NCBI RefSeq assembly: GCF_910596095.1 | Contig: NC_056554.1 | Span: 5,580,001 to 5,644,000 of the forward strand | Origin: Thunnus maccoyii | Taxonomy: Eukaryota > Chordata > Actinopteri > Scombriformes > Scombridae | Length of the DNA: 64,000 bases | Reading direction: 5' to 3' | Part shown: positions 1 to 64,000 of the stretch, one piece after another | How the letters are laid out: each line of letters starts with the position of its first letter | Numbering within the stretch: the stretch's first letter is position 1 | Notes under the pieces: generated by a model | What the model was told of the DNA's origin: nothing | Seen by the model: the letters and a program-made list of their open reading frames with translations, nothing else | The model's database searches: none | Position numbers and translations under genes: made by a program

Positions 1-1064
1 CACTTTCTGTAATAAAACATCTACAAGCAAAAATCTTATCAAATGAGGGTCCGTGGTTTAATTTGGGTCAGTTTAGGGGTCCTTGATGTGAAAAAGTTTG
101 CCAGCCACTGCTCTAAACAGCCAAAGATATATGTCTGTTGTGTTTTGGGTTGAAGTTGTAGTTTTCTCATAATGAGAAAGTGAACAGACGGCTTCAGTTA
201 TAGCAAAAAGAAAACAAGATATCAGGAGGCGGACGTCAATCTGCACTGACATCACTGGAAATTTCAAGACAAATGTCATTCCTTTGATATACTGACATGA
301 AAATAAGTTCACACATACATCATGGGCACGCATACACACACACACACACACACACAAACGCTGTATCAGCAGGATCCTAAAAGCTATTCATCTCAAGCCA
401 CTGCGCCTAATCCCTCATTATTGCAGTCTGTTCCAAACCACCAGCACTGCTGTTCATACAAACACAGAGAAAAAAAAATAAACCATTAAAATAAAAGTAT
501 GTTCATTTGCACACTCGTCATCATCAATAATCATTTATAACAGCATTTAATTGCATGATGTGGCTATTTCCAGCAGGAATAAAGACACACACACACACAC
601 ACGCACACGCATAGGGAAGCCATGCTGCAGCTGTCCAACTGGCACTGCTTCCCATCCGCCAGCACACAAAAGGAGCCGCAGAAGACTGAAAAACCATGTG
701 TTCCTGTGCACAATGTCACACTATTTGATAATGCCGGTCATTTAGGAAAGCAAGCCAGCATGTGAGAGTTGAATTCGCGGCATATAATCGCTTGTCTTTT
801 GAACACTACACAGATTATACACCGCTGTAACATTGTTTCAGTGCATTCATACCAAGAAGCAGTCCTGAAAACTGGAAAAACAGAAAAAAAAATAGAGTGT
901 ATGGATAAAGCAACGAGAGCAGAGGATGTTTAGAGAAGAAGACTGTTTACCCCCCCTCTCAAGTAGGGTAGAGAGGAGTGGAGGGAGCAGGCTTTGGTTA
1001 CATTATCCCTGTGAGCTAAAATGACCGCCGCCGGGTCACAGACAACATGAGAAGCTCTGCTCAC
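1..1064 (-). other. Left edge: start of intron 1 of the dock11-like gene
   Basis: I see no coding sequence here. The stretch follows the splice donor of the DOCK exon on the minus strand, so it should be the beginning of that gene's first intron. It holds short CA/TG microsatellites at about 333-356 and 586-612. The small open frames on both strands are low-complexity or lack splice signals, and I do not support them as genes. Confidence 0.6.
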
Positions 1065-1169
1065 CACAAGGTCCACGGAGCTCCTCACAGCCTCCGACAC
1101 GCTCTGTCTGACTTCCGCTGCCGTCCCGGGTTTGCTTAACCTCTTGGTGAATTTCCGTACCTCAGACAT
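1065..1169 (-). CDS. dock11: DOCK-C (zizimin) family guanine-exchange factor, first coding exon only, dock11-like
   Basis: This is the first coding exon of a large Rho-GTPase exchange factor of the DOCK9/10/11 group, which activates Cdc42 (and Rac for some members) at membranes. Seen: ATG at 1169 with A at -3, 35 codons beginning [20 protein letters not shown], ending in phase 0 at a GTGAGC donor directly below 1065. The [19 protein letters not shown] opening is the conserved N-terminus of DOCK11 and close relatives; PH, C2/DHR1 and DHR2 domains would be encoded to the left, outside the window. The open frame runs further upstream of this ATG, but that part resembles no DOCK protein and is probably 5' UTR. 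DOCK11 is preferred over DOCK9/10 from remembered sequence only. The gene is head-to-tail with haus4, about 2 kb apart. Confidence 0.72.
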
Positions 1170-1330
1170 AATGCCCCTATGGTTAAAATCCACTTTGTAT
1201 GTCCCGGTGTGAATATGAGCATGCCGCGGTACCGGACGGAGCGGCAGCACTGCTGTTGTGTGACAGCCAGATGTGGGTTGTGTTGGAGGTGAACCAGCCA
1301 GCGGTTCGCGTCGCGAGGCGGGGCCGCTGT

Positions 1331-1374
1331 TACTGCTGCTGCTGCTGCTGCTGGTGCTGGTGATGATGATGATG
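1331..1374. repeat. Trinucleotide repeat (CTG)n then (ATG)n upstream of the dock11-like start
   Basis: A short run of CTG units turns into GTG/ATG units, about 160 bp upstream of the minus-strand DOCK start codon. It probably lies in the 5' UTR or core promoter of that gene. On the plus strand it would encode poly-leucine then poly-methionine, which is low-complexity and not believable as protein. Confidence 0.7.
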
Positions 1375-3245
1375 AGAGGAGAGCAGAGATGGTTTGATAA
1401 AGCGAGATGCTCCGCTCTTACCCGCTTCCCGCCTCTACTCGGTGGAGTGGACTTAACAAAGATCGTCTATGTAAAGAAGACAACAGAGTGAGCGTTACTG
1501 TTCAGTTCAATTCAATTCAGTTTAAAGTGGTTTTATCGACATGAGAAACAGACGTTTACATCGCCAAAGCAATAAAAACGACATAAAATGTACATAAACA
1601 GAAGAATTGTGATTTTGCTGTTATATTAAGTTAAAAAAAGTAACTTTAAACAAAATAAAATGTAGACTTGCAGATAAAAAAATACAAATAAGTGAGAACT
1701 ATATAAAAACTGCCACATTTTTTAAATTAATGTATTTAAAGATATTTGTTCCTTACCCCCAAGGTGTCATCCACATTTTTTTTACAAACACATATTGAAA
1801 TAACAACATTTTTTGTGTGATAATGACAATTGTTCAGTAGGACACATTGAAACTTGCATGAATGGATTTCTTATGAATGACACTACAAAGTAGAAGTTCA
1901 GGACAAATGTAGGCCTACTGTACAGTAAAATACTATATAGGACAATAAACAATTATAATTTCTACAAATTCTGCTTTTAGATCAGTAACAAAAAAATTCT
2001 AGATAATAAATTCAGAGCTTCTTTAAACAGAATATCCTTTAATCGATGATATATTGATTTCTGAAAAAACATGCAAAGACCTTTCTTCTTATTATTCTTT
2101 TTTTTTTTTGGCTCGGTAAACTACTTTTGTAACTTTAATCTGAATTTAAATTATGAGTCAGAATTTGGCTCGATATGCATTCTTATACTGCCATCTTGTG
2201 GAAGATGTAGTGTCCTGCAAGATATTTACTTTATTCTTTTTCACATTTTCATATTGATGCCATTAGTCTGCTATGTAGCGTTTACACCAAATGTATAGCA
2301 TATCAATTATATAGTCACAACCCCTTTTGCAAAGTTTGCATGTTGTTTCATCTTAAAGCTTCATCAGTTCATGAACTGTATATCACCTGCTTTGTAATTC
2401 ATAAAATGTCCTCTAACTTAATAAGGAATCCATGAAGAAATGAAAAATAATGTTTATAGCATCAGTGTTATTTACCAACTACACTATAATTATATACCAA
2501 GAAAGGATTGAAAGGATGCTGCTTACATGGATGAACATGTTTGTATACGTTATCTCAATCACATTACTTTAGTGAGAACAGATGTCAGCTCATAGAAGCA
2601 TGCTACATGAATCAAGGACATGAGTGGTACACAGACTGCAGCTGATGCATTATTGCATGCATTATTATTTTTATTTTCTCCCATGGTTACATTGCAATAT
2701 ATAAAGGTGAGGTAAGGTGTTAAATAACAATTACATGTTTACATAAATATACTGTGACACTTTCATTACAGTGAAGTTAGATTAACAGCCAACAAAAAAA
2801 GCAAACTTTAATCAAGGCAGAGGAACTTTGCAATGTCAGTATGAATATAACGATTCTCACCTCTTTAATCTTACCTAGAAAGCAATTCAAATTGACCATG
2901 TAGTTGCATGCAAGATAGTTCAAGCGGAGCACCACTCCTCGTCTTAAGTTGTAGATTTAAGCAACTACTGTAAAAACTACACAAACAGGTTCTTGTTTAA
3001 ACAAAACAAGTAGAGCAGAAATGCTGATTACCATGGTGATGCACTGAAGAGGCTTGACAGCTTTGAGAAAACTGAATTTATTGAAGTAATTTAAACATTT
3101 TAAGTTATGAGCTCTCAAGAGGAGCATTCTGTTAGCCTACTCCCAGCTGTACGTGCTACATAGTTACTGTCCAAATACCAGCATGTCATTGTGAGCCATG
3201 ACACACTGAAAAGGGAACAGCTGGCCTCTGCATCAGATATGATCT
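1375..3245. other. Intergenic, dock11-like 5' end to haus4 3' end; holds one dispersed-repeat tail
   Basis: AT-rich sequence with no supported gene. At about 1500-1590 it carries a motif that recurs across fish genomes (CAATTCAATTCAGTTTAAAG, then a GACATGAGAAACAGACG block and TTTACATCGCCAAAGCAATA). I read this as the tail of a SINE or LINE. The haus4 3' UTR should start at 3245 and run to lower coordinates. I did not fix its poly(A) site. Confidence 0.45.
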
Positions 3246-6200
3246 TCACTTGTTATTGTACTTGGTGAGTTCCTTCAGAGCCCAGTTTTTCACTTCTATC
3301 TCCTGTCTTATTTTGCAGTACTCCTCGGCAAGGGCCTCAAATTCCTTTCCCAAGATCTCAAAGGAGGCTAGTTTTAACTCCATAGACTGCTTCTCCACCT
3401 GACAGTCCTTTAGCTCAGACTCCAGCTTCCCCCTGCAGGTGAGGTTCAAGAAGAACAGCATGTTAGATTCAACCATAGCTGTTTCTATAACCTCTCTGAA
3501 AGTTTGGATCAGGAAATTATGGTTCAAATTCCAAGAGCATTTAAATGACAAACACAAACATAAATAGTTAGAGATCAGCAAATAGCCTCTTGCCTTATTT
3601 TTCTATGAGCAGATATTGAGTCGGCTGTGTACGTGTCCAGCTGGATTTCCACCATCTCAGTCCTTTGAAGGAAGAGGAGAAAGACAGAAATTAATGTCTG
3701 CTTTATTGATGTGTAGAATGACTGTATACCAGAAATGCACTGATACTTTGGCATTGCATTCAATCATACCAGCTGATACAACTTTTTTAAATAAATATTT
3801 TAACAGTCAAACATAATTATAACTCACAATATTTAGCTGAGAGGTTTTCTAGTTACATCACTTGAAACAACTGTCAGAATGCCTGTAAATGTATAGAATG
3901 TTAAATGTATTTATAGAGACAAAGCATTAAAACCTCCTTACTTGATCTTCTGTATGAGTAATTCACATTTGCCTTCAAAGTAGTCCAACTTCTTCCTGTC
4001 CAAGTCTGCCTGGATCCTCAGTCTGTGGTCCAAGATGAGAGACTGCAGAAGCTGAATACATTTAGTCAGCTCCTGCACAGACACAACAAGTCAGTCAGAA
4101 AGAGGAGAAAGAAAAAGCAGAAGGTAAAATATCCCACATTTATGCTACGTACACATGTGATCATTTTTAAGGATTTCATTTGGGAAACTATTTCCAGTGA
4201 GTGAACTTCTTCAATCAATCAATTTGATAACCTTCCAAAAACAGAGGAGACTTATGAGGTTACTTACAGAGAGGTAGAGCTGCACCTGTCTTTGCAGCAG
4301 GACTGTGTTTTCCTGGCAGATCTCCTTTAAACTCTCCGCTCTTTTCTTCTCTTTGTCCAGTTGGGCAGACAGATGAGACAACTTGCTGTTCTTCAGACCC
4401 TCACTCTCATTCTCTAGAGGAGATGACAAAACAACATGTTGGTCACATGTTTATATAGAACATATGAAGGTTGTAAAGGTGAATGAGGGGTTTTACTGGT
4501 AGAAATAGATAAATCAGTGTTTAGAGACTGTACCACATTCAGGTTGGCAGTAGGAGAGGAGGCTCAGACACTTTTTCTTTAGATGTTTCTCCAGCTCTCT
4601 GGGTAGACTCTGTTTCATTCTTTTCACATTCTGGTAAAAATAAATACAGCATTGACAGGCAAAACACACATCTTGTACTGATAATCAATATAAAAAGAGG
4701 TTTGGTGCCAATTTTATTTTCCTGCTCTTATACCACTAAACATATTTTGCCATGAGATCAGAACTAATTTCAGTTAGGTTATACAAATCCACACATAATC
4801 ACAAAAAAAACAAGAATTTACCTCTAAGTATGTGGGTATTTTTATGACTCACCTTCTCTAATGGCATGAGCTCCATCACCTGTTGGGGGTTCAGGCCCAG
4901 AACAGAGGGCTGGTCCTGGTTGATAGTGCTACTGGGATCCAGCTGTCTGACACACTGAGCCACCAAGAGACACTTCTCCATCGTCGCATAGAACTACACA
5001 CACACACACAATCACACACACACACCAACAACCAAAGCAAGTGTTACATGACAGTTATTGTGTATTTTTATCTTGTATGAAATGAGTGTCATCGCTCTCT
5101 AAAATACTGCTGATTTTTGCGTCCTGGACAGCAGTCTACAGTAAACATGATGTGCACACATCATATTACAAGGTAGATTTCTGGGTACTGAGATTCAAAT
5201 GTTTCAGTTTTCTTTAGCTGCCATTTGGAGCTGACTACATGCAAGAGAAGTCATTTAGTGAGGCCTTAATGACCAAAAATACACATGCAATGCATGCACA
5301 ATGAATGTGTGAATGAGTAGTGTACGTAAAGTGTACCATGTTCTGGTCAGGGGGTACGGTGGTATGTTGCTTCCTGACACAGTGGTCCTGGATCATCTCT
5401 TGCAGCCCTTTGTGGAGGCTCTCAGATCGCAGCCAGAGACGCCTCTGGCCCTGCAGCCTCTGCTCAGCCTGGAGAAAAGCAGCCACATGTGTAAGCACAT
5501 AATCATGGATATACAAAACCTAAAGTCAGATCTGTGCAGGAGGAGAAATCCATGTTACTGCAATTCTTACTTGTTGCCAGTAGAGGTCGGTAAGTCACTT
5601 CTTACAGTGCAATTAAATATCAATAACTAAGCAGCAAATCCAACAGGCTTATACAGTACCAGTCAAAAGTTTGGATACACCTACTCATTCAATTTTCAAT
5701 ATAATTTTTACTATTTGGGTCATTCCATCTCATCTCAGACAGGATTCAGCGAAGTAATTGCAGCACCATCTCAGAATTTGTTTGTTTGTCTATATATTAT
5801 ATTTTATTTATTATCTTTATTATAAATCCATTTTTGCACCCATATGGTATCAATCATTATCTTTTCTTCAAATACAATCTTTTATTAATTTTGTTCCAAT
5901 ATTTGAGGTCTCTACCACCAATGGACATGAATATATTATGAATAAAACAAGGCATGGTAGCATTTCCATAAGACCAAAATGGTATGTGGGGTAGCTAGTA
6001 GGAACATGAAAATGTATGTGGAAGTAGCTTAATTTATGGTCATTTAGTGTACAAAGTGCCAATGTCCTTCCATGTTCTCTTCATAGATAAATACACATAG
6101 TTAAAGGCATTGTTATAACTCTAGGGGGAAAAAAAACCGTCCATAATGAAGAAGCAGGGTCTTCCCTTATTATCTGTATTCATGTGCGTCCCAGCCTCTG

Positions 6201-9200
6201 AAATATTGATTAGGGTAAAAGAAATACATGTTTTCTGTAGGTTCATTTTACTATAAGTCATCAATAAATAATTAATAAACACATGCAACCTTTTATGTGG
6301 AAACACATTCAGATACTCCCACTGGAGCTTGAGAGGGCCATTTATATACCACTTATTCCTCCTTATGCCAGAGGTTTTATCTAAATATTTCACTTATTTT
6401 CAATATCCAGGACCTTACCAGAGACACAATCCCATCTCAAATGCCCTTTATTCCAATGAACATACTGAAAACATGTTTATCCTTTATTTCTTACAATTCC
6501 TATGACTCAGGAATTCAATAATCATGGAGATACTGAGGCAAAAAATGTAATCCTGAAATGGACATTTTTCTGCCATAAGTAAAGTATCTTTCAAATCTGT
6601 GTCTATTTTTGTATGAAGGAAAAACAGAAGGACATTAGCATTTTTGACCCTTAATAATCATACATCAAAAAATGTCCATGTACATTTTCATGCTCCCACT
6701 AGCTACCCCACATATCATTTTGAAATGACCAAAATATGCCACCATGCTTTGTTTTATTCATAATATCTTCATATCCATTGGTGGTAGAGACCTCAAATAT
6801 TGACAAAAAGTTAATAAAAGATTGTTTTTAAAGAAAAAATAATGATTGATATCATATTGGTGCAAAAATGTGGGTTTGTAGTAACCTCAATATCACTCTC
6901 GTTTAGGAATTTTGCACTTTTTTCCAAATCTAGGGCCTTATAAACATAAAATGGCATGCAGTACAGGCTTTTAATGGTTTTGGCATACAGAACACATGCT
7001 TGTCTTCTATCCTACAATGACTGGCGAGGCTAAGAACAATCCTTGTCAAGATATTAATGCCCAAACATGGCTTCCCAGACAAGGCGTTTTTGAGGCTATA
7101 AAGAGTAAATAATAGCAAGGGCTGAAAAATATGAAAACACAGAATTTGAACAGAAATATTTTACAGGCCTTAGTTTTGGGACCATTCATGATATAGACAA
7201 GGTCTGAACAAAAACTGAGACGGTGCTGCAACAACCTTATCTGATTTGACACAAAATGACCCATTTTTTACATTGTAGAACAACACTGAAGACATCAAAA
7301 ATATAAAAGTAACACATATGGAATCATGTAGCAAACAAAGTGTTACACAAACTAAAGTATGTTTCATATTTTAGATTCCTCAAAGTGTTTGCTTTGCACT
7401 CCTGACATTCTCTCAACCAGCTTCATGAGGTTGTCACCTGGAATGGTTTTCAATGAACAGGGGTGCCTTGTCAAAAGTTAACCGGTGGAATTTCTTGCCT
7501 CCTTAATGTGTTTGAGACCATCAGTTTTGTTGTGCTGAGGTAGTGTTGGTATACAGCAAATGGCCCTATTCCACTAATGTAGTAATCCTTGTTATGGCTA
7601 GAACTGCTCAACTAAGTAAAGAGAAACGACAATCATCATTTCTTTAAGACATGAAGCCTGTCAATCCAGAAAATTTCAACAACCTTGAAAGTTTCTTCAA
7701 GTGCAGTCGCCTAAACCATCAAACGCTATGATGACACCGGCTCTCAAGAGGACCGCCCCAGGTAAGGAGGATCAAGGGTTATCTCTGCTGCAGAGGATAA
7801 GTTCATTAGAGTTACCAGCTTTAGAAATCACCAATTAACTGCACCTCAGATTAGAGCGCTCACCAATGCTTCCCAGAGTTCAAGCAGCAGACACATCTCG
7901 ACATCAACTGTTCAGAGGAGACTGTGTGAATCGGGCCTTTATGGTCGATTTGCTGCAAAGAAACAACTACTGAGAGACACCAATAAGAAGAAGAGAATTG
8001 CTTGTGCCAAGAAACACAAGGAATGGACATTAGACCAGTGAAAATCTGTACTTTGGTCTGATGAGTACACATTTGACATTTTTGGTTCCAGCTGTCGTGT
8101 ATTAGTGTGATGGTGTGATGGTGTGTATGTGTGTGTGTGGGGGGGGCTTTGCTGCTGGCACTGTTGGTCATTTATTCAGAATTCAAGGCACACTCAACCA
8201 GCATGGCTACCACAACATTCTGCAGCGAGACGCCATCCCATCTGGTTTGTGCTAGGACCTTTTTTTGCTCAACAAGACAGTGACCTTAAACACACCTCCA
8301 GGCTCTGTCAGGGCTATTTGACTAAAAAGCAGAGTGATGGAGCGCTGCATCAGGTGACCTGGCCTCCACATTCACCCAGTTGAGATGGTTTGGGATGAGT
8401 GAGTGAAATAAAAGTAGCTAACAAGTGCTCAGAATATGTGGGAACTCCTTTAAGACAGATAGAAAAGCATCCAACCTCATGAAGCTGGTTAAGATATTGC
8501 TAACAGTATGCAAAGCTGTCATCAAAGCAAACAGTGGCTACTTTGAGGAATCTAAAATAAGAAAGATGTTTTGATTTCTTTAACATGTTTTTGTTTACTA
8601 CACAATTCCATATGTGTTATTATATAGTCTTGATGTCTTCAGTATTGTTATACAATGTAGAAAATAGTAAAACTAAAGAAAAACCCTTGAATGAGAAGGT
8701 GTGTTCAAACTTTACACAGGTACTTTAGCTGTTCGGTCCAACTTTAGTTTACTTTGCTGCATCATGGTAACACTGCACTGTGCATTGCAAATGTGTTTGT
8801 CAAATGTGGAAGATATTGACAGTGTGAGCACAGTGTCTACTGATACCTTGTCCAGCTCTGTTTTCAGTGGGACAGTGAGTCCAGTTTGGTCCACATGTTG
8901 TGCCAGGGTGGCCAGGAGTTTACAGAACTGAGGGTTCTGGGTCAGGTCCTCCTCTGTCATGTCACACAGTGGGAAGGAGGCGAGAACTGGGTGGGAGGAC
9001 AGTATATATAACGTTACATTAAATGATGTAAAGCGATGTAAATCACTGTCTGGAGATTCACAACAGCACAACTCTACAAATGTGACTAAATACATACTAC
9101 TAGCTACCTTCAAATTCAGCCAACGTAGCCTACTTTCACATTAACCCATAGAAAATATTACTTTTGTCATGCACGGCATTAATTTGTCTGAAATAAATTA

Positions 9201-9341
9201 GATTGCAAGCCCCCATTTCTATATTTTATCATAGAGAGTTAACAACAGTTAACGTAGTAAGCTTGTTTTCTTACCCTGTTGATGCAAACTGTCTCCCTTC
9301 CCAAGCGATGAAACGTTTGTAGACTCTGGAGCAGCAGACAT
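3246..9341 (-). CDS. haus4: HAUS augmin-like complex subunit 4, complete, nine exons
   Basis: Subunit of the eight-protein augmin complex, which binds spindle microtubules and recruits gamma-tubulin for branching nucleation. Coding exons (minus): 9341-9275, 8986-8847, 5468-5337, 4993-4853, 4630-4534, 4413-4268, 4072-3942, 3662-3594, 3432-3246. They total 1110 nt, 369 aa, against 363 in human HAUS4, and all phases join. Matching blocks to human: [16 protein letters not shown] then [10 protein letters not shown] near the N-terminus, [16 protein letters not shown] in the middle, [14 protein letters not shown], and the C-terminal [16 protein letters not shown] followed by NWALKEL. The second half is mostly heptad-rich coiled coil, as in the family. 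Start chosen at 9341 (MSAAPEST...) because it splices cleanly into exon 2. Intron 8 (3433-3593) appears to use a GC donor (AAG|GCAAGA). Intron 2 (5469-8846) is enlarged by nested transposons. Confidence 0.95.
5652..8727. mobile_element. Old Tc1/mariner-type transposon in haus4 intron 2, decayed
   Basis: The ends are inverted: the left begins TACAGTACCAGTCAAAAGTT and the right end, read in reverse, is TAAAGTACCTGTGTAAAGTT followed by the same CACACCTTCTCATTC-type block. Between about 7370 and 8560 lie the sub-terminal blocks and a decayed Tc1 transposase on the plus strand. Recognisable pieces are a helix-turn-helix part (DRPR, then [15 protein letters not shown]), [29 protein letters not shown] and [12 protein letters not shown]. 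Several in-frame stops and frame changes are visible, including a stop just after [10 protein letters not shown], so it cannot encode an active transposase. A separate inverted-repeat element is inserted at 5716-7263. Confidence 0.85.
5716..7263. mobile_element. Non-autonomous inverted-repeat DNA element nested in the Tc1 copy
   Basis: Both ends read TGGGTCATT inward and continue with related sequence for about 75 bp, sharing TGCAGCACC(A/G)TCTCAG and GTCTATAT blocks. Further in, two arms of roughly 200 bp, 5810-6015 and 6682-6885, are near reverse complements of each other, sharing the blocks TTGGTGGTAGAGACCTCAAA and GTGGGGTAGCTAGT in opposite senses. Outside the element the Tc1 sequence resumes on both sides (ACTATTT before, TTTTTACATTG after), so it landed in a pre-existing Tc1. 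No transposase is evident. I cannot assign the superfamily with confidence. Confidence 0.75.
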
Positions 9342-12049
9342 TTCCGGCTGAATTGTGCTCCTAATTCACCTAAAAAGCTGTCAGTTTGAGGATTTCTGAA
9401 GACTTTTCTCGCTAACAGAAAGGAAAATACGACACGACATGAAAATGTGTACTTCCTGAATCAAGTAGCGCGCGTCTGCAGGGAGCGTTCTTATTGGTTA
9501 ACTGACCCGCGTGATCAATCCACGTTCTGCCTACCAGCGAGAACTGTATATGGGCCGATAGTCTATAATAAATATACATAATAATAACATTCTCAACAAC
9601 CATATTCATTTTAAAATATATTAATATTGCTATATTTTTTTAAATGTTTTTTTAAATAGAAGTAATGTTATATTATATTCAGGATTTTTTTTTTAAAAAG
9701 TGGCAGAAATCCTTTCAACATTCCTTAAGAGTTCATTTAAAACACTGAAAACAAGTGAAAAGCATTAGAAGTGGATACCAACAACATGAAAAGCACATAA
9801 TTTACAATAATTCCAAACAACCCAGTCAGGGGTTTCATGGTGGATTGAATAAAGTAGAATCATAGCAATGTTGTTGTAACACCACAGACGTAAACCACAG
9901 AAAAATAAATGGTGCATTACTGAGTGTTAGGCTTGATTTAGAACTGACAGAGCAAGAGACCTTTTATCTTCACACACAAAGTATCTGATGTCAGTATCAA
10001 GGGTCGGAAATAGCCCATGTGTGTGCCCATAAATTCTCTGCACTTCTCACAATCATAAGTACTTGAGAGGAGTCAAGGCATGCACTTGTGTTACACCAGG
10101 CATTCCTCAAACATACATTCTCCATAGTGTGAATGAATTTCATAAATGATCTAAATGCTAGTTCATGCGTCATGCCAGTTCTGGGATAGTCAATTCTAGA
10201 AAATGTCAATATGTCCCAAAGCTGAGAAGATCTTTTGATAATATGGATGTATGTGTTTATGGTCAAAACTTGTTTTATCTATCAGTGTCACACTAATAAG
10301 GAGAGGACAGTGTTTGTGCCGTTGGACGTCTCTGCTCCTGGTGTGGTGGTGAAAACTCACACTGCTGCTCTCATGCCTGTGGTCAAGGCTGTCAATGTGT
10401 CCCCCGTGTGTGAGGTAAAAGTCTTACAGCATATCGTGTGGCTGCAGGTTGAAGTTGAGAGATATGGACTGTTAAACCTTTTTGACAAGGGACCCAAGTT
10501 AGGCAAATTCAGTCTTAAAAGATGGATTTTCTTAATTTTAGAAACCCAAACGAGCCTACAGTCAAATTAGGGTTCTGATTTGTAGTTTAGACATTGCAGT
10601 TTCAAAATAAGATAAAACAATAAAGCATTTAATTACAAAAAAATCCAAATGATTGAGGACATTTGAGAACATCAGTCATGTGTTGTCAATGTTGTAATCA
10701 AAGGGCCTTAGGCAAAAACAAGCACAGTGTTATATTCCATCTTTTCTTTACATTACACCTCAAGCTGGACTGAGTTTGAATGTCATGGCTGGTGTTTGGT
10801 GGCTTGTTTTCATTAATCTCGGAGGGTGGTTTCTGTTGCCATGTGGTCATCATCCTCATAATCCTCAACATCATCATCATAGATGTGATATTTTCTTGCC
10901 AGCAGCTGCCAGTGCTGGCAGTGCAGCTAAGGTGCTCTACTAGAGCTTGTTGAACTTTCAGGCAGATGTGATTTTGCAAGCAGAAGTCTTGTTTTGTTTT
11001 AATAAATGCCAATAAAGTTTTAATATTTCTCACTATTTGGTTTTGCCGTGCCAGATTTGTGTAACTTTTTTGCTGCAGTGGCAAAGAAAATGAATTCAAA
11101 GTAAAGTGGAAATATTGTACTACGAGTGAAGTCTGCTGGAGCGTCACTAGCAGGGGGTTAGTAAGGTAGGCGGATGACTATGGCTCACAATTGAAATAAA
11201 ATTACATAATACGCCTTGTCATTTGTTGGGCTTTCTGGCTGTTGCGTTCAAAAGCACTCACCTATCTTTTATTGTCAATCATATCTATTCTGAGCCTTTT
11301 TTGTCTTCCTTTGTGATGCACGATTTCAGCAGTCTTTTGTGTCAAGAGCCAGTCTAGTTTCCGTTACGTTCTCCTGTTCATATTGAATCTGGGGTTCCGC
11401 AATTGTGAGTATTCCTGCACTGTGTGGCTTTCTACCATGACCTCTGGCCTCTCATGTGTGCTTCTCACAGCTGTTTCCTCGCAACAGTCCTTGACCATAT
11501 CTGGTCCTCTTGGTGCTGCATTCCTGGTACTTTGTAACCATACCCTTATCTAACTTTGCCCACACAGTTTCATACTTCTTTACTCATCATTCTTCTGCAA
11601 TATGATGTGATCAGCCATAACTTGATGGGTCTAAACAAGATGACAAAATGTGAAAATGAGTATAAAAGAAAATCCTACACCAGTGTTGTTAGGGTGCTTC
11701 CAGCATGTGATGTAAGTTTTGCTTGGTAAATAGTATGTGTAGTAACTTCACTAGAGTGCTGTTTACACAATGGCTGGTGGTCCTCACTCATCAATGAGTG
11801 GGCAAAATTAGATGTGGGAGCCAGTCAATTTGAGTAAGATTCTAATTGACAAGAGATAAAACCAATGGATTGTGTAAGGATGCAACTCTTTGGATTTTAT
11901 TGGTCACACTTATGGACCAACCCTTATTTGATAAACCAATTAATGGAGGCTAGAATTGATTGCCCAGGTCTTTGACCAATTATAAGCCTGTGTTTCCTAA
12001 AGGGCGGCTCTTTGCCATGGAGGGGTGGGGTGTTTGAGGTCATTCAGTC
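9342..12049. other. Intergenic, haus4 promoter side to fxr2 promoter; two weak exon-like islands
   Basis: haus4 and fxr2 are divergent here. 9342-9560 is the probable haus4 promoter and 5' UTR. The rest is AT-rich. Two islands look exon-like without a gene I can name: 10286-10414 on plus, described separately, and about 10805-10925 on minus. The minus island can be read in one frame as a short acidic segment rich in Asp and Glu ending in ATETTLRD and a stop. I do not call either a gene. Confidence 0.4.
10286..10414 (+). other. Orphan exon-like segment, 43 codons, product unknown
   Basis: Seen: a pyrimidine-rich tract ending ATCTATCAG, then 129 nt open in one frame (beginning CHTNKERTVFVPLDVSAPGV, ending VSPVCE), then GAG|GTAAAA. 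It starts and ends in phase 0, so it behaves like a spliceable cassette. I do not recognise the peptide. No partner exon was found in the surrounding 2 kb. It could be an exon of an unannotated gene, a relic of a lost gene, or chance. Confidence 0.25.
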
Positions 12050-12739
12050 AGTCCCTCTCTGATTCACTCTATCGGCGTGTGTTTGAGGGGACGGGGTAGT
12101 TGGAGTAAAGGAGTCGCCGGGCGGCAGTGCATCTCAAAACGCATTTTTTTGGGAGCGAGACACCGCTGAAAATTGCACCACAGACTGAAGAAAACGACCC
12201 CCCGGTGACGACTTCTGTGAAATTTATTCAACGCAACGACTGCGCCACACGCACAACCAACAAACGCAGCCAGGCTATATCAAATGCTAGCCAGCTAGCA
12301 TCCCTGAAAACGGACGGGATCAAGGTGTTGATAGCTAGCCTCCCAGCTAATTATCCATCAGATAGCATCCTTAGCTTTGCTTTTCCTTCTCGCCGTTGCT
12401 CGTGGCGGCGCCTCTCAGCTCGCGAGCACCGAATCCCACACTCAGACAAACAAAAACAAGACAACGGAGCCTCCTAACCGGCTGCTCTTGGAGACAGCGT
12501 CTGCGTTTGCATTAGTTTGACACCATCACACCCATCTCCCCTAACCCCTCTTCACCTCTTACCCCCACCCCCTACCCCCTCTCTCTCTCTCTCTCTCCCT
12601 ACCACCCGAAACACTGGAAATCCACAAGCGGCCGGAGAGCGGCGAAGGGCCGGCGAGGCTGGGGGTGGTACCGCTACCGGACTCGCAGGGAGTCGTAACG
12701 GCTACAGACAAGCACAGCCGTGGGGATCTACCGACGAGC
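12050..12739 (+). promoter_or_regulatory. fxr2 promoter / 5' UTR region
   Basis: The base composition becomes GC- and CpG-rich towards 12640-12740, with a CT microsatellite at about 12578-12598, as expected for the 5' end of a broadly expressed gene. Several ATGs precede the fxr2 start. The one at 12517 opens a frame that runs out of frame across the true start codon, ending at 12774. Whether these uORFs are transcribed depends on the start site, which I cannot place. The chosen start at 12740 has a strong context (A at -3, G at +4). Confidence 0.55.
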
Positions 12740-15700
12740 ATGGACGGGCTGGCCGTGGAGGTCCGCGGCTCTAATGGGGCCTTCTACAAGGTAACCAGGC
12801 TACAGTCGTAGTTTCTAGTTGTCCCAGTTGAAAGTTTTGTTTCATGAAAAACTGCCAGCCCCAGCTAACCCTCACTTGGCTAACGTTAGCTCAGGCAAAC
12901 AAGGGTGTTTTTTGCGTTGGCCATTGTGGGGTGGGTAGCTAGCTCCAGCTAGCTGTTGAGCTAGGTACACTTGTCACATCATCTTGTATGGCCTATATTT
13001 GGTCGTTTTTTTGGAATTGTCAATATGACTACAGTCTATAGCATTGGAAACATAGTCAAATAGCTATGATATGATATATAGTGTTCCTTATAACATATAC
13101 CATTGTCCTGAAATTTGGGATGTAAGCATTTAAAATACAAGCGAGCTGCTAATCAGACAGCAGTTGTGCAGCTCCTGCGTACAAATATGATGAGATGCTA
13201 AATTAAAGATTGCATACTTCTTGTTGTTTAGTAGCCCAACCCACGTTTTAGCCACACTACTGAATCTCAAGAGTCTCCTGTTTACTGCTTTGACAAGGAA
13301 ACAACTAGTGTAGGTTTCTGTTTCAATTCTGTCTCATTTTCAAAAGAAAGTGTACTTTCATATACAGACACATGACTTTTAGGCTTTGTTACAGCTGAAC
13401 ACAACTTTTTTTTTCTTTAAACATCAAATACAGATGGGAACTTGGTGACTTCACATTAAATTCTACACATACACAGAGAATACATTTCAGTGTTTTTCTT
13501 ATTAGCCAGTCATACAGATATGGGTTCAAATGGACATTTGAAGATTTAAAAGGATTTTAGCTGCGTATTTAGCCTAAACACTTATAGTGGCAACCCTAAA
13601 GATGAGGACAGCATGATTGTTGGGGTTAGGCAAATAACCACACTCACCCTCAACACCCTTTCTAGTCTTAACCTTTACGACATGTCTTATTTTTGATTTC
13701 TCAGTTCAAACACATTTCTTCTTTCACTCTTGTGTCTTTGGGTGTTCAGCAGGCCAACCGACTGCCGGCCCTAACCACATGGTGGTTTAGAGATGAGCCT
13801 ATATTTACTCTCCTTATGCTGCTTCACCTGTCGTTCTGTTTTACAGGGTGACAGTTCGGCTCTGGCGTGAATGAACACTTTCCACTCATCTCTATTACGT
13901 CCATTATCTCACAGCTCTCATTTTGTGGATGAGTTGGACACTTAACTGTGTTAGTGACATTATAAATGTCATATTCCCGTAGTGATGTTGTCCTTGATTC
14001 GAGAGAGTGGGGCAAAAGCTTTTCCTGTAGTGATTGACACATGGTGAAAAAAAGATTTTGCTATTTGAATGCACTTCATTCACCTTAGTGTCACTGTGAG
14101 TGACTGTAGTTTTAACTATTAAAGGATGAACCACGATCATATTTATGAACCTGAACCTGAATCAGGAAAATGGCACTTTGTACCGTTTATGGTCTGCGCC
14201 TTTTGCAGCAGCAAGCACATACCAACCTAGCTGATAAAAGCCTAAATGGAGATTCAAACTGTTTTTGGTTTGTGTGCAAGTTTCCACATTTATTTTTTGT
14301 ATTATATCTTATATTTACAAATATCTGTTTTTGTGTTATTTTTCATGTATTTTATTATATTATTGTTAGTAGGATATTAAAATCTGTAGTAGTTTTTTGT
14401 TAGAATTGGAGGTTTGGAAGCCCGGCTTAGCTTGCCCAAAATGTCTTGGTCACCACATGGACCTGCATGTGGCTGCTGGCCAGAGGATGAAGTGACGTAA
14501 TTACGACACTGCCTGTGCCCCCACTTTTCCCCCAATCGTGTCATGTCAGAAGGAGGGCTTGCCTGCCCTTTGACCTGGTAGTACTTGGTGGAAGCAATAC
14601 TTAGACTGACATAACATGCACATGCAGCTGTCTCCTAATGTGACCTCCGGAAAATGGCAGGATGAGCACTTTTTGCAGTGAGACCTGTCGTCGCAGCTGG
14701 CTTCTTTTCCAGAAGCTAGCCAGGTCTAGCGTCCAGTTCATGTGAGCGTTAAGAGTTCACAGAGATGCAAAGTCTTCTAAGAGCAGCAGCAATTGATAAT
14801 CAAAGCTGGACTCAAAGGCCCAGTGTTCTCATGTGTGCACTTAATGTACACACACGTTTCTCCTTATCCTGGATGAAACTCTAGCCTGTTCGTCCAGTGC
14901 AAAGACAGCACCTTCAAGCAGGTGAATCCACCCCCCCCCCCCCCCCCCAACCCCCAACCCTCAAGCACGCTTACATATGGAGAAAATGCCTGACCTCTCT
15001 GTCCCATATACGGTAGTGTCACACTGAGAAAGACGCCACACCCACCACTTTCCTTCTGTCTCGTCATTGCTCAGCGCTGGGGGTGTCGGTCAAAGTTTAT
15101 GGCATGCTGTGAGTGACAGATTTGCCATCGGTCTTGATGGACAAGCAACATATTTAAGCAAACTCTCTCTCTAATAGTTGTCTCTTGGCTATCGCATAGC
15201 ATGTCCATATAGACTGGGTAGATTATGAATACATGCCTTCCCCATACATGCGTCCTCATGAAACACGCCTCTTGTAAAAACTATAGTCTTCCAACTTACA
15301 CCCAAAGAGGAAGCTCCTGCATTTTAATTCTGTTTGTGTGTGTGCATGTGAGCGAGAGATTTCCAGGCTGTCTGCGCTGTCAGGAGGAGTCAGTGTTTCT
15401 CGTCACTTTATCTAGCACAGAATTCACAGCCAGAGAATTGTGTCAGTGATGTGATGTCTTGGCTCCCAAAAAGCCCGGGATGCTCTTTTTCAGCAACAGT
15501 CACAGTATCGGTCTAGCACGGTTTTACAAGCCAGTCGTCTATGTTGTTTACATGCAAAATCAAACCCCCACAGCCCCACCCCTCATCACTGTCTCTTGTG
15601 CATTCATGGGAATACGATTCTTTCTCTCCGCTTTTTTCTTTTAGGGTTACATCAAAGATGTCCACGACGACTCACTCACAATCGTATTTGAAAACAAGTA

Positions 15701-18700
15701 AGTTTGCTCTCTCCACTTTGTCTGCTGCTATATAATAAGTAGTCCTTACATGGGGGAAATGAAGCTTGAACTGTGGTAATTGAGAGTTACGAAGACTGGT
15801 CCAGTCTGGTGCTTTACCCAGGCATTCAAAATTGTCCTCTTCGGCACCTGTGCTTGGAATGCAGCTGTCCATACACGTCTCTAACAGTTTTTTTACCTCC
15901 TGCTCTGCCCCCACCCCCACCCCCTCGCCCCCACCCCCCTCTGCCTGCCTGATAGCATGCTTTCCTATACTCCTAGCCCCACCTACTGTCCTCTTCCACC
16001 ACCCCTACCCACACATCCCTCTGGACCCTTTTTATCTACTTGGCTCAGAGAGTAGAGCCGGGTGCCCCTAAAAATAGTGACCCAAGGTATGCAGGGAGGG
16101 AGGGAGGGGTGGCAGGATGGTGGCCTGTGTCATTTTTGGGATGGTTGCACCCCCTCTCTTCTCCTTTTACTTTCTCTGAGCACATGGTGGTGTTAGAGTA
16201 GCTGGTTGTATAAGAAAGCGCATGAATGAAACACCTTTTCTGCTCTATAATGACAGTAATTCAGCTCCTAAATACAGTTTTTAAGATTATAAGTATAAGA
16301 TTCTAAATCAGCTTTAGAGATTTTAGTAGATATCAATAATGAATTAACATAGAAATGAACCAGTTTTCATTTTGTGTCTATTATAATAATTCACCCTTGA
16401 AAGTCATTCAATGAACTTCATGGCACTCTGCTGAGCTATTTTCAATTTCTTTTATAATGTCAAAGGACATCATACCATGAACATAGTTACTTGCCGTCCA
16501 GACGCAGGTCTTTGAACTCCCTCGTTAAACTTAATGAACCATTTTCATTTTTCTTTTCATTATATCTCTTAATGTGCCGTGCAGCAGCGAGTGGGTAATA
16601 CACACGTCATCGCCATCCCAATACGACACAAGAGAAAACGAGCTCGATCTGGGCTGCTGGAACTATGTTACAGGATTACATGTTGTTGACTTTGAAGTAT
16701 TTGTGTTTTGTCTCTGTCTCGCTAAAGCTGGCAGCCAGAAAGACAGTTGCCCTTCAGCGATGTGCGGTTGCCTCCTCCAGCAGAGTACCACAAGGAAATT
16801 GGTGAAGGAGAGGAGGTGGAGGTAAGGCCCTCGTATCTCTCTGACTCAGAGTTTTCACTAACCTCATGTCTCAAGGCCTCGGCGTCTTAGCACCTCATCA
16901 GACGGACCATTAATGGATAGTACTGACTTTTGACTGACATTGCTGAGATGTCCATGCGGCCTCTAAATTAGGAAAACATCTAAAATTAGGAAAACATCTA
17001 AAATAAAACAAATCTACTTTTAGGCTCTTTTAAAGTATTTGTCTTACTGTAAAACAGCCAAAACAGCATCGGGCACACAACTACTTAAAAGTTTTTAAAA
17101 TTTACATTTGTACATTTTTTTTAGTGCTTTTGGGCAGTAGATTAGAACAGGGTATTATGAAGTTATATTGCATATTGAACATGTATAATGTTGTCTGGGG
17201 GAAAGTTGAAAAATGTTACAATCAGACATAAGTTGTAGACATAAAAGCTGTGCACCAGAGTATGTTTAAAACATTTCATATTGTCTTTGCAATATCCAAC
17301 AAGTTTGTCTCTGTTATTTAACATTTTCTCCATATCACACAGCACTTGTTAGTAGTAAACTATTAGGGCCGGGTATCAATTCTGATTCACAAGGTCCTGC
17401 TTCCTGATTCAGTTAGGAATATTTCAGTCGTTGTAAATTGTACAAGCCTCTAACCTGATGTATTATTTAAAAATATGAATGTTTACATTACGATTTGACC
17501 CCAAAGCAGTTACATTAATGTACTTTTTATTTAACATACATACATTTTGCTGTGATTGTCTCGCAAAGCTTTGCAACAGGCTCGGTGGTGCCTTCAGTGG
17601 AGCAATATGATCTGGCCATGAGATCTCGCACAACAAAATCTCGTGTGAGATTTTGTGCACAGCGAGATCTCGTTGAACATGGCGGGAGCTGCTCCGCTGA
17701 ATGCACCGCCAAGCCTAACGCAGATTCAATTTGGATTTAAAACCCATGTGAAAAGGCATATATTAAAAGATCGATCTCGGGGTTTATGAATGTATATTGG
17801 AAAATTTAAATGAGGATTGATTGGATTTGAAAAATTGATTGTTTTAAATCCAGCCCTATACTTTCTATTTGCTTTATGTAACATCAGATTCTGTACATGA
17901 CACAGTGCCTGACGTTTGCTTGCTGTCGTAACGTCTTGCACCCCCCTGCAGTCTATATCACACTGGGAGAACTGTCTATAAGTGTGATAGATACCCAGTG
18001 TATAGGTGTACAAGTAGTACTATTTTTCAGCTGTCATTCATCGCGTGTCTCCTTACAGGTTTACTCCAGGGCCAATGAACAGGAGCCATGTGGCTGGTGG
18101 CTGGCCCGTGTCAGAATGATGAAGGGAGAGGTAAATGGTTCTCAGGAACATTATCATTTTAAAAGCATTGACGGAAACAAAACTGAAATTTAACTTTATT
18201 TTAAAAAATTGTCTCATAACTTGTACAACAGTAAAACACAAAAAACAACATTATTTTGTTTTGTTGTCTTGTCCTGTGCCAAAAATACATTTTAAACCAT
18301 GCAGTTGTTTTTTTTAATCAACTGTAATTTGTCTAATCTTCACAGCGTCTCAGATGATGTAGAAACACTTATGCGCTGAAGGAATTGTTCCTACCTTTTA
18401 GTTCCTGTGGATTAAATTTCCTGAAACTATTTGGTTGTAAAAAAAGGACTTCTATTATTGAGAAGATGATACCTTGTGTCACTGATAAGATCCAGCTAAC
18501 CTTGCCTTCCTCTTTGTCTCTGTATTTAATAATCAATAATAGAGGCTAAGCTGTTATCTTTCGCTTTGCTTCGGTGTTATGTTGTATTGCCAGTAACTGT
18601 TTATTGAGCTCTGAGTACTGCAGTATGCTGTATGCAGAGTGAATACAGGGCTGTAGTAAGATGCTGCTACATAATGAGCTCAAAGAGTCAGTACGTCCTC

Positions 18701-21700
18701 ATGTGGTCTCTCATTGTACGTTTAAGTAATATTTCCTACACACCCTGTGCGTCTTTACACTGACTTATCGTGTCAAAACGGCTCAGTTGGCTTGTTTTGA
18801 GGTATTTTTATTTCAAAATATTTGATAATTCGAACTCTCTCAGTCACCAGCATGAGCTGCAGGTTGATTAGTGGGTCAGTGGGATATGGAAAAGGACAGC
18901 TTTGCAGTGCTACTGTGCCAGGGGAGTTGCTGCTGGTGTAGTGCTGTTATTTGGAGCAGTCTGATAAGAGCCTGCAGGAATGTCTAGCGTTGACTGATGA
19001 CTTTAATTCTGTCCTTTTGAGCGTAGAGTGTGCAGCGTTCATCTCGCTGCCTCGTTCTTTCACAGTTCCCCCTTTTTCTTTTCTTACATTTAAACATTTT
19101 TTTTTTCTATATCTCACTGTGCTGTACTATGCTTCTTTCTTTCATCTTATGTTTTCTCTGAAATCATGAATAAAATCAAATAAATGCATTTGTGTAAAGT
19201 AAAATTTCTTTTAAACTTGACAGTATCATTCATTTATAATTTGACAGTTGATTATTATTTTTTGAGTATTTTTGTATTTCTGCTTTGAATGATGGCGTTG
19301 TTTTTGGCTCGTCGTTAAAAACATTTTTATCTCTTGTTCTGTTTTCAGTTCTATGTGATTGAATACGCGGCATGCGACGCCACATACAACGAGATCGTCA
19401 CAGCAGAGCGCATAAGGCCCCTCAATCCCAACAGCCCTTCCTCTCGAAACTCCTTCCACAAAGTCCCCATCCCTGTCCCAGAAGACCTGAGGGACATGTG
19501 AGTGTCTTGAATAAACATCATCATTGCACTCAGCTTATCACATGAGAAATGGGCGCTGCCAAGGAATTCATAGTGAGGAAACTGATTAACAAATTGTTCT
19601 TGAGCGTATGGGTGGGAAAGTTTACTTTTTTTTTTTAATACCTTTCCTAGAGTGTTAATTTTTAACCTCAGAAGTTTTCTCATTCAGCAGTGTTGTTACT
19701 AAGGACCAAATGAATAACAAAGCTGACTCTCCTGCGGATTGTTTTCTTATCAACAGCTGTGCAAATGACAACATTCACAAAGACTTCAGGAAAGCTATCG
19801 GAGCCAACTGCATCTTCTACAGTGCCCAAACACACGAACTCATTGTGCTGGTTAGTACTCTAAAACACACACATCAGCTGGGTCTCACCTCATTAACAAG
19901 TGAATGGTCATTGTTATATATCCATAGATGAAGAACTAATACAAAAGAGCTGCAATGAAAAATTTGAAAGGTTTAAATGAATTGTATGTCAGGGATTTCC
20001 TGGGTATCTCAGGCTAAGTTGCATTTTTGATAGAATAAATATCATGACAATCTCATATTTTTATCAGTTCTCATTAGGCTCGTCTGATACTCGTTCATTT
20101 TCACAAACACTGACTAAACAATCTTAGATTTTGAAGAGTAATTCTGAAGTTAAAACTTATTCTTTTGTCTTCACAGTCTACAAATGAAACCACAGTAAAG
20201 CGTGCCACTCTCCTGAGCGACATGCATTTCCGCAGCATCCGTACCAAGCTTATGCTAATGTCCCGCAACGAAGAAGCCACCAAACATTTGGAGGTAAACA
20301 TAAATGCACGCACCCTGTGCACATAATGTGTCTGCCTTTTCTTGGATATTAATGTCAATTCAGCCCCTAGCCATCCATTTTTGATTAGTTTACACCTTTG
20401 CACATAAATCATATATATATGTTTCCCTTCCCAGACAAGTAAGCAGTTAGCGTCAGCGTACCAGGAGGAGGTGAGGGTCAGAGAGGACCTGATGGGCCTC
20501 GCCATCGGTTCCCACGGTGCCAACATCCAGCAAGCAAGGAAGGTGCCAGGTGTCACGGCTATCGAGCTGGAGGAAGAGAGCTGCACCTTCAGGATCTACG
20601 GAGAGGTACGCTGCTTAACGAGCTTGTGTGCAATTGTGTAATCAGGGTAAACACCCCAATATATGGATGAATATCCAGTAGTGCACTTTGGTCTGATGTT
20701 GATGTTGCATTGCAGACCCCGGAGGCAGTGAAACAGGCTAGAGAGTATCTTGAGTTCAAAGAAGACTACTTTCAGGTACCCAGGAATCTTGTAGGTGAGT
20801 GAGCAACATAACATTCCTGATGGAGCTCATTTTGTTGGTGACAACATCCCACTTCATCACCATAACATATACTTTATTTTTACTCATATATTCCCTCATT
20901 ATAATGACATTCTGTTACCTTTCTTCTTTTTTTTTTCCTTTCTTTCCGTCTCACACAGGCAAAGTCATCGGCAAGAGTGGCAAAGTCATCCAGGAGATTG
21001 TGGACAAGTCAGGCGTGGTTCGCGTCAGGATCGAGGGAGACAACGACAAAAAGCTTCCCCGGGAGGAGGTAGGCAGGCAGGGGGCTGGCAGGGACGACAC
21101 TGCCAGCAGCAAAGAGGTGAATGGACCGTTCGACTAGTCTCCAAGCCCCCCCCTTCCCCCCTCCCTGCTCTACAAAAAGCTACTTAACTGTAGCAGGGTG
21201 TAGACGTCCCATGTGCTGTCTGCTTTGACACTGTTCCTTTCTGCTGCTTTGTCTCTCTTGTCTTGTCACTAGTACTTATGTTTTCAATGCTTTCAATACA
21301 CACAGCCCACTGCATATAACATATGTCAATTATGTTGGGCGTGTGTGGGCTCTTAGCTGTCTGTTGTCTCTGCTGGGTTGATATGTTTGTTTTTTTTTAA
21401 GTGTGCTTCGTAAGCATACCAATCATTTTAGAAATTGTAATTCTGAATATAATGCTCTTTTTGAGTAACGATCAGACCCAGTGATATGTCCCCAACAATG
21501 GGGCTGTGTATTTACAGGGATGATGATCTGTTTCCCTAAAAACATAAAAAAATTACACTCAACTCTGCATCTCTCTCTCTCTCGCTCTGTCTTTCATCAG
21601 GGTATGGTTCCCTTTGTGTTCGTGGGAACCAAGGAGAACATCAGCAATGCTCAGGCTCTGTTGGAGTACCATGTGTCCTATCTCCAGGTTAGTTCATTCT

Positions 21701-24700
21701 TCATGTTCACCAGTAGAGGGCGGCACCACCCTTTCCTCTGTTCCTGTCACTCAAAAAAAAAACATAAAATAGAACTCTTGCAGCTACTTTGGCTTTAAAT
21801 AATTTGAATCTCACATGCGTTTCTGCTCAGAATATCTGTACACTTAGAGGAAATATGTTTCTTAGAAGCACAGCTCCTTTACGAGAGAGGGCAAGGGACG
21901 GGTTGTTTTTGGGGTGGTAGTGTGGGTGTGTGTCTAGGGTCGTTTCATATTGGTCACCTGTCTCCCTCCTGCTCAGCGCCACATGAGGAAAGCTGCTGAG
22001 AGCACCTCATTTTGCCCTTACCTCATGTGCTTTTATAAATAGACCCTCTCTCTGGGATGGGGTGAAGGGTACGCTGGAGTTTAGATTACCAGCTATCTGG
22101 ACCCTCAGCTTCCAAAAATAACACCAAACCCCCTCCTCCTGCCTCACTTCCTTCACACCCCCTTTTGTCGCCCCCCCTTGAGGTTCAGCTGTCGTTGGTG
22201 GAGGCAGCTGTCACACTGTGAAGTGAGACCCCCCCCCTCCTCCAAATCACCCACCACTGAGCCACTATAGAAACTTGCTGTCAGTGCACCGCTGCTACTA
22301 CACGTCAATGCCCCCCCCCCCACCCCCCCAGCCTCATCTATAGAGATGGCTCATGTGGCTCAGCTGAAGAATTGGAAATTGCGACACTCCTAAAACATCA
22401 TCTAGTAGTTACATGTTTAAAGATGTCTTTAAAGTGTCTTTAAACATTATAAACTCATAACTTTGGTTTTATCCTGCCTGAAAGATAGTTTGGCTAGTTA
22501 GTGCCAGAGTGTCATCCCGGGGACAATAGAAAATGTGTTTGGGATGAACAGAGATCTTTTATATATCATTTTTTATTTATTTATTTTAAACCATTGCTCA
22601 GCAAATGACAAACTAAACCTAGCACTGACTACAAGGGAACGCGTCTTCTCATGCTGTTACCATAGTTATTGTCACTGGCTGGCCACTCAGCACGAGACCT
22701 GAAATGTTCCAGCAGTGCCGTTCCATCTATCCCCTTAGTCACAAAGGGCTTGCTGGCAGGACCTTGCAAATACGTTGTGCTGCAAATCTCTGTTCATGGC
22801 CCTCCTGCACAGCAGTATGACTCAGTGAAAGCAGTGAGAAGTGGTGGAGAAGTGGCCTCAGGGCACAAAGACTGAGACAACTGAGACCGAGACACTGAAT
22901 TTTTCCCAAATGATGTGTTCTCTTGTTTATTTTTTCTTAATTCTGTTTTTTTTTTCTTACAGTTGAATTCACCATTCATCATTCACCATACACAATACAT
23001 TCACTTCAGGATGGTTAAAATTGTTTTTCAGGATGGTGGTGAAAAAAGTTAGTCTGGAGAGTGAAAGCACTGGCTGTCAATATGTTGATGTGGGTTTCCA
23101 AGGGATCCCCAGCACAATATTTGCCCAATAGAATATTGAAGGAATGACTGTTGTAAGCAGAAGGATCACTGTTGTCATTATTATTTTCCCACATCAAAAG
23201 CTAGTTTCCCCATTTTAGAATCCATGAGACAAACTCTAACTTATCAAATGGGTGTTTGGGTCAAATCTGTCTATTTGGGTATCAGTGAATCAAAAGGGCT
23301 GAATTTGTCCACAGTCTTATCTGGTTGGAACTTTGCACATCACTGCCACTTAGTGGCAAAGTGATGGGCTAAATAAGAAGCACAAAACCAGCCCAGGCCC
23401 ACAGCAGATGTGAGTTTTAAGACCATGGCTCAATCCCAGTTCAATACAGCAGAATTTATGTGGTATTTTTTAGGCTGAACAAACTTGTGTCTGTGATGAA
23501 ACAATTTCAGACGTTCAGTCAACCAAATAATCAGCAATAAAATCTCTGCTTGCTGTGAGTAAAAGGCATTTTAATATTGCAATTGGCTTTTTTTGTGGAT
23601 TTATTAATCATTTTTTAATCATTTTAGAAATGATCTGTATTTGATAGCAGTCAGTGTATAAGTCCATGTAATCCTGTCTTTGTCCCTAGACATGTGGATT
23701 TGATTTAAGGAGCATGCACGCTTTGTTTGTAGTTGAACCCGATAATGCCTGTTGGTCAGATGATCTGCATACGATGGTATCACATAGAACATTTTTGGCA
23801 CGTTGCGTTATTTTGTCAAACTGGAGGTGGCCCAGGTCACCTTGTCATGCTAAATGGCTCAGGGATCTTATGTTTCACTTAAAGCAGGAGACGAAAAATA
23901 CATTCTATCTGATAATAAAATATGGGTGCCATACATGAGTTATTTTGTAAGGCAGATTTTGTATGTTTTTTGTTTGTTTTTGGGGGGTGGGGGTATTTGG
24001 TTTAAAATAAATGACACCATGTGCTAGGGAACAAACTATCTACCACTCTTTCTCTGTCTCTGACCTGTAGGAAGTGGAGCAGCTGCGTCTAGAGCGTCTC
24101 CAGATTGACGAGCAGCTCCGTCAGATCGGGGTGGGGTACCGCGCTCCTCCCAGTCGAACTGGGGGCCCTGGTGTCGAACGGGAGAAAGGCTACTTGACAG
24201 ATGAGAGTAGCAACTCGCTCCACACCTCTCGCACCTATGGGGGCCGCGGCAGAGGACGCAGGGCCTCCAACAGCCAGTACTCTGGATATGGTGAGAACGA
24301 AGGAGCAAGAACATTCTTTCACTTTCACTCATAATCGATTGTTTGTGTTATCTGAGAGTGACTAGTGCAGTGCCTGTTCAAAACATGCCTGTTTAGAACG
24401 GACCAATGGCCTGGCCTCCGGCCGCTACTTCAACAGATAGAAAAATTAATACTGTTGATGTGAAGTGTGAATGAGTGTATACACCAACAACATGAAGGAA
24501 ACTAACATTCTATTAGGCTATACACAGATGTTATAAATAATTAGCACTCTAATAGTAACTGTTCTTTTCTCATTTCAAGTAATAAGTAATAAAAACTTCA
24601 CAATCGCAACGGTCTCAGGGCATATGAGATAAAGTGATTTTTAACGGCCAGTGGTGGAAAGTATTTCTTTCTTTTTACATGTGTAACTACAGTCACTGTG

Positions 24701-27700
24701 TATGGGGCTCTGAGCGCTTCCAATATGTGGGTGACCTACGCTCAACAATGTACCTGTGTAGTCACTCGCTGCTGCTGATCTGCTAAACATGCTGCTAACG
24801 CTATGCTTTCTGTCTACACGTGGGGTAAGAGTGTCTATTCTTGATTAAAAGCTCTGTTTTCCTGACATGCTAGAGTCAGTGAACAGAAACCTGAAGCTCC
24901 GCCCAGCCCCTGCTGGGGCTCGCTGATCGTCAATTTACCCAAAATTTTTTAATATTAAACGTATCCGTTTGGTCCAAATTGCACCAAAGTCAACACTGCA
25001 CTCCCTTTGGTCCCCAGCCACACACCCGCCAAGTGTAGAGTCGATTGGATAAACAGTTTAAGAAATGCACGAAGGACATACATACATACAGACAGAGATT
25101 CTCTCCTTTAGTAGATAGATGTGGAAAACAGAAGAAAGTTGCAGTAATTTCTTTTTACTTTATTTCTCTCTGTTTGATCCAGGCACAAACTCTGAACTGT
25201 CCAATGCGTCTGAGTCGGAGGACGTTATCGACCGAGACCAGCGGCCCCGTGGAATAGGTGGAGAGGAGAGAGGCTCCCGACGGGGTGGCAGAGGCCGAGG
25301 CTCCAACTCTGGACGAGGCCGTGGAGGGCCAGGGTCCAAGCCTTCCAACTCCATCAGCTCAGGTAGTTAAATCCCATGTTCAGGTTACTAACAGACATAG
25401 AACTATTCCAACTCTGAAGACTATTGACCAAAGTCTGCCAAGTTTTGAAAGCTTTTCCAAGTGGTCACTGCTGCAGTATATGAGAGTGTGGGGTTTAGAA
25501 TATGTCAGGACACTTGAGAAGAAGGCTTTTCAAAGCACTTTTCATTCATTTATACTGGTCTTACAATAACACATTTAGTTGTTTTGTTTTTTTAAATAAG
25601 GATGTCTTTGTGTTAAAACTATAGCAAATAAATAACAAGACTAGGTAAAAACCAAGTATATGGCCGGACTGTGTATGGTCAATGTGTGAAATTGTGGCCC
25701 ATTTGTCACAGGGATAGTCAGTGGTAGTGTCTATAATGTGAATTCCTGGATATTAAATGTTCATCTGCAGTTTTCTGTAGTGGTCCCAGTAAGAGTCAAA
25801 AAAAGGTTATAAATGCAGTTGCAAGAACAATAGCCTACTTTCCATTCATATCTTGGGATGTTTGATTTGAAAAAGAACTTACTTTAATTCTAATTATAAA
25901 TATTCTAATTATATGTTAACTCCTCCTGCTCTTTCATCTGTTTCTATCTGTAGATGTCTCTCGTTTTTCTAAGACTCACTCTCTATTGAGTGTTTGATAC
26001 AGTGATTGTTAATTGGGGTACTTTAACTGTGCGCTATCCCTCATGCCTGTCGGCACATGGAGAGCTGTTTTCTCTCCTGCTCTGCGAGCTTGCACTGTAG
26101 CTGCTCAGATGCAGCTAAAGCCGTGCAGGCGAGGTATCTCATGTTCAGCAGCCCCAGACACACCACCGGGTGTGAGCTGCTGACATCACCCTGAGGTGCG
26201 ACATGTTGCTTTCCACTAGCGCTGAGGCTGTGGACCTCACGCCGGGTCAGCTGCAACAATACCTCTACACGCTCGTCCAACAGTCGTGCATGGTGTGGGA
26301 GTACAGGTGCAGACCGAAGTAGGCCATCTGTTGGCTCGGCTGCAGGGCGCCCTTAGCGTGTGATAAATTTGGAACAGTCAATGAGTGGAACTACTGAGAA
26401 CGCAATTGAAAACTGTTCAAGCTGATTTATTTTGAAAGAGCAATGGCCAATGGGGAAACTCCAACACTCGGCGGCCGACCAATAGTGTAACTTCATCAGT
26501 CAGTCAGTCAGTCATGCACAACCGTGGTTATAGTGCTGGCCCCGCTGTTGTGGTCCAGCCAAAAATGAGAGAAGATTGGTGTAGTTGCAATGCTAATTTC
26601 CTATTGCATCTCCAGTGCTGAGGGACCCGGACAGCAACCCATACTCTCTGCTGGAGGGTGAGGGAGAGCTGGCCGACACAGACATCAGTGAAGGCATGGG
26701 AGGAGACCGCCGCAGACGCTCCCGCCGCCGCCGCAATGACCAGGAGCCCAGCGTGATGGACGCTGCTACAGAGTCAGACAGCCAGGCCGGCCCCAGCGAG
26801 AACGGACTGGGTTAGAACCTAAGTGTTGTATTCTCATGATTTGTGTAAACATACATTTTTGCCATGGCTCTTAATAGGAATGCACCAACACACTCTTAGT
26901 CTCTGACATTAAAATCAAACTGTGACACGATCAGTTACTGACCTATATTTTCTCATTTGACTGTTAGATGAAGAAGCCCGTCCTCAGCGCCGCAACCGAA
27001 GCCGTCGCCGCCGTAACCGTGGCAACCGCCCAGAGGGAGGTTCAGCCAGCCGTGACAGACAGCCAGCTGAGAGTGGTGAGTCTCTGTTTTTACTAGTTAA
27101 CATTTTCTCCATTACAATGAACAATACATTCAGTGTCAAGATAGGCTTTAATTTATTTATTGCTACAGTTAGTCTTCCTTAAAGGGAAACTGGTATTTTT
27201 CAACCTGGACCCTATTTTTGTCTAAGTGACTAATAGGGACAACAATTTTTGAAATTGGTCCAGTATTGAGCGAGAACGCTTCAGCCGGCAGCCGCAAAAT
27301 GGGCTGCAATGTAAACCTTTGGGGAACCGAAAGCATCCCGTCAATGTACGTCCACTAAAAGTGCTTGTTTTTGCTACTGACAGGCTCTGTGTCTGACAAC
27401 ATTATGAAAAGGACCCTGCAGAGAAATAAAACGTTTTTCTTCAGCTTTCTCTTGATCCAGTCTGTTTGTTAATGTGTCTAACCAAGTTGAGTTGCTCGAG
27501 GACAAGTCTCGTTCTGAAATCTTGCAAGAATTGAGTTGTCAAAATCAGCTAAATATTCAGCCATGACAGAGTTGGGGAGAGGAGTGACGGAAGGAGTTTT
27601 TTGTGTTGGAGTACAGGAAGCGTAGCTTAGTGTTATCTAAATGATTTTGAAAGTCATGGCTGAATATTTATGCTGATTTCAACAACAACTCAGCTCTCAC

Positions 27701-28858
27701 AAGATTTCAGAGTGAGACTTCTCCTTGAGCGAGACAGACCGGATCGAGTGAAAGGCAAAGAAAAAAGTTGAGCGAGAGCGCTGCAGTCGGCTGAAGCGCT
27801 CTCGCTCAACTTTTTTCACACACTGTTTCCAACGGTTTTTTGTTTTTTTTTCTACTTTCAGCCTGAGCCAAGGTCAGCTTGTGACAGATCACTTTATATG
27901 GTCATCTGCTCCACGCACAATGCGAGTTCACTGCTCCGCTAACATTATGGCATTTCTCCATTGTTTTGAGGGCAGTCATGCCAAGTCATGACTCGAGTCG
28001 AGCTGGCATGCTGTGAGTGTTTTTCCATTTCACAGCAGGGCAAAGTAAAATAAGTTGTTTATTTGTTGGAGGTGTGTTGGTCATCTGCAGCTATTCATCA
28101 AACATCCATCATCACTGTGGCTGATTCTGTTTGTACTATTCCTCCCTGCACTGTTTCTAACTGATCTGCTCAACAAAGAGCTCCAAATATCTCCATCTTG
28201 TTGTGTCGCCAGGTTTAACTCTGATACATGCTGCCCCTCAGCAGGCTTCTGGAAAGCTGACCAATCAGAACAGAGTGGGTTCTTTGGGAGGGGGGTCTTA
28301 AAGAGACAGGAGCTAAGACTGCCTGTTAAGAGACAGAGGCTGAACTGAGGAGCTGCATAAAGGGCCAATATGAGATATATAAGGAGTTTTTTGAAATGTG
28401 AATCATGCAAAGCTACTCTAGTGTCCCAGAATAAAAATATAGAGCTTGAAATGAGCATAGGTGCCTTTTTAAAGCTATTCCTGGACATTTTTAAACTATA
28501 TCCACAGCGTATGTACAGTATATCCCCCAGCTAACAGATTTCAATGTTTGCAGTGACTGTTGCTGACTACATATCCCGTGCTGAGTCCCAGAGCAGACAG
28601 AACCTGCCCCAGAAGGAAAACCACGCCGGCCCCGAACCCAAGGTACCCAAGGAAACCAACATATCGACCCCGCGTGTTAGTCTCAGTGACATAAATGCAA
28701 ATAATTTGACCATTCTCACTTTTTCCTACCCTTTTTTTTACCCACAGGAGAACGGGACCAACGCCAAGAAGGATGAACGAACGCCCTCCAAGCGTTCCCC
28801 CAGCAAAGGCATGACCTCGGCCAGCGAGACTCTGACCTTGGTCAACGGGGTCTCGTAA
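12740..28858 (+). CDS. fxr2: FMRP autosomal homolog 2 (FXR2), complete, 17 exons, 659 aa
   Basis: RNA-binding, polyribosome-associated protein that controls mRNA translation and stability; forms complexes with FMRP/FXR1. Exons: 12740-12790, 15645-15697, 16728-16821, 18059-18130, 19349-19497, 19757-19850, 20177-20293, 20435-20605, 20716-20794, 20959-21068, 21601-21687, 24071-24290, 25183-25362, 26616-26810, 26968-27075, 28554-28642, 28748-28858; 1980 nt, all phases join (human FXR2 is 673 aa). Domains: tandem Tudor/Agenet about 4-115, including [21 protein letters not shown]1 about 223-285 with GSHG at 235-238; KH2 about 288-345 with GKSG at 298-301; nuclear export helix [20 protein letters not shown] at 360-379; RG-rich segment about 415-490; two Arg clusters about 525-590. 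FXR2 rather than FXR1/FMR1 is shown by [19 protein letters not shown], the [14 protein letters not shown] nucleolar-type signal and the SLVNGVS-like C-terminus. Intron 10 offers an in-frame alternative donor. Confidence 0.97.
17364..17858. mobile_element. hAT-like non-autonomous element in fxr2 intron 3
   Basis: The left end begins TAGGGCCGGGTATC and the right end finishes ATCCAGCCCTA, i.e. TAGGGCTGGAT in reverse, which is the kind of short terminal repeat seen in hAT-derived fish MITEs. Inside, at about 17619-17672, GAGATCTCGCACAACAAAAT pairs with an inverted partner ending in GCGAGATCTCG, making a hairpin. No coding capacity. I could not see a clear 8-bp target duplication. Confidence 0.55.
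20795..24070 (+). other. fxr2 introns 9 to 11; long intron 11 holds no gene
   Basis: Intron 11 (21688-24070) is the longest gap between exons in this part of the gene. It contains poly-C tracts (about 22226-22236, 22311-22330) and CT-rich patches near 22130-22250, but no open frame I would defend. A CTCF-like motif sits 22 nt inside intron 11. Intron 10 begins with 48 nt that are open in frame. Confidence 0.5.
24890..25115. repeat. Dispersed fish repeat tail in fxr2 intron 12
   Basis: The stretch from CTGAAGCTCCGCCCAGCC through GTGTAGAGTCGATTGGATAA to a CATACATACATACAGACAGA tail and CTCTCCTTTAGTAGATAGAT matches a family I remember as common in fish introns, probably the 3' end of a LINE or a derived SINE. 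The simple ATAC tail and the downstream position are consistent with target-primed insertion. Ends are approximate. Confidence 0.5.
26000..26360 (-). other. GC-rich island in fxr2 intron 13 with an 79-codon minus-strand open frame
   Basis: The island contrasts with the AT-rich intron around it. On minus, 26280-26041 is open and begins [20 protein letters not shown]. Its composition (Leu, Ala, Gln, Glu) looks protein-like, and the open frame extends upstream of the Met. I do not recognise a family. It may be a captured fragment of a host gene or a piece of a transposable element. There is no convincing splice site, and I do not call a gene. Confidence 0.3.
27177..28480. mobile_element. Cluster of non-autonomous DNA elements in fxr2 intron 15
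   Basis: Intron 15 (27076-28553) is largely repeat. The first part (GGGAAACTGGTATTTTTCAA, then CTAAGTGACTAATAGGGACA and AATTGGTCCAGTATTGAGCG) and the last part (GACCAATCAGAACAGAGTGG ... AATGAGCATAGGTGCC) are sequences I remember as recurrent in percomorph genomes. Within it, TCTGAAATCTTGCAAGAATT with CAGCTAAATATTCAGCCATG near 27510-27565 reappears inverted near 27655-27715. The second half also contains chance open frames. Element boundaries are not resolved. Confidence 0.55.
27760..27817. repeat. Perfect 23-bp inverted repeat with a 12-nt loop
   Basis: Arms 27760-27782 and 27795-27817 are exact reverse complements (core TTGAGCGAGAGCGCT / AGCGCTCTCGCTCAA) around a 12-nt loop. It lies at the junction between the inverted halves of the intron 15 element and shares the TTGAGCGAGA word seen at 27271. 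Probably the meeting point of two element ends rather than a microRNA precursor, because the flanks do not extend the stem. Confidence 0.8.
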
Positions 28859-30620
28859 TGAGACGGCCCTGACCCTCGCGAACCCAAGTCTAGAGCAAGA
28901 CTCCATGGCAAACTCTGTCCCTGCTTGCATTAACTTAAACCTTAAACAGATGAGTGAAAAGTATCTGACAAAATACCTGAATTCATACTATGAGAGTGAA
29001 AAAGTACAAAAAAACGACAAACGCATCTACTTAAAAACACACGTTAACGGTGTATGCTATCCTATCTATCAGTACTTAGTGCTTATTTAAAAAAAACAAC
29101 TAGCTTGCCAAAAAAGAGCTGGTGGATATGACTTGATTTTTAAAGAAATACTGAAACACGAGAAACAGGACGAGACTTTTTTTTTTTTGTTTGTTTGTTT
29201 TTGTTTTTGAAACGGTTGTCTTTATTTGTGTCTTTTTTTTTTTTTTTTTTTTTTTTCTTTTTTCTTTTTGTTATGTTAATTTTGTTCATTGTTTATCACT
29301 GGTTTGGACTTGGCGGTCGCTCTCTCAACCAAAACAGACGCGTCTTTTAACAGTGTTAAAGTACAGACAAGAGAGATGTAAGCTGCAGGGAGTGGCATAC
29401 GAGCAGACAGTCCAATAGCTTATGTGACGCGATGTTCGCACACTGAACCTGGGAGTGGAGACAGACAGACAGATTGGAATATTGATAGACATTGTGCCTT
29501 GAATTTGAAAAAAACAAAAAAACAAAAAATAAAAAAAAAAAACTTGAGTTTTTCCATTAAGTTTGTTTTTGTTTCCTGAGAGGAAGAAAAGAGGGAGAAG
29601 TGTTCCTCCGAGGTTTGTTTTGGTTCCAAGGAGAGAACAGGAAGTGATAGGTAAAAAGAGAAGAGGATACAGGGATAGAGGGAGTGGCTGGCCAACGTGA
29701 GGTAAAAGAAGTCTGGTGCCAAACACGAAATTCAAGGCGCTTGCCTTCAGAGTAGAATGGACAGCGTTGGGGGTCAGCGCGTGCGTGTATGGGCGTGCGC
29801 GCGTATGTGTGTGTTTGTGTGTGCACAGTTGAGATATTTGGCAACCACAAAACTAAACTGGGAGGGGTAAGGTAACAAAACGAACCGTAGCCCTGGGCGC
29901 GTCACACGGTGAGGCATCTCTATTTATCAACAGGCCTGAGAGGTGTCAGGTGAGGTGTCACTTCTCACTTCCTCTCACCTGTTTTAGGTCTTTCGAGGGT
30001 ACAGGGTGGCACCCGTACAGCCTTGTAAACAGGACAGGCTGAGACCAGACAGACGGCAGACTTGAACTATAGATTTAGACTTAAAGAGAAATATACCGTG
30101 CCTCTTTCTCTGTGTCGGAGGGGGCGGCGGTGCTAGCTTCCAGCCACACTAGTGTCTTGATAAACCACTGCAGCGCGCAGCTCCGGATGCACACGAGGGC
30201 GACCACCTCTCTGGGACGGGTGCTGCTAGTGGGGGAGGGCCTGGAGACTGCGGACTGTGGGATTGGGACAGCTTCAAATGAGACGAGAGCCACATGACAC
30301 ACAGGCCCACGCTTACAGGTACACACACACACAGGGCATACACACCAGGTGCGAAAACGCAACAGCACGCGGCTGCGAGTCGGCGTGGTCGCCTGCACGG
30401 GCGCAAAGTAGAGGACCGCAACAGAAAACTTTAAACAAGCGAGGTGTCTGTCTTGTACCTGGCAGATTTGGGTTGGCAAATGGTGCAAGAGAGGGACTGG
30501 CATCCACAGTGGCTCTCTGCTCATGTTGTTACTGTTGTCTTGGTTACCGCTCTCAAGTTTTTTTTGTTGCTATTTCCACATCTTAGAAAATATTAAATAA
30601 AAAATTGAAGTGAAATCAAC
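28859..30620 (+). other. fxr2 3' UTR with poly(A) signal
   Basis: The last exon continues past the TAA at 28856-28858 without splice signals. It contains long T runs (29179-29258), an A run (29510-29540), and short CA/TG tracts. A canonical AATAAA at 30596-30601 is followed by a T/G-rich stretch and is the likely main end of the transcript. Another AATAAA near 31403 could give a longer form. The open frames on both strands here are low-complexity shadows. Confidence 0.6.
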
Positions 30621-33600
30621 CTCTTCTCTGGAGATGAACTTTGATTTCTCTGTCTTGTGAGTTTGCAGTCTATTTTTCTAACTTGCATGGCATTTAGTTA
30701 ACCGGTAGTAGGTGGTGCCTGTCCTGTGCATGAAGGAAGGGTGTTATTAATCTGACTTACAAAGCCATTGTTTCATTCACTAGAATTGCTGCTAATGTAC
30801 ACATTGAATGTCCAACTAACTTAGAAACTCTACCTTGAAGAGAGAGAAACTTTATTTGTGACTTAGAACATTTCCCACCCCGCTTATCTGCCCAGTTTTC
30901 TACTGGTGGATACGAGTCAGGAAGGGGGGACCCATTCCTTCACTCACAAGTTTCAGAGTCTCACAAAGTATTCAGTTACAAAGGGCAACATTGTGCATGA
31001 CAAGCAAGCGTCCACACGACAAAGGTTTTGAGGGACAGATGAATGGGAGTGCGGTTGAATCGAGATGACCCAGATGCTGCTGTTATACATTTCTGCTCAC
31101 CTGTATGTTGTGTTTTTAGAGTATGAAAGAGCACTTGAGTATTTGTACCTTGGTTCAGTTGCATGTGTGTGAGTGGAGGACGAAGCCCTATCTGGTATGT
31201 TTGTGTTTACCTTTATACCTCATTGTGTGAGTACTGTAATCCCTTATGTATCTGTATCCCTCATGTCCTATTGAAAGGCTGCTCTGTGTGTGTGTGCGTG
31301 TGCGTGCGTGCGAGTGTGCGTGTGTGTCTGTGTGGATGCTGGTTGTACAGTCGACTCCTCACTGTCAGATTTTGTCTCTGGTTTTCTCACTCATGTTCTG
31401 ATGGCAATAAAGGACTTTTCATTGTTTGGTATACATTTTTTCTAAACTTGTTCTTTTTAATATATATGCCCAGACTGCCAGAGAAGCTCAAGACAAACAG
31501 TGAAGGGGAAATGATCTAAGATTATTCTTCTCTAAGTTAAGTAAATCAAAATGACTGCTTTCAAGTTATAAAAAAAAAAAAACAAAACGAATGGAAGACA
31601 TAACTGCGTCACTGGAGTGTTAAATTTGTCTCAGGCTATTTTAAGCGAACCTCCTTTTCAGTTTTGTATTGAAGCATCACTGAAGTCCAGCTATTGTCAT
31701 TTTTTTGGCATTGTTTTGCTTTCCCTCATCAGTATTACCCTTGAGTTACAATTCTACATGTGAACGACAGATTTTTCATCATCTGTGGTGTCGAACACTT
31801 ACAGTGTTGCCCTTATGGATCCGTCAAACATTACTGTTAAGAGAGGGGACATTACCCATATTACTTTCTGATGTAATTCAGCTTTTAATGTGAATCAGAG
31901 GTACTCAGTAGAGTGACTCAGCATGATATTTACAGGCCCATGCTTGCTGTTTGACTGGAGACGGTGCATCTTAGTGAAGGTATTAATCTTTAAGAGACAT
32001 AATCATGAGCACAGATGACTCCACATGTACAATGTCTATCAAAAGTAGCTCCACACTACAAACTAATTATATACAGTGTATATACGCTTACAGTGTATAT
32101 ACGCTTTAGTAATAGTTTATGGTTTTTGCAGTTAGTGTACAAAAACATACTTAAGCATAATTATTTTATACAAACAGGAAGTGGTAAAATACATGCAAAA
32201 TGTTTGAGTCATTGAGTCATTTTTTGTTTTCTGGGGTGTTTTGCAGCTGTGAGGACTTTCCCCATTTCCTCTTTGCATTGCAGTGTGAGACAGTGGTGTT
32301 TATGGACAGCACACTAAAAAAATGTAGGGGGTTTTTTATATGCAAAGTGACCGTTTTGAGTATATTCAATGTTGTCACTTTTCCAGCGTGAACACTCAAA
32401 ACCTGTTTCTATGTAGTGTGCACTATGGATTCGGGGCACAGCTCATCCAGAGGCCTGTGAACACTGGCTTTCTGAAAAGCCTTCAAATGCAACTTTCTAC
32501 TCAAGAGTCTGTTCCAGGTTTATATGGTTGAGATGGGAGATGCTGACACCGTAATAGCCACTGTTACAATAAAAAAAAACAAACATCTGGGCTACTGTGG
32601 GTTAGACAGCATTTGAGAGAAAGTTGTGCTTTTTGGTGTACACTAAACACAACACTTGTGCAGAAATGCACTGTGAGGCGCTGTGAGGATGCTTCGCTGC
32701 AGCAGGTCCTGAAAGGCTTGTAAAAGCAGATTGAACATGAATGCAGCAAAACAAGGAAATCCAGCCAGATGACCTGATACAGCCTGCTGGAAACCTGCCA
32801 CTTACGGGGTTGACAGTTTATCTTCTAGCAAGATAAGAGCTCAAACAGAAAGCCTAAATTACGCAGGAATGGCTTCAAAACAACAGTGTTAATATTTGAT
32901 TCCAGACTTCAATCTAATCCAATATTTGTTGTCATGGAGTACATAGAGATTTGCTTCTGCATGTACAGAGAAAAGCCAAATGAATCAATCAAATCATTTT
33001 TTTGTACAATCATTTGTAAATTTCTTTTAGTTTTCTATCTGGTATATTTCCTTCCATCATATATTAAACCAGTTTTATAGCTTGATGAATGTGGCCAATC
33101 ACTCAATTTATACATCAAAATTGAGATTTTATGCTATTTATAGAATAATCATATAAAACTGATGACTCAGTTCAGACAGTTGTTGATAACAAAGCTACAA
33201 GGGAGCCGAGGAAGAACTTGAAACTCAAAAATGTTACTGTGCTATAAATAATTAAATGCTGCAGTGAGAAAATTTGATCTCTGCTACTTTACATCTGTCG
33301 GCCTGTGTCTCCCTCTGCTGGACATTTACTGTCACAAGTTAGAGCCGCTAAACTTGTTGGTCATTAAAAAAAAAGTTTAAACTGTATGTGACAGTGACAC
33401 ACCACATGAGGAGGAAGTACACAGATATCCTAAACTCTCACTTTTTTAAACTCAGACTCATAAAGTGATATCTAAAATTGTATGTTGTACTTGAGTGCAT
33501 TCATAAAACTGCAGACTTGAAAGATGAACTGAAGAAGTGTTGTGATTGCTGTAGTAATAATAGACAATAGTCAATAAGAATATCTTTAATATAACCAAAA

Positions 33601-35000
33601 GGAAAAGTGTTGTATAAGACTGAAACAAAAAACTTTGTCGACAAGAAAACTCCACTGAGCACCTTTAACTTGATTTCTGCTGAAATTTTTCAAAGTTGAG
33701 AAATTGTCCAATTCTATGAGTGAAAAAACATTTTCTCTAGTTGCCTTTTCTGTGTGCTAAAAATGTATGTTACATACATATATGGTGCAAAAATGGCCCA
33801 CAGACTTTTGACAACCCTATGATTTTGAAGACACCAAATATTTTTTTTACACCATTTCATTTACAATACATAGCACTGAAAAGCACCCACATCGTTGTTT
33901 TTGCTCAAACACAAAGAGACTTTAATCTTGTTTAATACATTTCTGCCAGTTGAATGTGTGAAGTCGCCTAATACAGCTTTAAGATGCGGTGGTTCTCAAG
34001 GGCTCTCTAAATGGGTAAGTGACTTCATATTCATTCCATTATTTTCCATTAATACAAAATTGGGATTTCTGGGATATTTGGCCAACATCTGACTAACATC
34101 CCATGACTAACAGTGGCCGCATGCACTCTGAAGATAGGGCCTGGAAAACACAGGCTCCCAGGGGAAATACGTAATGGGATATTCCCTTCAGAACAGAGAT
34201 TTTCCAAAGCTTTTCACTGCTGCTGTTTCACTGTCTTTCCTCACTGCTGGTGTAAATTACTCATTACAGGAGAAGAAACAGGAATATAGAGGGGATTTGA
34301 ACAGTTCATTTATTTCTGCATGTGCTCCTTACATCTACATTACACCTTTAAAATGAGCGTTTTATGTAAGTTATCATTGATTTTCCACTGACTGAATGTA
34401 CTGTAAGATTTTTTTCTCCTACATTATGCATTGTAGTTGACTGGATCATGATATATGAATATAGAATAAAGCAGTAATGCAATTTAAGACATCAGATATG
34501 TGAATTTTCCATTAGGGGAAATTTATTAGCTCAAGATCTTTTACTACATTAGCTAAGCTGCTTGAATACCCCTAATGCACTTTATTATTTTTGATAAAGT
34601 TACAGTAACTTGTACAGACATTGTGCTCTTCCGTTGTAAATTTACAGTTTCATAAAGTTACAGCAGTAACACAGACGCAGTTAACTTCAATATCCTGCCT
34701 GAGGGCGATTAATTTGACCTCAAAGGGTTTCATCAAATATATTTCTGTAATATTCTAAGAACCTGTTGCTTTTTATATTGTTTGTTAGAGCAAGAGAGTT
34801 CAAGCGGAGTTTTTTAAAAAGTCAGAATGTAAATGTGTGTTTTATGTGGCACATGACGTTTTAAGGATGATAATTTGTAAGACGGATTCATTATTGTCAC
34901 AACATACTACAGTATAAAGATTTGACTTGTATTTCAACTGCTCATGACGAAACTTGACCTACTATCCTACAAAGACCGATTATAAGTGAAAGCCAAATTA
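30621..35000. other. Intergenic, fxr2 to first rbm4-like gene
   Basis: About 4.4 kb without a supported gene. It contains a TG-rich microsatellite at about 31285-31335 and several AT-rich patches. Nothing recognisable as coding was found on either strand. The last part before 35144 becomes CpG-richer and leads into the rbm4-like promoter. Confidence 0.5.
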
Positions 35001-35144
35001 TCCAATCACAGTCCGTACTTTTTGAGCGACACGCCTGTCCACCAATCAGATTTCTATTTGTGTGCTCATTGGGCGGCAGGTTCTCACTGTATCTTATCCT
35101 ACCGTCAGAGACTTCTGAGTGGCGCGGCGCGTCGATCCCAAGTG
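35001..35144 (+). promoter_or_regulatory. Promoter and first non-coding exon of the upstream rbm4-like gene
   Basis: CpG-rich sequence (GGCGCGGCGCGTCGATCCCA) ends in a good donor AGTG|GTGAGT at 35144. The matching acceptor is CCCTGTAG at 35579, 20 nt before the start codon. Together they define a 5' UTR intron of about 435 nt. The open frame that runs through this intron into the coding exon is therefore not the start of the protein. Confidence 0.6.
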
Positions 35145-35599
35145 GTGAGTATTGTCGTTTTTATGTTATTAATTCCACATCTTTAATCGTAACTGCGTAC
35201 GATTTAACTTTTAGTAACATGAGACGAAATCGACTAACACCTGGGAGCTAATGTTAGCTTGCTAATAGCAACCATTCAAGTAAAACGAGCCCGGCTAGCA
35301 GCTCTCCGACCAGGAAGCGCAAACACGGAAACCTCGTCGAGTTTAGCCTTAAATGTCTCCGCTGTATGTGAAGTCGTGTTGTTTCTAGACAAACAACAAC
35401 ATATAAACGTTAACGAGAGCGCAGTTTAACATGTCAGGCGGTGACATATGTGGTTATAGTCGCCTCGACTAACGTTACTAGCTTTCTATTTCCTGATGAT
35501 GACGTTATTGAGTCACCATTTGCTCCCCGTCAGTACATGGTTGCCTGTGTTCACCCGTCCTGTCTTTACCGCCCTGTAGAGAAGCACACTGGAGCAACC

Positions 35600-36743
35600 A
35601 TGGTGAAGATTTTCATCGGGAACCTGTCTCAGCATGCTGAGAAGGATGAAGTTGAAGCTCTGTTTGCAAAGTACGGCACAGTGACCGAATGTGCAAAGTA
35701 CAAAAACTACGCTTTTGTCCACATGGAAGACCGCAAGGCCGCCACCAAAGCCATCCGTGAGCTCCATCTGTACAAGCTCAGTGGCAGGCCCATCAATGTG
35801 GAGCCCAGCAGGGGGAAGAACCAGGGCCCCGTCAAGCTGCACGTAGCCAATGTAGAGAAAGGCTACAGTGACGAGCTGCGTGCACTGTTTGAGGAGTACG
35901 GCACCGTCTCCGAGTGCTCCATTGTGAAGGACTTTGCTTTTGTGCACATGGATAACTCTGATGAGGCCATGGATGCAATGAAAGGCCTGGATAACACAGA
36001 GTTTCAAGGTAAGTCAACTTTTGATGATGTAGGAATGGATGGATTTTGGAAGTTCTAAGGGTTCCATACAGTTTAGTGTCTAGCAGTTTTGGATTTGAGG
36101 GCCAATGTTTTTCTCTCTCATAGGGAAGCGCATACATGTTCAGATATCAAAAAGCAGAAGAGCGGTGCACAAGGAGGATGAGTATCCCCCTCCGCCAAAC
36201 AGAGGAGGCTATTATCCTCCTCGCTACCCAGGGGAGATGCCCGAGCCTCCCTACAGAGGTCGCATGTCCGCTTACCCGCCTCCGCCTCCGCCGCCCCCTC
36301 CTCCTCCGAGACGACCAGCGTATCCTGACCGTGGCTATGGCGAGCGAGACGGCTATGGGGTGGTCGATTACTATGAGAAATACAGAGCCCGTCCTTACAG
36401 CATCCCGGGCTACGATGACAGGCGTTCCAGTGCCATCCCCCCTCCTCCGCCTCCTCCTTCGGCGTTGGTTAGAGAACGTCTCGGGATGGGGTCCCTCGAT
36501 CCATACGAGCGACGGCCGCTCCCCCCTCCTCCTCCTACGTCCTACATGGCCAGGGACCGAAGCCCCATCAGACGAGCCCCGCTTCCACCTGCTCCGTCAG
36601 CTGGTAACGGCTACCCCTACGAGCGGTCCCGGCTCTCCCCGCTGTCCCGGTCTCAGATGTATGCGGCCCCCCGCCCCAGGGACTCGTTCTCGGAGAGAGT
36701 TCAGCCGCTGCCGCCACCGCCACCTCGCTATGCAAGCTATTAG
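35600..36743 (+). CDS. RBM4-like RNA-binding protein, upstream tandem copy (342 aa)
   Basis: Two-RRM splicing and translation regulator of the RBM4/Lark family, expected in nucleus, speckles and cytoplasm. Coding exons 35600-36008 and 36124-36743. RRM1 (residues 2-72) has RNP2 KIFIGNL and RNP1-like NYAFVHM; RRM2 (about 79-148) has KLHVANV and DFAFVHM. The exon boundary falls at EFQ|GKRIHVQ, a family junction. The C-terminal half is Pro/Tyr/Arg-rich with runs of prolines, then [25 protein letters not shown] and [11 protein letters not shown], echoing the DRSPLRRA motif of mammalian RBM4. The CCHC zinc knuckle that follows RRM2 in mammalian RBM4 is absent. A second intron lies in the 3' UTR. 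Start chosen at 35600 (A at -3, G at +4), right after the UTR acceptor. Teleosts have several rbm4 paralogs (rbm4.1, rbm4.2); I cannot say which this is. Confidence 0.9.
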
Positions 36744-37800
36744 GCACACAAGAGTATAATACAAGGTGAGAACAGAGATGTTGAATGACCTCATAAATCA
36801 CATTGCTAAGAGTTTGAGAAAATCTTTAAATTAATGCCAAATCAAAATGAATTTGATTCCATAAATTGAGGTAGAAACACACTTTAAACCATCATCATCA
36901 GCCAGAGCTCTTCATTCCTGCAGAGCTAATAAATCGATATACAATCATTAAACATTGCTAATGGAATCCTAAAAATATTTGCTGCTTTAACCTCAAAGAT
37001 CAATCTTTGCGCGAATCATGATTAAAACGCGCTCCTTGACATGTGTCGTGTGCTCTCTCTCCAGGTTTAGAATATGACATGATCGTCGTCGTCTGCTGAT
37101 GTACGTGGTGCTATACATCCCTCTCGTCTATGGCGGATTGCGTTGCGTTCGCCTGAGACTTACTGGAAGATACTGTATTGCGGAACAGCCCCGTACTTTA
37201 AAAACATACGATTCCATGTCTACAGTTCACGTATTCTCCTGAGCTGTTTATGCCTTTCTTGTTCCTCTGCTTGTTTTACTGTTCAAATCCTTAAAGTGTT
37301 TCACAGAATAGGATGCTGGCGTAGGTGCTTAGTCTATTTCAGTGTGACACACAGCACTGATCTTGGCCAAAAAAAACTATACACTCTGCTTTTCAATCTT
37401 TCTAAATGGAAATGGCCTCTGGAAGACTGTGACAGAATTTCATAACAAGGGAAGTCAATTAAATGAGAATATATGTAGTCTTTGTAAGCAAAATTATTGT
37501 AGTTTGTTCAGTCTAAGGGTGTTGGTTGATCACTAAATGCTCATCAAAAGAAGTTTATAAAATTCAGCGTATAAGTGCTTTAATATCTTGGTGTGGCAGG
37601 TTGTACATTAAGCTCTTAAGTTTTCCGACGCATGTAAAGCATGACAAATCAAAAGTTCCAGGTTGGTTTTGTTCTTTTTACATTTGTGTTAACTTTTTCT
37701 AGCGTAAACAGAATCTATAGCAACGTTATGTATGATTTTATTTACTTTACAAATTGCTTTTCCTTTGAAGGCTTTTTAATAAACACATGAAACCAAAAAA
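36744..37800 (+). other. 3' UTR of the upstream rbm4-like gene, with an intron and poly(A) signal
   Basis: Donor ACAAG|GTGAGA at 36765, 22 nt after the stop, and acceptor CTCTCCAG at 37064 define a 3' UTR intron. The UTR continues from 37065 to an AATAAA at 37778-37783. The paralog at 44952 has a homologous arrangement, and both downstream exons share a GATCGTCGT word near their start. Confidence 0.7.
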
Positions 37801-40800
37801 CAACGTTCTAACTGTCAAATTATTCCTTGTTGGGTAGGCCTCTCAGTCTAATGACTTGGCACACAGCCACTATACACCAGATATCTTGAAAGTTACGCAG
37901 GCGTTTCACTCTTAACACGCTTTCAGTTTCATTCTTCACACCCTTGAAGTATCAGCTTGACACATGGTAGGTAATGTTTTCCCGTTCATCTCCAGTGAAA
38001 ATACTGGACAACTAAGCAACCAGGCTTGCGATGAGACGTGAGGGAAGAAAATGAAATTTGTGGGCAGCTGTACCTTGATATTTTGATGACTTGGCAGACA
38101 TTGTTACATTGATAACCGCTTTCTTGAGTCATTACCAAAATAAAATGCATACTGTATATGCAAACCTAAACAAAAAGTAGATTAAGACTTCTCCTCTTAG
38201 ACCTTTTTTTTTTAAGTTGATGCAGTAAATGAAATCTGTAGCTGTCCACAAACACAGGAGTGACAAAACATTGAGCAGAAAAATTTACCACAAGTTCCGT
38301 TTCCTTAATTTTTCTGTAGCTACACAATGTTTTTAATCTGCGTCCGCTGGCTGCTACGTGTTGTCCCTGTCACACAGGAAGCTGCATCACAGTCGTCCAT
38401 TGCCTACCTTGTGTCGAGCCAATTAGTTGTTTCCTAGAAGTAGTAACGATTATTAACTGAGCTTTGCGATGGGCCATGTTTCTGTCGTCTTGCGACATTT
38501 GTTCTAATTTGCATTCTTCATTTCTCTGTCATTTAGTTCACACAAATTATTCACACTTTCCATTATTGTCTTAACTCTCAACATGGCCTTTTATTTGTAC
38601 CATAAATTGCATGCAGTCTTGGAATTCTTAGTATTTGTGCTCTTTGTAGGTTTTTAGACTCTATGCAGGAGACACCAGCTCATGGTAAGTCATCCATGGA
38701 AGATGTCTGCATCCTGAGGCGGAGCGGTGGGTATTGTTCAAACTTTACTCCAAAATACCTCTTACTAATGCAGTACATTGACTCATGTCTCTGTCTTGTG
38801 ATCTTGGATACTGCTGTGTACTCGTTGTATAGTCAGAATATCAAAGTTGTATTCTCTACTTCATGGTTACCATTAAATTTGGTCTTAAATATTTGAAAAT
38901 GTGTTATTTCTTTAAGCTGTGGGGAGAATGGGATTGCTGACCCCGTCTCTTTGTCTACAGGCTGTAGACCGGCCTGCTCTGCTGGCTGTAACGGGTCATG
39001 AAGTGAATTCATCACAAACTAGACAAGATGGGATCAGCTGGTCGTGCAGTTTAAGGTAATGCAGTATAAAATACTTTATGTCCATAAGAGTTTCTTTTTT
39101 GTGTACCCTGATTTTAAAAGCGTGTTGTTTTTACAGGAAGTGCATTTGGTGTTTCCGTGAAGGTTCGGCCCATTGGTTGGTGAGCTGGATTGACTGTTAA
39201 ATCTTAAGGAAATCTGTATATTTACATTTTTCTCCATCAGCTGATGACACCAAAATAATGAGTTAGGTGAAAGAAACTGGCCTCAGAACAATCCCTACAG
39301 ATTTTTAATTAAAAATGTAATTGAATCAAGCCACCTCAAACTTACCAAAGACACTTTTAAGAAGCTCTATAAATATTTGAAGTTGACATATGGCTAAAAC
39401 ATGTAATTGTGACAGGGTTTTGGTTTTGGCTCCATTTGTACTTGAAATTTTTGTGTGATCTTTTACATACAACTGTTCAACCTTTGTTTTGTTACTATCT
39501 TTATGTATCTTTACTATTTATGAACCTAAAACATATAAACATACTGTAGGTTACTGTATATGGGCAGTTGCACACAGATATTTGTAGCAATTGAAGTGTT
39601 AATAAATTGTATTTTATAAATCATTGTCTTTTTGTTTTTGTTTGTTTCAAATATGGATATGAACTTTTAACATTGTCATTTCAGTATGGAAGTTGAAACT
39701 TAACAGGCTGGAAATGAATGACCATCATTTACAGAGAAATCTGATACATGACATCTTTGGTATTCAAACACAGTCATGCAAGGCTGTTTAGTATGAAATG
39801 GCCTCCTGCTGTTACGCAGTTTGGCAGAAACTCTACAACAAACTGCGTTAAAGTTGAGAATAATTTATGGTGAGACATTACAGATTATCTCATGTTGCCT
39901 AATTAGCATTTAAAAAGTGCTCATAGTCTTGGAGAACCTCTGGCAATACAGATACTTAGGTATTAACACGTCTCAACAGTCCTGTGTTTCACATAATCTG
40001 TAATGTGTCCTCTTTGAAACAGTCAGAATATTGTTGCATTGTGATTTAAAAAAAAAAAAAAAAAAAACAACCCTGTAAATGTTGTCAGTGTTACTTGATT
40101 TTTCATAGATTTGGCAATATCCTTGTTCCTGCTAACATTTGCAAGCAAAACCCCCAGATGTGCTTGTTCAGCAACAACTTATTTGTCTATCTCTGCCAGT
40201 GAGGAAAAATGACCCAGACATACAGTGTGTGTGTGTATATACATTAAAAGTATGCTTTCCATTTATCCTGGACAGGTAACCTGTTATAATGGATAGTATA
40301 GACACTGTACTTAGGAATAGGAACAAGACAAAGTTATCAAAGCTGTACAAAGTGAAATGTAAATAGAACTTCTCCTCCTCATATTTCTCATGAGTGAGGA
40401 GTTGCATCTTCCGTTCCCTTTTTTGGAAAGTCAGTTTCCGCAATGAAGTCATTGCAGTTCAAAGGAGGTTTCCTGTAAACACACTATCTTATTGCTGGAG
40501 TTGAGTTTCAAGAAATCATGAGAGGTGGTTAGAGTGTCAATACTGTGTTGACCAGACTCTGTTTTACAGGGTTTACTGAACCGGTCCAACTACTGCCTGC
40601 ATGATAACGACCAAATTCCACACTGTTAGGACTTTTTGTACTGGCTATTCCTGAAGCCTGCTGATGTTAACTACACTAACACTGTGTGCTCTGCTGCTTC
40701 AAATGACTAGATGGAAGATCTCATTTTGCACTTCCTTCTCGTAACTTCAATAAAGAGAGCAAGATGAGGAATCTCAAACCAGATTGGACTTTGTCTCAAA

Positions 40801-41864
40801 GACTATAAAATAAATAGTACCCAGAGTCGCAGTGTGTTTCTACTTTGTCCTGTGTTGTTAACCAGAAGACCAGCTCAGTAAATTTAAAAAATGTATCTTT
40901 TTCAGTTTTAGCATAATTCACTGTCTCATCTTTGTGTCTGTATTCTTTGGTTTTGTTTATTTCCGGCTGATGTTGTCATGCTGGGAAGAGGACCTGACAA
41001 ACAGGTCAAGTGCAATTTTGAGGTACCTGTGCTTCCCTGTTTCCTTGTTACACTTCTTTATATTTCTGCTCCACAAAAGTTCAGAGGGAAATATACTTTT
41101 GTTATTCCACATTTATTGGACAGCTATAGTTATATTTCAGATTCAAATTTTCATCCAGAACATATGATCAGTTAATATGAAGTAGATAAATATTAGTTTT
41201 ACCTGTCGACTAGTAACAAGAAAATGCTGCATACACATTTAAGTGTCATTGATAATAATCCTATAGTATATAATAATATAACTAAGAGCGGCCAATACGC
41301 ATAAAAAACACTTCTACTTTAAATACTTTTAAGTATACTTCACTGATAATACTGAACTTACTATAAATGTGTGCATGTTTTTGTTTCTACCGCAGCTTAT
41401 TGTAGCCTGAGCTCAAAAATTTGAGCAATTTTACCTCAAGCAAAGATGTCACGCCATCCTGCTGTTCTCAGGAACAGCGTTGTATGAATAATTACCATAA
41501 ACTTCCAGTAAATGTGAGGACAGTTTCTTTAAATTGGTTGTCAAATCTATGTTTGATACAGAATATTTAAGAACAAGAACATTCAGAATAAGATTTTGCC
41601 AAAAAATATTTAATATGCAGAAGTAGAAAAAAGGCTTTTTTTAAGCGCTTACACTTCAAGAAATGGGGTTAATTCAGTATATGAAGATCACAGCTTTACA
41701 GTATATAGATATATGTTGTAATACATAGAGTGCTGAGTAATACTATGATTTCACATTACAAAGAGGGAGTCTGCTTGAACTCAAATGTAACAACTACACA
41801 GCAATTCATTGCCACAAGAAAGTAAAAATAAAGTCACAGCATGTCACAGAGTGGTGATTGTTAG
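37801..41864. other. Intergenic, rbm4-like copy to tifa 3' end; contains three spaced exon-like pieces
   Basis: About 4 kb with no coding gene I can support. Three short segments with good splice signals at 38658-39179 are described separately. There is a poly-A tract at about 40048-40067, an AATAAA near 39600 and another near 40750. Sequence next to 41864 should be the tifa 3' UTR on the minus strand. Confidence 0.45.
38658..39179 (+). ncRNA. Possible non-coding exon chain (alternative rbm4 3' exons or an lncRNA)
   Basis: Three segments each have an acceptor and a donor in the right order on plus: 38658-38684 (TTTTTAG before, ATG|GTAAGT after), 38961-39055 (TTTGTCTACAG before, TTAAG|GTAATG after) and 39137-39179 (GTTTTTACAG before, TTG|GTGAGC after). 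None carries a long open frame. They could extend alternative transcripts of the rbm4-like gene upstream or belong to an independent lncRNA. Splice motifs alone are weak evidence. Confidence 0.3.
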
Positions 41865-42452
41865 TCATGAATAACACATGTGAGTCTCATCAGTTTCCAA
41901 GGGGCCTTGGGTCCTAAGACTAGCAGGTAAACCGTTCATCACACGTGAGCCTGTGTCCATTACGGGTGTGGTACTAGGCACAAACATGCATGTCTCCTTG
42001 GATGGAGACACTGTCAGCACCTCCAACTCCACCTCAAAGCTCCCCTTGGCCTCGCCGGGCTCTCGGATGATAAGCATCTCATACTCTCCGAACCGGATCA
42101 GGGCCTTGGCCGGGAGATCCATCTTCTCCAGGTAGTTCAGTGTTGAGCTGTTTACTGACAGTCGTCCCCTCTGGGTCAGGTTCTGGATGGTGAACAGCAT
42201 GTCCGGGCTCTGGGGTGTGCGGTATGCATGGAGGGCCATCTGTTTACGGGACACCCGGGGGTCAACCAGGGCAAAGGTGCAAGCCTGGGCGTCACGGCCC
42301 AGCCTGAGAGGGTCCTCTGCTGAGTGTCTTCTCCTGTTCCCCAGAGGAAGCAGACTGTAAAGGCCCTTAGAAGTCTGCTGCGGGTGGTAGAGCTTGATAT
42401 GGAGACAAGTCAGGAGATCCTCCTCTGTCTCCATTGTCTGGGACACATTCAT
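41865..42452 (-). CDS. tifa: TIFA, TRAF-interacting protein with forkhead-associated domain (195 aa)
   Basis: Adaptor of innate immunity. In mammals ALPK1 senses bacterial ADP-heptose and phosphorylates TIFA on Thr9; TIFA then oligomerises through FHA-pThr9 contacts and recruits TRAF6 to activate NF-kappaB. The coding part is a single exon, with an acceptor (TTTCATCACAG) 15 nt before the ATG at 42452. FHA features: LRLGRDAQ (residues 49-56), VSRKQMALHAY, and a C-terminal strand MDLPAKALIRFGEYEMLI that closely matches human MDLPYRCMVRFGEYQFLM. Counting from this start places a Thr at position 9 in METEED, matching the human ADTEE context. The tail has PLETDE (184-189), fitting the TRAF6 pattern PxExx(acidic). 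An open frame extends past the ATG into the intron, but it is not spliced in. The 5' exon was not located. Confidence 0.93.
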   Translation of the reverse strand: MNVSQTMETEEDLLTCLHIKLYHPQQTSKGLYSLLPLGNRRRHSAEDPLRLGRDAQACTFALVDPRVSRKQMALHAYRTPQSPDMLFTIQNLTQRGRLSVNSSTLNYLEKMDLPAKALIRFGEYEMLIIREPGEAKGSFEVELEVLTVSPSKETCMFVPSTTPVMDTGSRVMNGLPASLRTQGPLETDETHMCYS

Positions 42453-42467
42453 GATGACAAAAAGCTC

Positions 42468-44220
42468 CTGTGATGAAATCAGCAGAGGGCTGACCTTCAA
42501 TGATGAAGGGCTGTTGGAGCAGAAAGCAAACAAACCCATTGGAATACAAGTAGATAGGGTGGTTTACCAGTCAAACACAAGTAAAGTAATACAACAAATA
42601 TACAAATTCCTGTTGTTAGATCATTGTGTCTTACCTGTATGTTGAATTCCCTAATTTGAAGAACACTTGGTTTTACTACATCCACAGGAAAACTGCATCA
42701 AATAGAGTGTGTCACACTCAGGGGGAACTAGCGGTGTTGGTGCTGAGAATGAAAACAGGCTAACTCTTTCTGTTTGCTCTTTTCATGCTGCTGTCTTCGC
42801 TCCTCCCGCTTGGTTTCGTCACTCTCACAAGACCCAGTGGTAATGATGGTGCGGTCAATTGCACATACGGAAATATCACTACTCTAAATGTGTGGATGAC
42901 GTAAAGCAGTAGTGAATTCAAAGGATAAGTCGTGATTTTCATTCAGTGTTGTTAACATAAGGTGAACATGGAAGTTATGTTCACCAACTGGTAAAATAAA
43001 GTGTATGTTAGTTTGTAAACTATTATATAATCACATTTGTCAGTCTTTCTTGGTAATTTGCCACTCTTACTTTCTAACATGAATACATGATCAGTGGATC
43101 AGCAGGGAAATTTGCAAAGAAAAAGAAAAAAATTAATAAACGATTTTGGCAAGTATTTATTCATATTTCAACCTAACATGCCTATCATACACTGGTTTAC
43201 ACAAACTAAACTGTAACTAGCTGTAAATATATTTGTGTTTTAGACTGTTAATTAGACAATAAAAGCAATTTCAAGATGTCACTTTGGCTTCTGGGAAATT
43301 GTAATAGCCATGTTAAACACATTTTACAGAGTAATTATTATTTGGAAAAATAATCAACATATTATTCATCAATAAAAAAGAATGATATATTGCAAGGCTA
43401 CACCACAATGTTGTGCTGTAATGTGCCACCAGCCTACAATAGGGTCGCTGCTACTTTTTCGTACAATGTTCACTCTTTTTACTTTTCTAATCAAATATTT
43501 CACGAGTTGATCAGAGTTCTGTAACATACGATTTCAAGATGAGCACCTTAACGCAGCATTGGGGCACTGAAAAATTCCCCGATGACGCAACTTGAAACAG
43601 AAAGGACGACTCTTCTTAAATTTCACATTGTTGACCAGGGATCCGACCGTGGCGGGAGGCATAATCCTGTTGTAAAATGACACCGTTACACATTAATCCA
43701 GGAAGAAGTCGTTTACTTACGTGTAATAATTTAATCCCCTTGCATGTCACAGCTAGTAGTATGATTCAAGCAGAGAAAACGACGTTATTGGTTAAATATG
43801 AGACATTGTGAGTTACTTCCAAACCATGGCTGACTTGCCTTGCTGTTTGTTAATATATTGTTCAATAAAGCATTAAAAACTACCAGACATGGACAGAAAT
43901 ATGCTGGAAGTGGGTTTCCGGCAAGAAAAGACAAAACATGATAGTGTGTGGCATCATTTTTAACTTCCCCAGGTGTAAAGAATATGATATACTCATACAG
44001 TTATCTCGGGGTTTAAAACATGTAAAATATATGCATACTTAATACATAAAGCGGACGATGGACACTGCCCCCTCCTAGGCAGTAGGGGGCGGTGTGACTG
44101 TGGGTCACAAAAAGGGACAAACGGGGAAGAAAAAAGGGGGCAGAAAGCGGAAGTTAGCTAAAGCTGTTTATACATCCGTGAAAGGAAAACTCTCGAAAGG
44201 GGTTTGAATTTTTTGTAGAG
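42468..44220. other. tifa upstream region to the second rbm4-like promoter
   Basis: Divergent interval between tifa and the second rbm4-like gene. No open frame is convincing. The tifa first exon and promoter should lie within the first few hundred bases. From about 43600 the sequence becomes promoter-like (GATCCGACCGTGGCGGGAGG), and 44050-44230 holds a G-rich block with a CTCF-like word before the probable rbm4 5' UTR. Confidence 0.45.
44078..44094 (+). promoter_or_regulatory. CTCF-like site upstream of the second rbm4-like gene
   Basis: GGCAGTAGGGGGCGGTG matches the vertebrate CTCF core (CCASTAGGGGGCGCT) at most positions; it has G in place of the expected C near the end. It sits about 150 bp before the likely transcription start. 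Motif match only. Confidence 0.4.
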
Positions 44221-44951
44221 GCCGCCCGGTAAAAAAAAAAAAAAAAGGTAATCTAAAATTCACTCACCGGTATCTTGAGATTCACAATTCACTGCATTTT
44301 CAATAACTGAATTACCTACAGACATTTTGAGTGTTTGTTAGCCTGCGTCGCGTTTGTGTGCTAACATCGAGCTCGGCGCTTTGTTCACAGCGTGGCTCAA
44401 CGAGCAAGCTAACTGTAGCTAACGGTTAACGCAGTTTAGAGATGTGTGTTTAAACCATTGAGCTGTTTAATAAGCCGCACTGTTGCGTTATGATAGCAAA
44501 ATAGTAGATAGAAAGGTGTTAAAATATGTTCGCTAATTTGTGTCAAAATGCTTATATTATTTGACTTGCTGTGTGAAACTAATTGTCAGCCATTTTGTAT
44601 TGATTGAGGCCGTTTAATACGCAGCTGCTAAGGTTACATATCTGAGCAAACATACTTTAAGATCCCCTCCAGACATGTTTTAGGATGTATGTAGAATACT
44701 GTACTTTGAATAATTTGTGTCTGACATGGTTTTCCCACAAAAAAGCTATATTGGCTCGCTCAAATCCTTAAAATGATATATTCTCCTCTTCCCTCCTTAA
44801 AAATTTCTCAATCTATTAAATAGGCAAATTTATTTAAAAGTATGTGAAAAGGTTAAATGCCTTTTAATTCTAATGAAGCATTTTCCCCTGTCCCCATCCC
44901 TATGTACCCTATGTGTTTTTCTTTAATATATTTTGATACAGATCTTTAATA

Positions 44952-46096
44952 ATGGTGAAGATTTTTGTTGGGAATCTGCCTCGAGAGGCAGACCAGGATG
45001 AGATCAAGGCTCTCTTTACCCAGTACGGCACAGTCACAGAGTGTGCCATCATCAAGAACTACGCCTTCGTCCACATGGATGACCGCAAGGCTGCCACCAA
45101 AGCCATCAAGAATCTGCACCTCTTCAAGCTTCACGGCACACCTATCAACGTCGAGGCCAGCCATGGGAAGAACCAGGGATCTGTCAAACTGCATGTGGCA
45201 AATGTAGAGAAGGGATCTGATGATGAGCTCCGTTCACTCTTCGAGGAGTACGGCACGGTCACAGAGTGTGCTGTTGTCAAGAATTTTGCTTTCGTACACA
45301 TGTCCAACTCTGATGAGGCCATGGATGCCATCAAGGGACTAGACAACACTGAATTCCAAGGTAAGAAAGGGCCAGTATGTAAAAAAAAAAAAAAAAAGTA
45401 GTGTTGACAGCTTGTCTAACTTTAAACCTGATTGTGTAATATGTGTATCTTCTTTTGCATTTAGGCAAACGCATCCATGTACAGATTTCTAAGAGCCGTC
45501 CCAGACATGACGAACGGGACGACTACCCCCCTCCTCCCCCAGACAGGGCAGGCTATTGGCCCCCACGCTACCCAGGAGAAAGGCATGAGCCCCCACCTCC
45601 GAGCTACCTGAGGGGCCGCCTCAGTCACATACCCCCAGGTTACCCCGCCCCTCCTCTGCCGCCCCCTCCCCCCCGACGAGCCGTTTACCCTGACCGTCCC
45701 TATGAGGGTGAGAGGGACAGATATGGCGTGGTAGATTACTATGAGAAGTACAGAGCCCGTCCTTATGGCATTGCCTCCTACGAGGACCAACGTGCTGGCG
45801 CCCCTCCTCCTCCCCCTCCCCCTTCAGCCGTCGTGCGAGACCGTCTTATGACCTCGCCGCTCGACCCGTACGAGCGTCGGCCTCTCCCTCCTCCTCCGTC
45901 CTCGTACTACGCCCGAGACCGTAGTCCTCTGAGGAGAGCACCTAGCACGCCAATGCCCCCTGCAGGTAACGGCTACTCCTACGAGCGCTCCCGTCTCTCT
46001 CCGGTTCCCCGGGTACCGGCATACGGAGTTCCTCGAGCCAGGGACCCCTACGCAGACCGGCTGCCTCCGCCACCGCCTGCACGCTACGCTTATTAA
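44952..46096 (+). CDS. RBM4-like RNA-binding protein, downstream tandem copy (346 aa)
   Basis: Paralog of the gene at 35600. Coding exons 44952-45360 and 45465-46096; exon 1 has exactly the same length (409 nt) and phase as its neighbour. RRM1 starts [20 protein letters not shown], nearer to mammalian RBM4 (MVKLFIGNLPREATEQEI) than the upstream copy is. RRM2 has KLHVANV and NFAFVHM. The tail shares [42 protein letters not shown] and a PPPPARYAY end. There is no CCHC zinc knuckle. The start follows a 5' UTR acceptor (TTTTGATACAG) 10 nt upstream. Intron 1 has a 16-17 nt poly-A run. Tandem duplicates now flank tifa, which reads the other way. Confidence 0.92.
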
Positions 46097-47040
46097 GCAA
46101 GGCTCCGGCATGTGAAGTCAAGGTGAGGATAGGTCTGAGGTAGACTGGTGTTCATATCTTTTCTGAAATTCGTTCCTGTCAAGGCAGAGGCAGCCTGTAA
46201 GTTGTCCGGCACGCTCCAGATCTTGTGGGGAAATCAAGCTTTGAAAAGACATGCGAAAGAGGTGCTGTTCTCATAATGTACGTCTGTGCTTGTTCAGTCT
46301 TGGATCTCTGTGGCTGAAGAAGGGGACTCAACAAAAACAACTCGATTAAAGGCAGCATATACATAATTAAGATGGAACAACGTGCTTTGTATCAACAGTT
46401 GCAGGCAGTTCATTTGTGTCATGTGCTCTTTTTTCAGGATCGTCGTTCGACTGCGTCGCCGCTCGCCGCCTCCTGATGCACGTGACGCTATCCCCTTCCT
46501 GTCTGTGGCTGAGCGCGTTAACGTTCCCCTGCGATGCTCACAGGAGGAGCTGAAATGCCGACGTCCACGTCTGTTTTTGTTTTTATTATTTTGGGACAGT
46601 TTTTACACTCGTATTTTTCCCTCTGATTGTTTAGTTTGTCATTGTGCTATAGAATTTTTAATACTTGACGTCAAAGTAAGGCGTTTTTTTTTTTAATTTG
46701 AACTTTTACGTTTGAATTATTAGTGTTCTGATGTTGTGTGTGACCTTAGGAAGCTGACTCATTTCAGCATCATTTTGTAGGCGATACTTGTGACTGTAGA
46801 TTTAACTGAACTGAATGTTTGGTACTAAATCTAATCTGCACGTTGTTTCCATCATGTTGACCTTTCTCACAAACGCAAACCAAACCTCCATGTGGCGTTG
46901 CTGTGAAAATCTAAGCTGCAAAGACGCAAGAGTTTGACAAATATATAAAGTAACTGTTAATAGGACAGTCACCGCAAATCGTTCACATGTACCTGTATAT
47001 TGTCGAACCTGTTTTCAATAAAAAGAAGTGTGCAGTAATG
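46097..47040 (+). other. 3' UTR of the downstream rbm4-like gene, with an intron and poly(A) signal
   Basis: Donor CAAG|GTGAGG at 46122, 26 nt after the stop, and acceptor TTTTTTCAG at 46437 define a 3' UTR intron in the same place as in the paralog. An AATAAA at 47017-47022 is the likely 3' end. Confidence 0.7.
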
Positions 47041-48163
47041 TTCTTCAGATGGCTCCAGGTCATGCCCAGCGCTTAAACACCTAATCAGTGTGAACCGCTT
47101 GAATTGATTCAAATACTTTGATAGGATCTTTCGACAAATATCTTGCTTGTCTATTAAGTGATTATCCATTCACTAATGATGATCTGACGTATAATAGACT
47201 TGTTGAAATCGATACACTAATTAAAGACATACAGCCTCTCTGGTTTTGTCTGAAGTGCCCCAGCCTCGCTCATCAGCGTACCTTTAAGCTTGTCCCCTTT
47301 TGTGAAAAAAAATGAAGTTGCCCATAATGGAGCTTCAGTGCAGAGCATAACACTTTCCGGGCATTACTCCAGGTTAGATTTTGAAGTTGAGACTAGTTTA
47401 TCCTGAATCTGGGGGGAGATGACATCAAAGGCTGTTGGAGACCTTCAGAGTCCACAGGTAAGTCAAGGGTTTATGATGTAGAAACTTATCCTGACAGCAC
47501 ATGATCACATTTGAACTTTGTAAAGGTTTGTAACTGTGAAAATCATTTTTGCCATTTTCAGGTTTAGGAGTGCTAGTTAGTCAAATGTTTATTCATTCAT
47601 AAACTGTGTGCAAAACTATCCATTCAGCTGAAAATCTGCTCTATATTGTCAGTGTTTGTTGGGAAATAATCTTCAGCTATATATATATATGTATATATAG
47701 GTGATAGAAATTGTAGAGACCAGACCCAGTGATCATCAATTTGACAACCATTATTGGCTTTTGGGGAAGGTGTTTTTTTTTCCTTCCCCAAAATGGAAAA
47801 GTAGAGAAGCATCGAGGGTAGCAAGGGTGGTTAGGAGTCAAGATTGTGAGTGAGGTGACTTAAGGAAAGCATCAGGAGGTTTTACTCCTGGTCTTGCAGA
47901 CATGAGTTTTATGAAACCCTTGTAAAGCATGAAGTCAATTTACTATACATCAAAATTGCTATATTAACAGATTTTGCATACATTTTGATGGATATAATAA
48001 ACTGAGAGTACTCTGTATTGCCATGTTGGATTCTGACCTGCATGAATAAAATATTTAAAACAATCACGGACTCCCTGTTAACTAATGTACTGTAAATCTG
48101 TGAAGGTCTAGTTTTCCAAATGCAGTGATACTACATTTCTGAGTTTTGGTACTTAAACCAAAA
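47041..48163. other. Intergenic between the second rbm4-like gene and the receptor array
   Basis: No supported gene on either strand. It contains a short TA repeat near 47680-47697. It ends where the tandemly duplicated block begins. Confidence 0.5.
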
Positions 48164-49092
48164 CAATACTTTGTCTGATACCATACATTTAACAATAGAA
48201 ACATGTTTTTCTACTAACCCTTTTTTCACTGAGCAAACTTATGTTAAAACATATGTAATAGCTTTGTCTAAATAGTCTAAAACTGGTGAAATTATGATTT
48301 AAATCAAAGTGTGTTCAACCAATAGGCACTTACAGTTACTATGTAATCAAATATTTTCAATTTGTACTCTTGTTATATTTAATACCAGCTTTTAGTACTT
48401 ACATATATTAATATATTTTGTGGGGCTGCCACAGTCACTATTTGGATACCTTTTGGTCCGTACCAAAAAAAGTATTGATGGGTGAAACCCAGCCCAAGTT
48501 ATATTGAACGTGGAAATATATCAATATAATTCTGCTAATGTTTAAGACAATATATAAATAGGTTAATTGATGTATTTGCTCATGTCTGAAGGCAGCCCTA
48601 GTATAATTACATTTCTACTGTTTTTATTTCTACAACAATTAATCAAGTAGTTGTTAGCTATTAAGTTAAGGTTAAGATCAGATTTTTTGAGAAAAAATGT
48701 CCAAATTCTCTGATTTCAGCTTCTCAAAAAAGCATATTTTCTGGTATCTTTGGTCCTCTGTGACAGTAAACTGAATATCTTTGGGTTGTGGACTGTTGGT
48801 TGGGACAAAACAAGACACTAAAGGAATGTCGCTTTGGGAAACTGGTTGAGGTTTTTCACCTCTTTCTTACATTTTATTGACCAAATGACTAATCAATTAA
48901 TCGAAAATAATTAACAGATTAATTGATGTGAAAATAATTACCCACTGTTTATGTAAGTACACCTTTTTAACCTTTTGATGGTTTCGTTCAGATTTCAGTG
49001 TCCTGTGTATCAATGCAGCATCAGTGGGTTTGGTTTTATCTTCATTTAAAAAGTTTCAGTTTCATTCAGCTTAATCTGCAAGTACCACTGAA

Positions 49093-49109
49093 GGCCACTA
49101 GAGGGAGCA
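49093..49109 (+). promoter_or_regulatory. CTCF-like word in the duplicated block (first copy)
   Basis: GGCCACTAGAGGGAGCA resembles the CTCF core. An identical word occurs in the second block at 56894-56910. Motif match only. Confidence 0.35.
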
Positions 49110-50143
49110 TGCTCACAATACAAAACTTTCTACTGGCCTGTCAAGAGCACTGGGTGGTGTAATGTAGGACTACAGTATGACATGTGTAGTAGTGTAATGT
49201 AGGAGTAGTGAATTGTCATTAGTCTATTGTTCCTCATCACTGTACAGCAGTTTGACACTACAAACATAAAGCTGTTATTGAAGATGTTTTCCTGCCCTTA
49301 AATTTCAAATGTTCTGCAGCAAGGAACAGGGTTGATTTCTGAATGTATTGTACTTATACTTTCATAGTGTGTTTCAACCACAATGCACGATTTTTGACAA
49401 TCATCTTTTGAGTTCGGTCACGGTTTAACAGTTAACGGTTTAAGTAAACACTTATGTGTGGTTTTGCAAGTGCTGGGCCTTTTTTTTAATCTCATGTCTT
49501 TCCAGCATGGTAAAACACAAACTGATACATGATGTGAAGTTAAATGAACCAATAAGATCTTTAAAAATATAATTTTAATAAGTTATTTTGATGAAATATT
49601 ATTTCTTCATAAAATCAGTAGACCTTTGTTGGGTGTAGTTATAATGCAGAGAGCTGAAGACCAGTCTTCCTGTTTACCACCACAATGGAAAATGACAAGC
49701 AGGGCATCAATACATGTCTATATTTGCATGCAAACACGCATCACTTCAGCTCAGACCACACTGTGCTCTCTCTTCCTGTCAAACAACCAACGTGACCTCA
49801 GTAACATTGAAGAACTCCATCTAAACTCTCTTTAATCTGACAATAATCAATGTCCTTACTGACCCCTCCTTAATCGAACACCAATCATATTCTTTTGCTT
49901 TTACATTGAGAGTGAAGACAGATTAAATAAGCAAAGGAAAATAAACAGTCATGTGAGAAATAAAACTCAGCACCAAGACTGCAAATTTGCCACAAATACA
50001 TCTTTATTACAAACTGGATTTTTTTGACATGGTGATAGTTGCTTCTCCCACCTGCCAGCTGTACAAAAACACAACAGCAGAGTGATATACTGGAACAAGT
50101 TATCAGTTGACCTCTAAGCTGCAGTTCCATGTGCTTCCTGAGT

Positions 50144-51529
50144 CTATCTGGTGGCAGCATAAATCACATTTGGCTCCACTTCTCTCCCTGATGCAGGCCT
50201 TCGGATTCTTTTGGGCTTTGGATTGAAACTCAGTGCTGCGTAGTTCAGGTTATCAGAGCCCAGATTCTGCAAATTAAAGTATTTACAATCACTCATCTGA
50301 CAGCTGACTTTGTGAGGAAAAACTAAAAGAAATAACTGATGAATGACTTGAAGTGATTGTAGCACTTCCTACATTTTAATACATAAAAGAAAGTTTTCAA
50401 GTTAGATTCACCTCACTCTGTGGTGTATTTTGTTCTTCATTAGGAGCTATACAAGAGAGACAACACGTTATCAGTTAATTAATCACATTTATCATATTCC
50501 AAATCATGTTTACACAACTTTAAATAGGACATGCAAACACAACAGAGCCAAATATAAAAAGATACAGTAGCTCTAACAAATACCTGTCTGAAGCGTCTTG
50601 ATTTTGACAACCAGACCAATGACGACCATTATAAGGAAAACAGTCAAACCACCCAGGATCACACTCATCAGCTTTGTTATTCCATCAGACTCTTCTACAA
50701 GAAAGATTGAAAGATCAGATTCTACTTTAGCTTCAGTGTTTTGGCACCCTGCTAACATTAAAAATGAATCTAGTTTCACCTTCAGTTGACTGACAGTTTG
50801 TGCAATAAAAGAAAACTTTAACAGAATCTTACTTTTACACTCGCTGTCCACGTCATCACTGAATTCATTGTGGCCTTGAAATGAAACAAAGACAAATGGA
50901 TGTTATTTTGAAACACTTGCTTTGTAATCATAATGCTGAAGTAATCACACTTGTTGGACACAATGGTGAGAATCTAAATTTGCAATATACCAAAAAACTC
51001 AAGAGACAAGAAAACTGAAATCATTCTTACCTTGAAATTTTAAATCTATTACTTTAAGTACTGTACGTCCATCCATGTAAAATCCACAGAAATACAGCCC
51101 AGAGTCAGATAAATCCACTTGCGTGATTTTAAGAGAGACAGTAGAGACGTTGGAACTCATTTTGAATTTCCCATTTTGGAATCCATCACAGTATTCAGCA
51201 TTGCCACCAGATCCGTACATAGAGGAGATACAGCTGATCTCGGTTCTATCGACAAATCTGGACCAAAATGTGTGAGTTGGAGTTCTGGAGATGTTGGAGC
51301 ACTGCAGTGTGACTTCTTCACCAGGCTGGACCTCCACAGTCTGAGACTCAGAAACTGAGACAGTGATCCAGCCTGAAACACACAGAGACAACAAGAGATT
51401 TACTCCTCAGCTGATAAAGCAACAGGGACCTAAATCCTTACACCCTAGATGTAGATGTTTAATATTTCAATGTCAGTACTTACTGAGGCTGCAGAGAAGT
51501 AAAGCTGTTATCAAGATAAAGCTCCTCAT
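50144..51529 (-). CDS. Single Ig V-type domain membrane receptor with ITIM-like tail, copy 1 (232 aa)
   Basis: Six exons on minus: 51529-51484, 51372-51031, 50874-50833, 50694-50584, 50446-50412, 50266-50144; 699 nt, all in frame. Signal peptide MRSFILITALLLCSLS; V-type Ig domain about 20-130 with Cys40 and Cys111 (SDSGLYFCG) as the core pair and Cys63/Cys77 as a likely extra pair, as in CD300/pIgR-type domains, though the tryptophan at 52 lies in FWSRF; short stalk; membrane helix 152-173 with no charged residue, so no adaptor pairing is expected; 40-residue tail exon with LNYAAL at 199-204, fitting ITIM (L/V/I/S-x-Y-x-x-L/V/I), and VIYAAT near the end, which does not. Expected to act as an inhibitory receptor on leukocytes (inference). 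I do not recognise a named family; CD300-like, NITR and DICP are alternatives. Confidence 0.82.
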
Positions 51530-53470
51530 TGTGTGTATGATCGTCCAACTGCAATGACTCTTTATTCTCTGAGCTCATGTACAGGGGCTTTGTTGGAAAG
51601 AGGCGGGGAGTTTTTTATGTTGACGCTCTTACTGGCCACATAAATGACTTCCGAACAAGAAGTGTTGAAACAAGATCATAGCCTCAAAGAGTGATTTCCT
51701 CAACCTGTGTTGAACATTCGATTTAATGTTCTATTAAAAGTCCATTTATCTACAGAGTGAAAATGTCTTCATGTTACAACTGAAAGGACACGAAATTTGT
51801 GTTTGTGCTGTAGGTACTTTAACAACCAAGTAGTAGTTGCTTTGAGAGTATGAATTTGATACTTTAAACCTGCAGACAGACAAAGTTAGTGACTATCTGG
51901 GGAACATAGTGGAGCATTTAGCAGCTAAAGAGACAGATATTTTTCTCAGGAGTTGGTGGAAACCAAAATAGAGCTAACAGGGCATTCACACATACAGACT
52001 CAAAGGTTGGGAAAGTGACAGCTGCTATTCATTGTGAATGAGACCTGGCTTTACAGCCTGGTGGCCCCCACTGAGCTAGAGAGATTAAGAAAGCAACAAC
52101 CAGCAACCAGTCAAATGCACTCATTTTGATTTCTGTGTAAACGGAATAGCAGAGTTGTTCATTACGTAAACTAACTTTAAACAAAATGGAGGAAAAACTG
52201 ATCGTCACTATCTCCGGTTTCTCTACAACCTGTATTTAATGAGCTGCCAGGTTTTAAAAGAATGACGATGTGTAGAAACAAATTGCCGACATTGTTGCTT
52301 CATTAGTACAGAGGCTATGTGAGAAAATAGCTGTCCAGTCGGAGCAGAGTATGTAAATGTATGTGTTCAACACAACACACACAGAACTACAGATTGATAA
52401 GAGTCCAGAGACTGCCGACTACTTTGCATCCATATGTGTGAACCCGCCATAAAAGAAGAGTGAATATTGGACTTACATTCCTCAGCTGGATAGAAACATG
52501 ACTCCAAATAAATGTTAATATTGCAAACAAACTTTACAAGGTGATAATATGTCAGATATTGTCTTCATGGTTTGTTCTCCGCTGCCCCCAAGTGGACAAA
52601 AATCTGTTAATGCAGCATTAAGAAAGTTATATAATTTGGGTAATCCATACACACATGTATCAGTGTTGTATCAGAGATATTTGCTGTTTTCATTCCATCT
52701 TCTTTTTGAGGATATTTGCCTTTAGCCACAGGCCCTTTTCACAGCAGACATTTGTCACTGTAGGAAAAGCACAGGTGTCTCTAACAACAATAACTATGCC
52801 TCCGCTTTATTCAGGTGTCCCAGTAAAGTCATGACAGTGTGACAGTGAGCCAGCATGCACAATAGCAGGACCCTGAAACTGAAGCACCTAAATGGAATTC
52901 AGCCATCATTCATTTTATTATTTACACCTTTTCCTGCTGCAACATGTCAAAATGTCTGCAATGAAAAGGGTCTCTGTGTTACAAGTAAGTGTTTCATCAA
53001 TTCTGTCATCAACACAGTATATCAAGAGTGAGATAAAGACAACAAGTGCCAGTTTCATTAACATTGTTGTTTCACGCCTGTTGCAGCTGATATTGTGAAC
53101 GTTACAGACTGGAGAATAGCACTCAGCTGAAAGCCAGTCTTCCTGTGGTTGAGACTTCACTTCAGGCTGATACAGACAGAACCGTTTGTTACCACAGTGG
53201 AAAGTGTCAGAATGGGCAGATGTAGGGCATACAGTAATGCAAACACACTCAGGGCCGAAACTGAGTAGCTACTGTATCTTTGTATTTTTCGGTTGGATAT
53301 GTAGCACCTGACTACATGCTGTCTAGCTGTGATGTGTGCAGAATCCTGTTTCTGTAATGTGAATTCAGTATTTTCAAGAACATTGATTAAATGTAGAGAA
53401 TAATTTTAAAGAAAGTCTGCCAGTATTCACTGCTTCCTTTGAGATTTTACTCCTACAAAGCTTTGAGTTA
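51530..53470. other. Spacer between receptor copies 1 and 2
   Basis: The first 400 bp (promoter side of copy 1) match the flank of copies 2 and 3. The rest contains no supported gene except a weak 48-codon frame at 52918-53064 on minus. The region near 53130-53230 resembles diverged downstream flank of copies 1 and 3 (AGTCTTCCTGT, TACCACA.TGGAAA), showing an older duplication. Confidence 0.5.
52918..53064 (-). CDS. Possible 48-aa secreted Cys-rich peptide (weak)
   Basis: A short open frame starts MLMKLALVVFISLLIYCVDD, which has the shape of a signal peptide. It is followed by about 28 residues with five cysteines counting the CC pair, ending CCSRKRCK. No homolog is recognised, no splice sites or promoter are evident, and frames of this length arise by chance. 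It may equally be a decayed leader exon of an Ig receptor. Confidence 0.15.
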   Translation of the reverse strand: MLMKLALVVFISLLIYCVDDRIDETLTCNTETLFIADILTCCSRKRCK

Positions 53471-53872
53471 ACAGACCTCATGATTTTATAACCCTGTCTC
53501 CTAAAAATGATGTCAAACAAGTGATGTGTACCTCACTCATTCATCCAGTTACAGCCTTCCATATAACTCTTTCTAGAAGAGAATCTGGACAGTCATAATC
53601 CTCCTTCAAACACCAGTCACATTCTTCGAACATAATATAAGAGACTTCAGATGAGAAAAAAGAGATAGAGAGGAAAAAATGAAGGAGACGGTGAGAATTG
53701 AAATAGAGCACCACCAAAAATAGCATGAATATAAGCTCTTTATTGCAAAACACAGTTTTTTGACAAAGTGATGATAACTCTTCCCATCCAACAGCTGCAC
53801 TAAATCAAATAAACACATTCATAGAAAAAAAAAAGTTTCACTCTGAGTTGCAGTTCCAGTTGCTTCCTGAGT

Positions 53873-55292
53873 CTATCTGCTGGCAGCATAAATAACCTGA
53901 GTCTCCACTTCTCTCTCTGATGCATGCCTCCTGCTTCTTATTGTTGCTGAATATAAACTCAGCGCTGTATCATTGAGGTCATCAAAGTCCAGGTTCTGCA
54001 AATAAGAGTCAGAGAACTCTCATACAACATATAGGACTTCACAAACAATGTCAGATGATGACAAATGATATAATCATCTTAAACATACAATAAAGAAATA
54101 ATCATGAGTTAAAGTGATTCTGGGATATTTTAAGCCTGAGATCATACAAAAGTAGAAATACGTATTCACCTTATTTTTTTGTGGATGCTGTTCTTCATTA
54201 ATGGCTAAATGACAGACACAATCAGCTCATCAACATTAATCATTATCCAAAAACATTGTTGTTAATGCACTTTGACATAACAATACAAGTATGTGCACGA
54301 GCAATAAAACCAAATATAAAAAGATACAGTAGCTCTCACAAGTACCTTTCTGAAGCTTCTTGATTTTTACAACCAGACCAATGACAACCATTACAATGAA
54401 AGCAGTCACACCACCCAGGATCATACTCGTCAGCTTTGTTATTCCATCAGAATCTTCTACAAGAAAGACTGAAAGATCAGATTCTACTTTAGCTTTAGTG
54501 TTTTGGCATCCTGCTAACATTAAAACTGAATCTAGTTTCACCTTTAGTTGACTGACAGTTTGTGCAATGAAAGAAAATTTTAGGAGAATCTTACTTTTAC
54601 ACTCGCTGTCCACGTCATCACTGAATTCATCGTGACCTTCAAATGAAACAAAGATCAATTTAAACTGGATGTTATTTTGAAACACTTGCTTTGTAATCAT
54701 AATGCTGAAGTAATCACACTTGTTGGATACAATGGCGAGAATTTGCAATATACCAAAAAACTCAAGAGACAAGAAAACTAAAATCATTCTTACCTTGAAC
54801 ATTTAAGTGTATTACTTTAAGTGCTGTACGTCTGTCCAAGTAAAATCCACAGAAATACAGCCCAGAGTCGGATAAATCCACTTGCATGATTTTAAGAGAG
54901 ACAGTAGAGACGTTGGAACTCATTTTGAATTTCCCATTTTGGAATCCATCACAGTATTCAGCATTGCCACCAGATCCGTACATAGAGGAGATACAGCTAA
55001 TCTTGGTTCTGTTGACAAGTCTGGACCAAAACGCAGGAGTTGGAGTTCTGGACATGTTGGAGCACTGCAGTGTGACTTCTTCACCAGGCTGGACCTCCAC
55101 AGTCTGAGACTCAGAAACTGAGACAGTGATCCAGCCTGAAACACACAGAGACAACAAGAGATTTACTCCTCAGCTGATAAAGCAACAGGGACCTAAATCC
55201 TTACACCTTAGATGTAGATGTTTAATATTTCAATGTCAGTACTTACTGAGGCTGCAGAGAAGTAAAGCTGTTATCAAGATAAAGCTCCTCAT
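53873..55292 (-). CDS. Single Ig V-type domain membrane receptor, copy 2, ITIM tyrosine lost (232 aa)
   Basis: Exons on minus: 55292-55247, 55135-54794, 54636-54595, 54456-54346, 54204-54170, 53995-53873; the same six lengths as copy 1, 699 nt, open throughout. The Ig domain differs from copy 1 at a few places (CSNMSRTPTPAFWSRLVNRT; CGFYLDRRTALKV). The membrane helix is intact. The tail has diverged most: the ITIM-like LNYAAL of copy 1 is LNDTAL here (Asp at 201), the following Pro/Lys stretch is replaced by LYSATIRSRRHAS, and only VIYAAS remains at the end. Expression could still deliver a surface receptor, but without a consensus ITIM, which suggests altered signalling or a decoy role (inference). 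Confidence 0.8.
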
Positions 55293-55922
55293 TGTGTGTA
55301 TGTTCGTCCAACTGCAATGACTCTTTATTCACTGAGCTCATGTACAGGGGCTTTGTTGGAAAGAGGCGGGGAGTTTTTTATGTTGACGCTCTTACTGGCC
55401 ACATAAATGACTTCCGAACAAGAAGTGTTGAAACAAAATCATAGCCTCAAAGAGTGATTTCCTCAACCTGTGTTATCTGAACATTCAATCTAATGTTCTA
55501 CTAAAAATCCATTTATCTACAGAGTGAAAATGTCTTCATGTTACAACTGAAAAGACATGAAATTTGTGTTTGTGCTGTAGTTACTTTAACAACCAAGTAG
55601 TAGTTGCTTTGAGAGTATGAATTTGATACTTTAAACCTGCAGACAGACAAAGGTAGTGACTATCTGGGGAACATAGTGGAGCATTTAGCAGCTTAGCAGC
55701 TTTATGTAAATGTCCTCTGACACAGTGTAAGCGACAACCAGCCAGAACCAATCACACTTGTTTTGATTCCTGTGAAAATTGAAGCACAGAGTTGTTCACT
55801 ATTCCACACCGCTGTGTGAACTCACTTTAAACAAAATGGAGGAAAAGCTGATCGTCACTGTCTCCAGTTTCTCTACAACTTGTATTTAATGAGCTGTGTG
55901 GAAACAAATTGCGGACATTACT
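55293..55922. other. Upstream flank of receptor copy 2 and junction with unit 2
   Basis: Matches the upstream flank of copy 1 until about 55919, where GACATT joins the start of the 48164-type block. That point is a duplication breakpoint, offset about 7.76 kb from the original block. Confidence 0.65.
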
Positions 55923-57404
55923 CAATACTTTGTCTGATACCATACTTTGAACAGTAGAAACATGTTTTTCTACTAACCCTTTTTTCACTGAGCAAACTTA
56001 TGTTAAAACATATGTAATAGCTTTTTCTAAATAAAATAATCTCATACTGGTAAAATTATGATTTAAATCAAAGTGTATTCAGCCAATAGGCACTTACAGT
56101 TACTATGTACTCAAATATTTTCAATTTGTAGTCTTGTTATATTTAATACCAGCTTTTAGTACTTACATATATTAATATATTTTGTGGGGCTGCCACAGTC
56201 ACTATTTGGATACCTTTTGGTCCGTACCAAAAAAGTATTGATGGGTGAAACCCAGCCCAAGTTATATTGAACGTGGAAATATATCAATATAATTCTGCTA
56301 ATGTTTAAGACAATATATAAATAGGTTAATTGATGTATTTGCTCATGTCTGAAGGCAGCCCTAGTATAATTACATTTCTACTGTTTTTATTTCTACAACA
56401 ATTAATCAAGTAGTTGTCAGCTATTAAGTTAATTGCCAACTATTTTGATAATCAAATCATCATTTTGAGTCATCTTTTGAGAAAAAATGTCCAAATTCTC
56501 TGATTTCAGCTTTTCAAATGGGAATATTTTCTGGTATCTTTGGTCCTCTGTGTCAGTAAACTGAATATCTTTGGGTTGTGGACTGTTGGTCGGGACAAAA
56601 CAAGACATTCAATGAATGTCACTTTGGGCTTTGGGAAACAGTGGTTGAGTTTTTTCACCTTTTTCTAACATTTTGTGGACCAAATGACTAATCAATTAAT
56701 AAAGAAAATAACTAACAGATTAATTGATGTGAAAATAATTACCCACTGTTTATGTAAGTACACCTTTTTAACCTTTTTATGGTTTCATTCAGATTTCAGT
56801 GTCCTGTGTATCAATGCAGCATCAGTGGGTTTGGTTTTATCTTCATTTAAAAAGTTTCAGTTTCATTCAGCTTAATCTGCAAGTACCACTGAAGGCCACT
56901 AGAGGGAGCATGCTCACAATACAAAACTCTCTGCTGGCTTGACAAGAGCACTGGATGGTGTAATGTAGGCCTACAGTATGACATATGACCATCCAGCTCC
57001 ACCCAAGCTGTAGGGGAAAACGGGGTAACATGAACCACTTTTTACATTTGATGATTTTACTGTAAAATAAAAGTGTATTTATTCCAAATAATAGTTACTA
57101 TATACACCTTAGGTTGTTGTGTAATCATGGAAATTAAAACACGTTATCTAATTATTATGGTTTTAGAACAATGACCCATGAAAAAAAGTTAGTCCTATGG
57201 CACAACTTACCCCAAGGTAGGGGTAAAATGAGCATGGGGATGGAGTAACCTGAGTGCTATACTGATATAAAAATATCACAAAATCAAACAATTTTGAGAT
57301 CATTTTGAACTTTATTAATGCCATCAATTTAGCAAAGACAAAAACTCATACTTTTAAGTAAAACCATATGTTTGTGTCCTGTTGTTCAACATGTTATCTA
57401 AACA

Positions 57405-57549
57405 TTTTCAGTAAGGCAAGGCAACACATTTCAACAACAAGGCAGTTCAAATTGCTTTACATAGAGCATAAAAGGCATCAAGACAGAATATAAAAGCAAC
57501 ACAAGTAAAAAGACATTTAAATACAATTAAAAAGTGTTAATAAAGTCAA

Positions 57550-57631
<82 letters not shown>

Positions 57632-57950
57632 AAACAGGAGAATAAAAGTTATAGTGCAGTGTAAAATATTAACCCTTAAATATGACTTAATCAAAGGCGG
57701 CGGCAAACAGAAAAGTCTTCAGCTGTGATTTAAAAGAACTGAGAGTTGCAGCAGACCTGCAGTTTTCTGGGAGTTTGTTCCAGATATGTGGAGCATAAAA
57801 ACTGAGCACTGCTTCTTCATGTTTAGTTTTTACTCTGGGGACAGAAAGCAGACCTGCCCCAGACGACCTGAGAGGTCTGGATGGTTCATAACATAGCAGC
57901 AGATCAGAAATGTATTTTGGCCCTAAACCATTCAGTGCTATATAAACCAA
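57405..57950 (-). mobile_element. L2-clade LINE, 3' end with C-terminal reverse-transcriptase segment
   Basis: The minus frame at 57950-57687 reads like the conserved C-terminus of fish L2/Maui-type LINEs (KYISDLLLCYEPSRPLRSSG, then PHIWNKLPENCRSA, then FKSQLKTFLFAAAFD and a stop). Downstream on minus comes the typical 3' tail (CAAGGCAACACATTTCAACA on plus). It is 5'-truncated, as LINE insertions usually are. An ATCT microsatellite interrupts the 3' UTR. Confidence 0.75.
57551..57630. repeat. (ATCT)n microsatellite, about 20 units
   Basis: An uninterrupted run of ATCT units over 80 bp. The purity suggests it is young and likely length-polymorphic. Confidence 0.98.
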
Positions 57951-58062
57951 TAGCAGTATTTTAAAATCAATTCTCTGACAGAAAGGAAGCCAGTCAAGAT
58001 TAAACTGTGATCTTTGTGTGTTAGCTACATAAAAAATGTGTGCGTAAATGTGCTTTTGTGTA

Positions 58063-58927
58063 TACAGACAGGTGACAAATTAAAGGAAAAACCAGTCCAG
58101 ATCTGAATGCTTGACCCCTACAGTGAAGGGATCTGGTGGCTCTGCTATGCTGTGGGGGGCATTTTGCTGGTTTGGTTTGGGTCCACTTGTCCCCTAGAGC
58201 TTCATTTTTACTCCTGGGCAGACGCGTACACGGACCGCTGTGGACACCACGGACGGGTAGTTGCTCTGTTTATACTACCGTCTGGGGTCCACTTGGGGGG
58301 TCTGTTCTACACATGCGCGGTAGATCACCGCCAGCGTTGTGACCGCATGGACTGGTGCGGACAGGTCCACGTGGACACAACAAATTGCAGGTACGCAGAT
58401 GTCCAAACAGAGCTTATGCGCACACCCTCTGATGACAAAATTTACGTCACGTGGACTCTAGCGGACTCGTGGATGTGGAAACCAGGGTCACTGCAGATCA
58501 ATATAAAGTTGTCCTGAGTGATCACCTTTATCCTATGATGAAACATTTCTATCCTGATGGAAGTAGTCTCTTCCAGGATGACAATGCCCTCATCCATAGG
58601 GCACGAGGGGTCACTGAATGGTTTGATGAGTATGAAAATGATGTGAATCATATGCTATGTCCTTCACACTCACCAGATCTCAACCCAATTGAACATCTAT
58701 GGGAGATTTTGGACTGAGGTGTTAGACAGCGCTCTCCACCACCATTATCAAAACACCAAATGAGTGGATATCTTTTTGAAGAGTGGTTTTCATCCCTCCA
58801 GTAGAGTTCAGAGACTTGTAGAATCAATGCCAAGGAGCACTGAAGGTGTTTGGTCAGCTCGTGGTGGCCCAACACCTTACTATAGCACTTAATGTTGGTT
58901 TTTCCTTTATTTTATCACCCATCTGTA
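58063..58927 (+). mobile_element. Shortened Tc1 transposon with a separate 0.28-kb insert
   Basis: Ends are inverted (TACAGACAGGTGACAAATTA left; TACAGATGGGTGATAAAATA in reverse at the right), both continuing into AAAGGAAAAACC. Only the C-terminal third of a Tc1 transposase remains: a GSGGSAMLWG-type part that is frame-shifted, then TADQYKVVLSDHLYPMMKHF, FQDDNALIHRARG and [15 protein letters not shown], which carry the second D and the final catalytic acid region of the DDE fold. The N-terminal DNA-binding half is gone. At about 58200-58483 a GC-rich foreign piece splits it. Confidence 0.85.
58200..58483. mobile_element. GC-rich 0.28-kb insert inside the Tc1 copy
   Basis: Tc1 sequence stops after CCCCTAGAG and resumes at AGGGTCACTGCAGATC. 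Between them lies GC/CpG-rich DNA (GCAGACGCGTACACGGACCG ... GGACTCTAGCGGACTCG) unlike its surroundings. I recall similar words in non-autonomous fish elements, perhaps Harbinger-derived, but terminal repeats are not clear. Confidence 0.5.
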
Positions 58928-60616
58928 CGTACACCATGTTTGTGTGTAGCTTAAACTTAATATTAATCATCAATTAGGTAGTCATTCATCAACATTGTAA
59001 CACTTGTAACAGTGATCAAACATGAACATGAACAGTCTCTCTAGTCTCTAGAATATCAGAAAATAATTTCTGGGGGTAAATTGAGCCATTGACTCAACTT
59101 GCCCCAATATCTCTGGCATGTTTTACCCCACAACCTCCATTTAGACAAAACTGTTTCACACAGTGGCTCAGATCCACAGTTATGCTAAGTTTATGAACTT
59201 GTTTTGTAGCTTACACTGACTTAAATTAACATGTAATAATGTCCAAAACTTATCTATAATAACTATAATAACTTAAGTAACATGATGAATTCACTTGGCA
59301 TGACAAAAATCTTTTGTTTTGCTCTGTTTTGCTTACCACTCTCTCCATGTGCTTGAGTCCAAGATGGATAGAGCAATGTGAACTATACTTTCTTAATTTG
59401 TGGTCACATGATTACTTTTGTTTATGGCTACCTAGATAAAGGGGGTGGCTCATTTTACCCACTGGCTCAATTTACCCCGTTCTCCCCTAGTACATGCAGC
59501 TTACAGACTGATGTAGGGTTGTGTGGTTTGGTTCACATTTGATGAGGTTCAGAAATAGATGTCAGTTTATTGGGTGGGTAAGGTGTGTTCACTGTTCATA
59601 ACCACAATTTTACACAGGATGTAATCACTTGATAATCATCTGACTCACACCTGATTTACAGCGTGAGTAATATACATCACTTTGGCAGAGTAGTGAATTG
59701 TCATTAGTCTATTGTTCCTCATCACTGTACAGCAGTTTGATACTACAAACATAAAGCTGTTATTGAAGATGTTTTCCTGCCTTAAATTTCAAATGTTCAA
59801 ACTGCAGCAAGGAACAGGGTTGATTTCTGAATGTATTTATACTTATACTTTCATAGTGTGTTTCAACCACAATGCACAATTTTCCAGTTTCATCTGTTGA
59901 GTTTGGTCACGGTTTAACAAAGTAAACACTTGTGTGTGGTTTTGCAAGTGCTGGGCCTTTTTTTTTATCTCACATCTTTCCAGCATGGTAAAACACAAGC
60001 TGATACATGATGTGCAGTTAAATGAACCAATAAGATCTTTAAAAATATAATTTTAATAAGTTATTTTGATGAAATATTATTTCTTCATAAAATCAGTAGA
60101 CTTTTGTTGGGTGTAGTTATAATGCAGAGAGCTGAAGACCAGTCTTCCTGTTTACCACCACAATGGAAAATGACAAGCAGGGCATCAATACATGTCTATA
60201 TTTGTATGCAAACACGCAGTACTTCAGACCACACTGCACTCTCTCTTCCTGTCAAACAATCAATATGACCTCAGTAACATTGAAGAACTCCATCTAAACT
60301 CTCTTTAATCTGACAATAATCAATGTCCTTACTGACCCCTCCTCAATCGAACACCAATCATATTCTTTCACTTTTACATTGAGATTGAAGACAGATTAAA
60401 TAAACAAAGGTAAATTAACAGTCATGTGAGAAATAAAACTCAGCACCAAGACTGCAAATTTGCCACAAATACATCTTTATTACAAACTGGATTTTTTTGA
60501 CATGGTGATAGTTGCTTCTTCCACCTGCCAGTCGTACAAAAACACAACAGCACAGTGATATACTGGCACAAGTTATCGGTTAACCTCTAAGCTGCAGTTC
60601 CAGGTGCTTCCTGAGT

Positions 60617-61998
60617 CTATCTGGTGGCAGCATAAATCACATTTGGCTCCACTTCTCTCCCTGATGCAGGCCTTCGGATTTTTTTGGGTTTTGGATTGAA
60701 ACTCAGTGCTGCGTAGTTCAGGTTATCAGAGCCCAGATTCTGCAAATTAAAGTATTTACAATCACTCATCTGACAGCTGACTTTGTGAGGAAAAACTAAA
60801 AGAAATAACTGATGAATGACTTGAAGTGATTGTAGCACTTCCTACATTTTAATACATAAAAGAAAGTTTTCAAGTTAGATTCACCTCACTCTGTGGTGTA
60901 TTTTGTTCTTCATTAGGAGCTATACAAGAGAGACAACACATGTTATCAATTAAGTAATCACATTTATCATATTCCAAATCATGTTTACACAACTTTAGGA
61001 CATGCAAACACAACAGAGCCAAATATAAAAAGATACAGTAGCTCTAACAAATACCTGTCTGAAGCTTCTTGATTTTGACAGCCAGACCAATGACGACCAT
61101 TATAAGGAAAACAGTCAAACCACCCAGGATCACACTCATCAGCTTTGTTATTCCATCAGACTCTTCTACAAGAAAGATTGAAAGATCAGATTCTACTTTA
61201 GCTTTAGTGTTTTGGCACCCTGCTAACATTAAAACTGAATCTAGTTTCACCTTCAGTTGCAGAAAGAAAGAAAGAAAACTTCAGGAGAATCTTACTTTTA
61301 CACTCGCTGTCCACGTCATCACTGAATTCATCGTGACCTTCAAATGAAACAAAGACAAATTTAAACTGGATGTTATTTTGAAACACTTGCTTTGTAATCA
61401 TAATGCTGAAGTAGTTGCACATGTTGGACACAATGGTGAGATCTAAATTTGCAATATACCAAAAAACTCAAGAGACAAGAAAACTAAAATCATTCTTACC
61501 TTGAACATTTAAGTGTATTACTTTAAGTGCTGTACGTCTGTCCAAGTAAAATCCACAGAAATACAGCCCAGAGTCGGATAAATCCACTTGCATGATTTTA
61601 AGAGAGACAGTAGAGACGTTGGAACTCATTTTGAATTTCCCATTTTGGAATCCATCACAGTATTCAGCATTGCCACCAGATCCGTACATAGAGGAGATAC
61701 AGCTAATCTTGGTTCTGTTGACAAGTCTGGACCAAAACGCAGGAGTTGGAGTTCTGGACATGTTGGAGCACTGCAGTGTGACTTCTTCACCAGGCTGGAC
61801 CTCCACAGTCTGAGACTCAGAAACTGAGACAGTGATCCAGCCTGAAACACACAGAGACAACAAGAGATTTACTCCTCAGCTGATAAAGCAACAGGGACCT
61901 AAATCCTTACACCTTAGATGTAGATGTTTAATATTTCAATGTCAGTACTTACTGAGGCTGCAGAGAAGTAAAGCTGTTATCAAGATAAAGCTCCTCAT
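60617..61998 (-). CDS. Single Ig V-type domain membrane receptor with ITIM-like tail, copy 3, mosaic (232 aa)
   Basis: Exons on minus: 61998-61953, 61841-61500, 61337-61296, 61165-61055, 60919-60885, 60739-60617; again 699 nt and open. The Ig domain exon encodes exactly the protein of copy 2 (CSNMSRTPTPAFWSRL; CGFYLDRRTALKV), whereas the membrane-helix exon (LMSVILGGLTVFLIMVV) and tail exon (LNYAAL, VIYAAT) are those of copy 1 with single differences (Val to Ala at 172, Arg to Lys in PKPKK). Its genomic position also corresponds to copy 1. The gene is therefore a copy-1 duplicate whose front end was overwritten from copy 2 or an unseen sister. Intron 3 is 130 nt, against 138 in the other two, because of a GAAA microsatellite. 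Confidence 0.82.
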
Positions 61999-62441
61999 TG
62001 TGTGTATGATCGTCCAACTGCAATGACTCTTTATTCACTGAGCTCATGTACAGGGGCTTTGTTGGAAAGAGGCGGGGAGTTTTTTATGTTGACGCTCTTA
62101 CTGGCCACATAAATGACTTCCGAACAAGAAGTGTTGAAACAAGATCATAGCCTCAAAGAGTGATTGTAAGGCTACAGGAGAAAATCCTCAACCTGTGTTA
62201 TCTGAACATTCAATCTAATGTTCTACTGAAAGTCCATTTATCTACAGAGTGAAAATATCTTCATGTTACAACTGAAAGGACATGAAATTGTGTTTGTGCT
62301 GTAGGTACTTTAACAACCAAGTAGTAGTTGCTCTGAGAGTATGAATGATACTTGACACGTGCAGACAGACAAAGGTAGTGACTATCTGGGGAACATAGTG
62401 GAGCATTTAGCAGCTAAAGAGACAGATATTTCTCTCAGGAG

Positions 62442-63894
62442 CCAGAGAGTTTGCCATGGCCTGCTTGGCTACAGGCGTGATGAGATGCTCTTGAGAGGAA
62501 CTCACATAGTCAAGCACATTGACATTAGGTGGAGGATCTGCCAGTAGCTGCTCTCGCAGCAGTTTCAAGGGGCCTCTGACTCTGTGGCCGAACACCAACT
62601 CGGTGGGGCTAAACCCCAGTGAATCTTGTACAGTTTCACAGACTGCAAACAACAGAAAGGATATGCCTTTGTCCCACTCTGGACCACGTTCAAGGCAGTA
62701 AATGCGTAGCATGTGCTTTAGAGTCTGGTGGAATCTCCTTTGCTCTCAGGATGATAAGCACTAGAAACCTGATGCTTAACAGTCATAACCACTAGCACTT
62801 GATTGAATACCTTAGACATGAAGTTACTTCCTTGATCTATTTGGATGACTTTAGGCAAGCCAAAAGTAGTAAAGAATTTCACAAGCTCTCTGACTACTGC
62901 ATACACACTGAAGTTAAATACACTAGCCTGCTAAACCACACAGTGTCAGTTAGTGTTATCAGCAATGTTTCATCCACTACAAATAAACCACAAATGTCTC
63001 CACTGAGACTCCAAGCTTGCAAAAAGGGGTTACAAAAGCTGTATGAATGGTAGCAATAAGCCACAAGCAAATCACAGTTCACAAACACAAATTAGTATTC
63101 AAGAAACTGTCACCTAAACTAAAGTACCCTCAGTACAAAATACACAGACTAAACTCACACAAGCAAAAGTGAGCACGATCCACAATGGTTTCTTAATTAC
63201 CAGCCTCACAAAAGGTTCAAGGGTTACACAAGTGACAGCTTTACTATGAATGCTCAACATTAACTCCCAAATCCTCACTACAGCTCATTCACACACAAAG
63301 CAAGCCTCACACAAGTCATCATGGGCAACCGAATACTACTCTTTAGACAGGATTGTGACATGTCTAACTTCCTACTCTAGAACTAACCCAGTTCCCTATC
63401 TAACTCAGGGTTACGACCTTACTTTACCTATTTATCTTCAGTGATGCACCCGGGCATGCCATGGGCCACCCCAGGGCTATCACACAAAAATAAAAAAGTG
63501 GTGTTGGTCTCTCCAGCACCCGCCGGCTTACTCAACCGGGTAAGTTCAACAAACTACCTCATGTGGCTGCACATAGATGACCTCACTAACTAACCAGAAA
63601 CTAAAGGACTAGGTTTGTATCCCAGACGAGCCCCCATTATTATGTTACGGCTGGCTCAAACACTGAACATAATGGACACAACATCAGTAGGAATTTATTA
63701 CATATGAGTTTATTAAAGTAAATTCATGAAATTAATGAATAAATGAAGACCAGATACCTAGCACCACAAAGGTGCTGCTGCAGCAGGATGGAGAGAGAGA
63801 GATGAACAAAAAGGACCTGCCCATATAGACTCAGCCCACTAATCAGCACAGGTGCCTGTCAACAGGAAACACCAAAATAAAACAGGATGTAACA
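62442..63894 (-). mobile_element. Broken LTR retrotransposon (Ty3/Gypsy-like), fossil
   Basis: Oriented on minus. An LTR lies at 63643-63894 (252 bp, TGTTAC...GTAACA ends). Beside it at 63619-63636 is a primer-binding site matching tRNA-Pro (TGGGGGCTCGTCTGGGAT), six bases from the LTR. Towards 62442 is a region recognisable as the integrase part of pol, of the type common in fish Gypsy elements. Only one LTR is seen. The element is incomplete and carries several breaks, so it is a fossil; age cannot be dated without an LTR pair, but it is younger than the receptor duplication it interrupts. Host sequence resumes on both sides. Confidence 0.75.
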
Positions 63895-64000
63895 ACAGAC
63901 CTCATGGTTTTACAACCCTGTCTCCTAGAAATGACGTCAAACAAGTAATGTGTACCTCACTCATTCATCCACTGTTACAGACCTCCATATAATTCTTTCT
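63895..64000. repeat. Start of another receptor unit (matches 53471-53580)
   Basis: ACAGACCTCATGGTTTTACA and the 100 bp after it are close to the sequence at 53471-53580, the flank just downstream of receptor copy 2. This implies that a fourth receptor gene begins about 300 bp beyond the window. Confidence 0.75.

Follow-up and report, generated by a model that had tools for sequence, protein, structure and literature searches.

An array of predicted single-V-domain ITIM-type receptor genes in Thunnus maccoyii, including a mosaic gene

Within a window of 64,000 nucleotides of Thunnus maccoyii DNA (NC_056554.1, positions 5,580,001 to 5,644,000), we found three related genes, here g1, g2 and g3, of which g3 is a recombinant, its 5' half corresponding to g2 and its 3' half to g1. 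The sequence supports a classification of the cluster as an array of putative single-V-domain, ITIM-type receptors. Several multigene families of Ig receptors with ITIMs are known in fish, most of their ligands being unknown, and the array may show a step in the evolution of such receptors, in which adjacent genes trade outer and inner halves as modules.

Gene models and predicted proteins

The initial annotation had described three complete genes with a matching six-exon plan and 232 amino acids each, and this proved exact in all three. Exon lengths of 46, 342, 42, 111, 35 and 123 nt are exactly equal across g1, g2 and g3, yielding a coding sequence of 699 nt (232 codons) in each. All 15 introns have GT-AG borders, and the exon lengths place them in phases 1, 1, 1, 1 and 0.

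50144..51529, minus strand: g1, exons 51529-51484, 51372-51031, 50874-50833, 50694-50584, 50446-50412 and 50266-50144; 232 aa
53873..55292, minus strand: g2, exons 55292-55247, 55135-54794, 54636-54595, 54456-54346, 54204-54170 and 53995-53873; 232 aa
60617..61998, minus strand: g3, exons 61998-61953, 61841-61500, 61337-61296, 61165-61055, 60919-60885 and 60739-60617; 232 aa

When the Ig, helix and tail pieces of g1 and g2 were compared to the window with tblastn, none beyond g1-g3 was found at E < 0.1, and Rfam gave no matches at gathering thresholds. Pattern matches to possible relatives, five in viral contigs and 75 in genome contigs, were in no case confirmed, as expected for a vertebrate gene.

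The three proteins share the same domain order, i.e. leader, single V-set domain, uncharged helix and short tail. The Pfam V-set scan was run on g1 and g2, both of which matched above the gathering score (E 2.7e-11 and 1.1e-12, respectively), the Ig exon of g3 being identical to that of g2. In all three proteins, cysteines are located at residues 40/111, at residues 63/77 as an extra pair separated by 13 residues (CX13C), and at residue 142 in the stalk. The predicted transmembrane helices are without charge throughout, with a mean Kyte-Doolittle value of 2.54-2.75. Pfam, cysteines and hydropathy consequently agree with the earlier description of one V-type Ig domain, an additional Cys pair and an uncharged helix.

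The tail of g1 carries a single canonical ITIM (LNYAAL) and an ITIM-like motif (VIYAAT), and the canonical LNYAAL is also found in g3. An Asp at residue 201 replaces the ITIM tyrosine in g2, where the ITIM-like motifs SLYSAT and VIYAAS alone remain, neither tyrosine having Leu or Ile at +3. The tails are thus short, as first described, but unequal, and the suggested inhibitory role fits two of the three genes (g1 and g3), not g2 with its lack of a canonical ITIM.

The mosaic gene and the age of the copies

The mosaic structure of g3 is evident from the coding sequence. Compared to g2, g3 is equal at 430/430 bases in exons 1-3 and 217/269 in exons 4-6, and compared to g1 it is equal at 265/269 bases in exons 4-6; the corresponding values for g1 and g2 are 408/430 and 217/269. 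With exons 1-3 matching g2 and exons 4-6 matching g1, the promoter-leader-Ig half has been exchanged and the tails kept apart. The outer part of g2 thereby stands on the inner part of g1, so that receptors alike in their outer face can differ in their signaling tails. Along g3, 22 consecutive informative coding sites are g2-like, followed by 50 that are g1-like with two g2-like sites interspersed. The g2-like tract extends from the 5' flank through exons 1 and 2, with intron 1 between them, into the beginning of intron 2:

61446..62142, minus strand: g2-like tract in g3, 563 bp equal to 54740-55302, one mismatch, and 133 bp equal to 55304-55436

A three-sequence shuffle test of the mosaic reached the observed pattern in 0/20000 shuffles for the whole gene, a result inflated by the poor alignment of introns 4-5, and in 30/20000 for the readily alignable region 61055-62142. 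The affinity of g3 switches back and forth between g1 and g2 in introns 2 and 3, and the breakpoint is therefore not sharp. The 5' flank is identical at 142-143 of 144 positions for every pair among the three genes. Since the comparison consists of three sequences with no outgroup, donor is indistinguishable from acceptor.

Synonymous divergence between g1 and g2 was 0.099 in the Ig exon vs. 0.318 in exons 4-6 (Fisher p 0.012), with a dS of 0.55 in exon 6, and in intron 5 only 74/142 bases are equal. Judging from these values, the 3' halves of g1 and g2 look old, and the 5' halves appear to have been homogenised later. The array had been called young and expanding, with near-identical units. 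Duplicated segments are indeed present, and near-identity is complete for exons 1-3 of g2 and g3, but the description does not extend to the old-looking 3' halves of g1 and g2, just 217/269 equal in exons 4-6, or to g3 as a recombinant. More generally, genes taken for "young duplicates" on the basis of their Ig exons may in fact be older, with homogenisation coming later.

Diversifying selection on the Ig domain was not supported, as the g1-g2 Ig exon differs by 13 nonsynonymous and seven synonymous changes (dN/dS 0.51, Fisher p 0.17). Exon 2 contains 20 differences between g1 and g2, which fall into two clusters, near residues 43-61 and 99-128, and the longest gap of 113 nt was reached in 482 of 100000 shuffles; uneven constraint explains this equally well as short conversion patches.

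Ordinary concerted evolution, i.e. neutral exchange with no functional pairing and with g2 on its way to losing signaling, is a somewhat unlikely explanation. The loss of the canonical ITIM in g2 would fit this, as would the Ig-exon dN/dS of about 0.5, which indicates moderate constraint only, but g2 retains all six exons intact with every splice site present, and an AATAAA is found 128 nt past its stop.

Relation to named receptor families

A PDB search with g1 placed NITR11 (3bdb), which we take to be the catfish protein, second among the matches listed (E 5.6e-8, best 60 of 3609). NITR10/11 accounted for six rows among these best 60, and likewise for six among the best 60 of 1222 matches when the Ig domain of g2 was used. 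BLASTP to NITR11 gave 30% identity over 116 aa. The other matches listed for g1 (best 60 of 3609) were antibody-derived by name, except for one "Glue molecule", while MDGA1 was found just above NITR and a TCR mu chain was also present among the matches listed for the g2 Ig domain (best 60 of 1222). Antibody chains scored on par with NITR for both queries, among the matches listed. pIgR-like, TREM and LITR proteins were missing from the 60 rows, which carries no weight as to kinship.

A literature search by motif led to a single paper, on medaka NITR. According to PMC2442602, medaka NITR12a has LNYAAL as its ITIM, together with a second, ITIM-like motif, and a figure legend lists the medaka exons as L, V, I, TM, C1 and C2. 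In nearly all medaka NITRs, the same source describes a J motif, or one resembling it, of the form FGXGTXLX(V/L), complete or in part. NITRs with a single V and no I domain are known, the six-cysteine I domain being optional in the family. Here FGXG is missing, and TVLKV (g1) and TALKV (g2 and g3) fit TXLX(V/L/I) as a weak match.

It is accordingly possible, if doubtful, that the genes are plain single-V NITR members, with an NITR-derived tail and V domain, and that "unnamed" merely reflects missing annotation. The LNYAAL of NITR12a with one ITIM-like motif and the clustered multigene organization resemble NITR, the V domain may be akin to that of NITR11, and the uncharged helix with an ITIM or ITIM-like tail resembles inhibitory NITR in particular, g2 qualifying by ITIM-like motifs only. 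Against this stand the equal scores of antibody chains and the slightly higher MDGA1 among the matches listed, the absence of the FGXG J motif and of an I domain, the extra CX13C pair, and a connecting peptide with an exon of its own, 42 nt long and NILT-like. None of the NITR neighbor genes in Table 1 of PMC2442602 was recognised by the Pfam scan of 20 of the 302 window ORFs.

Membership, as divergent genes, of the NILT family of salmonids and cyprinids is improbable, despite an exon scheme (L-Ig-CP-TM-Cyt1-Cyt2) and intron phases (1, 1, 1, 1, 0) that are the same. In the NILT table of PMC3022915, the source of the NILT data here, the 46-nt leader is found in 10 of 16 rows, the 342-nt Ig exon in three of 16 and the 35-nt Cyt1 in two rows. 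One canonical ITIM, as in g1 and g3, is found in two zebrafish NILTs, salmon NILTs having 4-5. Ssa-NILT1/2 are 96% identical in the Ig domain vs. 67% in the cytoplasmic part, and thus share with the present array Ig exons that are more alike than the tails. However, the connecting exon is 42 nt here vs. 81-204 nt in the 15 NILT rows giving one, and the extra cysteines are spaced as CX13C, rather than the CX3C, CX6C or CX7C of salmon NILT.

The second Cys pair is apparently situated on strands C' and C'', an arrangement unlike those of NILT and CD300. A YWCR/WCR motif in strand C with a second disulfide characterises CD300, and likewise the domain of SITR that resembles it (PMC3031540), whereas FWSR occurs in 3/3 genes where YWCR would be expected. 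Diverse immunoglobulin domain-containing proteins (DICP), which have served to mark NK-like cells in zebrafish (PMC5340972), are similar by description only, as fish Ig receptors termed inhibitory (PMC6540555). No named family pairing this exon scheme with a CX13C V domain was found in the mainly non-subscription literature searched. The genes encode a known kind of receptor, perhaps a separate subfamily, that does not fall squarely within NILT or CD300 by published motif definitions.

Block duplication and the proposed exchange

Segment 48164-49186 is similar to 55923-56987 (91.7%), and 49203-51952 to 59688-62441 (94.0%):

48164..49186: g1 3' flank, copy at 55923-56987
55923..62441: second g1-block copy, matching 48164-51952, interrupted by about 2.7 kb at 56988-59687
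63894..64000: 107 bp that may begin another unit, 90.7% identical to 53470-53574 (g2 3' flank)

The last of these suggests that a fourth gene may lie past the window end. False haplotype duplication of the second block or chimeric assembly of g3, leaving fewer true genes, is improbable: a false tandem duplication of a haplotype would produce the order g1-g2/g3-(further unit), the 563-bp exact tract could come from misassembly and immune-locus alleles can differ by more than usual, but the 4-8% divergence of the block flanks and the approximately 2.7-kb insert, present in one copy only and containing a transposase fragment, exceed usual allelic difference.

Our preferred reading, which we regard as moderately probable, is block duplication combined with non-reciprocal promoter-leader-Ig exchange, where g1 and g3 would be inhibitory and g2 a decoy or tuning partner, in the manner of paired receptors. 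The array would have arisen by duplication of a block with g1 and, presumably, g2, after which gene conversion or unequal crossing-over would have moved the promoter-leader-Ig half between genes. The products of all three genes would be leukocyte surface receptors under nearly one promoter. Phosphorylated LNYAAL of g1 and g3 is predicted to recruit SH2 phosphatases (SHP-1/SHP-2) and to damp activation, while g2 would share the ligand of g3, the Ig domains being identical, and may signal weakly or not at all via SHP, hence the putative decoy or tuning role. More tentatively, this could be a distinct fish subfamily in which half-gene exchange between exons 3 and 4 maintains the inhibitory g3 together with an ITIM-less twin, g2, that has an identical ligand face. 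Near-identical ectodomains with differing tails, a trait of paired receptors, are found in g2 and g3; an activating partner with a charged helix or an ITAM is not, there being no charge inside the predicted helices, and g2 is therefore not the usual kind of activating partner. The two genes nevertheless make up a natural test pair, with one Ig domain and two tails, for separating ligand binding from signaling.

In mammals, gene conversion keeps the ectodomains similar while the tails differ in SIGLEC11/SIGLEC16 (PMC5701461) and in CD300A/CD300C (PMC12447643). The array resembles these pairs in its exchanged outer halves and separate tails, and differs from them in that the partner, g2, is ITIM-poor and, because its helix is uncharged, not activating.

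Structure of the receptor-like genes and their tails

Three neighboring genes on the minus strand, denoted g1, g2 and g3, encode receptor-like proteins with a single V-type Ig domain:

51529-50144, minus strand: g1, 232 codons
55292-53873, minus strand: g2, 232 codons
61998-60617, minus strand: g3, 232 codons

The structure claimed for them in the initial annotation was confirmed, i.e. 232 codons, six exons of equal lengths in all three genes (46, 342, 42, 111, 35 and 123 nt; coding sequence 699 nt each), and a transmembrane helix without charge. All 15 introns have GT-AG boundaries, and a Pfam V-set match scored over the gathering threshold in two of the three proteins (those of g1 and g2; the g3 protein was left out of the scan, its Ig exon being that of g2). 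In each gene, AATAAA is found 128-135 nt downstream of the stop codon. All three proteins have cysteines at residues 40, 63, 77 and 111, together with Cys 13 within the leader and a single extra stalk cysteine, Cys 142, encoded at the exon 3/4 junction and located just outside the membrane, through which disulfide-linked dimers could form.

By the definitions in the medaka NITR paper (PMC2442602), an ITIM reads (S/I/V/L)xYxx(I/V/L), and a motif is ITIM-like when the first or last position fails. The tails of g1 and g3 carry a single ITIM, LNYAAL (residues 199-204), and one ITIM-like motif, VIYAAT. The TAC of this ITIM is replaced by GAT (Asp) in g2, where the motifs remaining are the ITIM-like SLYSAT and VIYAAS. 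Describing the array as inhibitory was thus fair for two of the three genes, g1 and g3, but not for g2, which has lost the ITIM tyrosine.

Various other genes were found in the window. Two tandem plus-strand genes at 35600-36650 and 44952-46012, with 69.5% DNA identity, encode RNA-binding proteins with two RRM domains each, which we take to be RBM4/Lark-like. An FHA-domain ORF (41868-42563, minus strand; E 2.8e-5) is presumably TIFA-like and a KH-domain exon (20799-21134, plus strand; E 4.7e-6) presumably FXR-like, and a HAUS4 exon was identified at 3249-3602 on the minus strand (E 1.1e-17).

Mosaic make-up of g3 and history of the array

An instructive part of the array is g3, a mosaic of the 5' half of g2 (promoter, leader and Ig part; exons 1-3) and the 3' half of g1 (helix and tail; exons 4-6). 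Exons 1-3 of g2 and g3 are identical at 430 of 430 bases, and an exact tract of 563 bp, followed by one differing base and another 133 bp of identity, takes in the 5' flank, the first two exons with the intron between them, and the beginning of intron 2. In exons 4-6, g3 agrees with g1 at 265 of the 269 coding bases vs 217 with g2, and in intron 5 at 145/145 vs 74/142 positions. The informative coding sites of g3 comprise 22 g2-like sites in exons 2-3, and 50 g1-like plus two g2-like sites in exons 4-6. A shuffle test gave 0/20000 for the whole gene, where g1-like sites are inflated by poorly aligned introns, and 30/20000 for the well aligned part (61055-62142). The 5' flanks are nearly uniform in each pair of the three genes (142-143 of 144 bases identical). 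Within introns 2 and 3 of g3 the affinity switches back and forth between g1 and g2, so that more than one exchange may have taken place, or a single one that was later overlaid by other changes.

Between g1 and g2, dS was 0.099 in the Ig exon vs 0.318 in exons 4-6 (Fisher p 0.012); hence their 5' halves were probably homogenised once the tails had already diverged.

On a larger scale, 48164-51952 has a second copy at 55923-62441, broken at 56988-59687 by sequence with a transposase fragment, and a portion of the g2 3' flank occurs again as the last 107 bases of the window. Mobile element matches were located as follows:

58436-58714, plus strand: DDE_3 transposase fragment, between g2 and g3
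62718-62927, minus strand: integrase match (rve) that is weak, at 27.9 bits, and does not reach the cut-off, beyond g3

A perfect TATC microsatellite of 20.5 copies (57550-57631) is also situated between g2 and g3. We infer as the simplest history that a g1-g2 block was duplicated, with a further unit past the window end, and that 5' halves were then exchanged; the g2/g3 exchange is later than the block duplication. Flanks of the two block copies diverge by 4-8%, so the duplication itself is not very recent; less probably, the second block is a false haplotype duplication. As to the young, expanding array of inhibitory-type receptors proposed initially, the observation was confirmed and the interpretation borne out in part only.

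Relation to known receptors and proposed function

In a PDB sequence search with g1, NITR11, presumably from catfish, was second among the best 60 of 3609 matches; a BLASTP comparison gave 30% identity over 116 aa. Antibody chains scored equally with NITR among the matches listed in the PDB searches, and MDGA1 stood just above NITR among the best 60 of 1222 matches to the g2 Ig domain. Only part of the NITR J-like motif is seen in the three genes; medaka NITR12a has the same ITIM as g1 and g3, LNYAAL, according to PMC2442602. The gene anatomy is that of the one-Ig NILT scheme (phases 1,1,1,1,0), and the 16 NILT rows tabulated in PMC3022915 include a 46 nt leader in ten and a 342 nt Ig exon in three. 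The genes differ from NILT, however, in extra Ig cysteines 13 apart instead of 3, 6 or 7, and in a connecting exon shorter than in all 15 of these rows giving one. From CD300 they differ by having FWSR where the YWCR motif would be expected (definition from PMC3031540). Together, the similarities to these families suggest a bony fish as the source of the window.

Established ITIM biology predicts recruitment of SHP-type phosphatases by g1 and g3. With an identical Ig domain, g2 and g3 presumably share a common ligand, which would be coupled to different tails. There is a parallel in mammals, where gene conversion maintains the similarity of receptor pairs, as described for SIGLEC11/16 (PMC5701461) and CD300A/C (PMC12447643). 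Here, though, g2 lacks both a charged helix and ITAM-like tyrosines, and because of this a decoy or tuning role is likelier than activation. A strong version of this model is weakened by the Ig exon, where an excess of amino-acid change was looked for and not found, and neutral concerted evolution would produce the same pattern. A comparable split between Ig domain and tail is found in salmon NILT1/2, with 96% identity in the Ig domain vs 67% in the cytoplasmic part (PMC3022915).
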